DNA of 64,000 bases from Streptomyces sp. NBC_01255 (GTDB lineage Bacteria > Actinomycetota > Actinomycetes > Streptomycetales > Streptomycetaceae), in the NCBI RefSeq assembly GCF_036226445.1, contig NZ_CP108474.1, positions 3,658,001 through 3,722,000 of the forward strand. Reading direction: 5' to 3'. The notes beneath the pieces are model-generated. The model was not told where the DNA came from and did no database searches. It saw only the letters and a list, made by a program, of their open reading frames with translations. The position numbers and the translations under genes are program-made. Shown one piece after another: positions 1 to 64,000 of this stretch. Position 1 is the first letter of the stretch, and the number at the start of each line of letters is the position of its first letter.

Positions 1-963
1 GTCGCCGACCATGACCGGGCCCGGTGCGAGCCGGTCGAGGCACTGCTCGACGATCCGCAGCGACTGGCGCATCTCCTCCAGGCGGACGAGGAAGCGTCCG
101 TAGGAGTCGCAGGTGTCGGCGGTCGGGACGTCGAACTCGTAGTTCTCGTAGCCGCAGTACGGGTCGGTCTTGCGCAGGTCGTGCGGGAGGCCCGCGGAGC
201 GCAGGATCGGACCGGTGGCGCCGAGGGCCATGCAGCCGGTGAGGTCGAGGTAGCCGACGTCCTGCATGCGGGCCTTGAAGATGGGGTTGCCGGTGGCGAG
301 CTTGTCGTACTCCGGCAGGTTCTTCTTCATGGTCTTCACGAACTCGCGGACGGCGTCGACGGCGCCGGGCGGCAGGTCCTGGGCGAGGCCGCCGGGGCGG
401 ATGAACGCGTGGTTCATGCGCAGGCCGGTGATCAGCTCGTACAGGTCCAGGATCATCTCGCGGTCCCGGAAGCCGTAGATCATGATCGTGGTGGCGCCGA
501 GCTCCATGCCGCCGGTGGCGATGCACACCAGGTGGGAGGAGAGCCGGTTGAGCTCCATGAGCAGGACGCGGATGATGCTCGCCCGGGCCGGGATCTGCTC
601 GGTGATGCCGAGGAGCTTCTCCACGCCGAGGCAGTACGCCGTCTCGTTGTAGAACGAGGTGAGGTAGTCCATCCGCGTGACGAAGGTGGTGCCCTGCGTC
701 CAGGTCCGGTATTCGAGGTTCTTCTCGATGCCGGTGTGGAGGTAGCCGATGCCGCAGCGGGCCTCGGTGACGGTCTCGCCGTCGATCTCCAGGATGAGGC
801 GGAGCACGCCGTGGGTGGACGGGTGCTGCGGGCCCATGTTGACGATGATGCGTTCGTCGTCGGCCTTGGCGGCGGACTGGACGACTTCTTCCCAGTCGCC
901 GCCGGTCACCGTGTAGACGGCGCCTTCTGTCGTCTCCCGGGGGGAGGCGGACGGGGTGTTCAC
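1..963 (-). CDS. nuoD: NADH-quinone oxidoreductase subunit D (partial)
   Basis: This is the 49-kDa-type subunit of respiratory complex I, which lines the quinone pocket in the peripheral arm. Reading the minus strand from a GTG at 963 gives a protein that soon shows the family hallmark [15 protein letters not shown], and further on [14 protein letters not shown] and [10 protein letters not shown]. The frame stays open to the window edge, so the C-terminal part is missing here. The GTG overlaps the nuoC stop (GTGA), indicating translational coupling in a nuoA-B-C-D operon. The start is chosen because it sits exactly on that overlap and leaves a short N-terminal extension typical of actinobacterial NuoD. 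Confidence 0.97.
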
Positions 964-1691
964 GAGTACGACCTCCGCTGGTCCGGAGCCGGGATCTGGG
1001 CGCCCTTGTACTCGATGGCGATGCCACCGAGGGGGTAGTCCTTGCGCTGCGGGTGGCCCTGCCAGTCGTCCGGCATCATGATCCGGGTGAGGGCGGGGTG
1101 GCCGTCGAAGACGATGCCGAAGAAGTCGTACGTCTCGCGCTCGTGCCAGTCGTTCGTCGGATAGACGGCGACGAGCGACGGGATGCGCGGGTCGGCGTCG
1201 GGCGCCGAGACCTCCAGGCGGATCAGCCGGCCGTGGGTGAGCGAGCGCAGGTGGTAGACGGCGTGCAGCTCGCGGCCCTTGTCACCCGGGTAGTGGACGC
1301 CGGAGACGCCGGTGCAGAGCTCGAAGCGGAGCGCCGGGTCGTCGCGCAGGGTCCTGGCGACCCGGACGAGGTGCTCGCGCTCGATGTGGAACGTGAGCTC
1401 GTCGCGGTCGACGACCGTCCTCTCGATGGCGTTGTCCGGGAGCAGTCCCTGCTCCTCCAGCGCGCCTTCGAGTTCGTCGGCGACCTCGTCGAACCAGCCG
1501 CCGTACGGGCGGGTGGCCGGGCCGGGGAGGCGGATCGAGCGGACGAGGCCGCTGTAGCCGGACGTGTCGCCGCCGTTGTTGGCGCCGAACATGCCACGCT
1601 GGAGGCGTACCTCCTCGCCGTGCTCCCCGCGCTGGCCGGGCAGGTTCTGCTCGCTCAGCTCCTTCTCGGGGTTGGGTGTCTCGTCACTCAC
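960..1691 (-). CDS. nuoC: NADH-quinone oxidoreductase subunit C
   Basis: This 243-aa protein is the 30-kDa-type complex I subunit that contacts NuoD and NuoB. The GTG start overlaps the nuoB stop as GTGA. The last third carries the signature [17 protein letters not shown] followed by [21 protein letters not shown], typical of NuoC. The first 60 residues are a charged, low-complexity extension ([14 protein letters not shown]) common in Streptomyces homologues. The frame remains open upstream through nuoB, but no start further upstream is needed. Its tail overlaps nuoD by 4 nt. Confidence 0.96.
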
Positions 1692-2242
1692 CGGAGCAGA
1701 CCCTTCAATTCGATGGTCGGCAGCGCCTTGAGCGCCGCCTCCTCCGCCTCGCGCGCCGCCTCCTCGGCGTTCACGCCGAGCTTGGAGGTCTGGATCTTCT
1801 GGTGGAGCTTGAGAATCGCGTCGAGGAGCATCTCCGGCCGCGGCGGGCAGCCGGGCAGGTAGATGTCGACGGGCACGATGTGGTCGACGCCCTGCACGAT
1901 CGCGTAGTTGTTGAACATGCCGCCCGAGGAGGCGCAGACGCCCATGGAGATGACCCACTTGGGGTTGGGCATCTGGTCGTAGACCTGCCGCAGGACGGGC
2001 GCCATCTTCTGGCTGACGCGGCCGGCGACGATCATGAGATCGGCCTGGCGCGGTGAGCCGCGGAAGACCTCCATGCCGAAGCGGGCCAGGTCGTACCGGC
2101 CGGCGCCGGTCGTCATCATCTCGATGGCGCAGCAGGCGAGGCCGAACGTCGCGGGGAACACGGACGCCTTGCGCACCCAGCCCGCGGCCTGTTCGACCGT
2201 CGTCAGCAGAAAGCCGCTCGGGAGTTTCTCTTCGAGTCCCAT
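1688..2242 (-). CDS. nuoB: NADH-quinone oxidoreductase subunit B
   Basis: This 184-aa protein is the PSST-type complex I subunit that ligates the terminal cluster N2 next to the quinone site. The adjacent cysteines in [10 protein letters not shown], the later cysteine in [14 protein letters not shown] and the cysteine in [10 protein letters not shown] provide the expected four ligands. Length and start ([11 protein letters not shown]) agree with the family. It lies 17 nt downstream of nuoA and overlaps nuoC by 4 nt, so the four nuo genes form one transcription unit. Confidence 0.98.
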
Positions 2243-2259
2243 AGGTGCCCCTCAGCCCC

Positions 2260-2619
2260 TCAGTCCCATTCCAGGCCGCCGCGACGCCACACATACGCGT
2301 AGGCGACGAAGACGGTGAGCACGAAGAGCAGCATCTCCACGAGCCCGAAAAGCCCCAGGGCGTCGAACGTGACAGCCCAGGGGTAGAGGAAGACGATCTC
2401 GATGTCGAAGACGATGAAGAGCATCGCCGTCAGGTAGTACTTGATCGGGAAGCGGCCGCCTCCGGCGGGCGTGGGTGTCGGCTCGATGCCGCACTCGTAT
2501 GCCTCAAGCTTTGCCCTGTTGTACCGCTTTGGCCCGATAAGCGTGGCCATGACCACGGAGAAGATCGCAAACCCCGCACCCAGGGCACCGAGCACGAGGA
2601 CGGGCGCGTACGCATTCAC
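2260..2619 (-). CDS. nuoA: NADH-quinone oxidoreductase subunit A
   Basis: This 119-aa integral membrane subunit of complex I has three predicted helices: [39 protein letters not shown] and the C-terminal [20 protein letters not shown]. The conserved YECG (Cys in the loop between helices 1 and 2) and [12 protein letters not shown] are present. A GTG at 2619 is preferred over an upstream ATG because AAGGAGCGAGGAG lies just before it and the protein then starts at the first helix as in homologues. It is the first gene of the nuo operon; a Rex-type palindrome lies about 70 nt upstream. Confidence 0.95.
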
Positions 2620-2687
2620 GCTCCTCGCTCCTTCCAGTCGTCCTTGACCGTTGGATCGCACGGCCGGACCGTGAAAGATCGCCCCCA

Positions 2688-2704
2688 TGTGAGGCAGTTC
2701 ACAA
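2688..2704 (-). promoter_or_regulatory. Rex-type redox operator upstream of nuoA
   Basis: The minus strand reads TTGTGAACTGCCTCACA, a close match to the Rex operator (TTGTGAA-N4-TTCACAA) with one imperfect arm. It lies about 70 nt upstream of the nuoA start, where it could block transcription. In Streptomyces, Rex senses NADH/NAD+ and represses respiratory operons, and nuo is a known type of target. The assignment is by sequence match only. Confidence 0.75.
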
Positions 2705-2738
2705 GCCCGGCTGCCCCGCATCTTATGCCTGCCCCTCT

Positions 2739-2752
2739 GTGATCTGCGACAC
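2739..2752. promoter_or_regulatory. Crp-type site (nuoA side)
   Basis: GTGATCTGCGACAC fits the Streptomyces Crp pattern GTG-N6-GNCAC exactly. It is about 120 nt upstream of nuoA and about 35 nt from the Rex-type site. Confidence 0.5.
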
Positions 2753-3027
2753 GGGGTGCAGCAACGAGTTTGTGATCTCCACCACCTGACGAAGGATCAT
2801 GAAGCCGGATGAGGGGTGATCTTGTTGCGCGAAGCGCCCAGGTGATCACCAGATGTGACATCCGTACCGGAAGTCGCTGCTCGGAGGGGGTGCCGCACTA
2901 TCAAGCCATGGCCCATACAAGCAAATTGGTGATGGGACGGGCGCCGGTGATAAAGGAAGCGCACATCGCCCGGTCGAGGGGTCCGGCGTACGGGAGTGGA
3001 CGCGTGCACTCGTTCACGAGCCCGGCT

Positions 3028-3041
3028 GTGACCTGCGTCAC
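3028..3041. promoter_or_regulatory. Crp-type site upstream of the NlpC/P60 hydrolase
   Basis: GTGACCTGCGTCAC is a perfect palindrome around the centre and fits GTG-N6-GNCAC. It is about 240 nt upstream of the hydrolase start. Cell-wall hydrolase genes are established members of the Streptomyces cAMP-Crp regulon, which supports a functional role. Confidence 0.65.
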
Positions 3042-3279
3042 GCCGCGCAGGGGTCCGGGAAAGCGGGGCTTGGCCACCGAGGTGAAGAGGTGGTAGGTGA
3101 CGGGCAATTCGGACGTTTTATTGAAAACACATGATCAAGGGCGCGATGGGTCGTGCCCGATTTGCCCGTTACGGCGTCAATAAGGGCGCCGAAGAAGCGG
3201 ATTCACCCGTTCCCTGCGCAACTGTGGCGCAGCCCACGTTTCTTGAAGGGAACCGCCAAGCCCTGATAGCGGTTGTCCC

Positions 3280-4203
3280 ATGTCCCACACCGCTCACATA
3301 CCCAGCCACCGGAAGCCCCGCCGCAGCGCCTCGAAGCTCGCGCTCCGTGCCGGAGTTGCCGGTGGCGTCCTCGGCACCATCGCGGTGGCCGGTGCTGCCG
3401 GGCCGGCGTCTGCCGAGCCGGTGACCGAGACCATCGAAATGCCCACGCTCGGATCCCTCGACACCGCGGGCCTGGCGAGCGCTGTCGCCGCCTCCGCCGA
3501 GGCGTCCCAGCAGGAGGCCCTCGACCAGAGCCTGGAGTCGCAGGAGAACGCGGCCCTGCAGAAGGCCGCCAAGGAGGCCAAGAAGGCCAAGGCCGAGGCG
3601 GACCGCAAGGCCGAGGCCGAGCGCGCCGAGAAGGCCCGCGCCGAGGCCGAGGCCAAGGCGAAGGCCGAGCAGGAGCGCAAGGACGCCGAGGAGCGCGCCT
3701 CCCGCGACCGTGCGCGCACCCAGCTCTCCACTACCTCGACGAGCGACAACAGCTCGTCCGGCTCCGGCTCGTCGGACAGCGGCTCCTCCAGCTCCTCGGA
3801 CAGCGGCTCGTCCACGAGCAGCAGCAGCAACGAGACGCAGGCCCCCTCCGGCTCCGCCGCCGCGATCGTGGCCTTCGCGCGCGCCCAGGTCGGCGACGCG
3901 TACGTCCGCGGTGGCACCGGCCCCAACTCCTGGGACTGCTCCGGCCTCGTCCAGGCCGCCTACGCCGCGGCCGGCATCGACCTGCCGCGCATCTCGTACG
4001 ACCAGTCGAGCATGGGCACCTCCGTCTCGCTGAGCAACCTCCAGCCGGGCGACATCCTGTACTGGGGCAGCCGCAGCGGCTCGTACCACGTCGCCATCTA
4101 CGTCGGCGGCGGCAAGTACGTCGGCGCGCAGAACTCGTCCACCGGCGTCGTCGAGCACTCGCTCGACTGGGACACCCCGTCGGGCGCCGTCCGGATCCTC
4201 TGA
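3280..4203 (+). CDS. Secreted NlpC/P60 peptidoglycan endopeptidase
   Basis: This 307-aa protein probably cleaves stem-peptide bonds in peptidoglycan outside the cell. It has a Sec signal peptide (residues 1-45, twin-helix AGVAGGVLGTIAVAGAAGPASA), a charged Ala/Lys/Glu coiled-coil segment (about 75-145), a Ser/Gly linker (150-190) and a C-terminal NlpC/P60 domain. The catalytic Cys is in WDCSGL (C220) and the His in SYHVAIYVGG (H270). The shorter ATG at 3280 fits the signal peptide, although no strong Shine-Dalgarno precedes it. The gene diverges from nuoA, ends in a strong hairpin terminator and has an upstream Crp-type site, suggesting a role in germination or growth-related wall turnover. 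Confidence 0.92.
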   Translation: MSHTAHIPSHRKPRRSASKLALRAGVAGGVLGTIAVAGAAGPASAEPVTETIEMPTLGSLDTAGLASAVAASAEASQQEALDQSLESQENAALQKAAKEAKKAKAEADRKAEAERAEKARAEAEAKAKAEQERKDAEERASRDRARTQLSTTSTSDNSSSGSGSSDSGSSSSSDSGSSTSSSSNETQAPSGSAAAIVAFARAQVGDAYVRGGTGPNSWDCSGLVQAAYAAAGIDLPRISYDQSSMGTSVSLSNLQPGDILYWGSRSGSYHVAIYVGGGKYVGAQNSSTGVVEHSLDWDTPSGAVRIL

Positions 4204-4224
4204 TCCGGCGCACCACGCCGTAAG

Positions 4225-4265
4225 CCGAAGGGCCGTCACTCCTCGGGGGAGAGACGGTCCTTCGG
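4225..4265. terminator. Bidirectional terminator between convergent genes
   Basis: The arms CCGAAGGGCCGTC and GACGGTCCTTCGG form a 13-bp stem with one mismatch, just past the hydrolase stop and just before the stop of the convergent lipoprotein gene. Confidence 0.85.
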
Positions 4266-4285
4266 TGTGTCCGGGGCCGGAGGGC

Positions 4286-4771
4286 TCAGCCGCCCTCGAC
4301 CGCGCTTCCCTGGCCTTCCTGGGCCTCCGCGGCCACCGGGAGGCACTTGCGGAGGATCTCGGGGAGCCCGGGGGCGTACTTCACCTCCTTGCTCTCCGGC
4401 AGCCGGCCCGTCTTCGGGTCCGGGTCCGGGTAGTCGGGGAATCCGTTGCGCCGGACGCATTCGGACACCGCCTTGTCCTTCTTCAACTGCGCTTGATCGA
4501 GGGGCGGTTCAGCGGGGATCCGGCTCTTGCACGCCTTCTCGGCGGCCAGCTGGGCCTCGACGGTGTTGGCGTCCTTGTCGACCCGCCTGGCGCCTCCCTC
4601 CGTGTCCACGAGCTTCAGCCCCTGCTCGGCGAGGCAGTCGTAGAGCGGGTCGTACGCGGCTTCGATCGAGGAGGTCGGGACCGGCCGGGAAGCCGCGGGC
4701 TCGGCGTCGCCACCGCACCCGGTGAGCGCGAGAGCGGCGAGGATCAGAGGGGCGGCCAGCGGGCGTCTCAT
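4286..4771 (-). CDS. Small lipoprotein with C-x(4)-G motifs (paralogue 1)
   Basis: This 161-aa predicted lipoprotein has signal segment MRRPLAAPLILAALALTGC, with lipobox LTGC at residues 16-19. The mature part contains two related motifs, DCLAEQGLKL and ECVRRNGFPDYPDPDPKTG, each Cys-x4-Gly-hydrophobic. The second carries a YPDPDP tail that is frequent in actinobacterial lipoproteins encoded near ABC exporters. It is a clear paralogue of the lipoprotein at 9106-9549 (same length class, same VDKDA core and RRNG[FY]PD[YW]PDPDP). The start at 4771 is set by the signal peptide and an AAGGAC ribosome site. The function is unknown; the paralogue's operon suggests a link with a MacB-like exporter. 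Confidence 0.8.
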   Translation of the reverse strand: MRRPLAAPLILAALALTGCGGDAEPAASRPVPTSSIEAAYDPLYDCLAEQGLKLVDTEGGARRVDKDANTVEAQLAAEKACKSRIPAEPPLDQAQLKKDKAVSECVRRNGFPDYPDPDPKTGRLPESKEVKYAPGLPEILRKCLPVAAEAQEGQGSAVEGG

Positions 4772-5151
4772 CGATGTACGTCCTTGTCCTGGGGGTCCCG
4801 ATGCCTGGGACATCCCGATACGGGGGCGGCGCTCGGAGCCTGTGCGCGATGCGCGATGGGCGATGCGCCTCCAGGCTCGGCGCGGAACGGGCCGAGCGCA
4901 TCGCACGGTTGCTCGACCGGTTCCACTCTAACCACCGGGTGAAGAGGGGGCCGTCCGCCAACTGGCATACGGGGCACGCCTGTTGCGATTTCTCGCCAAA
5001 CGTGGCGCGTCGGCACTCGTGGACCTGACATAGTCACGGACCGCTGCGAGCCAACTCCGCTGCGGTGTCGTGTACTTCCCTGTCGGTGCCACGCAGGCCC
5101 CGACTGTCACACAGCTCCTGTGCAGCCTCCCTCGTACCGAAAGGCAAGGAC
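4772..5151. other. Divergent promoter segment (copy 1)
   Basis: No gene is seen in this 380-bp region. It drives the lipoprotein leftward and the small secreted protein rightward. On the minus strand GTGGTTAGAGTGG provides a TAGNNT-type -10, and the flanking CTCGACCGG-N2-CCACTCTAACCAC block recurs at 9550-9991. A hairpin-capable stretch lies at 4861-4903 (CGATGCGC / GCGCATCG with inner GCTCGGC / GCCGAGC) in the lipoprotein leader. Confidence 0.55.
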
Positions 5152-5565
5152 ATGAAGAACACCGCCCTCCGGCGTGCCCTCAGCACCGTCGTCGTCCTCG
5201 GCACCCTCGGAACAGGCGTACTGGCCACCGCCGGCACGGCCTCGGCCGTGACCAGGGACGGCTACCTGGACATCCGCGAGTTCGGCCTGTTCTACAACTC
5301 GTCCCTCGGGGGCTCGTTCATCGACCTGTACATGGCGGACGGCGACCTCGCCAACGACAGGTTCATCACCCCCGGCCCCGGCCAGGGCTACGTCGTGGGC
5401 GACAACGCCGCCTCGTACTTCAACAAGGACAAGGTCACCTGGTACGTCTACACCGGCGCCGGCGCGGGGGGCATCGAGGGCTGGATCCCCGCGGACCGCT
5501 TCGGCACCTTCTCCACGACGTTCAAGAACCAGGTCTCCTCGGTCTACCACTTCAAGGCCCGCTGA
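5152..5565 (+). CDS. Small secreted beta/gamma-crystallin-like (peptidase inhibitor I36-like) protein
   Basis: This 137-aa protein has a Sec signal peptide (MKNTALRRALSTVVVLGTLG to TASA, about 34 residues) and a compact mature domain. The segment GYLDIREFGLFYNSSLGG resembles the repeats of Streptomyces peptidase-inhibitor I36/crystallin-like proteins. No catalytic motif is visible. A good ribosome site (AAGGCAAGGA) precedes the ATG at 5152; the frame is open further upstream without a signal-like start. The leader sequence before the start (accgaaaggcaag) is almost the same as that before the lipoprotein at 9992. Family assignment is tentative. Confidence 0.65.
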   Translation: MKNTALRRALSTVVVLGTLGTGVLATAGTASAVTRDGYLDIREFGLFYNSSLGGSFIDLYMADGDLANDRFITPGPGQGYVVGDNAASYFNKDKVTWYVYTGAGAGGIEGWIPADRFGTFSTTFKNQVSSVYHFKAR

Positions 5566-5620
5566 GCCCTCCTCCCCTCCGGCGGGTGTTCAGGCCTTCC
5601 TCCACGGGATCGGGTGCGGG

Positions 5621-6859
5621 TCAGTGGCGGAGGGCCTCCGCCGGTTCGATCCGGGAGGCCCGCCAGGCCGGGTAGAGACCGGCCACCACGCCGGTGACGA
5701 GACCGATCAGCGGCGCCGCGACGACCGCGGTGGGGTGGACGACCGGGGTCCACTCCCGGACGAGCGCCACCCCGATCACCGTGCACACGCCCAGCGCCGT
5801 CCCGACGAGCCCGCCGATCGCCCCCAGCGCGCCGGACTCCGCGAGGAACTGGACGGTGATGTGCCGCCCCCGGGCGCCCAGGGCGCGCCGCAGACCGATC
5901 TCGCCGGTCCGCTCCAGGACCGCGACCAGGGTGGTGTTGGCGATGCCGACCGCGCCGATCACCAGGCAGACCCCGGCCAGCAGCAGGAACAGCTGGTCGA
6001 GGTCGCCGGTGACGCCCGCCCGCAGCGCTCTCGGGTCCGGCGGCGGAACGGCCTTCAGATACTCCGGATGGTCGGGGCGCAGCGCGACCGGGGCCTCCTG
6101 CGCGATCTGCCGGGCGGCCCCGGTCTCCGTGGCGATCAGCATCTTCGCCGCACCGGCGTCGGGTGGCCCCCACATTCGCTCGGCGGTCGTCCGGGGCACG
6201 CTCACCGACATCAGCACGTCCGGCCTGCGCTCGACGTCGTCGACGATGCCGGCCACCACGAACGGCTCGTCCCCGATGAACACCGCCGGCCGGGTCTCCA
6301 GGGTGGTGATCCCGAGCCGGGCCGCGACGCTCGCGCCGATGACCGCCACCGGCTGTGCCTTCGCCGAGGCGAACTCGTCGTAGAGCCGGCCCTGCGCGAG
6401 GTGGGGGACGGCGGCCCGGAGCGCGCCCGGCGAGGCGGCGACCACGTCGACCGGTACGCCGTCGGCGCCGTCGCCGACGGGCGCGGCGCGCACGGTGACG
6501 TCCGAGCGGAGGCGGACAGTCCAGTACACCCCGGCGTCCCGGACGCCGCCGAGCCGCTCGATCCGGGCGTCCGCGTCGGCGGGGAAGCCCTGTTCCGCGA
6601 ACTCGTTCTGCTCCCGGGAGATGTCCTCGACGCTGACCTCGGTGGCGGTCAGCAGGTCGAACCGGGCGTCGATCTGGGAGGACGTGGTCGCCGTCAGGCC
6701 GAGGATCGCGACGAACGTGCCGACGCCGAGGACCGTGCCGAGGGCGGTGAGGACGGAGCGGCCGGGGCGCTGGAGCATGCCCGCGACGGCCTCGGAGAGG
6801 GTGTCGCGGGGGGTGAGGCGGGAGGGTTCGACAACGCGTCCGCCATGGCGGTCTCTCAT
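5621..6859 (-). CDS. ABC transporter permease, MacB/FtsX family
   Basis: This 412-aa membrane protein has one N-terminal helix (SVLTALGTVLGVGTFVAILG), a large extracytoplasmic MacB core (about 60-280) and a C-terminal FtsX domain of three helices. The FtsX domain carries the cytoplasmic loop ERTGEIGLRRALGARGRHI, which is characteristic. It ends with PAWRASRIEPAEALRH, a family signature. The start overlaps the ATPase stop (ATGA). With the ATPase and the peptidoglycan-binding fusion protein it should form a mechanotransmission-type exporter or extractor rather than a classic importer. The substrate is unknown. Confidence 0.9.
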   Translation of the reverse strand: MRDRHGGRVVEPSRLTPRDTLSEAVAGMLQRPGRSVLTALGTVLGVGTFVAILGLTATTSSQIDARFDLLTATEVSVEDISREQNEFAEQGFPADADARIERLGGVRDAGVYWTVRLRSDVTVRAAPVGDGADGVPVDVVAASPGALRAAVPHLAQGRLYDEFASAKAQPVAVIGASVAARLGITTLETRPAVFIGDEPFVVAGIVDDVERRPDVLMSVSVPRTTAERMWGPPDAGAAKMLIATETGAARQIAQEAPVALRPDHPEYLKAVPPPDPRALRAGVTGDLDQLFLLLAGVCLVIGAVGIANTTLVAVLERTGEIGLRRALGARGRHITVQFLAESGALGAIGGLVGTALGVCTVIGVALVREWTPVVHPTAVVAAPLIGLVTGVVAGLYPAWRASRIEPAEALRH

Positions 6860-7641
6860 ACGGGGGTCCCTTCGTGCCGGCCCGGCCGTACGGGGTCGGC
6901 CTCGCTGAGGACGCCGTCGCGGATCGTCACCGTGCGGCCCGCGCGTGCGGCGACCTCGCTGTCGTGGGTGATGACGACGACCGTCATGCCGGTGGCGTGG
7001 AGTTCGCCGAGGAGCGACAGGACCGTCTCGGCGTTGCCGGAGTCGAGGTTTCCCGTCGGCTCGTCGCAGAGCAGCAGCGAGGGCCGGCCCGCCAGCGCGC
7101 GGGCGATGGCGACGCGCTGGCGCTCGCCGCCCGACAGGCGGCCCGGGAGCGCGTCGACGCGGTGGGCGAGGCCGACGCGTGTCAGGGCCTCCCGGGCGCG
7201 GGCGCGGCGCTCGGCGCGGGGGACGGCCGAGTACAGCATCGACAGCATCACGTTCTCCGTGGCGCTGCGGTGCGGCATGAGGTGGAACGCCTGGAAGACG
7301 AAGCCGATGCGGCGGCCGCGCAGGGCGGTTCGGTCGCTGTCGGAGAGGGCGGCCGTGTCGATGCCGTCGAGGAGGTAGGTGCCCTCGGTGGGCGCGTCGA
7401 GGAGTCCCGAGACGTTCAGGAACGTGGACTTGCCGGAGCCGGAGGGACCGACGACAGCCACGAACTCGCCGTGCCGGATGGCGAGTTCACAGGGGTGCAG
7501 GGCCTGGACTGGCGGCGGGCCCGGGTAGGTGAGGCCGACCCCGTGGAACTCCATGACGGGGGTGTCCGGAGCGGGCTGCTCGGTGTGGGCGGGTGGCGGG
7601 CCGGAGTTCCGGTCCCGCCGTCGTCGTACGAGGGGGGTCAC
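6856..7641 (-). CDS. ABC transporter ATP-binding protein, MacB/LolD type
   Basis: This 261-aa ATPase has Walker A GPSGSGKST, Q-loop FVFQAFHL, signature LSGGERQR, Walker B LLLCDEPTGNLD and switch His in VITHD. The DEPTGNLD form is typical of the MacB/LolD group that pairs with FtsX-type permeases. It overlaps both neighbours by 4 nt, so it is translated from the same operon as the fusion protein upstream and the permease downstream. Confidence 0.95.
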   Translation of the reverse strand: MTPLVRRRRDRNSGPPPAHTEQPAPDTPVMEFHGVGLTYPGPPPVQALHPCELAIRHGEFVAVVGPSGSGKSTFLNVSGLLDAPTEGTYLLDGIDTAALSDSDRTALRGRRIGFVFQAFHLMPHRSATENVMLSMLYSAVPRAERRARAREALTRVGLAHRVDALPGRLSGGERQRVAIARALAGRPSLLLCDEPTGNLDSGNAETVLSLLGELHATGMTVVVITHDSEVAARAGRTVTIRDGVLSEADPVRPGRHEGTPV

Positions 7642-9095
7642 TCCGACCCCCGGCCGCCCTGGTCGGCGCCGGTGGCGGCCACCCCGGTCACGACCTCGGC
7701 GCCCTCCGCCAGGCTGCCCGCCGCGAGCGGGACGATCTCGACGTAGCCGTCCCCGAGGGTGCCTGTCCGCACCTCGACGGGTGTGCGGCGCCCGCTTCCG
7801 TCGACGACGGTGACCACGGTCGTACCGTCCGCGCTCGCCGACACGGCGGTGACGGGGACGACGAGGGCCTCGCCGTCGGTGGAGGCCGCCTCGATCGTCA
7901 GCCGTACGTCCTGGCCGGCGAGGGCGGGCGGGATCTCCTTGTCGGGCACGGCGGTGAAGAGGAACCCGGAGCCGGTGGGCCCGTTCGCGGGCGCGGCACC
8001 GTCCTGGCCCTGGCCCTGGCCCTCACCCTGGCCGCCGCCCCCCTTGGCGTCGGCGACGGTGGGCGTCGAGGCGACGCTCTCGACCTCGGCGGTGAGTTCG
8101 ACGCCGGTCACCTCGTCGACGACACGGACCTTCTGGCCGGGCCGGACCATGCCCTTCTGGTGGTCCTGGAGGTAGCCCTGCGCGAGGAGGCGGCCGGAGG
8201 ACAGGGTCATCAGCGTGCCGGAGACCGGGGAGCCGGGGCGTACGGCGGTGGACGCGACCCGGGCGGGGAAGCGCTCCACGAAGGAGACCTCCCCCGCCGG
8301 GACCATCGGTCCGGAGGCCGCCCACGCCTTGCCGAGCACGGTACGGGCCTTCTCCAGGTCCTCGACGGCCCGGTCCCGCGCCTTGCGCAGGTTCTTCTTC
8401 TGGGCCCCGTCCTTGTTCTCGGCGACCGCGTCCCGGGCGTCGTCGACGGCCCGTTCGGCGGCCGTGACGGCGTCACTCGCGGCGTCCACTCCGGCGCCCG
8501 CGTCGTCCACGGCCGGGCGCGGTTCGTAGCCGGCGGCGGCGTAGAACCCCTCCACGGCCTCCTTCGTCCCCGCGCCGAACGTGCCCTCCTCGTCGCCGGC
8601 CCGGCCGAAGCCGAGCCCGGCCAGCGCGGTCTGGAGCTGGGCCACGTCGTCGCCCGTCGCGCCCGGCTTGAGGTCCCGGTAGACGGGGAGCCGGCCCGGG
8701 AGGACGAAGAGCGGGCGGCCGGATATCTCCAGGACGACCTGCCCGGCGCGCACGGCCGCGCCGACGGCGACCGGCGTCTTGGTGACGACGGGCGCCCCGC
8801 CGTCCCCGCCGGCGGCGACCGGCGCCACCGGTACGGTCTGACCCGCGACGACGGTGCCGCGCAGCACGACCGTCTCCCGCAGGACGCGGCGCTCGACGGC
8901 GGCGGTGAGCACGTCTGCCGGGGGCGGGGCGGCGTCCGCCGCGATCTGGGCGGGCGACTTGATCACCGTACCGGCGAAGGCGCCGGCGGCGGTCAGGACG
9001 ACGGCCCCGACGACGAGCGCGCCGATCCAGAGGCGGCCTCGGGTGGGTCGGCGTTCGGGGGTGGTGTCCATGGCCGAGTTCACGTCAGCGTCCAT
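7638..9095 (-). CDS. Peptidoglycan-binding membrane-fusion (HlyD-like) protein
   Basis: This protein of about 485 aa has an N-terminal anchor helix (LWIGALVVGAVVLTAAGAFAG). A first lipoyl-like half follows, then a PG_binding_1 domain (LKPGATGDDVAQLQTALAGLGF ending TKEAVEGFYAAAGY). A helical hairpin (ERAVDDARDAVAENK to RAVEDLEKARTVLG), a second barrel region and a Gly/Gln-rich loop complete it. This architecture is the adaptor partner of MacB-like systems in actinobacteria, bridging the membrane to the cell wall. ATG at 9095 and an in-frame ATG at 9071 are both possible; neither has a strong ribosome site. It starts 10 nt after the upstream lipoprotein stop, consistent with a four-gene operon. 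Confidence 0.85.
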   Translation of the reverse strand: MDADVNSAMDTTPERRPTRGRLWIGALVVGAVVLTAAGAFAGTVIKSPAQIAADAAPPPADVLTAAVERRVLRETVVLRGTVVAGQTVPVAPVAAGGDGGAPVVTKTPVAVGAAVRAGQVVLEISGRPLFVLPGRLPVYRDLKPGATGDDVAQLQTALAGLGFGRAGDEEGTFGAGTKEAVEGFYAAAGYEPRPAVDDAGAGVDAASDAVTAAERAVDDARDAVAENKDGAQKKNLRKARDRAVEDLEKARTVLGKAWAASGPMVPAGEVSFVERFPARVASTAVRPGSPVSGTLMTLSSGRLLAQGYLQDHQKGMVRPGQKVRVVDEVTGVELTAEVESVASTPTVADAKGGGGQGEGQGQGQDGAAPANGPTGSGFLFTAVPDKEIPPALAGQDVRLTIEAASTDGEALVVPVTAVSASADGTTVVTVVDGSGRRTPVEVRTGTLGDGYVEIVPLAAGSLAEGAEVVTGVAATGADQGGRGSE

Positions 9096-9105
9096 GTCGG
9101 CGACG

Positions 9106-9549
9106 TCAGTCCGAGGCCGGGAAGGGGACCTCGGAGGTCCCCGGGCGGCACTTGCTCATGACAGCCGTGTCGTCCATGTCCGCCCCCACGGGTGCTTCGC
9201 CGGTCTCCGGGTCGGGGTCGGGCCAGTCGGGGTAACCGTTGCGCCGGTAGCACTCCGCGATCGCCTGTGACACCTTCAACGCTTCTTGATCGACGGGGAG
9301 TTTGGCGGGAAGGAGGCTCTTGCACTCCTCCTGGGCGGCCATGATCACCTTGCGGTCGATGGCGTCCTTGTCCACGGTCATGACGCCGGGGCTCTTCTCC
9401 TTGAGCTTCACTCCGTGCTTGCCGAGGCACTCGGTGTGCGCGGCGTACACGGCGTCGATCGGATCGATCGGGGCGCGGGCGGCTTCCTCGGTACACCCGG
9501 TGAGCGCGAGGGCGACGAGGAGCAAAGGGATGGCCGGCGAGCGTCTCAT
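9106..9549 (-). CDS. Small lipoprotein with C-x(4)-G motifs (paralogue 2)
   Basis: This 147-aa lipoprotein has lipobox LTGC (signal MRRSPAIPLLLVALALTGC). The mature part shows ECLGKHGVKL and ECYRRNGYPDWPDPDPETG, paralogous to the protein at 4286-4771. It is the first gene of the exporter operon (lipoprotein, fusion protein, ATPase, permease), with only 10 nt to the next start. It is therefore the best candidate for an accessory or substrate-binding component of that system. No known enzymatic motif is present. Confidence 0.82.
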   Translation of the reverse strand: MRRSPAIPLLLVALALTGCTEEAARAPIDPIDAVYAAHTECLGKHGVKLKEKSPGVMTVDKDAIDRKVIMAAQEECKSLLPAKLPVDQEALKVSQAIAECYRRNGYPDWPDPDPETGEAPVGADMDDTAVMSKCRPGTSEVPFPASD

Positions 9550-9991
9550 CGGTGCACGTCCTTCTGCCTTCTACGGGGAGGCTGTCCCGGTGACGGGGCG
9601 CGCGGCGCTCGGAACCGGTGGCGCGGGGCGCCTCCACGGCTCGGCGCGAAGCGGGCCGGGCACGTCGTACGCGTGCTCGACCGGCGCCACTCTAACCACA
9701 GAGAGAAGACGCCGTCACTTCCCAACTGCCGCTCATCTCATACCTGCTGTTCATCTGGAGCCGATAACAGCCGGTCGGTTTCCGGGCACTTGACATACTC
9801 GGCATAGCGAACGGGTCCGGCGATCACGGGAGAGTCCCAGGTGAGCCGCCGGAAACGGGCGATCGGCGTATGTCCGCCAGGCAGTGCGGTTGACCAATCA
9901 GCCTGCGATCAGGTGGAGTTCGCCCTCGAATTCGCCCTCGAATTCGCCACGTTCTCACCCCGGTCTCCCTTCATGCCGAAAGGCAAGAACC
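9550..9991. other. Divergent promoter segment (copy 2)
   Basis: No gene is seen here. The block GTGCTCGACCGG-N2-CCACTCTAACCAC near 9671-9700 matches the segment at 4915-4940, again placing TAGAGT as a -10 for the leftward lipoprotein operon; GTGACG 18 nt upstream is a fair -35. On the plus strand TTGACATACTC (9790-9800) parallels TGACATAGTC in copy 1. A direct repeat of GAATTCGCCCTC lies around 9928-9946. Confidence 0.5.
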
Positions 9992-10969
9992 TTGAAACAA
10001 CGCCGAGTCGCGCGCCCCAGCCCGTCCCGTTCGGCCGCCGTCCTCCTGCTGAGTACGGGACTTCTTCTCACCGCCTGCTCGTCGGGAGAACCCGCAGTCT
10101 CCGCCGACACGAAGCCGCTGTCCGACCCGTCCAAGGTGTCCCCCGCAGAACTCGTGTATCCCTTGGACCCGTACAAGACGACGAACGAACAGATCCGCAG
10201 CCTGGAGACGGCACAGGACCTGCTGGTCGCGGACTGCATGAAGCGCTTCGGGTTCACGTACAAGCTGCCGGTCCGGCCCGCGCCGCGGCCCAACGGCACG
10301 TCGTTGCGCTACGGGATCACGGACGAGGCGAGGGCGGCACGGTACGGGTACGCCAGGCCCGGTGGCCCCGCCCCCGACCCGGAGAAGCTGCCCGAGGACT
10401 CGCTGCCTCCGGCCGAGCGGCTGGCGCTGACCGGGCCGCCGCTCAAGAGCAAGCCGGGAGGCGGTCTCGTCCTTCCCCCGCTCACCCTGGAGGAATCGCG
10501 GAAGACCGACAGCGGCCGGACGCTCAATGGGCAGAAGGTGCCGATCGGCGGCTGTTCCCGGGAGGGGCACCTCAGCCTCTACGCGGAGAAGAAGGAGCCC
10601 GTGGAGCTGCTCTACGTCTTCGGGATGGAGTCGGAGGCGTCCACCCGGGCCCAGCAGTCGCCGAAGGTGGCGAAGGCCGTGAAGGCGTGGTCGGCGTGCA
10701 TGGCGGAGAAGGGGTACAGCGTCACCGACCCCGTCTCCCCGCACCAGGCGCTCGGGCTGGAGGCCGATGGCGACGACGGCAGCGCCAAGGCGATCGCCGC
10801 CGCGAAGCAGGACGTGGCCTGCAAGAAGCGGACGGATCTGGTGGCCCTCTGGTACACCGCCGAGGTCGGGTTCCAGAAGGAGCTCATGGAGGAGCACGCC
10901 GAGACGCTGAGTCAGGTCAAGGTCGAGCTGGACGAGCGGATCAAGAAGGCGGCCTCGGTCAACCGGTGA
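9992..10969 (+). CDS. Lipoprotein with C-x(4)-G motifs, larger relative
   Basis: This lipoprotein of about 325 aa has lipobox LTAC (signal ending LLLSTGLLLTAC). A TTG at 9992 is chosen because GAAAGGCAAGAAC lies just upstream, the same leader found before the gene at 5152, and the signal peptide then has normal length. An in-frame ATG at 9884 would add 36 non-signal residues. The mature part contains DCMKRFGFTY and ACMAEKGYSV, the same Cys-x4-Gly-aromatic motif as in the two shorter lipoproteins, suggesting a common domain in tandem. It is divergent from the exporter operon and ends at a perfect hairpin terminator. Confidence 0.72.
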   Translation: MKQRRVARPSPSRSAAVLLLSTGLLLTACSSGEPAVSADTKPLSDPSKVSPAELVYPLDPYKTTNEQIRSLETAQDLLVADCMKRFGFTYKLPVRPAPRPNGTSLRYGITDEARAARYGYARPGGPAPDPEKLPEDSLPPAERLALTGPPLKSKPGGGLVLPPLTLEESRKTDSGRTLNGQKVPIGGCSREGHLSLYAEKKEPVELLYVFGMESEASTRAQQSPKVAKAVKAWSACMAEKGYSVTDPVSPHQALGLEADGDDGSAKAIAAAKQDVACKKRTDLVALWYTAEVGFQKELMEEHAETLSQVKVELDERIKKAASVNR

Positions 10970-10980
10970 CCGACATGACG

Positions 10981-11012
10981 AAGGGCCCTCTTCCCGCGGG
11001 AAGAGGGCCCTT
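10981..11012. terminator. Perfect palindromic terminator
   Basis: A 32-nt perfect palindrome centred on CCCGCGGG (arms AAGGGCCCTCTTCCCG and its complement) lies between the lipoprotein and the convergent reductase gene. It can serve both strands. Confidence 0.92.
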
Positions 11013-11019
11013 CCTCGTA

Positions 11020-12306
11020 TCAGGCCTTCGGGGCCACCTTCGAGAGGCCGTTGATGATGCGGTCCATCGCGTCGCCGCCCGTCGGGTCCGTGAGGTTCGC
11101 CAGCATCTTGAGGGTGAACTTCATCAGGAGCGGGTGGGTCAGGCCGCGCTGGGTCGCGATCTTCATGACCTTCGGGTTGCCGATCATCTTCACGAAGGCG
11201 CGGCCGAGCGTGTAGTAGCCGCCGTAGGTGTCCTTGAGGACCTGCGGGTAGTTCCGCAGGGCCAGTTCGCGCTGGGCGGGGGTCGTGCGGGCGTGGGCCT
11301 GGACGATGACATCGGCCGCGATCTGGCCGGACTCCATGGCGTACGCGATGCCCTCGCCGTTGAACGGATTGACCATGCCGCCCGCGTCGCCGACGAGCAG
11401 CAGGCCCTTCGTGTAGTGCGGCTGGCGGTTGAAGGCCATCGGGAGGGCGGCGCCGCGGATCGGCGTCGTCATGTTCTCCGGGGTGTAGCCCCAGTCCTCC
11501 GGCATCGAGGCGCACCAGGCCTTGAGGACCTCGCGCCAGTCCAGCTCGCGGAAGGCGGAGGAGGAGTTGAGGATGCCGAGGCCGACGTTGGACGTGCCGT
11601 CGCCCATGCCGAAGATCCAGCCGTAGCCGGGGAGCAGCCGGTCCTGCGGGCCGCGCCGGTCCCACAGCTCCAGCCAGGACTCCAGGTAGTCGTCGTCGTG
11701 GCGGGGCGAGGTGAAGTACGTGCGGACGGCGACGCCCATCGGGCGGTCCTCGCGGCGGTGCAGGCCCATGGCGAGGGAGAGCCGGGTGGAGTTGCCGTCG
11801 GCGGCGACGACGAGCGGGGCGTGGAAGGTGACCTCGCGCTTCTCGTCACCGAGCTTGGCGTGGACGCCGGTGATGCGGCCGGTGCGGTCGTCGACGATCG
11901 GGGCGCCGACGTTGCAGCGCTCGTACAGCCGGGCGCCGGCCTTCTGCGCCTGCCGGGCGAGCTGCTCGTCGAAGTCGTCGCGCTTGCGGACGAGCCCGTA
12001 GTCCGGGTACGAGGCGAGTTCCGGCCAGTCGAGCTCCAGGCGGACGCCGCCGCCGATGATCCGCAGGCCCTTGTTCCGCAGCCAGCCGGCCTCTTCGGAA
12101 ATGTCGATGCCCATGGAGACGAGCTGCTTGGTGGCGCGGGGGGTGAGGCCGTCGCCGCAGACCTTCTCGCGGGGGAAAGCGGTCTTCTCCAGGAGCAGGA
12201 CGTCGAGTCCGGCCTTGGCCAGGTAGTACGCGGTGGTGGAGCCGGCCGGGCCCGCCCCGACGACGATCACATCTGCGGTGTGCTCGGAGAGGGGCTGCTC
12301 GGTCAC
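11020..12306 (-). CDS. FAD-dependent geranylgeranyl reductase family protein (probable menaquinone reductase)
   Basis: This 428-aa flavoprotein has dinucleotide motif VIVVGAGPAGSTTAYYLAKAG at the N terminus. KVCGDGLTPRA follows, the conserved GGR-family segment. VVAADGNSTRLS and the FAD-contacting LLLVGDAGGMVNPFNGEGIAYAMESG complete the fold. The family saturates isoprenoid double bonds. In actinobacteria the member next to the menaquinone and complex I genes is thought to reduce one unit of the menaquinone side chain (MenJ-like). Its position between nuo and menG/mqn supports that assignment. Confidence 0.85.
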   Translation of the reverse strand: MTEQPLSEHTADVIVVGAGPAGSTTAYYLAKAGLDVLLLEKTAFPREKVCGDGLTPRATKQLVSMGIDISEEAGWLRNKGLRIIGGGVRLELDWPELASYPDYGLVRKRDDFDEQLARQAQKAGARLYERCNVGAPIVDDRTGRITGVHAKLGDEKREVTFHAPLVVAADGNSTRLSLAMGLHRREDRPMGVAVRTYFTSPRHDDDYLESWLELWDRRGPQDRLLPGYGWIFGMGDGTSNVGLGILNSSSAFRELDWREVLKAWCASMPEDWGYTPENMTTPIRGAALPMAFNRQPHYTKGLLLVGDAGGMVNPFNGEGIAYAMESGQIAADVIVQAHARTTPAQRELALRNYPQVLKDTYGGYYTLGRAFVKMIGNPKVMKIATQRGLTHPLLMKFTLKMLANLTDPTGGDAMDRIINGLSKVAPKA

Positions 12307-12451
12307 GGCGGAGTCTCCCGGAATTCGACGATGAGGACGTATCGCAGTCTATGGGGGGCGGGTGCGGGAGAAACGGAGGGTCACCCCACCGCTTTCCCAC
12401 AGGGTGAACACCTGTTCCCCTGTGCTGAACGTGATGGCACGATGATCATCC

Positions 12452-13189
12452 GTGACCGACTTCCGATTCGACCTACGGCGGGGCGCGCTGATCACGGCCG
12501 CCCTCGCCCTCCTCTGCTCGGTGTTCCTCGTGCTGCCCGCGAGCGCCGAAGCCGAGCCCTTCGACGACTGCCCGCCCGCCACGTTCTGCCTCTACTCCGG
12601 AGCCGACGGCACCGGCGAGCGGCGGGACTTCACCGACCGGCAGAACGCCGAGAGCTACGACGCGACCTGGGACGGCAAGGCTCTGTCCGCGAAGAACAAC
12701 ACCGCGATGTGGGCCTGCGTCTACGGCGACCCCGCGTACGGCGGGCACCTCGAAACCGTCGATCTGGACGCCGAGGACGCCTACGCGGCCGGCGCCGTCA
12801 GCGGCCACAAGCTGGTCCCGACCCGGGCCCTCTGCTTCACCGGCTACGAGCGCTGCCCCGACAACCGGGTCTGCACCTTCGCGGAGCGCAACGGCCGCGG
12901 CGCGATGACCGTCCACCTCCCGGCGACCGACCCCGCCACCCGGAACTACGGCAACAGCTACGGCACCGGGCCCGCGCCCAAGTCCGCCTGGAACCGGACC
13001 GCGAAGGACGTCTGCTTCTACCCCCAGCCGACGTACACCGGCACCTGGGCCGACCCGGCGGACACCACGGGCGTGAAGAAGTTCGGCGCCTACGTCGTCC
13101 TGCGCGGCGACAGCGTCACCGTCCCGGCGCCCTTCGCCGGGACGTTCCGCTCGCACGAGCTCGTCACCACCACGGGAGACTGCCAGTGA
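12452..13189 (+). CDS. Secreted peptidase inhibitor I36 / crystallin-like protein
   Basis: This 245-aa protein starts with GTG and has a signal peptide (ALITAALALLCSVFLVLPASA). The mature part contains two I36-like repeats, CPPATFCLYSGADGTG and CPDNRVCTFAERNGRG, plus two further Cys-containing segments; eight or more cysteines suggest disulfides. It overlaps the next gene by 4 nt (GTGA), so the two are translationally coupled. Its biochemical role is unproven. I36 members such as SMPI inhibit metalloproteases, but many relatives are uncharacterised. Confidence 0.7.
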   Translation: MTDFRFDLRRGALITAALALLCSVFLVLPASAEAEPFDDCPPATFCLYSGADGTGERRDFTDRQNAESYDATWDGKALSAKNNTAMWACVYGDPAYGGHLETVDLDAEDAYAAGAVSGHKLVPTRALCFTGYERCPDNRVCTFAERNGRGAMTVHLPATDPATRNYGNSYGTGPAPKSAWNRTAKDVCFYPQPTYTGTWADPADTTGVKKFGAYVVLRGDSVTVPAPFAGTFRSHELVTTTGDCQ

Positions 13190-14583
13190 CCAGGAACCGC
13201 CGCCCCTGGGTGGCCGTGGTGGCCGCCCTCGGCGCCGCCCTCGCCCTGACCTCCCCCGCCTCCGGCGCCGGTCAGCAGGCCACCGACCCGCTCGCCACCT
13301 GGGCCAAGGGCACAGCGGTCACGGTCGCCCCCGGCGTCACCCACACCACCTGGACCGAAGGCCCCTCCGCCCTCCGCGCCAAGGCCCGCAAGCTCCAGAT
13401 CGTCGAGATCGACCCCACCGCCGGGTCTCTCACCCTGGAAAGCACCGTCGGCACGCGCGACGGCTCGGCCGAGCACGTCACGGAGCAGCTCGCCAAGGTC
13501 ACCCCGGTGGCGGCCCGTCACCCGTACGCGGGAGTCAACGGCGGCCTGTTCCAGCGGGAGCCCGCCGGAGCCGGCGTCGAGAAGACCGCCGCGCACACCA
13601 GCGTCTCGGCCACGGACGGCGTCCTGCACAGCTCCAGTTGCTGGAGCGGCGGGAAGGGCAGCACCGGAGCGGTGATCCAGTACGGCATCCCGTACATCAC
13701 CAAGCTCCTCACGGACATGCAGCTGATCGGCCCCTCCGGCGAGACCGTCCGGATCGACGACGTCAACCGGACCCCGGGACGCCCCCCGCACTGCGCGCGC
13801 GACTCCGAGGACATGGAGGTGAGCAAGACCCCGCCCGTCTTCACCGACAGCGACGAGATCGTCGTCTTCACCGACGACTACGGCCTGCCCACCCCGAAGC
13901 CCGGGACCGACCCCCTCGTCGCCGCCACCGCCGACACGGGCTTCGAGGTCGTCGTCGACGCGCACGGCGTCGTCACCCAGGTCCGCGAAGGCCGCGGCGG
14001 AACCGCGGTCCCCGCGGGCGGCCGCGTCATCCAGGGCATCGGCACCAGGGCCCAGTGGCTCCGCGACCGGCTCGCCCTCGACGACCGGGTGACGATCGAC
14101 CAGAAGCTCCACGACGTCACCCTGAACCGGGACATCCCGCTGGACAAGTCGGTCGACGTCGTCAGCTCCTTCCACCAGCTGCTCCGCCACTCGAAGATCC
14201 CCGCCGAGCTGCCCGACTCCTGCAGCGGCAAGGAGACGAGCGCCGACGGCACGACCCTGATCTGCACCGACTCGCGCACCGCGCTCGGCACGAACGCCCA
14301 GGGCCACCCGGTGCTCGTCACCCTCACCGGGGCGGACAACGAGGACGGCGACTACCTGCGGAGCTTCGCCGCCCTCCTGGACTCCCCGCTGCTCGGGATC
14401 GTCGACGCCATCAACCTGGACGGCGGCGGCTCCACCGCCCTGGTGACGAAGAAGCCGACGGAGGCGCAGTCGAAGACCCACACCCCGCCGACGGACCCCC
14501 TGGACGGCGGGCTCGTGCACCGCGAGGTCGCCGACTCGGTGTACACCGGCATCGGCGGTTACGGCATGTACGTGAAGCCGTAG
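13186..14583 (+). CDS. Secreted phosphodiester glycosidase family protein (NagPA/DUF2233)
   Basis: This 465-aa protein has an N-terminal signal (WVAVVAALGAALALTSPASGA). The conserved NagPA features are GVNGGLFQRE near residue 115, TALGTNAQGHPVLVTLTG and the terminal AINLDGGGSTALV. The family includes the uncovering enzyme that removes GlcNAc from phosphodiesters; bacterial secreted members probably act on wall or exopolysaccharide phosphodiesters. The GTG start overlaps the preceding stop, so it is co-expressed with the I36-like protein. It is convergent with menG. Confidence 0.85.
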   Translation: MTRNRRPWVAVVAALGAALALTSPASGAGQQATDPLATWAKGTAVTVAPGVTHTTWTEGPSALRAKARKLQIVEIDPTAGSLTLESTVGTRDGSAEHVTEQLAKVTPVAARHPYAGVNGGLFQREPAGAGVEKTAAHTSVSATDGVLHSSSCWSGGKGSTGAVIQYGIPYITKLLTDMQLIGPSGETVRIDDVNRTPGRPPHCARDSEDMEVSKTPPVFTDSDEIVVFTDDYGLPTPKPGTDPLVAATADTGFEVVVDAHGVVTQVREGRGGTAVPAGGRVIQGIGTRAQWLRDRLALDDRVTIDQKLHDVTLNRDIPLDKSVDVVSSFHQLLRHSKIPAELPDSCSGKETSADGTTLICTDSRTALGTNAQGHPVLVTLTGADNEDGDYLRSFAALLDSPLLGIVDAINLDGGGSTALVTKKPTEAQSKTHTPPTDPLDGGLVHREVADSVYTGIGGYGMYVKP

Positions 14584-14601
14584 CCGTCGCTCACCCGGCC
14601 G

Positions 14602-15294
14602 TCAGGCCTTGAACCCCCGGTGGAGCGCCACGATCCCACCGGTCAGGTTCCGCCAGGCCACCTTCGACCAGCCGGCCTTCTGGAGCATGCCCGCCAGGGT
14701 CGGCTGGTCCGGCCAGGACTGGATGGACTCGGCCAGGTACACGTACGCGTCGGGGTTCGAGGAGACGGCGCGGGCCACCGGCGGCAGCGCGCGCATCAGG
14801 TACTCCTCGTACACCGTGCGGAACGGCGCCCAGGTGGGGTGCGAGAACTCGGAGATGACGACCCGGCCGCCCGGCTTCGTCACCCGGTACAGCTCGCGCA
14901 GCGCCGCCTCGGTGTCCTGGATGTTCCGCAGCCCGAAGGAGATCGTGACGGCGTCGAAGACGTCGTCACGGAAGGGCAGCTTCATGCCGTCGCCCGCCGT
15001 GAACGGCATCCACGGGTGGCGCTTCTTGCCGACCTGGAGCATCCCGATCGAGAAGTCGCAGGGCACGACGTACGCGCCCGCGCGGGCGAAGGGCTGCGAG
15101 GACGTGGCCGTACCCGCCGCGAGGTCGAGAATCTTCTGCGCGGGGCGGGCGTCGACGGCCTTCGCGACCTCCTTGCGCCAGCGGCGGTCCTGCCCGAGGG
15201 AGAGCACGTCGTTGGTGAGGTCGTAGTTCGCCGCCACGTCGTCGAACATCGAGGCGACTTCGTGCGGCTGCTTGTCCAGGGTTGCGCGGGTCAC
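14602..15294 (-). CDS. menG: Demethylmenaquinone methyltransferase
   Basis: This 230-aa SAM-dependent methyltransferase of the UbiE/MenG family catalyses the last methylation of menaquinone. Motifs include [22 protein letters not shown], which is diagnostic for the family, SAM-binding [12 protein letters not shown] and [15 protein letters not shown] at 15294 (protein [10 protein letters not shown]) is chosen because homologues begin here; the frame extends upstream without a signal or ribosome site. Its location with mqnA, mqnC and the reductase completes a dispersed menaquinone locus. Confidence 0.95.
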
Positions 15295-15491
15295 TGGCGT
15301 TCGGCCTCGCAAGATCGGGTGCGGACGGATCCACCCATTCTGGCAGGCGGCGCCCTGCCGCCCGGAGCGGGCCCGCTGGGCGGCAGGATTTCCGGGAACT
15401 CCTTTCAACCTTTCGGGACCGGGGGTGCTCAAGGACGGTCGAGCACGCGCCACGACGGCGGGTGCACGACGGCGAGGGGAGAAGGGGTGCG

Positions 15492-16130
15492 ATGGCAGTG
15501 TCGACCGAGATGACGGCCGCGGAGCCGGACGTCAGGGCCGGGGGCGGCTCCGACGTCGGGGCCGGGGGCGGCTCCGACGTCGGGGCCGGGGGCGGCGCGG
15601 ACGTCCGCACCGACGGCCGGGTGGACGTCGGGTCCGTCGCCGGGTTCGAGGAGTTCGCCCGGGCCGCCCAGCAGCGGCTGTACCGCACGGCGTACCTGCT
15701 CTGCGGCGACGCCGAGACCGCCCGGGACCTGACCCAGACCACGCTGGCCAAGCTGTACCAGCACTGGCGACGGGCGGGGGCCGCCGATCATCCGTACGCG
15801 TACGCCAAGACGGTGCTGACCCGCACCTTCCTGTCCGAGCGACGGCGCCGGCTGCGCGATCTGCTCGCGCTGACCCGGACCGGGGGCACGGACCCGGCAC
15901 CGCCCGCCGACCACACCGATCTGCGCGTGACGCTGCTCGGCGCGCTCGCCGAACTCCCGCCCCGGGCACGGGCGATGGTCGTGCTGCGCTATTGGGAGGA
16001 CCAGAGCGTGGCCTCCGTGGCGACCCTGCTGCGGTGCAGCGAGGCCACCGTCAAGAGCCAGTGCTCCCGTTCCCTTGCCCGACTTCGCGTACGCCTGGCG
16101 GATGCCGGGCTCTCGATCACGGAAAGCTGA
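15492..16130 (+). CDS. SigE-family RNA polymerase sigma factor
   Basis: This 212-aa ECF-type sigma factor of the Streptomyces SigE-like (SCO-type) family has region 2 [22 protein letters not shown] to LAKLYQHW. Region 4 is [55 protein letters not shown] precedes the ATG at 15492. The first 45 residues are a Gly-rich extension built from a 24-bp tandem repeat (AGGGSDVG units). The neighbouring membrane protein is probably its regulator. Confidence 0.88.
15537..15608 (+). repeat. Three 24-bp tandem repeats inside the sigma factor gene
   Basis: The unit begins GCCGGGGGCGGCTCCGACGT and encodes AGGGSDVG. The first two copies are identical and the third has diverged at its 3' end. It lengthens only the N-terminal linker, so copy number may vary between strains. 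Confidence 0.85.
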
Positions 16131-16138
16131 GGTCCACC

Positions 16139-16975
16139 GTGGAAAAGAACAACGACACCGATCTGTTGCGCGACGCCATGGACCGGACGACGGACGGTCT
16201 GCCACCGCTGCCCGACCTCGTCCCGCTCGCGGTGCGCGAGGGCCGCAGGCGGCGGGCCCGGTCCCGGTTCACGGTCGGGGCGGCGGCGTTCGCCGTGGTC
16301 ACGGCGGGGGCCCTCGGTCTCACCCTGCTGCCGGGGACGACCGCCCCGGCGGTGTCGACACCCGCCACCGGGGGCGCGACGTACAGCTATCCCCCGGTGG
16401 TCGTGGAGGAGACGCCGGGCATCACGCCGCCGGACAACCCCGAGGGACTGTCCCCGGCCGAGCGGGAGCGCCGCGCGCAGTACCAGCAGAAGATGGCGGC
16501 TCTGCTGGACGAGCTGCTGCCCGCGACGATCACCGACATCAGCCCGGTGAAGGACCGGACGCCCGAGTACCGGATCACGGCGGGCGGCGAGACCTTCCGC
16601 ATGGTCGCGTCGGTGCGACCGGGCAACGAGATGTCCCTCCTGTACTGCGAGAACAAGCCGAAGGACGCGCCCACCTGCGAGGAGGACACGCGGCTGAGGA
16701 GCGGGCCAATGAGCGAGTGGCCGACCTGGAGGGTGACCAAGCAGTACTGGTACCGCAAGAGCGTGGTCGCGCTCATCGTGTACGCCGGGAAGGCGGAGGC
16801 GCCGGTGACGCTGCGCGATCTGGTCGACGTCGCCGAGGACCCGCGCTTCCTGGAGCTGGTGAAGGAAGCGGACGCGCGTCCGGTGGAGGCGGAGGAGCCG
16901 CCGTTCGTCCTGGAACGCCTTTCCCCGACGGAGGTTGCCGAACTGTCCTCCGGGAAGGGTCAGCGGGCCCGGTAG
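16139..16975 (+). CDS. Membrane-anchored partner of the SigE-family sigma factor
   Basis: This 278-aa protein starts with GTG 8 nt after the sigma factor stop. The first 55 residues are cytosolic and resemble the N-terminus common to such partners (DTDLLRDAMDRTTDGLPPLPDLV). One membrane helix (FTVGAAAFAVVTAGALGLTLL) follows, then an extracytoplasmic domain with two cysteines (YCENK, TCEED). No known enzymatic motif is seen. By context it is a candidate anti-sigma factor or sensor. Its 3' end overlaps the convergent gene by 16 nt. Confidence 0.7.
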   Translation: MEKNNDTDLLRDAMDRTTDGLPPLPDLVPLAVREGRRRRARSRFTVGAAAFAVVTAGALGLTLLPGTTAPAVSTPATGGATYSYPPVVVEETPGITPPDNPEGLSPAERERRAQYQQKMAALLDELLPATITDISPVKDRTPEYRITAGGETFRMVASVRPGNEMSLLYCENKPKDAPTCEEDTRLRSGPMSEWPTWRVTKQYWYRKSVVALIVYAGKAEAPVTLRDLVDVAEDPRFLELVKEADARPVEAEEPPFVLERLSPTEVAELSSGKGQRAR

Positions 16976-17559
16976 ACCAGTCGGCCGTCGATGACCGTGG
17001 CGACGCAGGTCGACGGGCCGAGGCGGACCAGAGCGGCCCGGTCGGCGACGTCGAAGACGGCGAAGCGGGCCGGGCCGCCCGGCACGAGACCGGGCAGCAG
17101 CACCAGCGGCGCCGGCGAGAAGGACGGTGGCCCGGGGAGCGTGTCCGGGCGGCGGCCGATGACCAGGCCGGCCCTGCGTACGGCGTCCACGGCGCCCCGG
17201 CCTCGCAGTTCACCGGCGACGCCGACCGTCCCGTGGGCCAGGAGCTGCTGCACGCCGCGGCGCGCGGAGGCGCCGCGGCGGGAGGGGTCCATCCGGAAGA
17301 TCCGCTGCGCCCGCTCCCCGGGGATCGGCTCGGTGCCGAACCCCGCGGCCTCCCGGGGGTCCGGGTGGTACATGCCTTCGAGCAGCTCGGGCCCGTACGG
17401 GTTGAGCAGTCCGGGCGTGAGGATGCCGGGCCACTGCCGCACCCGCGCCTCGGGGCGCAGGGCGGCCAGGTCCTCGTACGGGCCGACGGCGGCGACGAGG
17501 GCGCCGTCGACCAGGACGGCGGTCTCGGGCGACGCCTCGGCGAAGTGGATCGTCAGCAT
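16960..17559 (-). CDS. Degenerate amidohydrolase-like (imidazolonepropionase-like) protein
   Basis: This 199-aa protein has the N-terminal and C-terminal strands of an amidohydrolase composite domain (ILTPGLLNPYG; FAVFDVADRAALVRLG to VIDGRLVYRAR). The metal-binding HxH after the first strand is replaced by NPYG and most of the TIM barrel is missing. It lies 7 nt downstream of mqnC in the same direction, so co-transcription is likely. It is unlikely to be an active deaminase; a structural or vestigial role is possible. Its link with menaquinone synthesis is inferred only from position. Confidence 0.65.
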   Translation of the reverse strand: MLTIHFAEASPETAVLVDGALVAAVGPYEDLAALRPEARVRQWPGILTPGLLNPYGPELLEGMYHPDPREAAGFGTEPIPGERAQRIFRMDPSRRGASARRGVQQLLAHGTVGVAGELRGRGAVDAVRRAGLVIGRRPDTLPGPPSFSPAPLVLLPGLVPGGPARFAVFDVADRAALVRLGPSTCVATVIDGRLVYRAR

Positions 17560-17566
17560 GGCGCCG

Positions 17567-18766
17567 TCAGTTGGCGTCGAGGAGCTTCAGCTCGGGGTGA
17601 GCCGTGCCGCCCTCGATCGCCGTGGACGAGATGTGCGAGGCGACGCGCTCGTCGACCGGGTCGTTCGCCGGGTCGTCGTGGACGACGAGGTGCTCGTACG
17701 TCGTGGCGCGCTGCGCCGGGACGCGGTCCGCCGTGCGGATCATGTCGATCATCTCGCGCAGGTTGGAGCGGTGCTTGGCACCCGCCGAGGAGACGACGTT
17801 CTCCTCCAGCATGATCGAGCCGAGGTCGTCGGCGCCGTAGTGCAGGGTCAGCTGGCCGATCTCCTTGCCCGTGGTGAGCCACGAGCCCTGGATGTGCGCG
17901 ATGTTGTCGAAGAACAGCCGGGCGATCGCGATCATGCGCAGGTACTCGAAGAGCGTGGCGTGCGTGCGGCCCTTGAGGTGGTTGTTCTCGGGCTGGTACG
18001 TGTACGGGATGAAGGCCCGGAAGCCGCCCGTCCGGTCCTGCACGTCACGGATCATCCGCAGGTGCTCGATCCGCTCGGCGTTGGTCTCGCCGGTGCCCAT
18101 CAGCATGGTGGAGGTCGACTCGACGCCCAGCTTGTGGGCGATCTCCATGATCTCCAGCCAGCGCTCGCCGCTCTCCTTGAGCGGGGCGATGGCCTTGCGC
18201 GGCCGCTCGGGGAGCAGCTCGGCGCCGGCGCCCGCGAAGGAGTCGAGACCGGCGGCGTGGATGCGGGTGATCGCCTCCTCGACGGAGACGCCGGAGATCC
18301 GGGCCATGTGCTCGACCTCGGAGGCGCCGAGGGAGTGGATGACCAGCTGCGGGTAGGCCTGCTTGATCGCGGCGAAGTGCTTCTCGTAGTACTCGACGCC
18401 GTAGTCCGGGTGGTGGCCGCCCTGGAACATGATCTGGGTGCCGCCGAGCTCCACGGTCTCCGCGCAGCGGCGCAGGATGTCGTCGAGGTCCCGGGACCAG
18501 CCCTTCTTCGTGTCCTTCGGAGCGGCGTAGAACGCGCAGAACTTGCACGCCGTCACGCAGACGTTCGTGTAGTTGATGTTCCGCTCGATGATGTACGTCG
18601 CGATGTGCTCGGTCCCCGCGTACCGGCGGCGGCGCACGGCGTCGGCGGCGGCGCCCAGCGCGTGCAGGGGCGCCGAGCGGTAGAGGTCGAGCGCCTCCTC
18701 GGGGGTGATCCGGCCACCCGCGGCTGCGCGGTCGAGAACAGACTGGAGCTCGGCCTTCTCGGTCAC
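17567..18766 (-). CDS. mqnC: Cyclic dehypoxanthinyl futalosine synthase
   Basis: This 399-aa radical SAM enzyme of the futalosine menaquinone pathway converts dehypoxanthine futalosine to its cyclic form. The cluster motif CVTACKFCAF (Cys 70, 74, 77) is followed by QGGHHPDYGVEYYE and FAGAGAELLPERPRKAI, typical of MqnC. The aligned features RNINYTNVC and FIPYTYQPENN support MqnC over MqnE. It is next to mqnA on the same strand. Confidence 0.95.
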   Translation of the reverse strand: MTEKAELQSVLDRAAAGGRITPEEALDLYRSAPLHALGAAADAVRRRRYAGTEHIATYIIERNINYTNVCVTACKFCAFYAAPKDTKKGWSRDLDDILRRCAETVELGGTQIMFQGGHHPDYGVEYYEKHFAAIKQAYPQLVIHSLGASEVEHMARISGVSVEEAITRIHAAGLDSFAGAGAELLPERPRKAIAPLKESGERWLEIMEIAHKLGVESTSTMLMGTGETNAERIEHLRMIRDVQDRTGGFRAFIPYTYQPENNHLKGRTHATLFEYLRMIAIARLFFDNIAHIQGSWLTTGKEIGQLTLHYGADDLGSIMLEENVVSSAGAKHRSNLREMIDMIRTADRVPAQRATTYEHLVVHDDPANDPVDERVASHISSTAIEGGTAHPELKLLDAN

Positions 18767-18824
18767 CGGGTACGTCCCTTTCGGAGGGGTTCTGATCGTC
18801 CGAACCAGCGTACGCCAGGGGTTC

Positions 18825-19751
<927 letters not shown>

Positions 19752-19876
19752 CTAGACCCGCCTCGTGGCGCGGGCGTCGCCGGGGCTCACGACACGGCCG
19801 AGGTCGGCACGGAACCGCAGATCAAACATGTGAGTGACGTGATCTTTCCCTCTACCGTCCTCCGCATCCTGCGTGC

Positions 19877-19882
19877 TAGGCT
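19877..19882 (+). promoter_or_regulatory. Candidate -10 element for the cold-shock gene
   Basis: TAGGCT matches the Streptomyces housekeeping -10 (TAGNNT) and would place the transcript start near 19889, giving a leader of about 125 nt. The -35 is poor, so this is a suggestion only. Confidence 0.35.
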
Positions 19883-19919
19883 CAACGCAAGTTGCAGTTT
19901 GGTTTCCCTTGCAGTACAG

Positions 19920-19950
19920 AGCCTGCGGAGCATGTGACCCGCAGGCTTTT
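19920..19950 (+). promoter_or_regulatory. Terminator-like hairpin in the cold-shock leader
   Basis: AGCCTGCGG and CCGCAGGCT form a perfect 9-bp stem with a 10-nt loop, followed by TTTT and a second T-rich stretch. It is about 65 nt upstream of the cspA-type start on the coding strand, with no upstream rightward gene to terminate. It therefore looks like an attenuator or leader structure of the cold-shock transcript. Confidence 0.65.
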
Positions 19951-20012
19951 GTAGTTTTCAGACTTGTTTGCAGGTTCTGGAGCAGGGCAACCCTTTGGCC
20001 CAAGGAGGGCTT

Positions 20013-20216
20013 ATGGCTACCGGAACCGTCAAGTGGTTCAACGCTGAAAAGGGCTTCGGCTTCATCGCCCAGGACGGCGGCGGCCCGGATGTCTTCGTCC
20101 ACTACTCCGCGATCAACGCGAACGGCTTCCGTTCGCTCGAGGAGAACCAGCTCGTGACCTTCGACGTCACGCAGGGCCCGAAGGGCCCGCAGGCGGAGAA
20201 CGTCACCCCGGCCTAA
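20013..20216 (+). CDS. Cold-shock protein, CspA family
   Basis: This 67-aa nucleic-acid chaperone consists of a single cold-shock domain. It starts [18 protein letters not shown] with RNP1 (KGFGFI), then RNP2 (VFVHYSAI). A strong AAGGAGG lies 5 nt before the ATG. In Streptomyces such proteins are abundant (for example ScoF). CCTT at 19992-19995 could pair with AAGG of the ribosome site, which together with the upstream hairpin suggests post-transcriptional control. A strong terminator follows. Confidence 0.97.
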
Positions 20217-20258
20217 GGTGCCCGGGTCGGCGTCAGCGCTGGACTAGAGCAGTACCCA

Positions 20259-20299
20259 AGGAGCCCCGCTCCGTGCCTCAGGGCACGAGCGGGGCTCCT
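20259..20299 (+). terminator. Intrinsic terminator after the cold-shock gene
   Basis: A 13-bp stem AGGAGCCCCGCTC / GAGCGGGGCTCCT with an inner GTGCC / GGCAC continuation is followed by CCTTTT. It also lies before the stop of the convergent peptidase gene. Confidence 0.92.
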
Positions 20300-20318
20300 G
20301 CCTTTTCTCCCTACACGG

Positions 20319-21155
20319 TCAGCATGTGGGGATGACCGCCCCGTTGTTGTCGCGGGCCTCGTCGTTGCCCCAGCGTGACAGGTAGTACGCGGACACGTAC
20401 GCTCCGTTGCCGTTCTTCCCGGCGTAGACGGTGTCGAGGTCGGTCCTGAGCCACCAGTGGTTGAAGTTCCCGGAGGCGTCGCGGATCTCCTGGCCCCAGA
20501 CCTTGCAGAAGACGTAGTTCGTGCCCGCGTTCAGCACGCCTTGGGCGTCGTCGGTGTTCGCCTGCGCGTAGCCGGTGGCGTTGGCGAAGGTGTCGACCCA
20601 GTACTTTCCGCCTCCGCCGCCCGAGCAGCCGTTGTCGCTCGTCAGGTACTTGGAGCCGTAGGAGCCCGGGTAGGGGGCGAGGGAGGCGCCGTTGATGACG
20701 ATGGGCTGGCCGACGCCGTTGTAGAGCTGCTCGTAGTGGATGTGGGCGCCGGAGCTGTTGCCGGTGGAGCCGGTGGTGCCGATCTGCTGCCCCTGGGCGA
20801 CCCAGGCGCCGTTGGCGACGGAGTAGGCGTTGAGGTGGAAGTAGTACGTCTTCCAGCCGCTGCCGTGGTCGACCACGATGTAGTTGCCCGCGCCGCTCGG
20901 CTGGGAGTAGCGGTAGGCGGTCCCGGACGCCGAGGCGAGGACCGGGGTGCCGGCCGTCGTGCCGCCGTCGGCGCGGATGAAGTCGAGGGCCTGGCGGACC
21001 TCGGCGGAGTGGTGGCCGTAGGTCCACTTCTGGCCACAGGGGTAGGGGGCCTTGAAGAGCGGCGCCGCCTGGGCGGGGGTGGTCGTGACGAGCGCGGTGA
21101 GCAGGCCCGCGACGAGCGCGAGCAGGGTGCCGAGCGGGGTGATCCGTGCACGCAT
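20319..21155 (-). CDS. Secreted M23 family metallopeptidase
   Basis: This 278-aa protein has signal peptide MRARITPLGTLLALVAGLLT to AQA. It carries a lysostaphin-type M23 domain with the first zinc ligands in YGHHSAEVRQALDF and the HxH motif in SGAHIHYEQL. The C-terminal 90 residues (YWVDTFANATGYAQ to NNGAVIPTC) form a separate Cys-containing module seen in Streptomyces M23 and SH3-like proteins. It probably hydrolyses peptidoglycan cross-bridges or stem peptides. Confidence 0.85.
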   Translation of the reverse strand: MRARITPLGTLLALVAGLLTALVTTTPAQAAPLFKAPYPCGQKWTYGHHSAEVRQALDFIRADGGTTAGTPVLASASGTAYRYSQPSGAGNYIVVDHGSGWKTYYFHLNAYSVANGAWVAQGQQIGTTGSTGNSSGAHIHYEQLYNGVGQPIVINGASLAPYPGSYGSKYLTSDNGCSGGGGGKYWVDTFANATGYAQANTDDAQGVLNAGTNYVFCKVWGQEIRDASGNFNHWWLRTDLDTVYAGKNGNGAYVSAYYLSRWGNDEARDNNGAVIPTC

Positions 21156-21318
21156 GCGTCCTCCGGTGGGGGCTTCGTGGGGAGCGGGGATTCCAGGGAT
21201 TGCCTGTCGTTACAGGGGTCGACGCGCGTTGAACGGACCACAGCGTGCCGGAAGATCGCGTGCCGCAGTAGACCGCGAGAACCACACTCGTACGACGGCG
21301 ATTACGTAGTCTGGACAC

Positions 21319-21723
21319 ATGACCGAACGGAAACCGCCGGGCGTGAGCTTCGAGTCGTTCGTCGACAAGCAGATCCGGGAGGCCTCGGAGCGAGGCGAGT
21401 TCCGGAGCCTCCCCGGCTTCGGGAAGCCGCTGCCCGACGACTCCGCCCCGTACGACGAACTGTGGTGGGTCAAGCAGAAGATGCACCGCGAGGGCATGGC
21501 GGTACTGCCGCCGGCCCTCCAGCTGCGCAAGGACGCAGAGGACGCCACCGCGGCGGTGGCCGCGGCCGTCTCGGAGCGCCAGGTCCGCCGGATCGTCGGC
21601 GAGATCAACACCAAGATCGCCGAAGCCCTCGCCCGGCCGCCGGCCGGGCCGCCGCTCAACCTGACACTCTTCGACGTCGAGGAGACCGTGGCGCGGTGGA
21701 GGGCCGAGAGGAGTCTGCCGTGA
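21319..21723 (+). CDS. DUF1992 (DnaJ-related) family protein
   Basis: This 134-aa protein matches the DUF1992 pattern: SFESFVDKQIREASERGEF, LPGFGKPLP and the conserved WWVKQKMHREG. Members are small proteins of unknown function sometimes called DnaJ homologue subfamily C member 28-like. Its stop overlaps the next start (GTGA), so it is co-translated with the DinB-type protein. Confidence 0.85.
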   Translation: MTERKPPGVSFESFVDKQIREASERGEFRSLPGFGKPLPDDSAPYDELWWVKQKMHREGMAVLPPALQLRKDAEDATAAVAAAVSERQVRRIVGEINTKIAEALARPPAGPPLNLTLFDVEETVARWRAERSLP

Positions 21724-22244
21724 ACAGCGCCGGTCTGCTGGTCGACTCGTTCGGACGGGTACGGGAAGCCGTCCACGAGGCCGTGGAGGGACTGACGGAG
21801 GACGAGCTCGCCGCCCGGATCGACCCGGACGCCAACTCGGTCGCCTGGCTCGTCTGGCACCTCACCCGGATCCAGGACGACCACCTCGCGGACGCGTTCG
21901 ACACGAAGCAGCTGTGGGCGTCGGACGGCTGGGCCACCCGCTTCGGCCTGCCGTTCTCCCGGCAGGCCACCGGGTACGGGCAGACGCGCGCCGAGGTCGG
22001 CGCGGTGCGCGCGCCGGCGGAGCTGCTGCTCGGGTACCACGACGCCGTGCACGCGCGGACGGTGGAGCTGATCGGGTCGGTGACGAACGCGGACCTGGCC
22101 CGGGTCGTCGACACGGCCTGGGACCCTCCGGTGACCCTCGGTGTCCGGCTGGTCTCGGTGATCGCGGACGACCTCCAGCACGCGGGCCAGGCGGCGTTCG
22201 TCCGGGGCGTGGTGGAGCGTACGGGCGCGGATCGCGATCACTGA
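21720..22244 (+). CDS. DinB/DUF664 family (mycothiol-dependent transferase-like) protein
   Basis: This 174-aa four-helix protein has the three histidine metal ligands expected of the DinB superfamily in HLTRIQDDHLAD, YHDAVHAR and DDLQHAGQAAFVRG. In actinobacteria this group includes mycothiol S-transferases. The GTG start overlaps the DUF1992 stop, implying a functional pair. The substrate cannot be predicted. Confidence 0.8.
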   Translation: MNSAGLLVDSFGRVREAVHEAVEGLTEDELAARIDPDANSVAWLVWHLTRIQDDHLADAFDTKQLWASDGWATRFGLPFSRQATGYGQTRAEVGAVRAPAELLLGYHDAVHARTVELIGSVTNADLARVVDTAWDPPVTLGVRLVSVIADDLQHAGQAAFVRGVVERTGADRDH

Positions 22245-22335
22245 CGGGGCGTCTTTTCGTACAACCCCCGACCCGGATCACGAGTCAAACAAGCGTGGCG
22301 CTTGCCATGTCTGTTTGTTTTGGGGGGAATTCACC

Positions 22336-24693
22336 TTGCAGAATCGTTTGTCCGGTCGTGGTCGTCACCTCGCCGCCGCTGTGACCGCCGTCCTCGCGAT
22401 CACCGCCGGCACGGCCCTGGCGTCCGGGCCGGCCGCGCTCGCCGCCCCGGCGGGTACCGCCGCCGTCACCGCCGCCACGGAAGCCACCGCCGACGCGACC
22501 GTGCCGTTCCCGGCCGGCGCGAAGATCGCCGGGGCCGGGACCACCGGCTTCCTGACCCGCTCCGAGAGCACCAACGAGCTCCGGTGGACCCGGTACGCGG
22601 ACGGCAGCTCGACCGCCGTCGCGTCCCCTGCCGGCGGTGGCGTCGGCGGCACCGGCACGGACATCCTGGTGGTCGGTGACTCCGCCGCCCCGCACCTGAT
22701 GCGTACCGTCACGCTCCTGGACATGTCCGTGCCCGTCGTCGACCGCCCCGCCGTCGTGGTCTCCTTCGACCTCGGCTCACTGGGGGCCACCTACGTCCAG
22801 GCCGTCGGCCCGCGCACCGTCCTCGCCAAGGCGCCCGTCAACGGCGCCCCCGGCGAGAAGCTGCTCCTCGTCACCGAGGAGAACGACGGCATCCACAGCC
22901 GCGAGGTGACCGGCCTCCCCGCCGACGCGAACGGCTTCTTCGCCGACGCGCCCGTCGTCGACGGCAAGATCCTCGTCGGTTACGAGACCGGCTCCTCCGA
23001 CCTGCGCACCGGCGCCCGTGCCGTCATCGACGTGACCACCGGCGCGGTCGTCGAGACGTACCCCGCCGGCGTGTCCGACTCCCTCTCCTCCCTCCACTCC
23101 CAGCTGGCCCTCTCGGCCACGCACGTCGCCTGGACCGCGTTCTCCGAGGACGACGGCATCGTCTACACCACGGTGGACCGGAAGACCCGCGTCACGAAGC
23201 GGCACACCTTCGCCCTCACCGACGAGTACTTCGTCGGCCTGGTGGGCAACTGGCTGGTGTACGGCGCCCCGAGCAAGCTCACCGACAACGGCACGTTCCC
23301 GAACACGAAGGTGCAGGCCGTCGACCTGACGGCGGGCGAGCTCTCCGAGCCCACCCAGATCTCCGAGCCCGTCCAACTCGCCGACTACGCCACCTCCATG
23401 GAAGCCGCGTCGGACGGCTCCCTGCTCGTGCGCGGCGGCACGGTCGCGCAGGGCGAGGGCCTCTACCGGGTCTCCACCCCCGGGGGCGGGCAGCTCGCCG
23501 TCGAGAAGGTCGCGACGACGGAGCAGCCCACCGCCCTGACCTATCTCGGCTCCCAGGTGCCGGCCGTCGTCGACTTCGACCGGGACCGCGAGGTCGAGCT
23601 GAAGTGGCGGATGTCCCGGCTCAACGCCGACGTCCAGCTGAAGCTCACCCACAAGAAGACGGGCCAGACCTACTCCCGCCTGCTGGAGCTGCGCCGCGAC
23701 TATCCGTCCCGGCACACGTTCGACGACATCACCTTCGGCATCACCTGGCAGGGCCTCGTCGACGACCTCTCGCCGGGCGACAAGTCGGCCTTCAACGGCG
23801 ACTACACCTGGTCCTTCCGGGCCGTTCCGCAGAACGGCATCGGGCCGGCGGTCGAGCAGTCGGGCACCTTCAGGGTGGTCCGCTCGGCCAAGCCGCACGA
23901 CTACAGCGACAACGGCTCGCCGGACCTGTTCGCCAAGGACGCGGGCGGCACGCTGTGGCGCGTCGACACCACGTACGACGCGGCCACGAAGCGGCTGGCT
24001 CCCACGTACCAGAGGACCCTGGTCGGCTCCGGCTGGAATGCGTACGACCAGATCGAGTCCGTCGGGAACGTCGCGGGCACGACCGCGGCCGACACGATCG
24101 CCCGTGACGCGTCGGGCGTGCTGTGGCTGTACCAGGGCACCGGCGACGAGACGAAGCCGCTGGGGACCCGTACGAAGATCGGCCCCGGCTGGCAGACGTA
24201 CAAGCACCTCGCCGGCGGCGGCGACCTGACCGGGGACGGCCGCGCCGACCTCGTCGCCCAGGACAGGGCGGGCGACCTCTACCTCTACAAGGGCACGGGC
24301 TCGGCCGGCACTCCCTTCGGCGCCCGTACGAAGATCGGCGGCGGCTGGGGCGGCTACAACCAGCTGACGGCCGTCGGGAACCTCGCCGGAGGCCCGGCCG
24401 GTGACCTCCTCGCCCGTGACACGGCCGGCGTGCTGTGGCTGTACCTCGGCAAGGGCGACGGCACCTTCGCCGGCCGCACCAAGGTCGGCGGCGGCTGGGG
24501 CGGTTACACGGAGCTCGTCGGCATCGGCGACGGCAACAAGGACGGCCGCCCCGACCTGTACGCGTACGGCGGCTGGAACCGCGCCGCCGCCTTCTACGCC
24601 GGTACGGGCAACTGGAGCGCGCCCTTCGCGGGCGGGACCGACGCGATCAAGGTCCTGGAGTACGGCGGCGCCGGCTACCAGCGCGTCTTCTGA
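22336..24693 (+). CDS. Secreted FG-GAP/VCBS repeat protein 1
   Basis: This 785-aa protein has a TTG start preceded by GGGGGGAA; an in-frame ATG at 22315 is less likely because the signal peptide (RGRHLAAAVTAVLAITAGTALA) would be displaced. Three parts are visible. The first is a predicted all-beta N-terminal region of about 400 aa beginning with the shared GAGTTGFLTR to LRWTRYADGS block. The second is a FlgD/Ig-like linker (FNGDYTWSFRAVPQNGIGP, near 23790). The third is a C-terminal FG-GAP propeller with Ca-loop motifs such as GDLTGDGRADL and GDGNKDGRPDL and the repeated WLYxGTGD / RTKIGGGWGGY strands. It is the first of five paralogues. FG-GAP propellers usually mediate binding to glycans or proteins outside the cell; no catalytic motif is visible. 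Confidence 0.85.
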   Translation: MQNRLSGRGRHLAAAVTAVLAITAGTALASGPAALAAPAGTAAVTAATEATADATVPFPAGAKIAGAGTTGFLTRSESTNELRWTRYADGSSTAVASPAGGGVGGTGTDILVVGDSAAPHLMRTVTLLDMSVPVVDRPAVVVSFDLGSLGATYVQAVGPRTVLAKAPVNGAPGEKLLLVTEENDGIHSREVTGLPADANGFFADAPVVDGKILVGYETGSSDLRTGARAVIDVTTGAVVETYPAGVSDSLSSLHSQLALSATHVAWTAFSEDDGIVYTTVDRKTRVTKRHTFALTDEYFVGLVGNWLVYGAPSKLTDNGTFPNTKVQAVDLTAGELSEPTQISEPVQLADYATSMEAASDGSLLVRGGTVAQGEGLYRVSTPGGGQLAVEKVATTEQPTALTYLGSQVPAVVDFDRDREVELKWRMSRLNADVQLKLTHKKTGQTYSRLLELRRDYPSRHTFDDITFGITWQGLVDDLSPGDKSAFNGDYTWSFRAVPQNGIGPAVEQSGTFRVVRSAKPHDYSDNGSPDLFAKDAGGTLWRVDTTYDAATKRLAPTYQRTLVGSGWNAYDQIESVGNVAGTTAADTIARDASGVLWLYQGTGDETKPLGTRTKIGPGWQTYKHLAGGGDLTGDGRADLVAQDRAGDLYLYKGTGSAGTPFGARTKIGGGWGGYNQLTAVGNLAGGPAGDLLARDTAGVLWLYLGKGDGTFAGRTKVGGGWGGYTELVGIGDGNKDGRPDLYAYGGWNRAAAFYAGTGNWSAPFAGGTDAIKVLEYGGAGYQRVF

Positions 24694-24764
24694 CGCACGG
24701 CAGCCCCCCGCTTCCCCTTCTGGTTCCGACGACTGATTCCGACGACTACAGAGGAAACGATCCT

Positions 24765-27050
24765 TTGTCTCTATCGCGTACTCCCCGACGTCACCTCGCC
24801 GCTGCCGTCACCGCCCTCCTGGCGCTGACGGCCGGCACGGCACTCGCCGTCACCCCCGCCACGGCGGCCCCCGTCCCCGGCCCGGCAATCGTGCAGACGG
24901 CCGAGGCGATCGGCACGATCCCGCAGGGCGCGCGGGTCACCAGCGCCGGGGCCACCGGCTTCCTCAGCACGGTCCGGCACTACGACCCCTTGAGGACCGA
25001 CTACCTCTGGACGAAGTACGCCGACGGCTCCACCACCCTCCTGAACACTCCGAACACCGGCTTCTTCGGACAGGGTTCGGACATCGTCTGGGGCGCCACG
25101 CCCGGTTCACTCTCGTACTCGATGTACGACATGGCCAACCCGGGAACCACCGTGGGCGGCGTCACGATGAACAACGGCACCTCCTCGCGCGGGGTCATCG
25201 GCTCGGCGCTCGTGACCGTCACCGAGGACCGCTACACCGGCGCCGTGCGAGTCGAGATCCTCCGAGGGAGCAAGTACCCGACGCCCCCCATCCCCGTACC
25301 CGGCATCCCGGGCAACGCCAACGTGACCAAGGTCGTCCTCACGACGCCCGGCACGGCCGTCATCGTGTACGAGACGGGCAGCGGCGCAACCCTCCGCTAC
25401 CACCTGGCCGCCGTGGACACCGAGACCGGCGAGGTCCTGGAGACGCGCCCGGCGGGCTCGCTGGAGTTCGGCGACGTCGCGCTCTCCGCGACCCACTGGT
25501 CCTGGATCGAGTACGACTACCCCGACGGACCGCTCGGCGGGAAGCGCGTCGCCCTCCTCCACACCGCCCCGCGCGGCGGCGGCGCGACCACCACCACCAA
25601 CCTGGGCATCGTCGGCGCCAGTGAGGTGATGCGCACGGGTCTCCTGGGCGACTGGGTGACCTACACCAGCGTCGGTGGCTACCAGTCCTACGGTCCGTCG
25701 CCGCACTACCCGCTGGTCGCTCGCCCCCTCGGCGGCGGGACGCCGGTCAAGCTCCTCGACCACGTCGTCACCGCGGTCTCGGACACCGACGGCAACCTCG
25801 TCGTGCGCGGCGGCAGCCTCACCGAGGGCGCGGGCTCGGGCGAGGGCGTCTACAAGGTCTCGGCGAACGCGACGGGCGGCGCACCGACCGTCACCACGGT
25901 CGCGACCGCGAACACGCCGACGGCGCTCGGGATCGTCTCCCAGGACGCCGCCCCGACCGTGGTCGACCTCGACAAGAGCCAGGGGGCGAGATTCAGCTGG
26001 ACCCTGACCCAGGCGAACGTGGACGGCACGTTCACGCTGAAGCACACCCGCACCGGCAAGACCGAGCAGATCCCCGTCTGGACCGACAACCCGACGGCCA
26101 ACCCGCACAACAAGGCCACCGTCGACTGGTCGGGCAGGCTCGTCTCCTCCTCCCTCGACGCCTACAACGGCGACTACACCTGGGAGCTCCGCGTCAAGCC
26201 GCGCAGCGGCATCGGCCCCGAGGTGAAGAAGACCGGCGCCCTCAAAGTGGTCCGCAAGACCGCCGCGCACGACTACTCCGACAACGGCACCCCGGACTTC
26301 CTCTCCCGGGACTCCGCCGGCCGGGTCTGGCGCGACGACATCAACAGCAGGACGCCGCAGGACGGCGTCCCCACGTCCACACACACGCTGCTCGGCTCCG
26401 GCTGGGGCGTCTACAGCCATATCGAGGCCGTGGGCAACGTCGCCGGTGCCTCCGTGAGCGATGTCGTCGCCAAGGACAAGGACGGCAACCTCTGGCTGTA
26501 CCTCGGCAAGGGCGACGGCACCTTCGCGCCCCGCACCAAGATCGGCCCCGGCTGGAACGCGTACAACAAGATCACCGGCGGCAGTGACGTCAACGGCGAC
26601 GGCTGGTCCGACCTCTTCGCCACCGACACCTCCGGCGTCCTCTGGCTCTACAAGGGCACGGGCAACTGGCGTACCCCCTACGGCAGTCGGACGCGGGTCG
26701 GCGGCGGCTGGGGCGCCATGAACCAGATCACCGCCACCGGCGACCTCGGCGGCACCGTCCACGGCGACCTCGTCGCCCGTGACACGACCGGCGTCCTCTG
26801 GCTGTACCCGAGCACGGGCACCGGCACCTTCGGCGCGCGCGTGCGCGTCGGCGGCGGCTGGGGCGGCTACACCCACCTCGTCGGCGCCGGCGACATCAAC
26901 GGCGACGGCCGCGCCGACCTGTTCGCGTACAGCCCGGCCGGCGGCTCGTACGTCCACCAGGGCACGGGCAGCCTCTCGACCCCGTTCGCCCCGCGCACGA
27001 GCATCGGCGTCTACCTGCCGGGCTCGACGGCGCACAACCCGGTCATCTGA
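24765..27050 (+). CDS. Secreted FG-GAP/VCBS repeat protein 2
   Basis: This 761-aa paralogue has its TTG start 8 nt after GAGGAAA, followed by signal peptide RRHLAAAVTALLALTAGTALA. It has the same order as the first protein: N-terminal block with GATGFLS and LWTKYADGST, Ig-like linker YNGDYTWELRVKPRSGIGP (about 26165) and FG-GAP repeats with SDVNGDGWSDL and GDINGDGRADL. Strand motifs WLYLGKGDGTF and RTKIGPGW recur. It lies 71 nt after protein 1. Divergence is greatest in the N-terminal propeller, suggesting different ligands. Confidence 0.85.
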   Translation: MSLSRTPRRHLAAAVTALLALTAGTALAVTPATAAPVPGPAIVQTAEAIGTIPQGARVTSAGATGFLSTVRHYDPLRTDYLWTKYADGSTTLLNTPNTGFFGQGSDIVWGATPGSLSYSMYDMANPGTTVGGVTMNNGTSSRGVIGSALVTVTEDRYTGAVRVEILRGSKYPTPPIPVPGIPGNANVTKVVLTTPGTAVIVYETGSGATLRYHLAAVDTETGEVLETRPAGSLEFGDVALSATHWSWIEYDYPDGPLGGKRVALLHTAPRGGGATTTTNLGIVGASEVMRTGLLGDWVTYTSVGGYQSYGPSPHYPLVARPLGGGTPVKLLDHVVTAVSDTDGNLVVRGGSLTEGAGSGEGVYKVSANATGGAPTVTTVATANTPTALGIVSQDAAPTVVDLDKSQGARFSWTLTQANVDGTFTLKHTRTGKTEQIPVWTDNPTANPHNKATVDWSGRLVSSSLDAYNGDYTWELRVKPRSGIGPEVKKTGALKVVRKTAAHDYSDNGTPDFLSRDSAGRVWRDDINSRTPQDGVPTSTHTLLGSGWGVYSHIEAVGNVAGASVSDVVAKDKDGNLWLYLGKGDGTFAPRTKIGPGWNAYNKITGGSDVNGDGWSDLFATDTSGVLWLYKGTGNWRTPYGSRTRVGGGWGAMNQITATGDLGGTVHGDLVARDTTGVLWLYPSTGTGTFGARVRVGGGWGGYTHLVGAGDINGDGRADLFAYSPAGGSYVHQGTGSLSTPFAPRTSIGVYLPGSTAHNPVI

Positions 27051-27128
27051 CACGTCGGTGTCGTGACGGGCCTGACTGGCCCGAGGCATTCCGGATAGTC
27101 GTACAACCTTGCGACGCACTCGGAGGTC

Positions 27129-27161
27129 ATGTGGGTGCGGCGTGGATCGCCGCACCCACAT
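27129..27161 (+). promoter_or_regulatory. Perfect 14-bp hairpin in front of FG-GAP gene 3
   Basis: ATGTGGGTGCGGCG and CGCCGCACCCACAT flank a 5-nt loop. The structure ends about 20 nt before the TTG start and just before the GAGGGAGAA ribosome site. There is no T-tract. It may be a terminator of the upstream unit, an mRNA stabiliser or a translation control element. Confidence 0.75.
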
Positions 27162-27182
27162 CACTCGAGGGAGAACTCCGTT

Positions 27183-29426
27183 TTGTCCCACACCGGTTCG
27201 TCCCGCCGCCACCTCACCGCCGCCGTCGCCGTGGCCCTCGCCGCCGCCTGCGCGGGCACGTTCACGACGGGCGTGGCCCTCGCCACCACCGAGACGACGA
27301 CCGCCGTTTCGAGCGGTACGGCCCAGGAGAGTGCCGCCGCGCTCCTGCCGAACTCGTACGTGACCGGCAACGGACCGACGGGCTTCCTGTCCGTCCGCTG
27401 GGCCGCTCCTTCCGGCGGGCAGTCGGAGTACCGATGGACGCGGTACCAGGGCGGCGTCACCACCCTCCTGCCCGCGGGCACGTACGAGGGCAGCGCCGGC
27501 TCGGACGTGATCGTGAAGAAGGTCAACGGGACGACGTACAACCTGTACGACATGGCCACGGGCGTCGCCCCCGTCGTCATCGACACCACCTCCGTCGGCG
27601 CGACCGCCCGGCTCGTACGGGCCGAGGGCTCGACCCTCGTCATGGAGGTCCCGCGCGCCGGGGGCGGCTCGGACGTCCACCTCGTCGGCAAGGCGGCCGA
27701 CGGGACCCTCCTGAACCGCAAGGTCGCCGGGGTTCCCGACACCACCTCCGTCCGCTCCTACTTCCCGGTCGCGCCGGGCGAGCTGCTCGTCCGCTACTGG
27801 GACTCCGCCCAGAGCGTCCTGCGCGCGCTCCTCGTGGACGTCGCCACGGCCAAGGTCACGGAGAACCGGGTGCTCACCGAGAGCATCGCGAGCCCCGACG
27901 TGACCGCCTCCGCCACCCATGTGGTCTGGAGCGAGTACGCCAGCGACACCACCACGGCCCTCTGGCTGGCCAAGCGCGGCCAGGAGGGCGCCACGCGGGT
28001 CCCCGTGGGCTCGAACGCGACGCTGGCGCTCGGGGTCCTGGGCGACGACTGGGTGGCGTACGGCGATCCGCGAGGGTTCGCGACGGCCAGGCCCAACCCC
28101 CTGCACGCCCTGACGGTCCGCTCGCTGACCGACGGCCGCACGGTCAAGCTCCTCGACCTCGTGCACCGTGTCGTCCCCACCGGCGACGGCACCCTCCTCG
28201 TCCAGGGCTCCACGCTCGCGCAGGGCGAGGGCCTCTACCGGCTCACGGTCGGCGCGGACGGCGAACCGGCCGCCATCCTCGTCGCGAGCACGGGCCGCCC
28301 CCTCGTGTACACGGTCACCGGCGTGACGGTCCCCGCGACCGTCGACTTCTCCGTCGCCAGGAACGGCGTGCCGCTGAAGTGGCAGGGCAGCGGCAGCAGC
28401 GTCGGGAAGGTGACCCTGGAGCTGACGCACACGGCGACGGGGGCCCGCGCGACCTTGGGCGCGACCACGCAGGGGGCCGTCAGCCTGAACTGGGGCGGCA
28501 CCTTCGACAACGGCACGGCCGTCCACAACGGCGACTACACCTGGCGACTGACGACCGTGCCCTACAACGGGATCGGCGAGAAGGCGGAGCTGACGGGCTC
28601 GTTCAAGGTCATCGGCCGGCCGGCGGACCACGACTTCTCGAACAGCACCTCGCCCGACCTGCTCTTCCGCAGTGGCGGCCGGCTCTCCGTCTTCGACGCC
28701 CGACAGTTCCTGGACAGCAACACAACGGACCCGCTGTCGGAGGTCGTCGTCGGATCCGGCTGGGACACGTACGACCGGATCGTCACCCCCGGAAACCTGG
28801 GCGGCACCGTCCACGCCGACCTGCTCGGCCGGGACAAGAGCGGCGTGCTGTGGTCGTACGCGGGCACCGGCATTCCGTCCGTCCCCTTCAAGACGCGTAC
28901 GAGGGTCGGCGGCGGCTGGGGGATCTACAACAAGATCACCGCCGGCCTCGACGTCAGCGGCGACGGCCGCCGCGACCTCCTGGCCACCGACAAGGACGGC
29001 GCCCTGTGGCTCTACAAGGGCACGGGCTCCATCACCTCTCCCTTCCGGCCGCGGGTGAGGGTCGGCGGCGGCTGGGGGATCTACAACAAGATCACCGCCA
29101 CCGGGAACATCGGCGGCGGCCCCGCCGGAGACCTCATCGCCCGAGACAAGGACGGCGTCGACTGGCTCTACCTCGGCAAGGGCGACGGCACGTTCGCCGC
29201 CCGGACCCGGATCAGCAGCGACTGGGGCTACTACACCGACCTGATCGCCGTCGGTGACGCCGACCGCGACGGCCGGTCCGACCTCGTCGTCCGTCATGTG
29301 ACCGGCGGCGACACGGGCAGCCTCCTCTTCTACCCCGGCAGCGGCGACTGGCGGAACCCCTTCCCGAAGGAGGTGTCGATCGACTCGTCGCGGCGGTTCG
29401 TCCGTGACGGCACCCTGATGTTCTGA
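27183..29426 (+). CDS. Secreted FG-GAP/VCBS repeat protein 3
   Basis: This 747-aa paralogue starts at TTG (MSHTGSSRRHLTAAVAVALA signal) behind GAGGGAGAA. The N-terminal block has GPTGFLS and YRWTRYQGGVTTLLP, the linker HNGDYTWRLTTVPYNGIGE, and the FG-GAP part LDVSGDGRRDLLATDKDG and GDADRDGRSDL. The repeat tract 29062-29119 is identical over 58 nt to 31331-31388 in gene 4. The final blade differs (HVTGGDTGSLLFYPGSGDW). Same probable extracellular binding role as its neighbours. Confidence 0.85.
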   Translation: MSHTGSSRRHLTAAVAVALAAACAGTFTTGVALATTETTTAVSSGTAQESAAALLPNSYVTGNGPTGFLSVRWAAPSGGQSEYRWTRYQGGVTTLLPAGTYEGSAGSDVIVKKVNGTTYNLYDMATGVAPVVIDTTSVGATARLVRAEGSTLVMEVPRAGGGSDVHLVGKAADGTLLNRKVAGVPDTTSVRSYFPVAPGELLVRYWDSAQSVLRALLVDVATAKVTENRVLTESIASPDVTASATHVVWSEYASDTTTALWLAKRGQEGATRVPVGSNATLALGVLGDDWVAYGDPRGFATARPNPLHALTVRSLTDGRTVKLLDLVHRVVPTGDGTLLVQGSTLAQGEGLYRLTVGADGEPAAILVASTGRPLVYTVTGVTVPATVDFSVARNGVPLKWQGSGSSVGKVTLELTHTATGARATLGATTQGAVSLNWGGTFDNGTAVHNGDYTWRLTTVPYNGIGEKAELTGSFKVIGRPADHDFSNSTSPDLLFRSGGRLSVFDARQFLDSNTTDPLSEVVVGSGWDTYDRIVTPGNLGGTVHADLLGRDKSGVLWSYAGTGIPSVPFKTRTRVGGGWGIYNKITAGLDVSGDGRRDLLATDKDGALWLYKGTGSITSPFRPRVRVGGGWGIYNKITATGNIGGGPAGDLIARDKDGVDWLYLGKGDGTFAARTRISSDWGYYTDLIAVGDADRDGRSDLVVRHVTGGDTGSLLFYPGSGDWRNPFPKEVSIDSSRRFVRDGTLMF

Positions 29427-29466
29427 CCCGCCACCCGACCTGCGCAGCCGAAGAGAGAACAGAGCC

Positions 29467-31674
29467 TTGACGCGTACGAGAAGCACCCGGTACCGCTTCG
29501 CCCTCGCCACGGCCGTGGCCACCGCCCTCGCCGTGACGGCGGGCGGGACGGCCGGGGCCTCCGCGCCGACGACCTCGTTCGCGGCGACGGTGGCGGCGGA
29601 GCAGAACATCGCCGTCCCGTTCCCGGTCGACGCGACGGTCGTGAGCGCCGGTCCGACCGGCTTCCTCAGCGCCCAGAGCGGCGAACAGCTCACCTGGCGG
29701 TGGACGCGGTACGCGGACGGCGTCGCGACCGTGCTCCCGCCGGGCTCGTACCGGGGCGCCAAGCAGACGGACATCGTGGCGAGGACCGACGGGAGCGGCG
29801 TCTACACGCTGTCCGACATGGCGACGGGAGGCGACCCGCTGGAGGTCGACACCCGCCCCCTGGGCGAGGGTTACACCCTCGCCGGGGTCGCGGGCAGCAC
29901 CCTCGTCATGAGGAAGGCCGCCGCGACCGGCGGCACGGAGCTCCACCTCGTCGGGAAGGAGCAGGGCGTCCTCGTCGACCACACGGTGACCGGGCTGCCC
30001 GCCGAGATCGTGAACCCCTTCGTCATCGTGGACTCGCCCGGCACCGTGCTGGTCCGGTACACGGTCACGGTGGACGGGGTGAAGCGGAGCCGCGTGACCA
30101 TCGTGGACGTCGCGACCCACGCGGTCGTCGAGGAGCACGAGACGTCCGACGTCCCGGTCATCGGCATGGCCCTGTCGGCGACCCACATCGCCTGGGTCGA
30201 GAAGCCGGCCGACTCGACGGTGAAGGTGGCCGTGGCGCGGCGGGGCGGCACCGCCGAGACCGTTCGCCACGACACGGGCAGCACGGGCAACGTGGCCATC
30301 CAGATCGTGGGCGACTGGCTGACGCACCGGCGTTACTCGGTCAACGCGCCCACCACGGCGAACCCCCTGTACTCGCTGTACGCCCGCCCCCTGTCGGGTG
30401 GCGAGCCGGTCAAGCTCCTGGAACACACGCTGACCTCCACGGCCGGCCCCGACGGAACCCAGCTCGTGCGGGGCGGGACCTTCGAGCACGACGAGGGCCT
30501 CTACCGCATCGCCCCCGGCACCGCCGGTGCCCGGCCCGTCGCCACCCTCGTCGCGAGCACCGGCCAGCCCACCACCCTGGAGCTGGCGAGCCACACCGTC
30601 CCCACGACGCTCGACCTCGACCTGCCCGGCGCCGGCGCCCTGACCTGGACCTTGAGCCGGGGCGCGAACGCGGGCCTCGAACTCGTCCACAAGGCGACCG
30701 GGAAGACGGCGACGCCGGGCCTCCCCACCATCACCGAAGGAGTCCACACCGCGCGCTGGGACGGTCTCTTCGACGACGGCATCACCGCCTACAACGGCGA
30801 GTACACGTGGAAACTGACGGCGACGCCCTGGGACCGCGTCGGCCCCGACCTCGTCCGCACCGGCACCTTCAAGCTCCTCCGCAAGCCCACCTCGCACGAC
30901 TTCAACGACAACGGCAGCTCGGACCTGCTCCTGCGGAACGACCTCGGTGAGCTGCTGGTGCACGACAGCCACATGGACCCCTACCAGCGGGGACCGGTCT
31001 GGCAGAAGAGGGCCCCTGTACGGATCGGCACCGGCTGGAACACCTACGACCAGGTGCTCGTCGCGCCCGGGAACATCGCCGGATCCGCGTACGCGGACAT
31101 CGTCGCCCGCGACCGGTCGGGGGTCCTCTGGCTCCACCAGGGCGCCGGGCGGACCCTCGCGCCCCGGGTACGCGTCGGCGGCGGCTGGCAGATCTACGAC
31201 CGGATCACCGGCGGCGGCGACATGAGCGGCGACGGCCGCCCCGACCTCCTCGCCACCGACAAGGCCGGCGTCCTGTGGCTCTACAAGGGCACCGGATCCG
31301 CCACCGCCCCGTTCTCGAAGGCCGTGCGGATCGGCGGCGGCTGGGGGATCTACAACAAGATCACCGCCACCGGGAACATCGGCGGCGGACCCGCCGGTGA
31401 CCTCGTCGCCCGCGACAAGGACGGCGTGCTGTGGCTCTACCTCGGCAAGGGTGACGGCACGTTCGCCCCCCGGACCCGGATCGGCGGCGGCTGGGGCACC
31501 TTCCCGCCCACCGCGATGGGCGACGTCGACCGCGACGGGCGGCCGGACCTCGTGGCGTACCGCAACGAGACGGTGTACTTCGCCAAGGGCACCGGGGACT
31601 GGAAGGCACCCTTCGCGCCCGTCCGGGAGTCCACGTACCTGCCGACCAACTCGTACGCCCCGACGGTGTTCTAA
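29467..31674 (+). CDS. Secreted FG-GAP/VCBS repeat protein 4
   Basis: This 735-aa paralogue has a TTG start behind GAAGAGAGAA and signal peptide RFALATAVATALAVTAGGTAG. It shows GPTGFLS, WRWTRYADGVATVLPP, the linker YNGEYTWKLTATPWDRVGP and FG-GAP loops GDMSGDGRPDLLATDKAG and GDVDRDGRPDL. It is 40 nt after gene 3. Its stop overlaps that of the convergent ATPase gene by 4 nt (CTAA), so transcripts from the two strands meet here. Confidence 0.85.
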   Translation: MTRTRSTRYRFALATAVATALAVTAGGTAGASAPTTSFAATVAAEQNIAVPFPVDATVVSAGPTGFLSAQSGEQLTWRWTRYADGVATVLPPGSYRGAKQTDIVARTDGSGVYTLSDMATGGDPLEVDTRPLGEGYTLAGVAGSTLVMRKAAATGGTELHLVGKEQGVLVDHTVTGLPAEIVNPFVIVDSPGTVLVRYTVTVDGVKRSRVTIVDVATHAVVEEHETSDVPVIGMALSATHIAWVEKPADSTVKVAVARRGGTAETVRHDTGSTGNVAIQIVGDWLTHRRYSVNAPTTANPLYSLYARPLSGGEPVKLLEHTLTSTAGPDGTQLVRGGTFEHDEGLYRIAPGTAGARPVATLVASTGQPTTLELASHTVPTTLDLDLPGAGALTWTLSRGANAGLELVHKATGKTATPGLPTITEGVHTARWDGLFDDGITAYNGEYTWKLTATPWDRVGPDLVRTGTFKLLRKPTSHDFNDNGSSDLLLRNDLGELLVHDSHMDPYQRGPVWQKRAPVRIGTGWNTYDQVLVAPGNIAGSAYADIVARDRSGVLWLHQGAGRTLAPRVRVGGGWQIYDRITGGGDMSGDGRPDLLATDKAGVLWLYKGTGSATAPFSKAVRIGGGWGIYNKITATGNIGGGPAGDLVARDKDGVLWLYLGKGDGTFAPRTRIGGGWGTFPPTAMGDVDRDGRPDLVAYRNETVYFAKGTGDWKAPFAPVRESTYLPTNSYAPTVF

Positions 31675-32096
31675 GGCGCGAGCGGGACCGGCGGAACGGT
31701 GGGGATGGTCGCCCAGACCGTCTTGCCGACGGACCGGTCCTTCACGCCCCACGCGGTCGCGAGGGCGGCTACGAGCAGCAGCCCGTAGCCGCCCTCGTCG
31801 GGCTGCCCGGACGGTAACGGGCGGCGCTCGCCCCGCGCGTCGGAGAGCTCGATGCGTACGTGGTCGTCGGCGCGTTCCATCCGCACCTCGAAGTCCCTCC
31901 CCGGCACCCGGCCCTGAAGGGCGGCGTTGCTCGCGAGCTCGGCGACGACCAGTTCGGCCGCCTCGGCGGCGGAACCGGTCACGCCCCACTCGTGGAGCTG
32001 CTGCACGGCGAGTAGCCGCGCCAGACGTGCGCCCCGGCGCGTGGCCGAGAGCCGGAGCGTGAACTCACCGGTTGGGGTGGCGGTTTCGGACTTCAT
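31671..32096 (-). CDS. Anti-sigma-type ATP-binding protein (HATPase_c_2)
   Basis: This 141-aa histidine-kinase-like ATPase domain has no dimerisation part. The N-box ELVVAELASNAAL, the D in IELSDARG and the G-box GGYGLLLVAALATAWG are recognisable. In Streptomyces these short ATPases are often encoded beside an XRE regulator and a DUF397 protein (abaA/whiJ-type clusters). That is the case here, with the XRE gene starting 91 nt away on the opposite strand. It may act as an anti-sigma or partner-switching protein. Confidence 0.88.
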   Translation of the reverse strand: MKSETATPTGEFTLRLSATRRGARLARLLAVQQLHEWGVTGSAAEAAELVVAELASNAALQGRVPGRDFEVRMERADDHVRIELSDARGERRPLPSGQPDEGGYGLLLVAALATAWGVKDRSVGKTVWATIPTVPPVPLAP

Positions 32097-32187
32097 GCCC
32101 CTGAGAGTGGTGGGTGCGCCCTACGCTGAACAGCAGCGACGCGACGACGTTGAGTCACTGTACGGGTGCGCCAAGAGGGCGGTACGG

Positions 32188-33051
32188 ATGTCGGGCAACG
32201 AGGAGGAGCGGCCGGAACGGCCCTCCGAAGCGGACGGTACGGCGCACTTGTTTCGTGCGCTCGGAAAGATCATCAAGGTGCTGCGGAAGAACGCGGGCCT
32301 GAGCCAGGCGGAACTGGCCGACATCACGCATTGCAGCGAGGACCTGATCTCCTCCATGGAGCGGGGCGTACGAATCCCCCAACCGGACTTCCTGATCCGG
32401 GCGGACCCCGTGCTGAACGCGGGCGGGGTGTTGGTGGCGGCTGTGGATGATCTACGGGACGCCCAGGCGAGGGCGCGGGTGCGGCACCCGGACTGGTTCC
32501 GGAGCTTCGCTGCGGCGGAAGCTTTGGCGGTTGCCCTGCACTACTACGAAGTACAGGCGGTGCCTGGCCTGTTGCAGACGGAGGCATACGCACGGGCCGT
32601 GATGCGCCATCGGCGGCCCGTCTGGGACGAGCAGACGATTGAGAAATGGGTGGCCGACCGCTTGGCCCGCCAGTCGCTCTTCGACAAGTGGCCAGCGAAG
32701 ACGATCAGCTTCGTCCTGGAGGAGGCCATTCTGCGCCGCCCCACCGGCGGCCTCAGCGTCCACCACGAACAACTGCGCCGCATCCTGGACATCGCCAGTC
32801 GGCGCACGGTCCATCTCCAGGTGATGCCACTGACGAGGAAGGACCACCCCTCCCTCGACGGCGCGTTCACGCTGCTGACGCCGCAAGGGCGGCGCGAGGT
32901 CGCTTACACCGAGATCTACGGCCACGCTCGGCTGATCACCGACCCTGAAGAGGTACGTGTGTACGCAGAGCGCTATGGGATCATCCGGGCGCAGGCACTC
33001 ACGCCCCGCGAGTCCCTGGAGTTGATCGAGAAGATGCTGGGAGAGCTATGA
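32188..33051 (+). CDS. XRE-family regulator with DUF5753 (WhiJ-like)
   Basis: This 287-aa protein has an N-terminal helix-turn-helix (IIKVLRKNAGLSQAELADITHCSEDLISSMERG) followed by DUF5753 (about 100-280). The DUF5753 part includes YEVQAVPGLLQTEAYARAV and PLTRKDHPSLDGAFTLL. ATG at 32188 is used because AGAGGGCGG precedes it and the HTH is complete. The stop overlaps the DUF397 start by 4 nt. WhiJ-type regulators act with DUF397 proteins in Streptomyces development; the target is unknown, but flanking FG-GAP genes are candidates. Confidence 0.9.
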   Translation: MSGNEEERPERPSEADGTAHLFRALGKIIKVLRKNAGLSQAELADITHCSEDLISSMERGVRIPQPDFLIRADPVLNAGGVLVAAVDDLRDAQARARVRHPDWFRSFAAAEALAVALHYYEVQAVPGLLQTEAYARAVMRHRRPVWDEQTIEKWVADRLARQSLFDKWPAKTISFVLEEAILRRPTGGLSVHHEQLRRILDIASRRTVHLQVMPLTRKDHPSLDGAFTLLTPQGRREVAYTEIYGHARLITDPEEVRVYAERYGIIRAQALTPRESLELIEKMLGEL

Positions 33052-33242
33052 GCACCACCGATCTGGCCTGGTTCAAGAGCAGCTACAGCAGCGGCGAGGG
33101 CGGCAACTGCATCGAAGTCGCCGCGCACCCCACCACCATCCACCTCCGCGACTCCAAAGTCCCCCACGGCCCCCAGCTCGCCGTATCGCCCGCGACGTGG
33201 TCCGCGTTCGTCTCGTACGCTGCGTTTCCTAAGCAATCATGA
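33048..33242 (+). CDS. DUF397 small protein
   Basis: This 64-aa protein has the canonical DUF397 signature LAWFKSSYSSGEGGNCIEVA, LRDSKVPHGPQLAVSPATWSAFV. It overlaps the XRE gene by 4 nt. Proteins of this family are the usual partners of WhiJ-like regulators and may antagonise them. Confidence 0.93.
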   Translation: MSTTDLAWFKSSYSSGEGGNCIEVAAHPTTIHLRDSKVPHGPQLAVSPATWSAFVSYAAFPKQS

Positions 33243-33298
33243 GGAGCGGGCGCGGTGTTGAGTGACACCGGGCCCGCATCCCTGGGGGGATACGCATC

Positions 33299-35509
33299 AT
33301 GAATCACGCGCACATACGCGGCCGTCGGCTCGCCGTGGCCGTCACCGCCGTGCTCGCCGTCTCCGCCGTCGGCGGGACGCTCGTCACCGCGCCCGCAGCG
33401 GTGGCCGCCGTCGCCGCCCCGGCCGCGCCGCTGGACGCGCAGGACATCACGTTCCCGGCGGGCGAGAAGCTCGTCAGCGCCGGGACCGCCGGGTTCCTCA
33501 CCTCGAAGGACGACGGCGCGGGCGGGTCCGCACTGACGTGGACGTATTTCGACGACGGCGTCACGTGGCCGGTTCCGTCATCGGTCGCGTACCAGAGCCG
33601 TTCGGACACGATCGTCACCCGCGACGGGTACCGCTTCATCCTGCGGGACATGAGCGGGAACGGGGTCTCGACCTACGTGGAGCCGGTCGGGCTCGGGGCG
33701 GGCTACAAGGTCGCCGGGGCGGCCGGTTCGACGCTCTTCCTGAGCGTGCCGAACCCGACGTACGGGGGCGAGGACCTCTACCGGCTCACCCGGGTGAACG
33801 GCGTGCAGCAGCAGGAGAAGATCACGCCCTTCGGCCGCGGCCGTGACTACAAGGTCCTGTCCCACTCGCTCACCAGCGTGGTCGTCGTCTACACGGAGGA
33901 CGGCAGCACCGGACCGATGTACCGCCGCGCGCTGGCGGACCTCGGCGGCGGTTTCCTGAAGGAGGAGCGGGCCCTCCTGGCGTTCGACCCGGCCACGGTC
34001 ACGACCGCGATCAGCCCGTCGTACATCGCGTGGACGGAGTACGTGGACGGCGCCGCCAGGGTGGCGATCGAGAAGCGGAGCGAGTACGCGCCCTTCAAGC
34101 GCGTCTCGCTGGGCGCGGGCTCCAAGGGTGTCGTGGTCGGGTTCTCCGGCGACTGGGTGCTGTACGGCGTGCCGGACGGGCTCACGGCCCCGACGGCCAA
34201 CCCGCTGCACGCTCTGACCGCGCAGAACGTGCTCACCAGCGAGACAGTGACGCTGCTCGACCACTTCACGTCCACGTCGACCGCGCCCGACGGAAGCATC
34301 TACGTCCAGGGCGGGAAGTCGACCGACGGGGAAGGACTGTTCAAGATCACGGAGGGCGACCACCCGACGGCCTCGCTGATCGCGGGCACCCCCGGCGCGT
34401 CCACCGCGCCGACCGTCCTCGGCAGCACGGTCCCCGGCGTGGCGGACCTCGACCGCAACGGCGGTCAGGTCGCCATGGAGTGGCAGCTCTCCCGGTACAA
34501 CGTGAACATGGACGTCACCCTGCGGCACACCGCGACCGGGAAGACGTACACGAAGCGCCTCACGCGGCCTGCCGCGCCCGCGCGGCTCACGTGGGACGGG
34601 CTGACCTCGGACGGGTTCAGCGCCCCGAACGGCGACTACACCTGGAACGTCACCCTGACGCCGACCAACGCCATCGGGTACCCGGGATACGCGTCGGGCG
34701 CCTTCAAGGTGACCCGGAAGGCCAACCCGCACGACTACAGCGACAACGGTTCGGCCGACCTGCTCGCGCGGGACGCGTCGGGCGTGCTGTGGCGGGACGA
34801 CCTGCTCGACTGGCCGGTGGGCGGTCAGGTGACGCCGGCGAAGCCCCGCGTCAAGATCGGCAGCGGGTGGAACACGTACAACCTGATCGAGGCGGCCGGG
34901 AACAACGGCGGCTCCGCCGTCGGTGACGTCCTCGGACGGGACACGGCCGGTGTGCTGTGGAACTACCCCGGCAAGGGCGACGGCACGTTCGGGACCCGGA
35001 TCAAGGTCGGCCCCGGCTGGGGCGTCTACAACAAGCTCGCCGGCGGGTCCGACCTGAACGGTGACGGCAAGGCCGACCTCGTCGCCACCGACGCGTCCGG
35101 CCTGCTGTGGTTCTACAAGGGCACGGGCAGCTCCACCGTGCCGTACGCCGGCCGCGTGAAGATCGGGCCCGGCTGGGGCGTCTACAACCAGCTGACGGCC
35201 GTCGGGAACATCGCCGGGGGTGTCGCCGGGGACCTCGTCGCCCGGGACGCGGCGGGCGTGCTGTGGCTGTACCTCGGGAAGGGCGACGGTACGTTCGCGG
35301 CCCGGACCAAGATCGGTACGGGCTGGGGCGGTTACAGCCAGCTCGTGGGCGCCGGCGACACGAACAACGACGGCCGGCCCGACCTCGTCGCGTACGGGTC
35401 GGCGGGGACGCACGTGTTCCTCGGGACGGGGTCGTGGTCGGCGCCGTTCACGAAGACGACGACCTCGCTGTACGCGGGCGAGGGGACCAAGTTCACGTCG
35501 GTGTCGTGA
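33299..35509 (+). CDS. Secreted FG-GAP/VCBS repeat protein 5
   Basis: This 736-aa paralogue, unlike the other four, starts with ATG (behind GGGGGGATA). The signal peptide RRLAVAVTAVLAVSAVGGTLV leads to the shared AGTAGFLTS block, linker PNGDYTWNVTLTPTNAIGY and FG-GAP repeats with SDLNGDGKADLVATDASG and GDTNNDGRPDL. It is separated from protein 4 by the ATPase/XRE/DUF397 triad and lies 56 nt after the DUF397 gene, so it may be co-transcribed with the regulator. A hairpin follows the gene. Confidence 0.85.
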   Translation: MNHAHIRGRRLAVAVTAVLAVSAVGGTLVTAPAAVAAVAAPAAPLDAQDITFPAGEKLVSAGTAGFLTSKDDGAGGSALTWTYFDDGVTWPVPSSVAYQSRSDTIVTRDGYRFILRDMSGNGVSTYVEPVGLGAGYKVAGAAGSTLFLSVPNPTYGGEDLYRLTRVNGVQQQEKITPFGRGRDYKVLSHSLTSVVVVYTEDGSTGPMYRRALADLGGGFLKEERALLAFDPATVTTAISPSYIAWTEYVDGAARVAIEKRSEYAPFKRVSLGAGSKGVVVGFSGDWVLYGVPDGLTAPTANPLHALTAQNVLTSETVTLLDHFTSTSTAPDGSIYVQGGKSTDGEGLFKITEGDHPTASLIAGTPGASTAPTVLGSTVPGVADLDRNGGQVAMEWQLSRYNVNMDVTLRHTATGKTYTKRLTRPAAPARLTWDGLTSDGFSAPNGDYTWNVTLTPTNAIGYPGYASGAFKVTRKANPHDYSDNGSADLLARDASGVLWRDDLLDWPVGGQVTPAKPRVKIGSGWNTYNLIEAAGNNGGSAVGDVLGRDTAGVLWNYPGKGDGTFGTRIKVGPGWGVYNKLAGGSDLNGDGKADLVATDASGLLWFYKGTGSSTVPYAGRVKIGPGWGVYNQLTAVGNIAGGVAGDLVARDAAGVLWLYLGKGDGTFAARTKIGTGWGGYSQLVGAGDTNNDGRPDLVAYGSAGTHVFLGTGSWSAPFTKTTTSLYAGEGTKFTSVS

Positions 35510-35518
35510 TGACGGTCG

Positions 35519-35539
35519 CCTGACCCGGTACGGGTCAGG
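35519..35539 (+). terminator. Hairpin after FG-GAP gene 5
   Basis: CCTGACCC and GGGTCAGG form an 8-bp stem with a 5-nt loop, 10 nt past the stop. There is no T-tract, which is common for Streptomyces terminators. Confidence 0.55.
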
Positions 35540-35583
35540 GCCTGCCGGTCGCGCCTCGGACCGCTCGTCGTAGCATCCGGGGC

Positions 35584-36207
35584 GTGACCTCCAGGACCTT
35601 CGTTCTCTTCGACGTCGACGGCACCCTCATGGACGCCGTCGCCAACCAGCGCCGCATGTGGCACGAGTGGGCCGCGCGGTACGGGCTCGACGGGGACGAG
35701 GTGTACGCCGTCGCCCTGCGGACGCGACCCGTCGAGACCTTCGCGGCCGTCGCCCCGGGACACGACCCGGACGAGTGCCTCGCCCTGCTGCACGAGCTGG
35801 AGGACGAGGACGTCCGTACGGGCACGTACACGGCCTTCGACGGGGCCGCCGAGCTGCTCGCCGGCCTTCCGGCGGACCGGTGGGCGCTGGTCACGTCGAA
35901 CTACGAACACCGGGTGCGGGGGCGCTTCGAGCGGACCGGGCTGCCGCTGCCCGGGCTGATCGTGGACGCGGCCTCGGTGGCCGAGGGGAAGCCGTCCCCT
36001 GTCCCGTACCTGCTCGCGGCCGAGAAGCTGGGCGCGGATCCCGCGGAGTGCCTGGTCATCGAGGACGCTCCGTCGGGGGTCCGCTCGGGGCTCGCGGCCG
36101 GGATGACGGTCTGGTCGGTCAACGGGCCGGAGCTGGTGGAGGGCGCCCATCGCCACTTCGACACGCTCGCGGAGGCGGCCCCGCACGTCCTGGCCGCTCT
36201 GAGCTAG
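35584..36207 (+). CDS. HAD-family hydrolase (sugar-phosphatase-like)
   Basis: This 207-aa HAD phosphatase has motif I LFDVDGTLMD (nucleophile and acid Asp), motif II VTSNY, motif III Lys in EGKPSP and motif IV IEDAPSGVRSG. The alpha-helical cap between motifs I and II is the beta-phosphoglucomutase/GPP type. GTG start. It is a probable small-phosphate-ester phosphatase; the substrate is not predictable. Downstream is repeat-rich non-coding DNA. Confidence 0.88.
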   Translation: MTSRTFVLFDVDGTLMDAVANQRRMWHEWAARYGLDGDEVYAVALRTRPVETFAAVAPGHDPDECLALLHELEDEDVRTGTYTAFDGAAELLAGLPADRWALVTSNYEHRVRGRFERTGLPLPGLIVDAASVAEGKPSPVPYLLAAEKLGADPAECLVIEDAPSGVRSGLAAGMTVWSVNGPELVEGAHRHFDTLAEAAPHVLAALS

Positions 36208-36228
36208 CAGGGGGTGGGCCTGCTTCGT

Positions 36229-36606
36229 GGGCTTCTGGTGGGACCGCCCTCTTTCCGAGAGTCGCACCTTCCACCACCGCGTCAAGGGCGCCTCCAGGAG
36301 CGAAAGACCTCTCGGAGGGCGGTCCGGGGGCCGGGGTCGCCGGGGGCCCGGGCAGCGGCCAGGGTCGGAGAGCGACCGTCGGGCCGGTGGGTGGGGGCTG
36401 GGTTCGTAGCGGGGGTGAGTGAGCCTCTTCCGGTCGGCTCAGGGTGCGCGGTTGTTGAATGGGGCGGCCCGGCTCGGCTTGGCGAGTCGCGGCCGATGGG
36501 CAGTGGGGATTCAGGCCCCGCTGGTCTGTCCCGGTGGGTGGAGGGTCGTGCGCCTGGAGTGACCAGCGGGGCCCGAATCCCCGCCGAGGGACGGACGTTC
36601 GCCGCT
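36229..36606 (+). repeat. Palindrome-rich non-coding repeat, left copy
   Basis: This stretch is non-coding. It begins GGGCTTCTGGTGGGACCGCC and contains a MITE-like inner palindrome (GGACCGCCCTC...CTCTCGGAGGGCGGTCC, 36241-36325). A shared block around GTGCGCGGTTGTTGAATGGGG follows. A second palindrome is GGGGATTCAGGCCCCGCTGG (36504-36523) against CCAGCGGGGCCCGAATCCCC (36563-36582). Most of 36229-36546 reappears in inverse orientation at 37655-38015. The right-hand segment (about 36556-36606) is instead a direct copy of 37670-37720. Confidence 0.8.
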
Positions 36607-36720
36607 GAGGACCCCTGACAAGTGGGGTCGCGCACGAGGCTGTCGGGAAGCGGTCAGCTGCGTCATCGCATGCGATAAGTCCGGCGACGTCGGCGATCAC
36701 CTCCGGGATACTGGTCGCCC

Positions 36721-37494
36721 ATGGATGAGGTCAAGGTCGTCGTCGCCCATTCCGAGCGCGCGACCCTGCGCGTCGGCGACGTGTTCCTGAAGGTGGACGC
36801 CGATCAGGCGCGTATCGACGTCGAGGTCGAGGCGATGTCTCTCGCGCCGGTCCCGACCCCGGAGGTCCTGTGGCGCAAGCCGCCCGTGCTCGCGATCGCC
36901 GCGCTCCCGGGGACGACACTCGGGCGCCTCGGCGGGCCGTCGACCGGGTCGTCGGCGGCGTGGGCCGCGGCGGGCGCCGCCATCCGGAAGCTGCACGACG
37001 CGCCGCTGCCGCCCCGGCCCGGCCGGGCCGGCCGGGCCATCGTCGCGCTGACGGCGGAACTCGACGACGAGTGCGAGTTGCTCGTGACGAACGGCCTCCT
37101 GCCCGCCGACCTGGTCACCCGTAACCGCCAGGTCGCCGAGGCCGCACTCCGGCCGTGGACTCCGGCGTTCACACACGGCGACCTGCAGATCGCGCACGTC
37201 TTCGTCGACGGCGACGAGGTGACGGGCATCATCGACTGGTCCGAGGCAGGCCAGGGCGATGCCCTGTACGACCTCGCCACCTTCACGCTCGGACACGAGG
37301 AGCACCTCGACGACGTCCTCGCCGGCTATGGCACCGACATCGACCTCGACGTGATCCACGCGTGGTGGTCGTTGCGAAGCCTGCTGGCAGTTCGCTGGCT
37401 GATCGAGCACGGCTTCGACCCGTTCGCACCAGGCTGCGAGGTCGACGTGCTGAGATCCCGGGCGATCTGGAACCGGCGGACCTTGTCCCGGTAG
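36721..37494 (+). CDS. Aminoglycoside phosphotransferase-fold (APH) kinase
   Basis: This 257-aa protein has the APH-type catalytic loop HGDLQIAHVFVD, where the usual Asn of HGDxxxxN is His, and the metal-binding IIDWSEAGQGDALYDLA. The N-lobe is short (LRVGDVFLKVDADQARIDVEVEAM) with a Lys in VFLKVD. Such proteins phosphorylate small molecules, not necessarily antibiotics. The ATG has no strong ribosome site. The gene lies alone between two inverted copies of a palindromic repeat, suggesting it was moved or is protected as a unit. Confidence 0.82.
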   Translation: MDEVKVVVAHSERATLRVGDVFLKVDADQARIDVEVEAMSLAPVPTPEVLWRKPPVLAIAALPGTTLGRLGGPSTGSSAAWAAAGAAIRKLHDAPLPPRPGRAGRAIVALTAELDDECELLVTNGLLPADLVTRNRQVAEAALRPWTPAFTHGDLQIAHVFVDGDEVTGIIDWSEAGQGDALYDLATFTLGHEEHLDDVLAGYGTDIDLDVIHAWWSLRSLLAVRWLIEHGFDPFAPGCEVDVLRSRAIWNRRTLSR

Positions 37495-37515
37495 ACCTCG
37501 TGGTCATAGCCGCGG

Positions 37516-38015
37516 TGGGTGGAGGGTCGTGATTAGTGAGGGTTCGGGACTGGCGGGGAGACATTCGTGCACTTTCTCGGCCCGATAAGGGTGATGTGCC
37601 TCCTTTAGGGGTTATCTCGGGGCCTGTTACTCGGAGTAGCTGCACGTTAGTCACCTCTCCACCCACCGGGAGTGACCAGCCGGGCCTGAATCCCCGCCAA
37701 GGGACGGACGTTCGCCGCTTAGCCAAGCCCGGCTGCCCCATTCAACGGCCGCGCACCCCGAACCAACCCCAGCGGACCCACTCGCCCCGGCCGCTAACCA
37801 AGCCCCACCCCACCGGCCCGTCAGGCGCCCTCCAACCTCCGCCGCTGCCCGGGCCCCTGGCGTGACCCCGGCCCCCGGACCGCCCTCCGAGAGTTGTTGC
37901 GCAGCTTCCGGCGCCGGGTCAAGGGTGGCCGTAGGCCATCGGCGGAGCCGACTTGCCCTTGACGCGGTGGCGGAAGCTGCGACTCTCGGAAAGAGGGCGG
38001 TCCCACCAGAAGCCC
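37516..38015 (-). repeat. Palindrome-rich non-coding repeat, right copy (inverted)
   Basis: Read on the minus strand from 38015, this copy matches the left one: GGGCTTCTGGTGGGACCGCC, then a longer inner palindrome of about 130 bp (37878-38003). The inner palindrome has arms carrying GCAGCTTCCGCCACCGCG-type sequence. The GTTGAATGGGGCAGCC and GGCGAACGTCCGTCCC blocks follow. The segment 37540-37650 is unique and of lower GC content. No gene was recognised between 37495 and 38103. Confidence 0.8.
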
Positions 38016-38103
38016 GCCGGAAACGTCAACCCCTCGGGCCTGCCCCTGACGGCCGGCCCTGGGACCCGTGCCCGCCGGGGCCCGTGCCCGCCGGGGAGGT
38101 GCG

Positions 38104-38682
38104 TCAGACCGCGGCGAGCCGGTCCACCGGCAGCTCCACCCTCGGCGCGGCACCCTCTGGCAGTAGCCGTCCCGACCGGGTCAGGGTCGCGAGGCCGTGC
38201 AGGGACGCCCAGAACACCTCGGTGAACAAGCCCGCGTGAACGCCGTCCCCTGCGACCTCGCCCAGGCTCTCCAGTAGGGCGGCGAAGGCGTCCTTCAAGG
38301 GCTCCGGGGTGTCCTCCTGTGCGTACGGAAGACCGCCGTCGAGCTGGAACATGGCGTCGTAGACCGCCGGGTGGCGTTCGGCGAAGTCGAGGTAGGCGCG
38401 GGCGAGGGCGGCGACCCGGGCGCGCGGGCCGTCCGCGGCGGAGGTCGCAGCCCGCACCGCCGCGGCCAGCTCGGCGGCGCCTTCGAGGGCGACGGCGCCG
38501 ATGATCTCCCGTTTGCCGCGGAAGTGGCTGTAGAGGACGGGCTGGCTGTATTCGATGCGCTCGGCGAGCCGACGGGTGGTGACCGCGTCCCAGCCCTGCT
38601 GCTCGGCGAGTTCGCGGGCGGTCGCCACGATGAGGCGCTCGCGCTCCGCCCGTTCGCGATGCTTGCGTTCCTGTACCGACAT
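38104..38682 (-). CDS. TetR-family transcriptional regulator
   Basis: This 192-aa protein has an N-terminal TetR helix-turn-helix (RERLIVATARELAEQQGWDAVTTRRLAERIEYSQPVLYSHF) and a C-terminal WHG-type ligand domain (RHPAVYDAMFQLDGGLPY; EVFWASLHGLATLTRSGRL). It is divergent from the DUF1772 gene, with a 90-bp promoter region holding CTAG-type palindromes, so it probably represses itself and the two membrane-protein genes to the right. Confidence 0.93.
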   Translation of the reverse strand: MSVQERKHRERAERERLIVATARELAEQQGWDAVTTRRLAERIEYSQPVLYSHFRGKREIIGAVALEGAAELAAAVRAATSAADGPRARVAALARAYLDFAERHPAVYDAMFQLDGGLPYAQEDTPEPLKDAFAALLESLGEVAGDGVHAGLFTEVFWASLHGLATLTRSGRLLPEGAAPRVELPVDRLAAV

Positions 38683-38691
38683 GATTCGACC

Positions 38692-38755
38692 CTAGCACCG
38701 CTAGACAACAGAGCAGCATTAGCACTAGCGTTGCCTCATCACCTAGCAGCACTAG
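38692..38755. promoter_or_regulatory. Operator cluster of the TetR/DUF1772 divergon
   Basis: CTAGCACCGCTAG (38692-38704), TTAGCACTAG (38719-38728) and CTAGCAGCACTAG (38743-38755) are regularly placed palindromes of the form CTAG-N5-CTAG, one shortened. They fill the promoter region between the two starts. Confidence 0.7.
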
Positions 38756-38772
38756 ATTCCCGAGGGGTCGTC

Positions 38773-39219
38773 ATGCTCAACGCACTCGAGGTCGTCACCA
38801 CCGTGATCGTCGGCGTGATGGTGGGGGTGGAGTTCTCCGTCGCCTTCGTCATGAGCCGGATCCTCAACGCCCTCCCCGACGACAGCCGCCAACTCGGCCA
38901 TGCGCACGGGGGCCGGATGCTCGGCGCCGTGATGCCGGTCTGGTACATCGGCTCGCTCGTCCTCGTCGCGGCATGGGCCGTCGCCGGATGGGGCCACGAC
39001 GGCGCCGGACTCGTCGTCACCGCCGGCGCGCTGCTGATGCTCAGCGTGGTCATGTCGATCCTGCTGCTCGTCCCAATCAACAACCTGAACAAGACGTGGA
39101 CCCCTGACAACCGACCCGCCGACTGGAAGCAGCAGTTGCACCGCTGGGAACGCTTCCACTACGCCCGCGTCGCCGTCATCATCGCCGCCTTCACCCTGCT
39201 CGTCGCCGCTCTTGCCTGA
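38773..39219 (+). CDS. DUF1772 (anthrone oxygenase-like) membrane protein
   Basis: This 148-aa protein has four predicted helices (VVTTVIVGVMVGVEFSVAFV; AVMPVWYIGSLVLVAAWAVA; AGLVVTAGALLMLSVVMSIL; VIIAAFTLLVAALA). The conserved PINNLNKTW of DUF1772 proteins is present. ATG at 38773 follows CGAGGGG. It is probably controlled by the divergent TetR regulator. Function is unknown in this sub-family. Confidence 0.85.
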   Translation: MLNALEVVTTVIVGVMVGVEFSVAFVMSRILNALPDDSRQLGHAHGGRMLGAVMPVWYIGSLVLVAAWAVAGWGHDGAGLVVTAGALLMLSVVMSILLLVPINNLNKTWTPDNRPADWKQQLHRWERFHYARVAVIIAAFTLLVAALA

Positions 39220-39281
39220 GCCCGCGGGCCGGCCTCGCGCCGGCAGCGCACGATCCCCGAACGATCCCTGCACGCTCCACG

Positions 39282-39308
39282 AAGCTCACCAAGCTCACCA
39301 AGCTCACC
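39282..39308 (+). repeat. Three 9-bp tandem repeats before the DUF4267 gene
   Basis: AAGCTCACC occurs three times in tandem, directly upstream of the DUF4267 ribosome site. Confidence 0.85.
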
Positions 39309-39339
39309 AAGCCGACGAAGACTCACAAGGAGCAGAACC

Positions 39340-39765
39340 ATGTCACTGAAGAAGATCAACACCGCCCTGGCCGCCGTCTTCATCCTCTTCATCCTCTGGT
39401 TCGGGACGGAGTACATCCTGAGCCCGGAGACGACGGCGCCTGGCTTCGGTCTGCCGAGCTGGCCGTCCGGCGACGGCGGCGGTTTCCTGATCACCAAGGG
39501 AATCCGCGACGTCGTCCTGGCCTTGGTCCTGGGCATCCTGCTGGTGACGGGCCACCGTCGGGCGCTGGGCTGGGCTCTGCTGGTGGAGGCCCTCGCCGCG
39601 TACGGCGACATGGCCAACGTGCTGGCCCACCACGGCTCCGTGGCCACCGCGCTCGGCGTGCACTGCCTGACCGCGACACTGATGGTGGTCAACGGCCTGC
39701 TGCTCATGCACGAGACCCGCAAGACCGCGGCCGCTCCGGCAATGCCCGCCCCGCAGCCCGCCTGA
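39340..39765 (+). CDS. DUF4267 membrane protein
   Basis: This 141-aa protein has four helices (TALAAVFILFILWFGTEYIL; IRDVVLALVLGILLVTG; ALGWALLVEALAAYGDMANV; VHCLTATLMVVNGLLLM). The conserved TKGIRDVVLA and GDMANV of DUF4267 are present. AAGGAG lies 10 nt before the ATG. It lies downstream of the DUF1772 gene on the same strand, so it is likely in the same TetR-controlled unit. Confidence 0.85.
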   Translation: MSLKKINTALAAVFILFILWFGTEYILSPETTAPGFGLPSWPSGDGGGFLITKGIRDVVLALVLGILLVTGHRRALGWALLVEALAAYGDMANVLAHHGSVATALGVHCLTATLMVVNGLLLMHETRKTAAAPAMPAPQPA

Positions 39766-39796
39766 CGCCACCTTGGCACGTGTCGACATCCGCCCG

Positions 39797-40606
39797 TCAG
39801 CGCCCGCAGGCGATCTCGCGGGTGGTGTCGGCGATGGCGCGGTAGTCCTTGCGGAGGATTTTGGAGTGGTTGCTGGGGACCTTCGTGCTGATCTGGATGT
39901 TCGGGTTGCGGGTGGTGGCGGGGGTGAGGTCGGCGCGGATCTTTTCCATCAGGGCGGGGTCGCCGCCGAGGTTGCCGCCGGTGGCCAGGACGTAGCGGGT
40001 GGGGGCGGTGATGCGGTCGAAGACCGGGTTGAGGTGGGTGGGTGCGCAGAGTTCGTTGACCTCGATGTTGATCTCGGCGTGCTGTTCGGCGCTCATGCGG
40101 GCGGCCATGCCGAGCCGGCGGGCGAGGGGGAAGACGGGGCTGAGGCGGCGGAACAGTTTGCGGACCTGGGTTTTGGTGGCGTCGTCGAGCCAGGAGTGGG
40201 GCATGGCGCCGTCCACGGACACGACCCCGTGGACGCGGTCGGGGTGTTGGGCGGCCCAGTGGACGGCGAGCATGGCGCCGTAGGACCAGCCGACGAGGAT
40301 GGGGCGTTCGATGCCGCGGGCTGTGAGGACGGCGTCGAGGTCGCGCAGGCAGGCGGCGAAGGAGTAGTCGGTGGAGAGTGCGGACTTGCCGCGGGCGCGC
40401 TCGTCGTAGGTGATGTGGCGGTAGTCGCCGCCGAGTTCGGTGATGACGTGGCGCCAGTGCTTCTGGTCGGCGTAGGAGCCGTTGAGGTAGACGACGGGGC
40501 GGCCGGGGCCGCCGGTGTCGGTGACGGCGAGGCGGGTGTCGTCGACGCAGACCGTACCGGTCCAGGCAGCGGGGTGGATGGCGGCGGTGGTGGCGGTGAC
40601 GGTCAT
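39797..40606 (-). CDS. Alpha/beta-fold hydrolase
   Basis: This 269-aa hydrolase has oxyanion region VVYLNGSYADQKHWR, nucleophile elbow LVGWSYGAMLA, an Asp candidate in MPHSWLDDATK or LNPVFDRITAP, and a terminal His in PSNHSKILRKDY. No signal peptide is seen. It is upstream of and in the same direction as no obvious partner; the adjacent adhesin-like gene is 45 nt away on the same strand and may be co-transcribed ahead of it. Confidence 0.85.
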   Translation of the reverse strand: MTVTATTAAIHPAAWTGTVCVDDTRLAVTDTGGPGRPVVYLNGSYADQKHWRHVITELGGDYRHITYDERARGKSALSTDYSFAACLRDLDAVLTARGIERPILVGWSYGAMLAVHWAAQHPDRVHGVVSVDGAMPHSWLDDATKTQVRKLFRRLSPVFPLARRLGMAARMSAEQHAEINIEVNELCAPTHLNPVFDRITAPTRYVLATGGNLGGDPALMEKIRADLTPATTRNPNIQISTKVPSNHSKILRKDYRAIADTTREIACGR

Positions 40607-40651
40607 GGCAGGCCTTCTTTCTGGGTCGCAGGGCTGTGGGCGGGGTGGTGG

Positions 40652-41323
40652 TCAGAGGCTGCGGGCGGTGATGTCGCCGTGGGCGGTGGTCGCGGTGATG
40701 TTCAGGCCTGCGGCCGAACCCTCGCTGTTGTGGAGGGTGTTGGTGATGCGGCCGTAGGTGGTGCCGGCGTCGAGGGTGGCGGAGACGCCGCGGGCGGCGC
40801 CGATCTCCAGGTCGCCGGACTCGGTGCGGACCGTGACCGTGCCGGTCTTCGCCTCGGCGATCGTGATGTTGCCCTTCTGGGTGCGGAGTTCCGCGGGGCC
40901 GCCCAGGCGGCCGACGGTGATGTCACCGGCCTGGAGGGTGAGGCGGGCGGAGGCGGTCTCGTCGAGCTTGACGGTGCCCTGCGCGCTGTCGATGGTCACG
41001 TCGCCGAGGCGTCCGACTCCGCGGAGTTCGGCGGTGGCGGTCCTGGCCTCGACGCGGGAGCCGGCCGGCAGCTGGACGGTGACCTCGACCGCACCGGAGT
41101 TGCCCAGGATCCGGCTCTTCGGCTCGGCGGCCTCGATCCGCAGCACACCGTCGGCGTAGTCGACGCTGATCCGCTCGGCGGCCTTGATGTCGTTGCTCTT
41201 GGCCGGGTTCGCGGGGAGGACCTCGACCGTGGTGTCGGCCCGGTCGGCGGCGATGAACCGGATCCGGCCCGCCGGGACGGCGAGGACGGCGACGATCGCG
41301 GCGGGGGTGGCGAACTTCTGCAT
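40652..41323 (-). CDS. DUF4097 beta-strand repeat protein
   Basis: This 223-aa protein is made of repeating short beta-strand units typical of DUF4097 (RVEARTATAELRGVGRLGDVTIDSAQG; GDITVGRLGGPAEL; TVRTESGDLEIGAARGVSATLD). A hydrophobic N-terminus (MQKFATPAAIVAVLAVPAG) is weak as a signal. It is divergent from the HTH/Clp-N pair, with a 264-bp intergenic region rich in operator-like repeats. Function is unknown; a beta-helix or adhesin-like fold is expected. Confidence 0.83.
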   Translation of the reverse strand: MQKFATPAAIVAVLAVPAGRIRFIAADRADTTVEVLPANPAKSNDIKAAERISVDYADGVLRIEAAEPKSRILGNSGAVEVTVQLPAGSRVEARTATAELRGVGRLGDVTIDSAQGTVKLDETASARLTLQAGDITVGRLGGPAELRTQKGNITIAEAKTGTVTVRTESGDLEIGAARGVSATLDAGTTYGRITNTLHNSEGSAAGLNITATTAHGDITARSL

Positions 41324-41390
41324 GATGCGCTCCTTGTGTTCTCCGGGCCCGGACTCTCTGTCCGCGCCGTTTCCGACAAGAGAAACGCTA

Positions 41391-41517
41391 CGTTGCGTTC
41401 AAGGATCGAGCAACGTCTTCGTTGCGCCAGATGCGCATCCGCGCAGGTCATCGCCCATATTTCATTGCAACGGTCGTGCGAACCTAACGCAACATCCCTC
41501 ACGCGTACGTTGCAACG
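41391..41517. promoter_or_regulatory. Cluster of CGTTGC elements
   Basis: At least six copies of CGTTGC or its complement lie at 41391-41397, 41410-41415, 41420-41426, 41465-41471, 41488-41493 and 41508-41517. The last is the perfect palindrome CGTTGCAACG. They flank the presumed promoter of the DUF4097 gene. Confidence 0.6.
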
Positions 41518-41539
41518 GGATGAAGGTGAACGCGCCGAA

Positions 41540-41585
41540 TGTCAATCAAGGTTGACGCCAAACGGCCTGTCAACGTAAGTTGACA
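41540..41585. promoter_or_regulatory. Two TGTCAA-N6-TTGACA operators
   Basis: TGTCAATCAAGGTTGACG (41540-41557) and TGTCAACGTAAGTTGACA (41568-41585) are spaced 28 nt apart, the second immediately before the HTH gene start. This position is typical of autorepression. Confidence 0.65.
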
Positions 41586-41587
41586 CC

Positions 41588-41797
41588 ATGACCGATGCGA
41601 CCGATCTCGCCACGCGAGCGGGCGACCGTGACCCCCGGGTCGGGCTGCGGGCCGTCTCCGCCCTGCGGCGATTGCTGGAACAACTGGAAGCCGTCCAAGT
41701 GCGCAGTGCGCGCCATCAGGGCTGGTCGTGGCAGGAGATCGCGACCGAACTGGGAGTCAGCCGGCAGGCCGTCCACAAGAAGTACGGGAGGCAGTGA
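41588..41797 (+). CDS. Small HTH regulator
   Basis: This 69-aa protein is almost entirely a helix-turn-helix (LRRLLEQLEAVQVRSARHQG, WSWQEIATELGVSRQAVHKKYG). Such proteins accompany Clp N-terminal domain proteins in Streptomyces. Its stop overlaps the following start (TGATG). The operator pair directly upstream suggests autoregulation. Confidence 0.88.
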   Translation: MTDATDLATRAGDRDPRVGLRAVSALRRLLEQLEAVQVRSARHQGWSWQEIATELGVSRQAVHKKYGRQ

Positions 41798-42351
41798 TGT
41801 TCGAACGGTTCACGAAAGCGGCGCGTGCCGTGGTGAAGGGGGCGGTCGATCACGCGGAACGGGACGGCGCGACCGTCGTCACCAAGGACCATCTCCTGCT
41901 GGCCCTGCTCGACCGGGAGGACACCCGGGCCTCGGCCGCGCTGCGCAGCCTGTGCCCGCCGGAGCGCCGGCCGTCCCTGATCGCCGCGCTGGCCGACGCC
42001 CGGCGTCGGGCGGGGCTGTCCCGGGCCGACACGAAGGCGCTGGCCGACCTCGGTATCGACGTCGGCGCGATCGTGGCGCGGGTGGAGGAGACCCACGGGG
42101 CGGGCGCGCTGGCCGGCGACCGCAAGGACTCCGGATGGTGGTCGGGCCGTCAGTCCTTCTCCCGGGAGGCCAAGACCGTGCTGGAGAAGTCCCTCCGGGT
42201 GGCCCTGGCGCGCAAGGACCGGGAGATCGGCGACGAGCACATCCTCCTGGCGCTCACCATGACCGGCGGGGTCGTCGCGGAGGCCCTGGCCGACCACGGC
42301 GTCACGTACGCCTCCGTCGAAGCCGCCGTCGCCGGCCCGACGGCCCTCTGA
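41797..42351 (+). CDS. Clp N-terminal domain (ClpC-like adaptor) protein
   Basis: This 184-aa protein has two Clp-N repeats (FTKAARAVVKGAVDHAERDG to LLALLDRED, and FSREAKTVLEKSLRVALARKDREIGDEHILLALTM). It has no AAA+ ATPase domain, so it cannot be a protease chaperone itself but may bind ClpC/ClpP substrates or regulators. ATG at 41797 follows GGGAGGC and overlaps the HTH stop. The pair is probably a stress-responsive switch. Confidence 0.87.
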   Translation: MFERFTKAARAVVKGAVDHAERDGATVVTKDHLLLALLDREDTRASAALRSLCPPERRPSLIAALADARRRAGLSRADTKALADLGIDVGAIVARVEETHGAGALAGDRKDSGWWSGRQSFSREAKTVLEKSLRVALARKDREIGDEHILLALTMTGGVVAEALADHGVTYASVEAAVAGPTAL

Positions 42352-42366
42352 CCCACCACGCCGGTC

Positions 42367-42705
42367 TCAGAGGTGGCCGTCCAGGGACTCCCGGACCTCG
42401 GCGGTGGTCATGAGCCCCGTGCCGTGCGCCACCGCCTCTCCCTCCTTCAGCAGGACGTAGGACGGGGCTCCGGTGATTCCGTACCGCTCGGTCGCGGCCG
42501 GACAGCGTGTGATGTCGGCGCGTACGGCCGTGACGCGGCCCGCGTACTCGTCGGCGATGCCGCCGACGACGAGGTCCATGGTCCGGCAGGGCTCGATCGC
42601 CTTGGGCCATGTCCCGATGAAGTACGCGAGGACCGGGACCCCGCTCATCTTGAGGATGAAATCGAACTCCGCGTCCTCACGGGGTTGGTGGACCCGCTTC
42701 GCCAT
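42367..42705 (-). CDS. Thioredoxin-like protein with a single active-site Cys
   Basis: This 112-aa thioredoxin fold has strands VPVLAYFIGTWPKAIEPC and ITRCPAATERYGITGAPSYVLLKEG. The cis-Pro is present (GAPS). At the CxxC site only the second Cys remains (AIEPC), so a normal dithiol mechanism is excluded. ATG at 42705 follows AGGAG and gives a protein of normal thioredoxin length. It may act as a monothiol or regulatory protein. Confidence 0.8.
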   Translation of the reverse strand: MAKRVHQPREDAEFDFILKMSGVPVLAYFIGTWPKAIEPCRTMDLVVGGIADEYAGRVTAVRADITRCPAATERYGITGAPSYVLLKEGEAVAHGTGLMTTAEVRESLDGHL

Positions 42706-42892
42706 GGAAGCTCCTGACCTCGTGTTCCGTCTTTCTCTCCCCATCATCCCCCGCGCGTCGCGGTGTGCGCCTGCGTCGCGGCGGCCCCACGGACCCGGTG
42801 GAGCGCGATGTGACGCGGCCCACAGGGAACGTCCTCCCTGGCTGCCTCCTCCTCAGGGTGTCGGTTGTTCACCAACGCTCCGGGGGAATCTC

Positions 42893-44251
42893 GTGGTTGA
42901 CATCAGCACACGGCGGCGGGCAGGCCAGGCGGTCGCCGGGCTGCTCGCCCTGGACGGGCTCGCGCACGTCTACTGGGCCACCGGGCCGACCTGGCCCGCA
43001 CCCGACCAGCGGGCGCTGTCGCTCGCCGTCATCGGCGGGGTCGTGTCCTTCGCGCCGCGCGTGGTGGTGCCGCTGGCGCTGGTGCTCTTCGGCGCTGCGG
43101 CGGCCGTCCTCGCCGGCGCGTACGGGCGGGGCGGGCGGGTCACCGGGCTGCTCGCCGCGCTGGTGACTTTCGCCGTCGCCGCCGGGCTCCTGGTCCGCGG
43201 GCTGGTCGGCCTGGTGTGGGCGCTCGGCGTCGGCGACGGGGCCGGTCCGGTCTTCTTCTGGCTCAATCTGCTCCTCTACACCCCGCTCTGCCTCGGCTTC
43301 GGCTGGGTGGCCGCCACCCGCCTGGTCGCTCCCCGGGCCCGGAAGGCACTCGCGCTGCCGCTGGCCCTTGCCGCGCTCGTCGCGGGCACGGCGTACGCCT
43401 GGCAGCCCGCCGAGGCGACCGGCTACGCCGCCCCGCCCGGTGGCCGGTACGTCGAGACGCCCGTCGCCCGCTTCCACTACGTCCGCCAGGGCGCGGGCGG
43501 CTCGCCGGTGGTGCTTCTTTCGCCCGGCGCGTCGTCGACCTTCGCCTGGCGCGAGCAGCTCGCCGCGCTCTCCCGGACGCACACGGTCTACGTTCTCGAT
43601 CTCCCCGGCCAGGGGTTCACCGAGCTCCGCGACCGGTCCCTGACCTGGGACCTGGACGGGATGACCACGGCCATCGGGAGCTTCCTGGACGCCATGGAGA
43701 TCCCCCGGGCCGCCCTCGGCGGGAACTCGTGGAGCGGTGGCTTCGCCCTCGCCTACGCCCAGCGCCACCCGGACCGGGTGAGCCGGCTCGCCCTGCTCGC
43801 GCCCTCCGGTCTCGACGAACGGGACCCCGTGCTGTGGGAGGCCCTCAAGCTGCCGATCGCCGGGGAGCTCCTGACGAGCCTCGGCGCGGGCCGGTCGGCC
43901 ACCGAGTCGTCGCTGCGGGGGCTGTTCGTGAACCAGGGCCGGATCACCGACGAAATCGTGGACGCGGCCTGGGCTCCCGCCACCCGCGACACCAACCGGC
44001 GCTCGGTCTACCGCCTGGAGCGCGGCCTGGACTGGCGCGAGACCGAGGCCGCGATGCCCGCGACCCGGCAGCCGGTGCTCGTCCTCTGGGGGCGCCAGGA
44101 CACCGTCCTGCCCGCCGCCCAGGCCGCTCGCTTCGGGCGGCTCCTGCCCCACGCGGAGACGACGGTCCTGGACGGCTGCGGGCACGCGCTCACCCTGGAC
44201 TGCCCGGACCGGGTGAACCCGCTGCTGGAAGAGTTCCTCCGTGACCGCTGA
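42893..44251 (+). CDS. Fusion of a DUF3995-like membrane domain and an alpha/beta hydrolase
   Basis: This 452-aa protein (GTG after GGGGGAATC) has about 160 N-terminal residues forming four to five helices (AGLLALDGLAHVYWATGP; VVVPLALVLFGAAAAVLAGA; FFWLNLLLYTPLCLGFGW; ALALPLALAALVAGTAYAW). A complete hydrolase follows: VVLLSPGASSTFAWREQL, nucleophile elbow ALGGNSWSGGFALAY, acid Asp in VLWGRQDTVLP and His in DGCGHALTLD. It ends 11 nt inside the following sigma-factor gene, so expression is coupled. The substrate is probably a membrane-derived ester; this is inference. Confidence 0.82.
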   Translation: MVDISTRRRAGQAVAGLLALDGLAHVYWATGPTWPAPDQRALSLAVIGGVVSFAPRVVVPLALVLFGAAAAVLAGAYGRGGRVTGLLAALVTFAVAAGLLVRGLVGLVWALGVGDGAGPVFFWLNLLLYTPLCLGFGWVAATRLVAPRARKALALPLALAALVAGTAYAWQPAEATGYAAPPGGRYVETPVARFHYVRQGAGGSPVVLLSPGASSTFAWREQLAALSRTHTVYVLDLPGQGFTELRDRSLTWDLDGMTTAIGSFLDAMEIPRAALGGNSWSGGFALAYAQRHPDRVSRLALLAPSGLDERDPVLWEALKLPIAGELLTSLGAGRSATESSLRGLFVNQGRITDEIVDAAWAPATRDTNRRSVYRLERGLDWRETEAAMPATRQPVLVLWGRQDTVLPAAQAARFGRLLPHAETTVLDGCGHALTLDCPDRVNPLLEEFLRDR

Positions 44252-44777
44252 CCAGAAGGAGCGGGGGGACTGGGGTGACCGGGGTGACCGGGGCGTGGCT
44301 CTGGCGCGCGCGGCGCGGGCCGGGAACACCCTCGCGCTGCACGAGCTCCTGGACCACCTCACCCCGTACATCGCCCGGATCTGCACCCCCATCGCCCTGG
44401 CCGACGGCCCGGACGCCACCCAGGAGACGCTGCTCGCCGTGTTCCGGTCGCTGCGGTCCCTGAAGGATCCGCAGGCGCTGTACGGGTGGGTGCGGGCCAT
44501 CGCCGTGCGGGAGGCGGTACGGATCGCCCGGCGGGCGGCGCGGGCCCACCCCGCCGAGCTGGCCGACGTACCCGAGCGCGGTGATCCGCAGCTCGCCGCG
44601 GACATCGACGACGTACTGGCCCGGCTGTCCCCCGAGCACCGGGCCGTCCTGGTGATGCGGGATGTGGAGGGCCTGGACGAGGAGGCCGCGGCCGCGCTCC
44701 TCGGCGTCCCGGCCGGCACCGCCAAGTCCCGGCTGCACCGGGCCCGGATGAGCTTCCGAAAGGCATGGTCCTCATGA
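44241..44777 (+). CDS. ECF RNA polymerase sigma factor
   Basis: This 178-aa sigma factor has region 2 LHELLDHLTPYIARICTPIALADGPDATQETLLAVFRSL and region 4 LARLSPEHRAVLVMRDVEGLDEEAAAALLGVPAGTAKSRLHRARM. The GTG start lies inside the upstream hydrolase gene, and its stop overlaps the next gene (ATGA). Co-transcription of three genes is likely. No anti-sigma gene is visible; the neighbouring SRPBCC protein may be a partner. Confidence 0.9.
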   Translation: MTADQKERGDWGDRGDRGVALARAARAGNTLALHELLDHLTPYIARICTPIALADGPDATQETLLAVFRSLRSLKDPQALYGWVRAIAVREAVRIARRAARAHPAELADVPERGDPQLAADIDDVLARLSPEHRAVLVMRDVEGLDEEAAAALLGVPAGTAKSRLHRARMSFRKAWSS

Positions 44778-45289
44778 CGAGGCACGAGATGAGTGCGCAC
44801 GAGATGACGACGTACGAGATCGACCCGGTGGAGCGGCTGCGCATCATGGCGGCCGGGGTCCGCGGCGCGCGGATCGCCGAGGAGGTGCTGCCCGTCCCGT
44901 TCGAGGAGGTGTGGGCGGTGATGGCGGACCTGGAGGGCGAGTTCGGCCGCTTCCAGCCGGACATGAGGAGGGTACGGGTGCTGCGGGTCGCGGGAGACCG
45001 GGTCGAGGCGCTGGCCCGCAGCAAGTACGGCTTCCGCGCGCACCTGCGCGGCTTCGTCCGGCCGGGCTGGTGCTGGCTGCAGAGCCGGTTCCTGATCATC
45101 GGCATGGCGGCGGCCCCGGAGCCGGGGCCGGGCGGCGGCACCCGGGTGGCACTGACCGGCGGTGTCCGGGTCCGCGTCCCGGGGCGGGCTCCGGCGGTCG
45201 TCCCGTTCGGCACGGCGTCCGAGCTGTCCCGCGCGATGGCCCTCCTCGCGGAACGGGTGGGCGACCGGGGGGCGGGCCCGGCCGTGTGA
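44774..45289 (+). CDS. SRPBCC/polyketide-cyclase-like protein
   Basis: This 171-aa protein has the START/SRPBCC pattern: conserved VLPVPFEEVWAVMADLEGEFGRFQPDMRRVRVL at the N-terminal third, then a beta sheet (GCRAHL-type strands, RVALTGGVRVRV) and a C-terminal helix. ATG at 44774 overlaps the sigma factor stop. A hydrophobic ligand is likely; the function is not known. Confidence 0.75.
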   Translation: MTRHEMSAHEMTTYEIDPVERLRIMAAGVRGARIAEEVLPVPFEEVWAVMADLEGEFGRFQPDMRRVRVLRVAGDRVEALARSKYGFRAHLRGFVRPGWCWLQSRFLIIGMAAAPEPGPGGGTRVALTGGVRVRVPGRAPAVVPFGTASELSRAMALLAERVGDRGAGPAV

Positions 45290-45365
45290 CCGACGGAGGG
45301 CTACCGTTCAACCGCCGTACGGAAACAAGCACTTGGTCTCCGTACAGATGTGAATCACCCTCAGC

Positions 45366-45371
45366 TAATGT
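45366..45371 (+). promoter_or_regulatory. Candidate -10 of a leaderless kinase transcript
   Basis: TAATGT is located 7 nt before the ATG at 45379, with no ribosome site between. This spacing is typical of leaderless Streptomyces mRNAs. No clear -35 is seen. Confidence 0.3.
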
Positions 45372-45378
45372 GTGGCCC

Positions 45379-47427
45379 ATGCAGGGGGAACTGGAAGACC
45401 ATTCTGGTGTGGGCAGTCTGAACGGCAGCGGAGCCATGCCACTCGAGGCGGGAGATCCCCGCCAGATCGGGGCGTTCCGGCTTCTCGGCGTGCTGGGCTC
45501 CGGGGGTATGGGGCGGGTCTATCTCGGCGCCGTGCCAGGGAAGTTCGCGGCGGTGAAGCGGGTCCTTCCCGTACTCGCCGAGGACACCGACTTCCTGAGC
45601 CACTTCGGGCACGAGCTCGACAACCTCGCCCGGCTGCCCGCCGGAGCCAACACGAAGCTCCTGGCGAGCGACCGCACGGCCAAACCGCCGTGGTTCGCCA
45701 CGGAGTTCATCCCGGGCATCACCCTCAACGAGGCCATCCGGCTGCACGGCGGCCCGCTGCCCGCGGCCGCCCTGTGGCGGCTGCTGCGGGACGCGGCGGC
45801 CGGGCTGCGGGTCGTGCACGGTGCCGACATGGTGCACCGCGACCTCAAGCCGTCCAACGTCATGCTGACCGGCGACGGCCTCTCCCTCATCGACTTCGGC
45901 GTGGCGCGCGCCGCCGACCAGAGCCGGCTCACCAAGACCGGCATGGTCATCGGCACCCCCGCCTACATGGCTCCCGAGCAGGCCGTCGCCGAACGTCAAC
46001 TCACCGGCGCCGCCGATGTGTTCGCGCTCGGAAGCCTGTTGCTGTACGCGGCGAACGGGCGGCCCCCGTTCGGCGAGGGCTCCGGGCCCGACCTCCTCTA
46101 CCGCGTCGTCCACGGAGAGCCCGACTTCGGGAAGCTCGCCGAGACCGACCCCGAGCTCGCCGCGCTCGTCCGGAACTGCTTCGCCAAGGACCCGGCGGAC
46201 CGGCCGACCGCCGCCGAGCTCGTCGACCGGGCCGACGAGGGCGCTGCCGGAGCCGCGTGGCCCGCCGCCGTCGCCGACCGCATAGGCGAGCGCGCGGCCT
46301 TCGCCGCCGGGGCGCCCACCGCCGAGCACCTCGCGGAGCTGGAGCGGATCGAGCCGGCCCAGGACGTCGCGACCGCCTCGCTCACCCCGCAGCGCGGGAA
46401 GGAGCCCGCGACCGCCGCCCCGGACGCCGTCGCGATCACCGGGGCCGCCGCCACGGGGAAGCGGACGCGGCGGAACCGGTTCGTCGTGTTCGCCGTGCCC
46501 GTCGTCGTGGCGACCGGCACCACCCTGACCGTCGCCCTCGGCCCGTACGTGGTCGGCCGCGACGCGGCGGCCGACGGCGCCTCCTCGTCGCCCTCCGCCG
46601 TCGCCTCGCAGCCGGCGCCCGGCAACCCCGCGGCCGTACCCTCGTCGTCGTCCTCGAAGCCGGGCGCGTCGACGTCCGCCTCCCCGTCCGCCTCCTCGGG
46701 GCCGTCGTCCCCGCCTCCGGGCGGGTCCACGGCGGCACCGCCGCCCGGCACCGGCTCCGGCGACGCGGGTGGCGGGGGCGGGGCCGTGTCCGGCGGCGGG
46801 GCCGGGTCCGGAAGTGATTCCGGAAGCGGTTCCGGAAGCGGGTCGGGTAGTGGCTCCGGCGGCGGGTCGCAGACGACCAGCCCCGGCGGCGGCGGCTCGA
46901 CCACGACCAGCCCTGGAGGCGGTGGTGGCGGGTCGACGACCACGCAGCCCGCCCCGCAGCCCTCGCGGACGACCACCCAGCCCGCTCCCCCGCCGTCGAC
47001 CGGCGGCGGCTCGGGGCCCTCGGGGACGTACTCCATCGAGAACGTCTCCAGCGGAGAGTGTCTGTCCGAGAGCCACCCCTCGTGGGGCGGCGTCATGGTC
47101 AACACCGCCCCATGCGGTACACCGCCCAGCAGCGGCACCATCTCCTACTCCTGGACCTACTCGTCCACGGGGAACGGCACCTTCCGTCTGGTCAACAAGA
47201 AGACCGGGTTCTGCCTCCAGCCGGGCGGGACACCCGGCTTCACCGCCAAGGACTGCAACGGCTCCAGCCTCCAGTCGTGGACGATCGGCACCAAGACGTC
47301 CGCCGGTCACACCATCAAGAACGTGAACAGCGGCGACTGCATGATCCCCGGCCCGCCGTTCCTGATGCTGTACACCTGCAACCCGAGTGACAGGAGCCAC
47401 CTCTGGCGGAACATCTCCGCCGTCTGA
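45379..47427 (+). CDS. Ser/Thr protein kinase with extracytoplasmic ricin-type lectin domain
   Basis: This 682-aa protein has an N-terminal Hanks-type kinase. Its features are a glycine loop (LGVLGSGGMGRVYLG), catalytic Lys in FAAVKRVLP, HRDLKPSN, DFG and GTPAYMAPE. After the kinase come one transmembrane helix (FVVFAVPVVVATGTTLTVAL), a long Ser/Gly/Pro/Thr-rich linker (about 395-550, with GSGSGS runs) and a ricin B-lectin domain (SIENVSSGECLS, VNKKTGFCLQP, KNVNSGDCMIP, with paired Cys). The lectin domain would be outside the cell, so a carbohydrate-sensing kinase is inferred. An alternative start at 45436 (MPLEAGDP) would match most Streptomyces kinases. Confidence 0.88.
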   Translation: MQGELEDHSGVGSLNGSGAMPLEAGDPRQIGAFRLLGVLGSGGMGRVYLGAVPGKFAAVKRVLPVLAEDTDFLSHFGHELDNLARLPAGANTKLLASDRTAKPPWFATEFIPGITLNEAIRLHGGPLPAAALWRLLRDAAAGLRVVHGADMVHRDLKPSNVMLTGDGLSLIDFGVARAADQSRLTKTGMVIGTPAYMAPEQAVAERQLTGAADVFALGSLLLYAANGRPPFGEGSGPDLLYRVVHGEPDFGKLAETDPELAALVRNCFAKDPADRPTAAELVDRADEGAAGAAWPAAVADRIGERAAFAAGAPTAEHLAELERIEPAQDVATASLTPQRGKEPATAAPDAVAITGAAATGKRTRRNRFVVFAVPVVVATGTTLTVALGPYVVGRDAAADGASSSPSAVASQPAPGNPAAVPSSSSSKPGASTSASPSASSGPSSPPPGGSTAAPPPGTGSGDAGGGGGAVSGGGAGSGSDSGSGSGSGSGSGSGGGSQTTSPGGGGSTTTSPGGGGGGSTTTQPAPQPSRTTTQPAPPPSTGGGSGPSGTYSIENVSSGECLSESHPSWGGVMVNTAPCGTPPSSGTISYSWTYSSTGNGTFRLVNKKTGFCLQPGGTPGFTAKDCNGSSLQSWTIGTKTSAGHTIKNVNSGDCMIPGPPFLMLYTCNPSDRSHLWRNISAV

Positions 47428-47435
47428 ACCGCGCG

Positions 47436-47846
47436 TCAGGAGCCGGTCGTGAAGACCGGCACCGTCGCGTCCCCCTCCGCCCGGAAGGCGACCCGCAGCT
47501 CCATCCCGATGCGGAGCTCCGCCTCCGGCACGTCCACGACCTCCGTCATCATGCGCGGGCCCTCCGCGAGGTCGACGACGGCCGCGACGTACGGGACACG
47601 CTCCCCGAAGGGCGGGAGGTCGTTCCGGTGGACGACCGACCAGGTGTAGAGCGTGGCGCGGCCGCTCGCCTGCTCCCAGCGGACGTCCTCGCTCCAGCAG
47701 TGCGGGCAGAACTCGCGCGGGTAGTGGTGGGTCCTGTCGCAGGCCGCGCAGTGGCGCAGGAGGAGCCGGCCTTCGGCGGCGGCGTCCCAGTACGGGCGGG
47801 TGAAGGCGTCGATGTCGGGGTCGGCGGCCGTCCTCGGGTTGCTCAT
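47436..47846 (-). CDS. Zn-ribbon OB-fold protein (acyl-CoA/thiolase accessory)
   Basis: This 136-aa protein has an N-terminal zinc ribbon (CAACDRTHHYPREFCPHC, four Cys) followed by an OB-fold with the typical LYTWSVVHRNDLPPF and YVAAVVDLAEGPRMM. Such proteins are accessory subunits of acyl-CoA or ketothiolase-type enzymes. It shares a 1-nt overlap (TGATG) with the upstream DoxX gene. Its last codons hold a GCCGGTC-GTGAA-GACCGGC hairpin (47442-47460) that could also terminate transcripts of the convergent kinase. Confidence 0.85.
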   Translation of the reverse strand: MSNPRTAADPDIDAFTRPYWDAAAEGRLLLRHCAACDRTHHYPREFCPHCWSEDVRWEQASGRATLYTWSVVHRNDLPPFGERVPYVAAVVDLAEGPRMMTEVVDVPEAELRIGMELRVAFRAEGDATVPVFTTGS

Positions 47847-48295
47847 CAGAAGAGTCCGATCGCGGAGTCGAGGGACCAGGTCTGCCAGGACATGGCGAGG
47901 AGGGCGACCAGGGATATCAGCGCCATCATCGCGTTCTGCCCCTGCTCGGCCCAGTCGTGGATCATCAGGACGAGGTAGAGGAGGTTGAGGAGGAGGCCGC
48001 CGACGAGGGCGACCGGGGTGAGGAAGCCGACGACCAGGCCGAGGCCGAGGGCGAGTTCGGCGTAGACGACGACGTACGCCATGACCTTGGGGCGGGGGGC
48101 GACGACGGTGTCGAAGCCCTTCTTCACCTGGGGCCACTTGTGGTTGGCGGCGACGTCGGCGGCCCAGGCGATGCCGGTGCCTCGCTCGAACCAGCCCTTC
48201 CTGTCCTTGTGGCGCCAGCTCTCCAGCCACCACAGGCCGAGGCCGATGCGGAGGACGGCGAGCCATTCGGCGCCGGTGAGCCAGACGGTCTGCAT
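47846..48295 (-). CDS. DoxX-family membrane protein
   Basis: This 149-aa protein has a conserved N-terminal helix followed by LRIGLGLWWLESWRHKDRKGWFERG, characteristic of DoxX/DoxD-like proteins. Three further helices follow (VMAYVVVYAELALGLGLVVGF, GLLLNLLYLVLMIHDW, MMALISLVALLAMSWQ). ATG at 48295 is chosen after GAGAGGG; the frame is open upstream but without a signal. It is co-translated with the Zn-ribbon protein and divergent from the monooxygenase, across a CTGACG palindrome. Confidence 0.82.
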   Translation of the reverse strand: MQTVWLTGAEWLAVLRIGLGLWWLESWRHKDRKGWFERGTGIAWAADVAANHKWPQVKKGFDTVVAPRPKVMAYVVVYAELALGLGLVVGFLTPVALVGGLLLNLLYLVLMIHDWAEQGQNAMMALISLVALLAMSWQTWSLDSAIGLF

Positions 48296-48328
48296 ACGCG
48301 CGCCCTCTCGAGGAGTCGATCCAGGAAT

Positions 48329-48343
48329 CTGACGGTACGTCAG
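48329..48343. promoter_or_regulatory. CTGACG-N3-CGTCAG operator (DoxX / monooxygenase divergon)
   Basis: CTGACGGTACGTCAG is a perfect palindrome 34 nt before the DoxX start. A half-site CGTCAGTT follows at 48350-48357. The same palindrome is found before the acyl-CoA ligase and the flavin reductase genes. Confidence 0.7.
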
Positions 48344-48468
48344 CTCAGCCGTCAGTTCAGCGCAGGGCGGGCTCCCCGCGCAAGGGGCGGGCGCGCGTGA
48401 CCGATTCGCAACCGAAATCCGCCCCCGTCGAGACCCACTGCGTGTACACGTCATTACGCTCAGCAGTC

Positions 48469-49620
48469 ATGGTCACCACCCCCCAGCAATCCTCCGCTCA
48501 CCCGGTGTACGTCATCGGCGGCGGCCCCGGCGGGCTCGCCGTCGCCGCCTCCCTGCGCGAGCGCGGCGTCCGGGCCGTCGTCCTGGAGAAGTCCGACGCC
48601 GTCGGCGCCTCCTGGCGTGCCCACTACGACCGGCTGCGGCTCCACACCACCCGGCGGCTCTCCGGCCTCCCCGGCCTGCGCATGCCCCGCGCCTTCGGCC
48701 GCTGGGTCGCCCGCGCGGACGTGGTGCGCTACCTGGAGACGTACGCGGAGAAGCACGAGCTGGAGATCGTGACGGGCGTCGAGGTCTTCCGGATCGAGCG
48801 GGCGGGCGAGGAGTGGCTCCTGCACGCGACCGGCGGCCGGCGGCTCACCGGGCGCGCGGTGGTCGTGGCCACCGGGTACAACCACACCCCGCGCCTGCCG
48901 GAGTGGCCGGGCCGCGACGCGTACGAGGGCGAACTGAGCCACGCCCGGACCTACCGCAACCCCGGTCCGTACGAGGGCAAGGACGTCCTCGTCGTCGGCG
49001 CCGGGAACACCGGGGCCGAGATCGCCGCCGACCTCGCCGAGGGCGGCGCCGGGCGCGTACGGCTCGCGGTGCGGACCGTCCCGCACATCGTGCGGCGCAC
49101 GACGGCCGGCTGGCCCGCCCAACGCAGCGGCATCCTGGTGCGGCGCCTGCCGGTGGCCGTGGCCGACCGGATGGGCGAGGTGATGGGGCGCTGCTCCCTG
49201 CCGGACCTGACGGCGTACGGGCTGCCCCGGCCGGAGAAGGGCCTCGCCACCCGGCAGCGGGAGGGTGCGATCCCGGTGCAGGACGTGGGCCTGATCGACG
49301 CCGTACGGTCCGGGAAGGTCGAGGTCGTCGCCGCCGTCGACGCCTTCGAGGGCGGCGAGGTGCTCCTCGCGGACGGCACCCGGATCACCCCGGACGCGGT
49401 GATCGCGGCGACCGGCTACCGGCGCGCCCTGGAACCGCTCCTCGGGCACCTGGAGGGCGTGCTCGACGAGCAGGGACGACCGGTGGCACACGGGGCGCGC
49501 TGCGCGCGCGAGGCGCCGGGGCTGTACTTCACGGGGTTCACGAATCCGATCAGCGGCATGTTCCGGGAACTGGCACTCGACGCGGAGAGGATCGCGCGGC
49601 GGATCGCGCGGAGCCGCTAG
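48469..49620 (+). CDS. FAD/NAD(P)-binding flavin monooxygenase (FMO-like)
   Basis: This 383-aa flavoprotein has FAD fold VYVIGGGPGGLAVAASL at the N-terminus and a second Rossmann motif VLVVGAGNTGAEIAADLAEGG for NAD(P)H. ATGYNHTPRLPEWPG and ATGYRRAL are characteristic. The FMO fingerprint FxGxxxHxxx(Y/F) appears as YEGELSHARTY. ATG at 48469 has no ribosome site and may be leaderless. It probably oxidises a small substrate; the link to neighbouring CoA genes is suggested by the shared operator. Confidence 0.85.
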   Translation: MVTTPQQSSAHPVYVIGGGPGGLAVAASLRERGVRAVVLEKSDAVGASWRAHYDRLRLHTTRRLSGLPGLRMPRAFGRWVARADVVRYLETYAEKHELEIVTGVEVFRIERAGEEWLLHATGGRRLTGRAVVVATGYNHTPRLPEWPGRDAYEGELSHARTYRNPGPYEGKDVLVVGAGNTGAEIAADLAEGGAGRVRLAVRTVPHIVRRTTAGWPAQRSGILVRRLPVAVADRMGEVMGRCSLPDLTAYGLPRPEKGLATRQREGAIPVQDVGLIDAVRSGKVEVVAAVDAFEGGEVLLADGTRITPDAVIAATGYRRALEPLLGHLEGVLDEQGRPVAHGARCAREAPGLYFTGFTNPISGMFRELALDAERIARRIARSR

Positions 49621-49751
49621 CCCGGCCTGATCGGCAAGACTCCCGCTGGAGGGCGCCGAGCAGGTGGGGAGGGCTCCGATGCCCCTCCCCGCTCCTCCCC
49701 CACACCCCCTCTCCGTCCGCTCCCCGAACATCCATCCCCGCACGACCATTC

Positions 49752-49790
49752 CTGACTGGCCGTCAGTTCTGTAATCTGACTAGGCGTCAG
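49752..49790. promoter_or_regulatory. Two CTGAC-type operators before the acyl-CoA ligase
   Basis: CTGACTGGCCGTCAG (49752-49766) and CTGACTAGGCGTCAG (49776-49790) each match CTGACG-N3-CGTCAG with one mismatch. Their centres are 24 nt apart, so two dimers could bind on roughly the same face. Confidence 0.7.
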
Positions 49791-49824
49791 GTCAGTAGTC
49801 ATGGGCGGAAGGTGGAGCGGAACG

Positions 49825-52047
49825 ATGCTTGGATCGACTCACGGCACCTTCACCACCGATCTCCGCGCCCGCGTGGTCGCCTGCGGGGAGGCGCCCGCCG
49901 CCGTCGTGCACGGCGTCACCGTCGCCCCCGGCGACCGGGACGTCAGCGGGCGCCCGCTGCACGCCCCCGTGCCCGACCTCGACCGGTTCTTCCGGCCCGG
50001 GTCCGTCGCCGTCGTCGGCGCCTCCGACACCGAAGGCCGCCCCAACACCGGGATCACCCGGCAGCTGCTCGCCTGGGCCGAGCGGGTCGGCGCCCGGCTC
50101 GTGCCCGTGCACCCGACCCGTACGAGCGTCTTCGGGATCGACTGCGTCCCCTCCGTCTCCGCGCTCACCGAGCCCGTCGACCTCGCCGTCCTCCTCGTCG
50201 CCGACCCGCTCCCCGTCATCGAGGAACTCGCCGACACCAAGGTGAAGTTCGCCGTCGCCTTCGCCTCCGGCTTCGCCGAGACCGGCGAGGCGGGCGCCGC
50301 CGCGCAGGAACGGCTCGCCGCCGCCGTACGCCGCTCGGGCATCCGGCTCCTCGGCCCCAACACCAACCTCAACGCCTTCGAGCGCTTCCGCGACGACCTC
50401 GAAGGCCCCGCCGTCGCCCTCATCACCCAGTCCGGCCACCAGGGGCGGCCCGTCTTCACCCTCCAGGAGCTGGGCGTCCGACTCTCCCACTGGGCTCCCA
50501 CCGGCAACGAAGCCGACCTGGAGACCTCCGACTTCATCTCGTACTTCGCCGGACTGCCCGAGGTCGGGGCCATCGCCTGCTACGTCGAGGGGCTCAAGGA
50601 CGGCCGCTCCTTCCTCCTGGCCGCCGACCGGGCCGCGCGCGAGGGCGTGCCCGTGGTCGCCGTGAAGGTCGGCCGCACCGAGACCGGGGCCCGCACCGCC
50701 GCCTCCCACACCGGCAAGCTCACCGGCGCCGACCAGGTCGTCGACGCTGCCATGCGTCAGTACGGGGTGATCCGGGTCGACGGGCTCGACCAGCTCCAGG
50801 ACACCGCGACGCTGCTCGCCCGCGCCCGCAGGCCGCAGGCCGACGGCGTCGTCGTCTACTCCATCTCCGGCGGTACGGGAGCCCACTTCGCCGACCTGGC
50901 CACGGCGGCGGGACTCGAACTCCCCACGCTCCCCCAGGCCAAGCAGGACGAACTGCACCAGTGGATCCCGGAGTACCTGAGCGTCTCCAACCCCGTCGAC
51001 AACGGCGGGCACCCGGTGGGCGACTGGCGCGGCCGGAAGATCATCGACGCGATCCTCGCCGACCCCTCCGTCGGCGTCCTCATCTGTCCCATCACCGGCC
51101 CCTTCCCGCCGATGAGCGACAAGCTCGCGCAGGACCTGGTGGACGCCGCCGAGGCGACGGACAAGCTGGTGTGCGTGGTCTGGGGATCGCCGGTCGGGAC
51201 GGAGGACGCGTACCGCACGACACTCCTCGGCTCCTCGCGCGTCGCCACCTTCCGTACCTTCGGCAACTGCATCGGGGCCGTGAAGGCCTACCTCGACCAC
51301 CACCGCTTCACCACCGGCTACCGCTCCCCCTTCGACGAGGCCCCCCGCACGCCCTCCCCCTCCTTCCGCAAGGCCCAGGCCCTCATGCGGCCCGGCCGGC
51401 GGCTCAGCGAGCATGCGGCGAAGCAGCTGCTGCGGGCGTACGGGATTCGGGTGCCGCGCGAGCAGCTCGTCACGAGCGCGGCGGCGGCCGTCCGGGCCGC
51501 GGGGCTCGTCGGCTACCCGGTCGTGATGAAGGCGTCGGGCGCGCAGCTCGCCCACAAGACGGAGCTGGGCCTGGTGAAGGTCGGCCTGACCTCGGCCAGT
51601 CAGGTGCGGGACGCGTACCGCGAGCTCACCGACATCGCCCGGTACGAGTCGATCGACCTCGACGGCATCCTCGTCTGCCAGATGGTCGGGCGGGGCGTGG
51701 AGATGGTGGTGGGCGTGACCCGCGACGATCTCTTCGGCCCGACCGTCACCGTCGGCCTCGGCGGGGTGCTCGTCGAGGTCCTGAACGACACGGCCGTCCG
51801 CGTCCCGCCGTTCGGCGAGCAGGAGGCCCGCTCCATGCTCGCGGACCTGCGCGGCCGGGCACTCCTGGAGGGCGTACGGGGCGCACCGCCGGCCGACGTC
51901 GACGCGCTCGTCGAGGTCGTGCTGCGGGTGCAGCGGATGGCGCTCGAACTCGACGGCGACCTCGCCGAACTGGACATCAACCCGCTGATGGTGCTGCCGC
52001 GCGGGCAGGGGGCGGTGGCCCTGGACGCGCTCGCGGTCTGCCGATAG
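49825..52047 (+). CDS. NDP-forming acyl-CoA ligase (acetate-CoA ligase family)
   Basis: This protein of about 740 aa has a CoA-binding domain (RPGSVAVVGASDTEGRPNTGI), succinyl-CoA-ligase-like domains with the phosphohistidine loop SHTGKLTGADQVVDAA, and a C-terminal ATP-grasp domain. The ATP-grasp domain includes LLRAYGIRVPREQLV, GYPVVMKASGAQLAHKTELG and ELDINPLMVL. Start at 49825 follows GGTGGAGCGGAACG; ATG at 49801 is also in frame. The enzyme joins an organic acid to CoA. It is followed 10 nt later by a crotonase-type gene, so both belong to one operon. Confidence 0.88.
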   Translation: MLGSTHGTFTTDLRARVVACGEAPAAVVHGVTVAPGDRDVSGRPLHAPVPDLDRFFRPGSVAVVGASDTEGRPNTGITRQLLAWAERVGARLVPVHPTRTSVFGIDCVPSVSALTEPVDLAVLLVADPLPVIEELADTKVKFAVAFASGFAETGEAGAAAQERLAAAVRRSGIRLLGPNTNLNAFERFRDDLEGPAVALITQSGHQGRPVFTLQELGVRLSHWAPTGNEADLETSDFISYFAGLPEVGAIACYVEGLKDGRSFLLAADRAAREGVPVVAVKVGRTETGARTAASHTGKLTGADQVVDAAMRQYGVIRVDGLDQLQDTATLLARARRPQADGVVVYSISGGTGAHFADLATAAGLELPTLPQAKQDELHQWIPEYLSVSNPVDNGGHPVGDWRGRKIIDAILADPSVGVLICPITGPFPPMSDKLAQDLVDAAEATDKLVCVVWGSPVGTEDAYRTTLLGSSRVATFRTFGNCIGAVKAYLDHHRFTTGYRSPFDEAPRTPSPSFRKAQALMRPGRRLSEHAAKQLLRAYGIRVPREQLVTSAAAAVRAAGLVGYPVVMKASGAQLAHKTELGLVKVGLTSASQVRDAYRELTDIARYESIDLDGILVCQMVGRGVEMVVGVTRDDLFGPTVTVGLGGVLVEVLNDTAVRVPPFGEQEARSMLADLRGRALLEGVRGAPPADVDALVEVVLRVQRMALELDGDLAELDINPLMVLPRGQGAVALDALAVCR

Positions 52048-52056
52048 GAGTTTCTC

Positions 52057-52845
52057 GTGGACGAGGTCCTGCACGCCGTGGAGAACGGCGTCTCCTGGAT
52101 CACGCTCAACCGCCCCGAGGCGATGAACGCGGTCACCTGGGACCAGCGGGAGCGGATCATCGCCCTGCTGGCGTCGGCCTCCGCCGACCCGGACGTCCGG
52201 GCGGTGGTCGTCACGGCGACCGGCCGGGGCTTCTGCGCGGGCGCGGACCTGCGGGGGGCTCCGTCGTCCGGGGCGGACCGGGTGGCGGGGGACGTGGCCC
52301 GGATGATCCGGCTGGGCGCGCAGCGGTTCATCGGGGCGGTCATGGACTGCGAGAAGCCGGTGATCGCGGCGGTGAACGGCACGGCGGCGGGGATCGGGGC
52401 GCACCTCGCCTTCGCCTGCGACCTGGTGCTCGCGGCGGACTCGGCGCGCTTCATCGAGGTGTTCGTACGCCGGGGACTCGTCCCGGACGGCGGGGGCGCG
52501 TACCTCCTCCCCCGGCTGATCGGGCCGCAGCGGGCGAAGGAGCTGATGTTCTTCGGCGACGCGGTGCCGGCGGCGGAGGCGAAGGAGATGGGCCTGGTGA
52601 ACCGGGTCGTCCCGGCGGAGGACCTGGAGAAGACGGCCCGGGAGTGGGCGGAACGCCTCGCCCAGGGCCCGACGCGAGCCCTCGCCCTGACGAAGCAGCT
52701 GGTCAACGCGTCCCTGGACACGGACCGAGCAACGGCCTTCGCGACCGAGGCGACGGCCCAGGAGCTCAACATGACGACCCGGGACGCACAGGAGGGGGTG
52801 GCGAGCTTCGTGGAGCGGCGGGAGGCGCGGTACGAGGGGCGGTAG
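52057..52845 (+). CDS. Enoyl-CoA hydratase/isomerase family protein
   Basis: This 262-aa crotonase has oxyanion-hole motifs GFCAGADLRG and NGTAAGIGAHLAFACDL, then ARFIEVFVRRGLVPDGGGAYLLPRLIG. Asp in PDGGG sits where hydratases have a catalytic Glu, so an isomerase or a divergent hydratase activity is possible. GTG start, directly behind the acyl-CoA ligase gene. Together they suggest activation and modification of an unsaturated acid. Confidence 0.9.
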   Translation: MDEVLHAVENGVSWITLNRPEAMNAVTWDQRERIIALLASASADPDVRAVVVTATGRGFCAGADLRGAPSSGADRVAGDVARMIRLGAQRFIGAVMDCEKPVIAAVNGTAAGIGAHLAFACDLVLAADSARFIEVFVRRGLVPDGGGAYLLPRLIGPQRAKELMFFGDAVPAAEAKEMGLVNRVVPAEDLEKTAREWAERLAQGPTRALALTKQLVNASLDTDRATAFATEATAQELNMTTRDAQEGVASFVERREARYEGR

Positions 52846-52923
52846 CGGGTAGCAGGGCTGTCCGCCCGGGGCCTTATGGTGTGTCGCGCATATGCCACAC
52901 ACTGCCGCTCCGGGGGGAACGGA

Positions 52924-55900
52924 ATGCCCAACTTCGCGCGCTCGCGCGTGAGATCCAGACGATCCATAGGATCCATAGGATCCACGAAAGCGCTCCTGCT
53001 TGTCCCTGCTCTGCTGACGGCCCTTCTGGGATCCGCGATCCCCGCGGGTACGGCCCTGGCGGCGACGCCCACGCCGCCGACCGCCGCGGCGACCGATCCG
53101 GTGCCCACGCCGTCCGTGGACCCGACGCCCACGGACGAGCCCGTACCCACGCCGTCCGTGGACCCGACGCCGTCCGAGGAGCCCACGCCCACCGGCCCGC
53201 CCTGTCCCGACCTGCCGTTCACCGCGCTCGGCGCGCCCGCCGACGCGAGGGGCGCCTTCACGGTGGACGGGGACGGCACCAGCTGCTTCACGGTGACCGT
53301 GGAGAACCCGGGTCAGTACCGTCTGCTCACCGCCGACGACCAGGTAAGTGCGTCGCTGTACTCGGGTGAGACCTGGGTCGACTGCACGTACTTCGCCTAC
53401 CGGTACAGCTGGTGCGAGCTCGCCGCCGGACCGTACACGCTCAAGCTCCACAACAGCAGCGGGTCGGCCGGGGAAGGCCTCGTCTCTCTGGTCCCGCTGA
53501 CGGCCGCTCCCGGCTGTCCGGCCGTGCCCGGCACGCGCTACGACTCGGCCCCGGCGACCGGGCGGGGGTACGGCCGGACGGGCGTCGTCTGCCGCTCCTT
53601 CACCGCCTCCCCTGGTGAGCGGATCACCGTCGACGCCCAGCTCGGCGGCTACGAACCGATCTTCTGGGTCACCGACGACACCGGCAAGCGCATCTGCCCC
53701 GCCTACGAGGACCGCAGCGACGGCTGCGTGCTGCCTGAGGGCACCAGCGGCTACCGCGTCCTCGCCACCGTGCCGGACGCCGCTGACAGCACCGCCTCCT
53801 CGTACACGTTCAAGGTCCGCCGTCTGTCGGACCCGGCGGGCTGCGTCCCCGTGACCGAGACCTCCTACGGCTCCGCCCCCGCCGAGGCCGCCCCGGGAAC
53901 CGGATGCAGGACGTTCACCCCGACCACGACCGGCCGCTACGACGTGGACGAGGTCGGCCCGGACACGGGGGCCGCCGGGATCGACGTGTACCGCCCGGAC
54001 GGCACCACCGCCTGCGCGGCGGGACAGAACTGCGCGCTCACCGCGGGCGTCCCCTACACCCTCGTCACCGACAAGCCCGTACGTATCCTCGACCGCGCCT
54101 CCACGGAGGGCTGCGACAGCGGTGTCACTCTCGCGGCCACCTATCAGGGGACGTTCGACGCACGGGGTGCGGTGGACTGCTTGCACCTGCCGGTTCCTCA
54201 GGACGCCCACATCGCCATCCTGGGCGGGGACGCCGCCGAGTTCACCGTGGTCGACGCGGCCGGTACCGCCTTCTGCGACAGCGGCCTGACCAAGGGCACG
54301 TGTGAGCTGGGCGGCACCGCCCCGTACCGCGTGCTGGTCTCCAAGGAGTACCTCGACGCCGCGTCCCGTACGTACCGTCTCGTCGTCCACCGCACGGACG
54401 CCCCGAGCGCCTGCCGGACCTTCCTGGCCGGCGACTTCACCACGAACCCGACGCGGATGACCGTACGGACCGGCGAGGGCGTCTTCGCCGACTGTCTGAC
54501 CATCCCGGCCGCGGCTCACTCCGCGAACGAGCTCACGCAGATCCAGAAGGTCTCGGGCACCGCGGGAGCCGAGGTCAACGTCCTCGACTCGACCGGCAAG
54601 CACGTCTGCTCGATCAGTACCTACTACAACACGTGGACCACGTGCGCCCTGACACCTGGTCTCGCGCACACCGTCCTGGTCCAGGGCCATGACAAGCCCG
54701 CCGAGTTCGCGCTCACCCGCCGGGACGTCACCGCCACGGCACGCGGCTGTGTCACCACCCCGGCCGTCGCCGTCGGCGGCCCGTCCACCGGCGGTGTCCC
54801 GGCGAAGCCGGGGACCTTCCTGTGCCACCAGGTGACGACGGCGGACGCGCGGGACACCCTGCACCTGAACGCGCGTGACGCGCGGAGCTCCGCGCGGTTC
54901 GCCGTGTACGACGCGAACGGCGTGGCCCACTGCGGCTACTTCACCAACGGCTGCGCGGTAACGGGCTCCACGCGCTACCAGGCTCTCGTAGTCGTCCGGG
55001 AGGGCGAGACCGCCGCGCCCGCCTACCGCCTCGACGCCCTGCGGATCGGCACGGCCGCCGGCCCCGCGCCCGAGTGCGTCAAGGTGCCGAACGTCAGCTA
55101 CGGCTTCGGGCCGCTGGTCTCCACGCTGTCGGAGCAGAAGACGGCGGTGTGCGCGGTGCTGCCGACGGCGACGCGCGACGACTTCGACCTGAAGCTCTCG
55201 CCCACGGGGACCGTCGCGCAGATACCGACCCCGAAGCTGTACTACGGATCCCCTCTGAAGGACGGCTGCCGGCAGATCTACGGCCCCGACGGCTACTCCT
55301 ACACATGCGGCCTGCAGACCGAGAAGTTCGAGCGGGTGGCCCAGACGAGCACCCTGGTGGTCGGACTGCCGGAGACCCCGGCCCAGGCCGCCACGGCGCT
55401 GCGCGTCGAGGGCAGGTGCGGCGGCTCCAGCCTGTGCGGGCCCGATGAGTGGACCGTCGGCAGTGTCGGCCCCGCCACGGTCGGCAAGGGCAAGATCACG
55501 ATGAAGGTCACCGGCACCGCTCTGCACGACGAGGACCAGGTGTTCCTGATCCAGTCGGGCGCGGACTACCGGGCTCTGTCGACCGCGACCACCGTCGCTC
55601 CCGACCGGCGGAGCATGACGGTCTCCATCGACCTGACGGACGCCCCGCTGGGCCCGCTCATGACGAGGGTGTACACGCGCTACTCGCGCTCCCAGGACAG
55701 CAACGCCGTCACCGTCGTCGCCGCCCTCCGCAACACCGCCGCCCCCACCTTCTCCGGCACCGCGATCGTCGGCGCGAAAGTCACGGCGAAGGCCGGGTCG
55801 TGGTCGCTGCCGGTGGACTCGCTCGCGTACCAGTGGCGGGCCAACGGGATCGCGATCGCGGGGGCCACGGCCTCCACGTACACGATCCCCTCCACCATCC

Positions 55901-56541
55901 AGGGCAAGCAGCTGTCGGTGGCCGTGATCGCGCGGAAGACCGGGCACCCGACGCTCACGTCCACGAGCGCGGCCGTCGCCGTCGGCAAGGGCGTCGCCCC
56001 CAAGCCCACCAAGGCCCCCTCCCTCTCAGGCACCGCCCGCGTCGGGAACAAGGTCACGGCCGTCGTCGGGACCTGGTCGCCCGCGCCGACCTCGTACGCC
56101 TACCAGTGGCGGGCCAACGGCGTCGCGATCTCCGGGGCCACCGGGTCGACGTACACCCCCGTCGCGTCCGTCGTCGGCAAGAAGCTGACCGTGACCGTGA
56201 CCGCCCATCGGACCGGGCATCTCAGCGGGGTCTCCACGACCGCCGGGTACACCGTCGCCACCGGCCTCGCGCCGAAGGCGACCTCCGCTCCGTACCTCAC
56301 CGGTACCGTCCGGGTCGGGCGGACGCTCACCCTGAACCGGGGGACGTGGACGCCCGCGCCGACCTCGTACGCCTACCAGTGGTACGCGAACGGGCGGGCG
56401 ATCAGCGGAGCGACGAAGGCCTGGTGCACGCTGACGAAGGCGCAGCGCGGGACGAAGATCACCGTGCGGGTGACGGCCTACCGGACCGGTCACTCGTCCG
56501 GGGTCGCATGGACCCGGGCGACCTCGGCGGTCGTCGGCTGA
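52924..56541 (+). CDS. Very large secreted protein with four-Cys modules and Ig-like repeats
   Basis: This 1205-aa protein starts with ATG after GGGGGGAACGGA. The signal peptide contains a 9-bp tandem repeat coding SIGSIGS (about 52960-52985), followed by ALLLVPALLTALLGSAIPAG. A Pro/Thr-rich stalk with a 45-nt imperfect repeat (PTPSVDPTP twice) comes next. Then come seven modules of about 100 aa, each with four cysteines (53200-55320). At the C-terminus are three Ig-like repeats (55741-56538) with the shared core SGTARVGNKVTAVVGTWSPA, YQWRANGVAISGATGSTYT. No catalytic motif is visible. A surface adhesin or matrix protein is the most likely role. Confidence 0.85.
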   Translation: MPNFARSRVRSRRSIGSIGSTKALLLVPALLTALLGSAIPAGTALAATPTPPTAAATDPVPTPSVDPTPTDEPVPTPSVDPTPSEEPTPTGPPCPDLPFTALGAPADARGAFTVDGDGTSCFTVTVENPGQYRLLTADDQVSASLYSGETWVDCTYFAYRYSWCELAAGPYTLKLHNSSGSAGEGLVSLVPLTAAPGCPAVPGTRYDSAPATGRGYGRTGVVCRSFTASPGERITVDAQLGGYEPIFWVTDDTGKRICPAYEDRSDGCVLPEGTSGYRVLATVPDAADSTASSYTFKVRRLSDPAGCVPVTETSYGSAPAEAAPGTGCRTFTPTTTGRYDVDEVGPDTGAAGIDVYRPDGTTACAAGQNCALTAGVPYTLVTDKPVRILDRASTEGCDSGVTLAATYQGTFDARGAVDCLHLPVPQDAHIAILGGDAAEFTVVDAAGTAFCDSGLTKGTCELGGTAPYRVLVSKEYLDAASRTYRLVVHRTDAPSACRTFLAGDFTTNPTRMTVRTGEGVFADCLTIPAAAHSANELTQIQKVSGTAGAEVNVLDSTGKHVCSISTYYNTWTTCALTPGLAHTVLVQGHDKPAEFALTRRDVTATARGCVTTPAVAVGGPSTGGVPAKPGTFLCHQVTTADARDTLHLNARDARSSARFAVYDANGVAHCGYFTNGCAVTGSTRYQALVVVREGETAAPAYRLDALRIGTAAGPAPECVKVPNVSYGFGPLVSTLSEQKTAVCAVLPTATRDDFDLKLSPTGTVAQIPTPKLYYGSPLKDGCRQIYGPDGYSYTCGLQTEKFERVAQTSTLVVGLPETPAQAATALRVEGRCGGSSLCGPDEWTVGSVGPATVGKGKITMKVTGTALHDEDQVFLIQSGADYRALSTATTVAPDRRSMTVSIDLTDAPLGPLMTRVYTRYSRSQDSNAVTVVAALRNTAAPTFSGTAIVGAKVTAKAGSWSLPVDSLAYQWRANGIAIAGATASTYTIPSTIQGKQLSVAVIARKTGHPTLTSTSAAVAVGKGVAPKPTKAPSLSGTARVGNKVTAVVGTWSPAPTSYAYQWRANGVAISGATGSTYTPVASVVGKKLTVTVTAHRTGHLSGVSTTAGYTVATGLAPKATSAPYLTGTVRVGRTLTLNRGTWTPAPTSYAYQWYANGRAISGATKAWCTLTKAQRGTKITVRVTAYRTGHSSGVAWTRATSAVVG

Positions 56542-56561
56542 TCCTCGCGCGCGGTACGCAG

Positions 56562-56609
56562 GAGGCCCCCGGGGCGGCGGACGGAGACGGACGTCGCCCG
56601 GGGGCTTCT
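56562..56609 (+). terminator. Hairpin after the large secreted protein
   Basis: GAGGCCCCCGGG and CCCGGGGGCTTC form a 12-bp stem with one G-T pair, about 20 nt past the stop. Confidence 0.6.
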
Positions 56610-56629
56610 CCGTTCCCGGGGCTTCCCAT

Positions 56630-56644
56630 CTGACGAACCGTCAG
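56630..56644. promoter_or_regulatory. CTGACG-N3-CGTCAG operator before the flavin reductase
   Basis: CTGACGAACCGTCAG is a perfect palindrome 5 nt before the first in-frame ATG, the third occurrence of this motif in the window. Confidence 0.7.
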
Positions 56645-56649
56645 TTTCA

Positions 56650-57276
56650 ATGGGTGGTGTGATGGGACACGCCGGGATGGCGGCCACCGCCGTCCGACAC
56701 CTGAGAGCGGCCGGTTCGCCCACGGCCGTCGAACCACTGCCACGGCCGGTACTGCGCGCGGTGCGGGAGGACGAGCGACCGCCCGTCGACCCGGCCGAAT
56801 TCCGCCGCGTCCTCGGTCACTTCGCGAGCGGGGTCACGATCGTCACGGCCCTCGACGCCGACGGCCCGGCGGGCTTCGCCTGCCAGTCCTTCGCCTCGCT
56901 CTCCCTCGACCCGCCCCTGGTCGCCTTCATGGTCGCCCGTACGTCGACGACCTGGCCCCGGATCGCGGACGCCGGCACCTTCTGCGTCAACATCCTCGGG
57001 GCCGAACAGGGCCCGCTCTGCCGGTCGTTCGCGGTGAGCGGGGCCGACAAGTTCGCGGGGGTCGACTGGGAGCCGGCTCCGGCGACCGGGTCACCGCGCC
57101 TCGCCGGCTCGCCCGCCTGGATCGACTGCACGATCACCGCCGTCCACACCGGCGGCGACCATCTGATCGTGGTCGGGCGGGTCGACTCCCTCGGCGCGAC
57201 GGAGGACGGGGACAGGGACGGGGGCGGGGATCCGCTGCTCTTCCATCGGGGGCGGTTCGGGCGGTTCCGCTCCTAG
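56650..57276 (+). CDS. Flavin reductase (FMN-binding split-barrel) family protein
   Basis: This protein of about 208 aa shows the flavin reductase pattern FRRVLGHFASGVTIVTAL, ACQSFASLSLDPPLVAFMVARTSTTWPRI, GTFCVNILGAEQ and the C-terminal LLFHRGRFGRF. It would supply reduced flavin to a monooxygenase. The in-frame ATG at 56662, after GGGTGGTG, is an equally good start. Its promoter shares the palindrome with the monooxygenase and acyl-CoA ligase genes, supporting a common pathway. Confidence 0.88.
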   Translation: MGGVMGHAGMAATAVRHLRAAGSPTAVEPLPRPVLRAVREDERPPVDPAEFRRVLGHFASGVTIVTALDADGPAGFACQSFASLSLDPPLVAFMVARTSTTWPRIADAGTFCVNILGAEQGPLCRSFAVSGADKFAGVDWEPAPATGSPRLAGSPAWIDCTITAVHTGGDHLIVVGRVDSLGATEDGDRDGGGDPLLFHRGRFGRFRS

Positions 57277-57352
57277 TGCTCCGGTAGCACTCCGGCAGTA
57301 CTCCGGCAGGAGTGTGGCGTCCGGCCCGGGGCGATGACAGGCGGCCGGAGCG

Positions 57353-58231
57353 CTAGACCGCCATCCGCCGCACCACCGCCAGCGCCTCGCGCACCGCCCC
57401 CGGAATGTCCGTCACCGGGAAGCGCGCCTGGCGCACCACGCGCTCGCGGTCCACCACCAGCACCGCCCGCTTCAGCCGCAGCGCCTGCCCGGCGCGGAAC
57501 ACGGGTAGCCGCAGGGCGGCGGCGAGGCGCAGGTCGACGTCCGAGAGCAGCGCGAAGGGGATTCCCTCCTCGACCGCGAACACCCGCTGCTCATCCGGGC
57601 GTTGCGTGCTCACGCCGCGCACCTCGGCGCCCGCCGCGCGGAAGTCGTCGTACGCGTCCCGGAACAGCCGGTTCTCCAGGGTGCAGCCGATCGCGCCCGG
57701 GATGTCGGCCCAGCCGTCCGGCAACGGGCCGGGGCGGCCGGTCGCCGGGTAGCAGAACAGGACGGTGGCCGCGGCCTCGGCCACCGGGTCCAGCGGCTCG
57801 CCGTCCCGGTGCCCCGGCAGTGCGAGGCGCGGCAGCCGCTCGCCCACCAGGTCCGCCACGCGCCGGGCCTCGGCACTGTGGTCGTCGGCCGTACCGCTGA
57901 GTGAGCCGTCGCCGAGCAGCCAGCGGTCCGCCCAGTCCTGCATCGAGAGCAGCACGGGCAGCAGCCCCCGCCCGCTCTCCGTCAGCCGGTACTCGTACCG
58001 CACCGGGCCGCTCTGATACGGAACCTTCTCCAGGACCTCCGCCTCCACCAGGTGCGCAAGGCGCTCGGTCAGCACCTTGCGGGAGATCCCCAGCTCCTCC
58101 TGGAGCGCGTCGAAGCGGTGGTGCCCGCGGGCGGCCTCTCTCACCAGGAGCAGGCTCCACCAGTCGCCGACCACCGCGGCCGCCTGCGCGATCGCACAGG
58201 CGGCGTCCCGCTCGGGCACCGACCTGACCAT
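57353..58231 (-). CDS. HxlR-type winged-helix regulator fused to a peroxiredoxin-like domain
   Basis: This 292-aa fusion protein has N-terminal 120 residues forming an HxlR winged helix (CAIAQAAAVVGDWWSLLLVREAARGHHRFDALQEELGISRKVLTERL; VPYQSGPVRYEYRLTESG). The rest is an AhpC/PrxQ-type thioredoxin-fold domain. That domain has GAIGCTLENRLFRDAYDDFRAAGAEVRGVS, giving a peroxidatic-type Cys in GCT, and ALLSDVDLRLAAALRLPVFRAG. Start at 58231 follows AGGAGCCCC. It is divergent from an MFS exporter. A redox-sensing repressor is inferred. Confidence 0.83.
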   Translation of the reverse strand: MVRSVPERDAACAIAQAAAVVGDWWSLLLVREAARGHHRFDALQEELGISRKVLTERLAHLVEAEVLEKVPYQSGPVRYEYRLTESGRGLLPVLLSMQDWADRWLLGDGSLSGTADDHSAEARRVADLVGERLPRLALPGHRDGEPLDPVAEAAATVLFCYPATGRPGPLPDGWADIPGAIGCTLENRLFRDAYDDFRAAGAEVRGVSTQRPDEQRVFAVEEGIPFALLSDVDLRLAAALRLPVFRAGQALRLKRAVLVVDRERVVRQARFPVTDIPGAVREALAVVRRMAV

Positions 58232-58309
58232 GGGGCTCCTGTCCTCCGGATGCGGCGTCTGCGGCTTCTGCAGTGTGCGGTCTTCGAAACCATCTTGCGC
58301 CATGCGGTC

Positions 58310-58346
58310 AGTTCCGGATAGGAACTCACTCGACAAGGTAAGTTCC
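58310..58346. promoter_or_regulatory. AGTTCC-N5-GGAACT operator of the HxlR/MFS divergon
   Basis: AGTTCCGGATAGGAACT (58310-58326) is a perfect palindrome, and an AAGTTCC half-site follows at 58340-58346. It lies between the regulator and transporter genes. Confidence 0.7.
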
Positions 58347-58376
58347 CAAAAGAGACTCACTGGGGGTGGGCGTCGC

Positions 58377-59633
58377 ATGAGCGAGGCACCGACGGTCCCG
58401 AAGCACGATCGCCGCAGCACGCACCACGCGACCTCGCCTCCGGCCGTCTTCTGGCGCTACTGGGCCGCTACCACCGTCAGCGACGCGGGCACCGCCGTCA
58501 CCGCCCTCGCTCTGCCCCTGATCGCCCTCACCGTCCTCGACGCCACCGCGCTCCAAGCCGCCCTGCTCGCCGCCGCCGGACAGATCTCGTGGCTGCTGCT
58601 CAGCCTCCCGGCCGGAGTGATCGCCCAGCGCGTCCCGCTCCGCCGCCTCCAGGTCGCCCTCGACCTCGTACGGTTCGTCGCCGTCGGATCCCTCCCGCTC
58701 GCCTGGTGGCTCGACCGGCTCAGCTACCCGCACCTGTTGCTCGCCGCGCTGGTCACCGGCGCCGCGACCGTGCTCTTCGACATCGGCAACTCGACCTTCC
58801 TGCCCGCCATCGTCCCGGCCCGGCAGCTCGCCGCCCGCAACAGCCTGATGTCCGGCACGCACGCCGTCACCGAGACCGGAGGGCCCTCCGGGGGCGGTCT
58901 CCTCGTACACGCCGCGGGCCCGGTCGGCGCACTCCTCGTGGACGCGGCCAGCTACCTGTTCTCCGCCCTGCTGCTGCGTACGCTCCCCGAGCGCCGTCCC
59001 GCCGCCCGCACCGGCGACGGTGCCCTCCGGCTGATCCGTGAGGGCTGGACGTATGTGACGCGGCACCCGGTGATGCTGCCCTGCATGCTCTGGGCCACCG
59101 GCACCAACTTCGTCTGCGCCGCCCTGGTCGCCCTCACCCCCCTCTACCTGGTCCGTGAGGCCGGACTGACGCCCGTGCAACTCGGCCTGGTGCTCGCCAT
59201 GGACGGGATCGGCGCGCTCGCCGGATCCGCCGTGGCGGTCCGGCTGACCCGGCGGTTCGGCACCGCCCGGGTGCTCGTCGGGACCGCGCTGGCCGGCGGC
59301 GCCGCTGCCCTGCTGGCCCCGCTGACCACGTCCGCGGCCGACGCGTACTGGTTCGCCCTGGGCAACGCCGGCTTTGCCTTCGGCGTCGTCATCGGGTCGA
59401 TCACCACTCGCACGCACCGTCAGACCGAGTCCCCGCCCGAGCTCCTCTCCCGTGTCATGGCCACCGTCCGCTTCGTCTCCTGGGGCGCCCAGCCCCTCGG
59501 CGCCCTCAGCGCCGGCCTGCTCGCCACGTACGCGGGGACGCACGCGGCCCTGTGGACGGTGTGCACGGCCGCGCTCCTGCCGCCGCTCTACCTGCTCGCG
59601 GTCCCGGTGGGCCGCCGCCGGGACTTCGACTGA
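58377..59633 (+). CDS. MFS transporter (drug exporter-like, enterobactin-exporter type)
   Basis: This 418-aa protein has 10-12 predicted helices. The N-terminal FWRYWAATTVSDAGTAVTALALPLIAL and LPAGVIAQRVPLRRLQV (loop 2-3 motif) place it with MFS_3/EntS-like exporters. ATG at 58377 follows GGGGGTGGG. It is divergent from the HxlR-peroxiredoxin regulator across the AGTTCC palindrome. It probably exports a small toxic compound. Confidence 0.87.
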   Translation: MSEAPTVPKHDRRSTHHATSPPAVFWRYWAATTVSDAGTAVTALALPLIALTVLDATALQAALLAAAGQISWLLLSLPAGVIAQRVPLRRLQVALDLVRFVAVGSLPLAWWLDRLSYPHLLLAALVTGAATVLFDIGNSTFLPAIVPARQLAARNSLMSGTHAVTETGGPSGGGLLVHAAGPVGALLVDAASYLFSALLLRTLPERRPAARTGDGALRLIREGWTYVTRHPVMLPCMLWATGTNFVCAALVALTPLYLVREAGLTPVQLGLVLAMDGIGALAGSAVAVRLTRRFGTARVLVGTALAGGAAALLAPLTTSAADAYWFALGNAGFAFGVVIGSITTRTHRQTESPPELLSRVMATVRFVSWGAQPLGALSAGLLATYAGTHAALWTVCTAALLPPLYLLAVPVGRRRDFD

Positions 59634-59666
59634 CATGGTCACGAACGAACCGACGAGACCCCCGCC

Positions 59667-60323
59667 TCACGCACCCGAAGACTTCGGACCTGCTCGTCCG
59701 GAGCCTGTCCGGGCGATCCTGTCTCGTGGTTCCTCAAGGTCGAGAGAGCCGATGAAGCGGTCCAGCCGTGAGACGACGTGCCGCAATACGTCGACGGATC
59801 CCGTGGCGTCGTCCGCGAGCTCCAGTGCGTGATCCGCCGAGGGAACTTCCAGGACGTCATGTCGTAGGGACTCGGCGGTCCGTGAGTCCCACAGCCTGTC
59901 GGCGCTACCGCCGATGAGGAGGGTCGGCGCCTGGGCTCGCCGGAGAGCACGAGCCACATGGTCGATGGTCAGGAGCGGAGTGAGCCAGGCCGCTGCGATG
60001 TTCCGCTCGGCTGCGATGCCGCAGGCGAGTGAGCCCAAGGACTTGCCGACGAGGAGGCGACAGGCCCCCGCCTCGGCGTCGACGGCCTGGGTGACCTGCC
60101 GCTCCACCCACGCGATCCGGTCGTCCACGGTGAACTGCGAGAAGTCGTCCGGGATCTGCCACCACAGCTCCTGGACCGTCCAGCCGTGCTGGAGGAGCAC
60201 GCCACGAGCGAAGTGCAGCAGCGGCCTGGCGGGCGAGTAACCGACTCCTGGAACGACGACTGCGACACGGTCAGGGGCACCGTCGAAGCGGGTGGGCATG
60301 GCGAAGGGAGAGGGATCGGACAT
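59667..60323 (-). CDS. Alpha/beta hydrolase-fold protein
   Basis: This 218-aa protein has VAVVVPGVGYSPARPLLHFA, nucleophile elbow VGKSLGSLA, acid-loop candidate LLIGGSADRLWD and His in SADHALEL. This order fits a small dienelactone-hydrolase or KANL3-like hydrolase. It has no signal peptide. Codon use is slightly lower in GC than in neighbouring genes. Confidence 0.8.
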   Translation of the reverse strand: MSDPSPFAMPTRFDGAPDRVAVVVPGVGYSPARPLLHFARGVLLQHGWTVQELWWQIPDDFSQFTVDDRIAWVERQVTQAVDAEAGACRLLVGKSLGSLACGIAAERNIAAAWLTPLLTIDHVARALRRAQAPTLLIGGSADRLWDSRTAESLRHDVLEVPSADHALELADDATGSVDVLRHVVSRLDRFIGSLDLEEPRDRIARTGSGRAGPKSSGA

Positions 60324-60374
60324 GGCCGCAGGCTACTGGCACCCAACAGGACTCCGGTGTCGGAAACAGGAGGC

Positions 60375-60872
60375 CTAGGACTCCATGTACAGGGCTATCC
60401 CGCCCACCATGAAGACGCTCACCACGGCGAGCGTGCCCCACAGCAGCAGGGAGACGAAGTACCCCTGCCTCGCCGGCCGGGTGAGCAGCGCCGCCACCGC
60501 CAGGAACGCCCAGCCCACGAGCCATCCCCACACGCCGGCGAGCGGCGCCAGGAGGGCTCCGGCGAGGGCCGACAGGCCCAGCTGCCACCAGACCGGGCGG
60601 CCGCCGAACCTGCGCCCCAGGTCCTCGCCGAGGAGCACCACGGGCAGGACGAGTACGGCGGAGACCGCGAACGCCGCCAGCACGCCGAACGTGGACACCA
60701 GCGGGAGCGCCAGCAGGAACAGCCCGCCCTCGTACGTGTAGCCGGTCTCCGCCGTCCGGCTCAGGCCCACCGTCATCAGCACGGCCAGGGCCACCCCGGC
60801 CTCCAGGCACAGCGCCAGCGTCGAGACCCGCAGCATCCGGGCGTTCGTCCGCCCCGTGTCAGGACCGCTCAT
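60375..60872 (-). CDS. Four-helix membrane protein of unknown function
   Basis: This 165-aa protein has helices LALCLEAGVALAVLMTVGL, VSTFGVLAAFAVSAVLVLPVVLL, QLGLSALAGALLAPLAGVWGWL with WAFLAVAALL, and VSLLLWGTLAVVSVFMVGGIALYM. No known family was recognised. It precedes the hydrolase gene on the same strand, at a 51-nt distance. Confidence 0.75.
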   Translation of the reverse strand: MSGPDTGRTNARMLRVSTLALCLEAGVALAVLMTVGLSRTAETGYTYEGGLFLLALPLVSTFGVLAAFAVSAVLVLPVVLLGEDLGRRFGGRPVWWQLGLSALAGALLAPLAGVWGWLVGWAFLAVAALLTRPARQGYFVSLLLWGTLAVVSVFMVGGIALYMES

Positions 60873-60895
60873 CGGCGATCACCCCCTGGCGGTCA

Positions 60896-62209
60896 TCATG
60901 CTCCCGCCAGGGACGCCGTCTCCGTCCGGGGTCGGCGGATGACCAGGGCCATCAGCGCCGCCGCCGCGCAGAGCGCGCCCGACGCGTACCAGACGAGGTC
61001 GTACGTGCCGAAGACGTCCCGGGCGACACCGCCCGCGAAGGCGACGACGGCCGCGCCGACCTGGTGGGAGGCGAGGACCCAGCCGAAGACGATCGCCGAG
61101 TCCTCCCCGTAGTGCTCGCGGCAGAGCGCGATCGTCGGCGGGACCGTGGCCACCCAGTCCAGGCCGTAGAAGACGATGAAGAACAGCATCGGCGGGTGCA
61201 CGGTGGGCGCGAGCAGCATCGGCAGGAAGAGGAGGGAGATGCCGCGGAGCGCGTAGTAGACCGCGAGCAGGCGGCGGGCCTCGAAGCGGTCGGTGAACCA
61301 GCCCGAGGCGATCGTGCCGACGACGTCGAAGACGCCGATGACCGCGAGCAGTCCCGCGGCCGCCGTGACGGGCATCCCGTGGTCGTGGGCGGCGGGCACG
61401 AAGTGGGTCTTGACCAGGCCGTTCGTGGAGGCGCCGCAGATCGCGAAGGTGCCGGCGAGCAGCCAGAAGGGGCCCGTGCGGGCCGCCTTGAGGAGGACGG
61501 TGACGGCCCGGCGCGCGGCGCCGGTGACGGGGGCGGGCTTCTCGGCGTACTCGCCGCCGTACGGGGCGAGGCCCGTGTCCGCCGGGTGGTCGCGGAGCAG
61601 CAGCCAGACGAAGGGGACGACCGCGAGGGCGGCGAGCGACACGGTGACGGCGGCGGGGCGCCAGCCGTGGTCCTCGACCAGCCAGGAGAGGAGGGGGAGG
61701 AAGACGAGCTGGCCGGAGGCGCCGGCGGCGGTGAGGATGCCGGTGACCAGGCCGCGGCGGGCGACGAACCAGCGGTTGGTGACGGTCGCGGCGAACGCGA
61801 GCGCCATCGAGCCGCTGCCGAGGCCGACGAGCACGCCCCAGAAGAGGACGAGCTGCCAGGCCGCCGTCATCCACACGGTGAGGAGCGAGCCGACGGAGAT
61901 GATCGTCAGCGCGACGGCGACGACCCGGCGGATGCCGAAGCGGTCCATGAGGGCGGCGGCGAACGGGGCCGTGAGCCCGTAGAGGGCGAGGTTGACCGAG
62001 ACGGCGAAGCCGATCGTGCCGCGCGACCAGTCGAACTCCTGGTGCAGCGGCTCGATCAGCAGGCCCGGGAGCGAGGCGAAGGCCGCCGCGCCGATGATCG
62101 TGACGAAGGTGACCGCCGCGACGAACCAGGCGCGGTGGACGCGGGGCGTGCGGCGGGGCGATGAGGGAGTCGCGGGCGCGGGAGCGGCGCTCTCGGTTGT
62201 CTGGGCCAT
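60896..62209 (-). CDS. MFS transporter (oxalate/formate antiporter-like)
   Basis: This 437-aa, 12-helix protein has the monocarboxylate/OxlT-like pattern FVTIIGAAAFASLPGLLIEPLHQEFDWSRGTIGFAVSVNLALYGLTAPFAAALMDRFGIRRV. The second half is symmetrical, with ASGWFTDRFEARRLLAVYYALRGISLL. Start at 62209 (MAQTTESAAPA); the frame runs upstream into the next gene without a start. The substrate cannot be deduced. Confidence 0.88.
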   Translation of the reverse strand: MAQTTESAAPAPATPSSPRRTPRVHRAWFVAAVTFVTIIGAAAFASLPGLLIEPLHQEFDWSRGTIGFAVSVNLALYGLTAPFAAALMDRFGIRRVVAVALTIISVGSLLTVWMTAAWQLVLFWGVLVGLGSGSMALAFAATVTNRWFVARRGLVTGILTAAGASGQLVFLPLLSWLVEDHGWRPAAVTVSLAALAVVPFVWLLLRDHPADTGLAPYGGEYAEKPAPVTGAARRAVTVLLKAARTGPFWLLAGTFAICGASTNGLVKTHFVPAAHDHGMPVTAAAGLLAVIGVFDVVGTIASGWFTDRFEARRLLAVYYALRGISLLFLPMLLAPTVHPPMLFFIVFYGLDWVATVPPTIALCREHYGEDSAIVFGWVLASHQVGAAVVAFAGGVARDVFGTYDLVWYASGALCAAAALMALVIRRPRTETASLAGA

Positions 62210-62298
62210 GCCACAGAGCATCCCGTCCGCACCCCCGCACCGACCATTGACCCGAATGACAGCTTTCCAAAGGATCGGGCCAGTCGCCATCAAGCCCC

Positions 62299-63546
62299 CT
62301 ACACCCGCGGCAGCGTCCTGATCGGCCGTACGGCGAGCAGCGCCCCCACCACGAGCACCGCGATCCCCGCCCCCGCGAGCAGCACCTCCTCCGTGCCGAC
62401 GGCCGCCGCCACCGGGCCCGACAGGGTGCGCCCGACGCCCATCATGAGGAGTGAGCCGGCCACGTCGTACGCGTGCATCCGGTTGAGGGCCTCCTGCGGG
62501 ACGTGGGTCTGGACGGCGGTGGACCACATGACCAGCCAGAACGCGAAGGCCGCGCCGCCGATGAACTGGCCCGCGCCGAGCACCCACGCAGGGGCGCCCG
62601 TACCGAGCAGGACGAGGTTCACGGGGAGGCCGAGGAGGGCCACCGCGCCCGCCGCGAGGGGGCGGCGGGGCCGCAGCCGGAGGGCGAGGAGGCCGCCGAC
62701 GGCGCTGCCCGCGCCGTTGATCGCCATGAGCACGCCGTACGTGGCGGAGCCGTGCTCCCCGGTGACCAGGCTCGCGGTGAGCGGCACCATCGGGCCCGCG
62801 ACGGTCAGCCCGTACACCGTCCAGATGGAGATGACCCCCCACAGCCAGCTGCGGGAGCGGAACTCCCGCCAGCCGCCGACGAGTTCGGCGCCGAGGGAGT
62901 CACGACGTGCGGTGTCGGACGGGATGGGGACGAGCCGCATGAGGGCGAGGCAGAGGGCGCTGACGGCGAAGGTCGCGCCGTTGAGGGCGAAGGCGGCGCC
63001 GGCGTTCCACACGGCGACGAGCAGCCCCGCCGCAGCCGGTCCCGCCATGATCATGAGGGCCTCGACGACCCGCAGGACGGCGTTGGCGCGCTGCACGTCG
63101 GGGGCGATGCGCGGAATCGTGGAGGCGACGCCGGGCTGGAAGAGAGCGGCGCCCATGCCGCTGAGGACGGAGAGGGCGTAGACGGCCCACAGGGGTGGGC
63201 TGCCGAGGGTGAAGGAGACGGCGAGGACGGCGGCGCCGGGGAGGCGGAGCAGGTCCGCGAGGATCATCATGCGGCGGGCGGTGAACCGGTCGGCGAGGAC
63301 GCCGCCGAAGAGCACGAAGAGCGCGAAGGCGGCGGTCCAGCCGCCGAGGGCGAAGCCGACGGTGGAGCCGGGGTGGCCGGCGCCGAGGAGTCCGGCGGCG
63401 TAGGCGACCGGGACCATGCCCTCGCCGAAGACGGCGACCGCGCGGGCGACGAAGAAGAGCCGGAAGTTACGGTTCCACAGTGCGGGCGGCTCGGCCGGTA
63501 CGGGAATCCGTTCGGCGGCCTCAGACTTGTACGTGTTGTCCGTCAC
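62299..63546 (-). CDS. MFS transporter (MFS_3/EntS-like)
   Basis: This protein of about 415 aa has 10-12 helices and starts with GTG at 63546 (MTDNTYKSEAAERIPV), after which WNRNFRLFFVARAVAVFGEGMVPVAYA and FGGVLADRFTARRMMILADLLRLPG are typical. Upstream in-frame GTG codons near 63583 are possible but would include the palindrome ACCAGTAACTGGT. It is divergent from the DJ-1/AraC-type regulator. Probably a multidrug exporter. Confidence 0.85.
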   Translation of the reverse strand: MTDNTYKSEAAERIPVPAEPPALWNRNFRLFFVARAVAVFGEGMVPVAYAAGLLGAGHPGSTVGFALGGWTAAFALFVLFGGVLADRFTARRMMILADLLRLPGAAVLAVSFTLGSPPLWAVYALSVLSGMGAALFQPGVASTIPRIAPDVQRANAVLRVVEALMIMAGPAAAGLLVAVWNAGAAFALNGATFAVSALCLALMRLVPIPSDTARRDSLGAELVGGWREFRSRSWLWGVISIWTVYGLTVAGPMVPLTASLVTGEHGSATYGVLMAINGAGSAVGGLLALRLRPRRPLAAGAVALLGLPVNLVLLGTGAPAWVLGAGQFIGGAAFAFWLVMWSTAVQTHVPQEALNRMHAYDVAGSLLMMGVGRTLSGPVAAAVGTEEVLLAGAGIAVLVVGALLAVRPIRTLPRV

Positions 63547-63560
63547 GGACACGAAGAGGT

Positions 63561-63573
63561 ACCAGTAACTGGT
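63561..63573. promoter_or_regulatory. ACCAGT-A-ACTGGT palindrome
   Basis: A perfect 13-bp palindrome lies between the MFS gene and the DJ-1-type regulator gene, directly upstream of the GTG at 63546. It is a likely operator for one of them. Confidence 0.55.
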
Positions 63574-63613
63574 CTGGACCACCACTGATTTTTCCCCCGA
63601 AGGGAGCCCCGCC

Positions 63614-64000
63614 GTGCCGTCCCCGCACCGCGTCGCCGTCCTCGCCCTGCCCGGACTCCTCCCCTTCGAACTCGGCATCCCGCACCGCATCTTCGGCCGC
63701 GCCCGGGACGCGGAGGGCACGCTGCTGTACGAGATCGTCACCTGCGCCCCGGTCGCGGGCCCCGTCCCCACCGACGCCGACTTCTCCGTGTACGTGGAGC
63801 ACGGCCCCGAGATCCTCGCCACCGCCGACACGGTCGTCGTCCCCGCCTCGTACGAGCTCGGCCCCGTCTACGAGGAAGGCAGGCTCACCGCGGAGCTCGC
63901 CGCCGCCCTCGCGCACATCCGGCCCGGCACCCGGCTCGTCTCCATCTGCACCGGCGGGTACGTGCTCGCCGCGGCCGGGTTCCTCGACGGACGCCCGGCC
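63614..64000 (+). CDS. DJ-1/PfpI domain regulator (GlxA-like), partial
   Basis: The visible 129 residues begin MPSPHRVAVLALPGLLPFELGIPHRIFG. They contain the DJ-1/PfpI nucleophile-elbow region RLVSICTGGYVLAAAGFLDGR, with VVPASYELG before it. This is the N-terminal sensor domain of GlxA/FtrA-type AraC regulators; the DNA-binding part would lie beyond the window. GTG at 63614 follows GAAGGGAG. It is divergent from the MFS gene. Confidence 0.85.
   Translation, partial: MPSPHRVAVLALPGLLPFELGIPHRIFGRARDAEGTLLYEIVTCAPVAGPVPTDADFSVYVEHGPEILATADTVVVPASYELGPVYEEGRLTAELAAALAHIRPGTRLVSICTGGYVLAAAGFLDGRPA

What the first reader, a model, noticed from the sequence alone, without database searches (positions are those of the whole stretch)
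22336..35509. Array of five secreted FG-GAP propeller paralogues
Seen: five proteins of 735-785 aa share a signal peptide, a GxxGFL...WTRYADG N-terminal block, a NGDYTW Ig-like linker and a C-terminal FG-GAP propeller with intact D-x-x-x-DG calcium loops. Four are consecutive with gaps of 40-132 nt. The N-terminal halves diverge much more than the C-terminal propellers, the pattern expected of diversifying ligand binding on a common scaffold. I know of no described Streptomyces system of this form, and no partner enzyme is visible.
Basis: partly seen in the sequence, partly recalled or inferred. Interest (0 to 1): 0.75.

Follow-up and report, generated by a model that had tools for sequence, protein, structure and literature searches.

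The report
Secreted twin-propeller lectin-like gene array
A soil bacterium carries a row of five related genes for secreted two-headed binding proteins, one head resembling sugar-binding lectins and the other varying mostly on one face, and several of these genes share an unusual promoter-plus-hairpin start region, so the row looks like a co-regulated recognition repertoire whose target is not yet known.

Summary
In detail: five secreted paralogues (735-785 aa) at 22336-35509, four consecutive. The modelled one (P5) is a 7-bladed propeller, a FlgD-like Ig domain and a 5-bladed lectin-type propeller, related by sequence to PVL-type GlcNAc lectins. Calcium-type loops occur in 2-3 of 5 blades. 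The N-domain diverges faster (32% vs 52% identity; median omega 0.17 vs 0.10, N higher in 10 of 11 orthologue pairs), and its variability sits in the loops of one propeller face; positive selection is not shown. The family forms arrays of 2-6 beside mqnC-mqnA in 9 loci, and other sites, in a minority of Streptomyces; paralogues are old, without homogenisation in arrays. An abaA-whiJ-bldB cassette lies inside this array; Root431 has lost its middle. New: many members share GTACAACC-N17-GTC followed at once by a covarying 13-bp hairpin. A covariance model from 19 copies finds 22 more (26.6 bits or higher) in 1.27 Mb, all before family genes (some broken); in the own genome only P1, P3 and, weakly, P5. 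Weaker copies elsewhere precede unrelated secreted proteins. Best reading: a co-regulated repertoire of secreted, non-enzymatic, lectin-like recognition proteins. Ligand and role are untested.

The parts
22336..24693 (+). P1: secreted twin-propeller protein, 785 aa (TTG start)
24765..27050 (+). P2: secreted twin-propeller protein, 761 aa (TTG start)
27183..29426 (+). P3: secreted twin-propeller protein, 747 aa (TTG start)
29467..31674 (+). P4: secreted twin-propeller protein, 735 aa (TTG start)
33299..35509 (+). P5: secreted twin-propeller protein, 736 aa (ATG start); the one modelled, mean pLDDT 87.4
33446..34429 (+). P5 N-terminal domain, propeller (aa 50-377), seven blades by my count of modelled strands
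34430..34729 (+). P5 FlgD-like Ig domain (aa 378-477)
34730..35506 (+). P5 C-terminal VCBS/tachylectin-type propeller (aa 478-736), five blades by my count
22259..22327 (+). Promoter-hairpin element before P1: GTACAACC 22259-22266, GTC 22284-22286, hairpin 22286-22317
   Evidence: 61.3 bits; z -1.87
27101..27172 (+). Promoter-hairpin element before P3: GTACAACC 27101-27108, GTC 27126-27128, hairpin about 27129-27161
   Evidence: 72.1 bits; z -4.67
33224..33290 (+). Weak copy before P5: hairpin 33246-33277 without the GTACAACC box
   Evidence: 21.3 bits; z -4.29
31671..32096 (-). abaA-type HATPase_c_2 protein, part of a developmental-regulator cassette inside the array
32188..33051 (+). whiJ-type HTH + DUF5753 regulator
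33048..33242 (+). bldB-type DUF397 protein
17567..18766 (-). Flank conserved with the arrays: mqnC (NCBIfam equivalog above cut-off)
18825..19742 (-). Flank conserved with the arrays: menaquinone-biosynthesis gene (Pfam VitK2_biosynth), called mqnA here; the letter A is recalled
20319..21155 (-). Flank: M23 peptidase

Best explanation
The array is one site of a lineage-restricted multigene family of secreted, non-enzymatic, two-headed recognition proteins. Shown by computation: signal-like N-terminus, propeller, Ig spacer and lectin-type C-propeller; old paralogues kept side by side in varying sets; a promoter-like box plus covarying leader hairpin before many members. Inferred: the C-propeller docks on a glycan (cell-wall polymer or extracellular polysaccharide); the N-propeller uses one variable loop face to recognise a different partner in each paralogue; the shared upstream element makes the members a co-regulated set (ECF-sigma-type promoter, structured 5' leader), with P1-P2 and P3-P4 read as two operons and P5 read separately or with the whiJ-bldB genes. 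Carrying several different old paralogues would then give a recognition repertoire, as with umbrella-toxin lectins, but with no toxin family found among the flanking genes scanned here.
Against: No ligand, expression or localisation data. The C-propeller is a general accessory module in this genome: of 10 other ORFs scanned, one is fused to an amidase, three to nuclease-like domains, one to a protease inhibitor, so its conservation among P1-P5 does not prove a common ligand. Sugar contacts were not compared residue by residue, and conserved Asp, Arg and Lys in the N-domain were not examined as a possible active site. Neighbour genes overlap the family in omega (22 pairs, 0.01-0.21, median 0.062). 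The loop-face test used strand labels that I corrected once after a first, wrongly phased run (one search then 78), and no other propeller family was run as control. 47 of 79 family genes lack an exact GTACAACC; 7 of 33 boxed leaders have arms of 8 pairs or fewer; weaker copies of the element occur before unrelated secreted proteins.
Confidence: 0.55

Rival explanations
1. Orphan UmbA-like lectin subunits of umbrella toxin particles.
For: C-propeller related by sequence to chain C of umbrella-particle entry 8w20 and by fold to UmbA4; S. coelicolor carries orphan umbA genes (passages).
Against: [quoted passage not shown] here the N-domain is a propeller and Pfam finds no trypsin in 5 of 5. The flanking window genes scanned match metabolic, regulatory or no families; genes beside the other arrays were mostly not annotated, so a partner there is not excluded. 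The search for UmbC's ALF repeats was inconclusive.
Confidence: 0.05
2. Secreted enzymes: the N-propeller is catalytic and the C-propeller a carbohydrate-binding module.
For: The same C-module is fused to an amidase and to nuclease-like domains elsewhere in this genome; the N-domain fold is nearest to S9-peptidase propellers; a few Asp, Arg and Lys are conserved in the N-domain.
Against: No peptidase or other catalytic Pfam domain; no His, Glu or Cys among N-domain positions under 1.2 bits. Where the conserved polar residues lie in the model was not examined.
Confidence: 0.15
3. Developmental surface or spore-coat proteins under control of the abaA-whiJ-bldB cassette inside the array.
For: 5 of 22 family sites in 6 genomes have a DUF5753 gene within 3 kb against 0.31 expected; WhiJ9 activates its neighbour gene in S. 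venezuelae (PMC10294661: abstract, passages, section 10).
Against: The 5 sites are two orthologous site groups; whiJ lies near mqnA in 5 of 20 other genomes with no array there; Root431 has deleted the middle of the cassette but kept the array; the WhiJ9 operator pattern CGNNCTCAAC has one hit in the window, at 62980, and a related 10-mer before P5 was not found in 18 other loci.
Confidence: 0.15
4. No diversified function: old paralogues persist and drift, the N-domain merely being less constrained.
For: Omega point estimates below 1 in 32 of 33 domain comparisons; C-module conserved genome-wide.
Against: Variability is biased to one face, both propellers stay under purifying selection, and a shared structured leader is maintained through compensatory changes.
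Confidence: 0.1

Closest known systems
UmbA lectins of Streptomyces umbrella toxin particles (PMC11062931 passages; PMC13274773 passages and section 12)
   Same: Secreted Streptomyces proteins with a variable propeller lectin, several kinds per genome; the C-propeller here is related by sequence to entry 8w20 chain C (that this chain is UmbA1 is my inference) and by fold to UmbA4.
   Different: UmbA has a trypsin-like N-domain that binds UmbB, and its propeller pockets are the divergent part; here the lectin-type propeller is the conserved part and a second propeller the variable one.
PVL-type lectins and tachylectin-2 (VCBS superfamily of propellers, PMC9218822 passages)
   Same: Blade sequence and fold of the C-domain.
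   Different: Five blades like tachylectin-2 but nearer in sequence to PVL-type lectins; joined to an Ig domain and a second propeller; sugar-contact residues not compared.
SigmaE-type ECF promoters of S. coelicolor (PMC6767563 passages)
   Same: AAC at -35, GTC at -10, 16-nt spacing.
   Different: GTACAACC and AGTC/GGTC where listed sigmaE promoters show for example GGCAACC and CGTC; a covarying hairpin begins 0-1 nt after the GTC in 22 of 33 cases.
abaA-whiJ-bldB cassettes (PMC10294661: abstract, passages, section 10)
   Same: The three genes between P4 and P5.
   Different: Here the cassette interrupts a secreted-protein array.

Membership tests
UmbA (umbrella toxin lectin subunit) | N-terminal trypsin-like domain | tested here: not met
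   Pfam (no trypsin in 5 of 5); propeller in the P5 model
UmbA (umbrella toxin lectin subunit) | C-terminal lectin domain, often a propeller | tested here: met
UmbA (umbrella toxin lectin subunit) | Partner UmbC with ALF repeats in the genome | tested here: inconclusive
   ALF search found nothing, but neither did its 14 control genomes
VCBS/PVL/tachylectin-type propeller lectin | Propeller fold with homologous blades | tested here: met
   Pfam Tachylectin in 2 of 52 members
VCBS/PVL/tachylectin-type propeller lectin | DxDxDG-type cation loops | tested here: met
   2-3 loops of the looser form D.[DNST].[DN]G per protein, of about 5 blades
VCBS/PVL/tachylectin-type propeller lectin | Sugar-contact residues | not tested
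   alignments to PVL-type lectins were printed but contacts were not mapped
VCBS/PVL/tachylectin-type propeller lectin | Sugar binding | not testable with these tools
   needs protein
SigmaE-type ECF promoter | AAC-N16-CGTC | tested here: inconclusive
   GTACAAC-N18-GTC in 33 of 80 family upstream regions; bases around AAC and GTC differ from the listed sigmaE promoters; no transcription data
Known Rfam RNA family | Match above gathering score | tested here: not met
   window 22000-36000: one hit, below gathering, at 31760-31811 minus
abaA-whiJ-bldB cassette | HATPase_c_2, HTH-DUF5753 and DUF397 genes side by side | tested here: met

The most novel reading that the evidence does not exclude
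A new kind of secreted recognition repertoire in Streptomyces: a dispersed, co-regulated family of two-headed proteins in which a lectin propeller supplies a common anchor and one face of a second propeller supplies specificity, all switched on together through an ECF-type promoter fused to a leader hairpin that is conserved in structure but not in sequence and matches no Rfam family.
Probability: 0.3. Interest if true: 0.8.

Novelty: new variant of a known kind. Interest (0 to 1): 0.6.

Why it matters
Streptomyces are now known to use diversified propeller lectins to recognise rival species (PMC13274773). If the reading is right, this family adds a second class of variable secreted recognisers with the opposite layout (conserved lectin, variable second propeller), encoded as arrays whose content differs between relatives, and so far without a linked toxin. 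The shared promoter-hairpin element gives a direct handle: it predicts which members are co-expressed, and it raises a clear question, since the hairpin begins where transcription should start yet its outermost pairs covary.

Tried and rejected
Umbrella-toxin membership was tested and rejected on the N-domain; its ALF-repeat part could not be tested. WhiJ control: the published WhiJ9 operator pattern gave one hit, not near the array; GTTGAGTSAC occurs twice, at 32149 and 33257, but in none of 18 other loci, and the second copy lies in the P5 hairpin; I treat it as coincidence. Concerted evolution within arrays: rejected. First omega estimates with NG86 were much higher, probably because of the high GC, and were replaced by a codon-frequency model. 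First strand labelling of the N-propeller was one strand out of phase after blade 1 and was redone. Element as exclusive to the family: not quite. In 20 genomes, 8 of 10 with the family and 2 of 10 without had a hit at E 0.01; in G074 the only hit is off-family, G110 and G036 had none (150 candidates scored per genome). Of five off-family hits opened, three lie just before other secreted or membrane-associated ORFs, two have no convincing downstream gene. Anti-phage library: no hit for P1-P5; weak HTH matches for the whiJ protein. Foldseek on the whole model gave multi-propeller matches with low TM.

Dropped rows: the tree set of 80 excludes three duplicate loci and partial or weak matches; of the 73 model hits, 54 were tested for a downstream family gene, the other 19 being antisense or partial matches or hits under about 17 bits; of the 54, 7 had none (one of these the remnant, one antisense, five at 21.7 bits or less).

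Literature: searches returned no paper; of 32, 83, 86, 100 and 116 I saw only the listed part (15 of 84, 15 of 158, 10 of 18, 12 of 69, 20 of 1,670) and none listed is about these arrays or this element. Subscription papers are not held.

Full report
Observation. The five genes are as described, with starts at 22336, 24765, 27183, 29467 and 33299; four of the five start with TTG. Domain boundaries in P5: signal region 1-49, N-propeller 50-377, Ig 378-477, C-propeller 478-736. Mean identity over 10 pairs is 32, 38 and 52%. The own genome (8.57 Mb) holds these five full-length N-domain members and two weak matches to the Ig part; the C-module is common in it (28 matches to P5, of which five are the array genes).

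Distribution. In 150 genomes of the genus, the own one included, 12 hold full-length matches and a 13th (G119) a split one; 47 hold any match at 1e-10, the rest being matches to about the first 320 positions in longer ORFs, mostly 1,000-1,200 aa, or to the Ig part. In a family-wide sample 9 of 121 genomes and 2 of 17 genera match at 1e-30, in a class-wide sample 5 of 296 genomes and 1 of 114 genera; the first look scored few candidates per genome (11, 14 and 5), so these are lower bounds. Named carriers include S. exfoliatus, S. nymphaeiformis, S. zaomyceticus, S. gardneri and Root431. Of 61 database relatives, 56 are named as Streptomyces, one as Actinacidiphila, four carry no name.

Arrays and synteny. 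Nine loci (window, L065-L068, L101, L103, L104, L108) have the mqnA gene with 2-6 family genes beside it (L103 and L108 end inside the array); my gene caller finds M23 in 6, a DJC28_CD gene in 7 and a mycothiol-transferase-type gene in 5 of them. MqnC is confirmed by NCBIfam, the mqnA gene by Pfam VitK2_biosynth. In 16-kb stretches at the mqnA gene of 20 other genomes no family gene was found. Other sites carry single genes or pairs. The tree of 80 N-domains puts P1-P5 in five separate groups, each with relatives in other species. Of 52 array members the nearest relative is in the same array for 5, for N and for C alike. So arrays are collections of old paralogues with varying content; Root431, for example, has a gene (L100:4929) without a close counterpart here.

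Rates. NG86 gave much higher ratios. A GC-aware pairwise codon model on 11 orthologue pairs gives median omega N 0.168, Ig 0.121, C 0.104; 22 neighbour-gene pairs from four locus pairs give 0.062, range 0.01-0.21. N exceeds C in 10 of 11 (p 0.012). In the P2 pair with Root431 and the L101/L104 pair of the P4 group the C-domain is much closer between species than the N-domain, which hints at recombination. Within the N-propeller, loops BC and DA have mean entropy 2.89 bits (69 positions), AB and CD 1.88 (52 positions), p 4e-11; BC and CD loops have similar lengths (35 and 33 positions in all) yet 2.96 against 2.06. A first run with wrong strand phase was corrected from the blade sequence pattern; I tell this because it was done after seeing a result.

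Cassette. Between P4 and P5 lie HATPase_c_2 (31671-32096, minus), HTH-DUF5753 (32188-33051) and DUF397 (33048-33242) genes, the abaA-whiJ-bldB set (PMC10294661: abstract, passages, section 10). Root431 keeps both ends of the cassette between its P4 and P5 orthologues but not the middle. Proximity of DUF5753 genes is enriched (5 of 22 sites in 6 genomes, 0.31 expected) but comes from two site groups, and whiJ is also near mqnA in 5 of 20 genomes with no array there. The other flanking genes scanned in the window are a cold-shock protein, HAD phosphatase, APH-type kinase, TetR regulator, DUF4267, an alpha/beta hydrolase and three without a match; no toxin family among them.

Promoter-hairpin element. 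Comparing upstream regions showed GTACAACC before many family genes: 32 of 79 against 0 of 717 upstream regions of other genes in the same loci (one of 80 family regions was too short). GTACAAC-N18-GTC holds in 33 of 80; the hairpin starts 0-1 nt later in 22 of 33. Own arms pair at 93%, arms swapped between members at 48%; median arm 13 pairs, shuffled 7; 7 of 33 have arms of 8 or fewer (arms were picked for best pairing, so the shuffle is the fair control). On 19 leaders, chosen of 33 for strong hairpins of similar size, the 13-bp helix is 94.7% paired, 12 of 14 pairs of the whole structure change on both sides somewhere, 0 of 500 shuffles reach the covariation score, and slid partners give 0.06-0.16 against 0.585. 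Model R1 over 72 sources, 1.27 Mb, mostly loci fetched for the family or for mqnA, gives 41 full-length sense hits of at least 26.6 bits: the 19 of training and 22 new; 40 are followed within 900 nt by a family N-domain (four of these split or partial copies: L094, L114, L112:5193, L117) and one by a truncated family remnant (L067:18584). Of the 22, 12 were known from the box and 10 were not. In the own genome P3 (72.1 bits), P1 (61.3) and P5 (21.3) come up in sense, besides the antisense of P3 (150 of 13,642 candidates scored), and of 8 GTACAACC-N17-GTC sites (2 in the control pattern) only the two array ones carry the hairpin. In 20 other genomes, 8 of 10 with the family (in G074 only off-family) and 2 of 10 without have a hit at 0.01, the latter two at 29.5 and 27.8 bits; three of five opened off-family hits precede other secreted or membrane-associated ORFs. 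Rfam has no match here above gathering. P5 keeps the hairpin without the box, in the window and in Root431, which favours a role of the hairpin in RNA.

Mechanism. Shown: architecture, family, arrays, face-biased variability, structured leader. Inferred: glycan docking by the C-domain, variable recognition by the N-domain, common control by an ECF sigma factor. The box resembles sigmaE promoters (AAC in -35, TC in -10, 16-17 nt spacer; PMC6767563 passages) but not closely enough to name the factor. The hairpin starting at the -10 box is unexplained: either the start point is atypical, or the outer pairs act in DNA, or the block is an RNA element.

Verdict. A real, lineage-restricted family with a new regulatory element; function open. 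New variant of the known kind 'diversified secreted propeller lectins'.

Noticed in passing
L095, L096, L097, L099: A longer relative (ORFs of about 1,000-1,200 aa) shares the N-propeller and the Ig domain with roughly 300 extra residues between them; similar matches in many genomes of the genus.
   Followed up: no
L067:18584-18657 and downstream: Leader element followed by only the last part of a family C-propeller: a truncated remnant at the end of a six-gene array.
   Followed up: partly
L100:9550-9850: Root431 carries both ends of the abaA-whiJ-bldB cassette between its P4 and P5 orthologues, the middle being deleted.
   Followed up: partly
L170:1724-1800, L172:5053-5110, L168:4117-4192: GTACAACC-type box (GTGCAACC in L168), in two cases (L170, L168) with a visible hairpin, just before unrelated secreted or membrane-associated ORFs, so the promoter class may be a wider secreted-protein regulon.
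   Followed up: partly
window 22336, 24765, 27183, 29467: Four of five genes begin with TTG; a rough start-codon guess over 77 family genes also gave TTG most often (41 of 77), though that guess misplaced P3's start.
   Followed up: partly
G000:C1:5150782-5156872: Two neighbouring ORFs of about 570 aa rich in FG-GAP matches elsewhere in the genome, a second small tandem of propeller proteins (one of the two scanned).
   Followed up: no
window 36721-37494: APH-type phosphotransferase-family gene downstream of the array; matches to named resistance models are far below their cut-offs.
   Followed up: no
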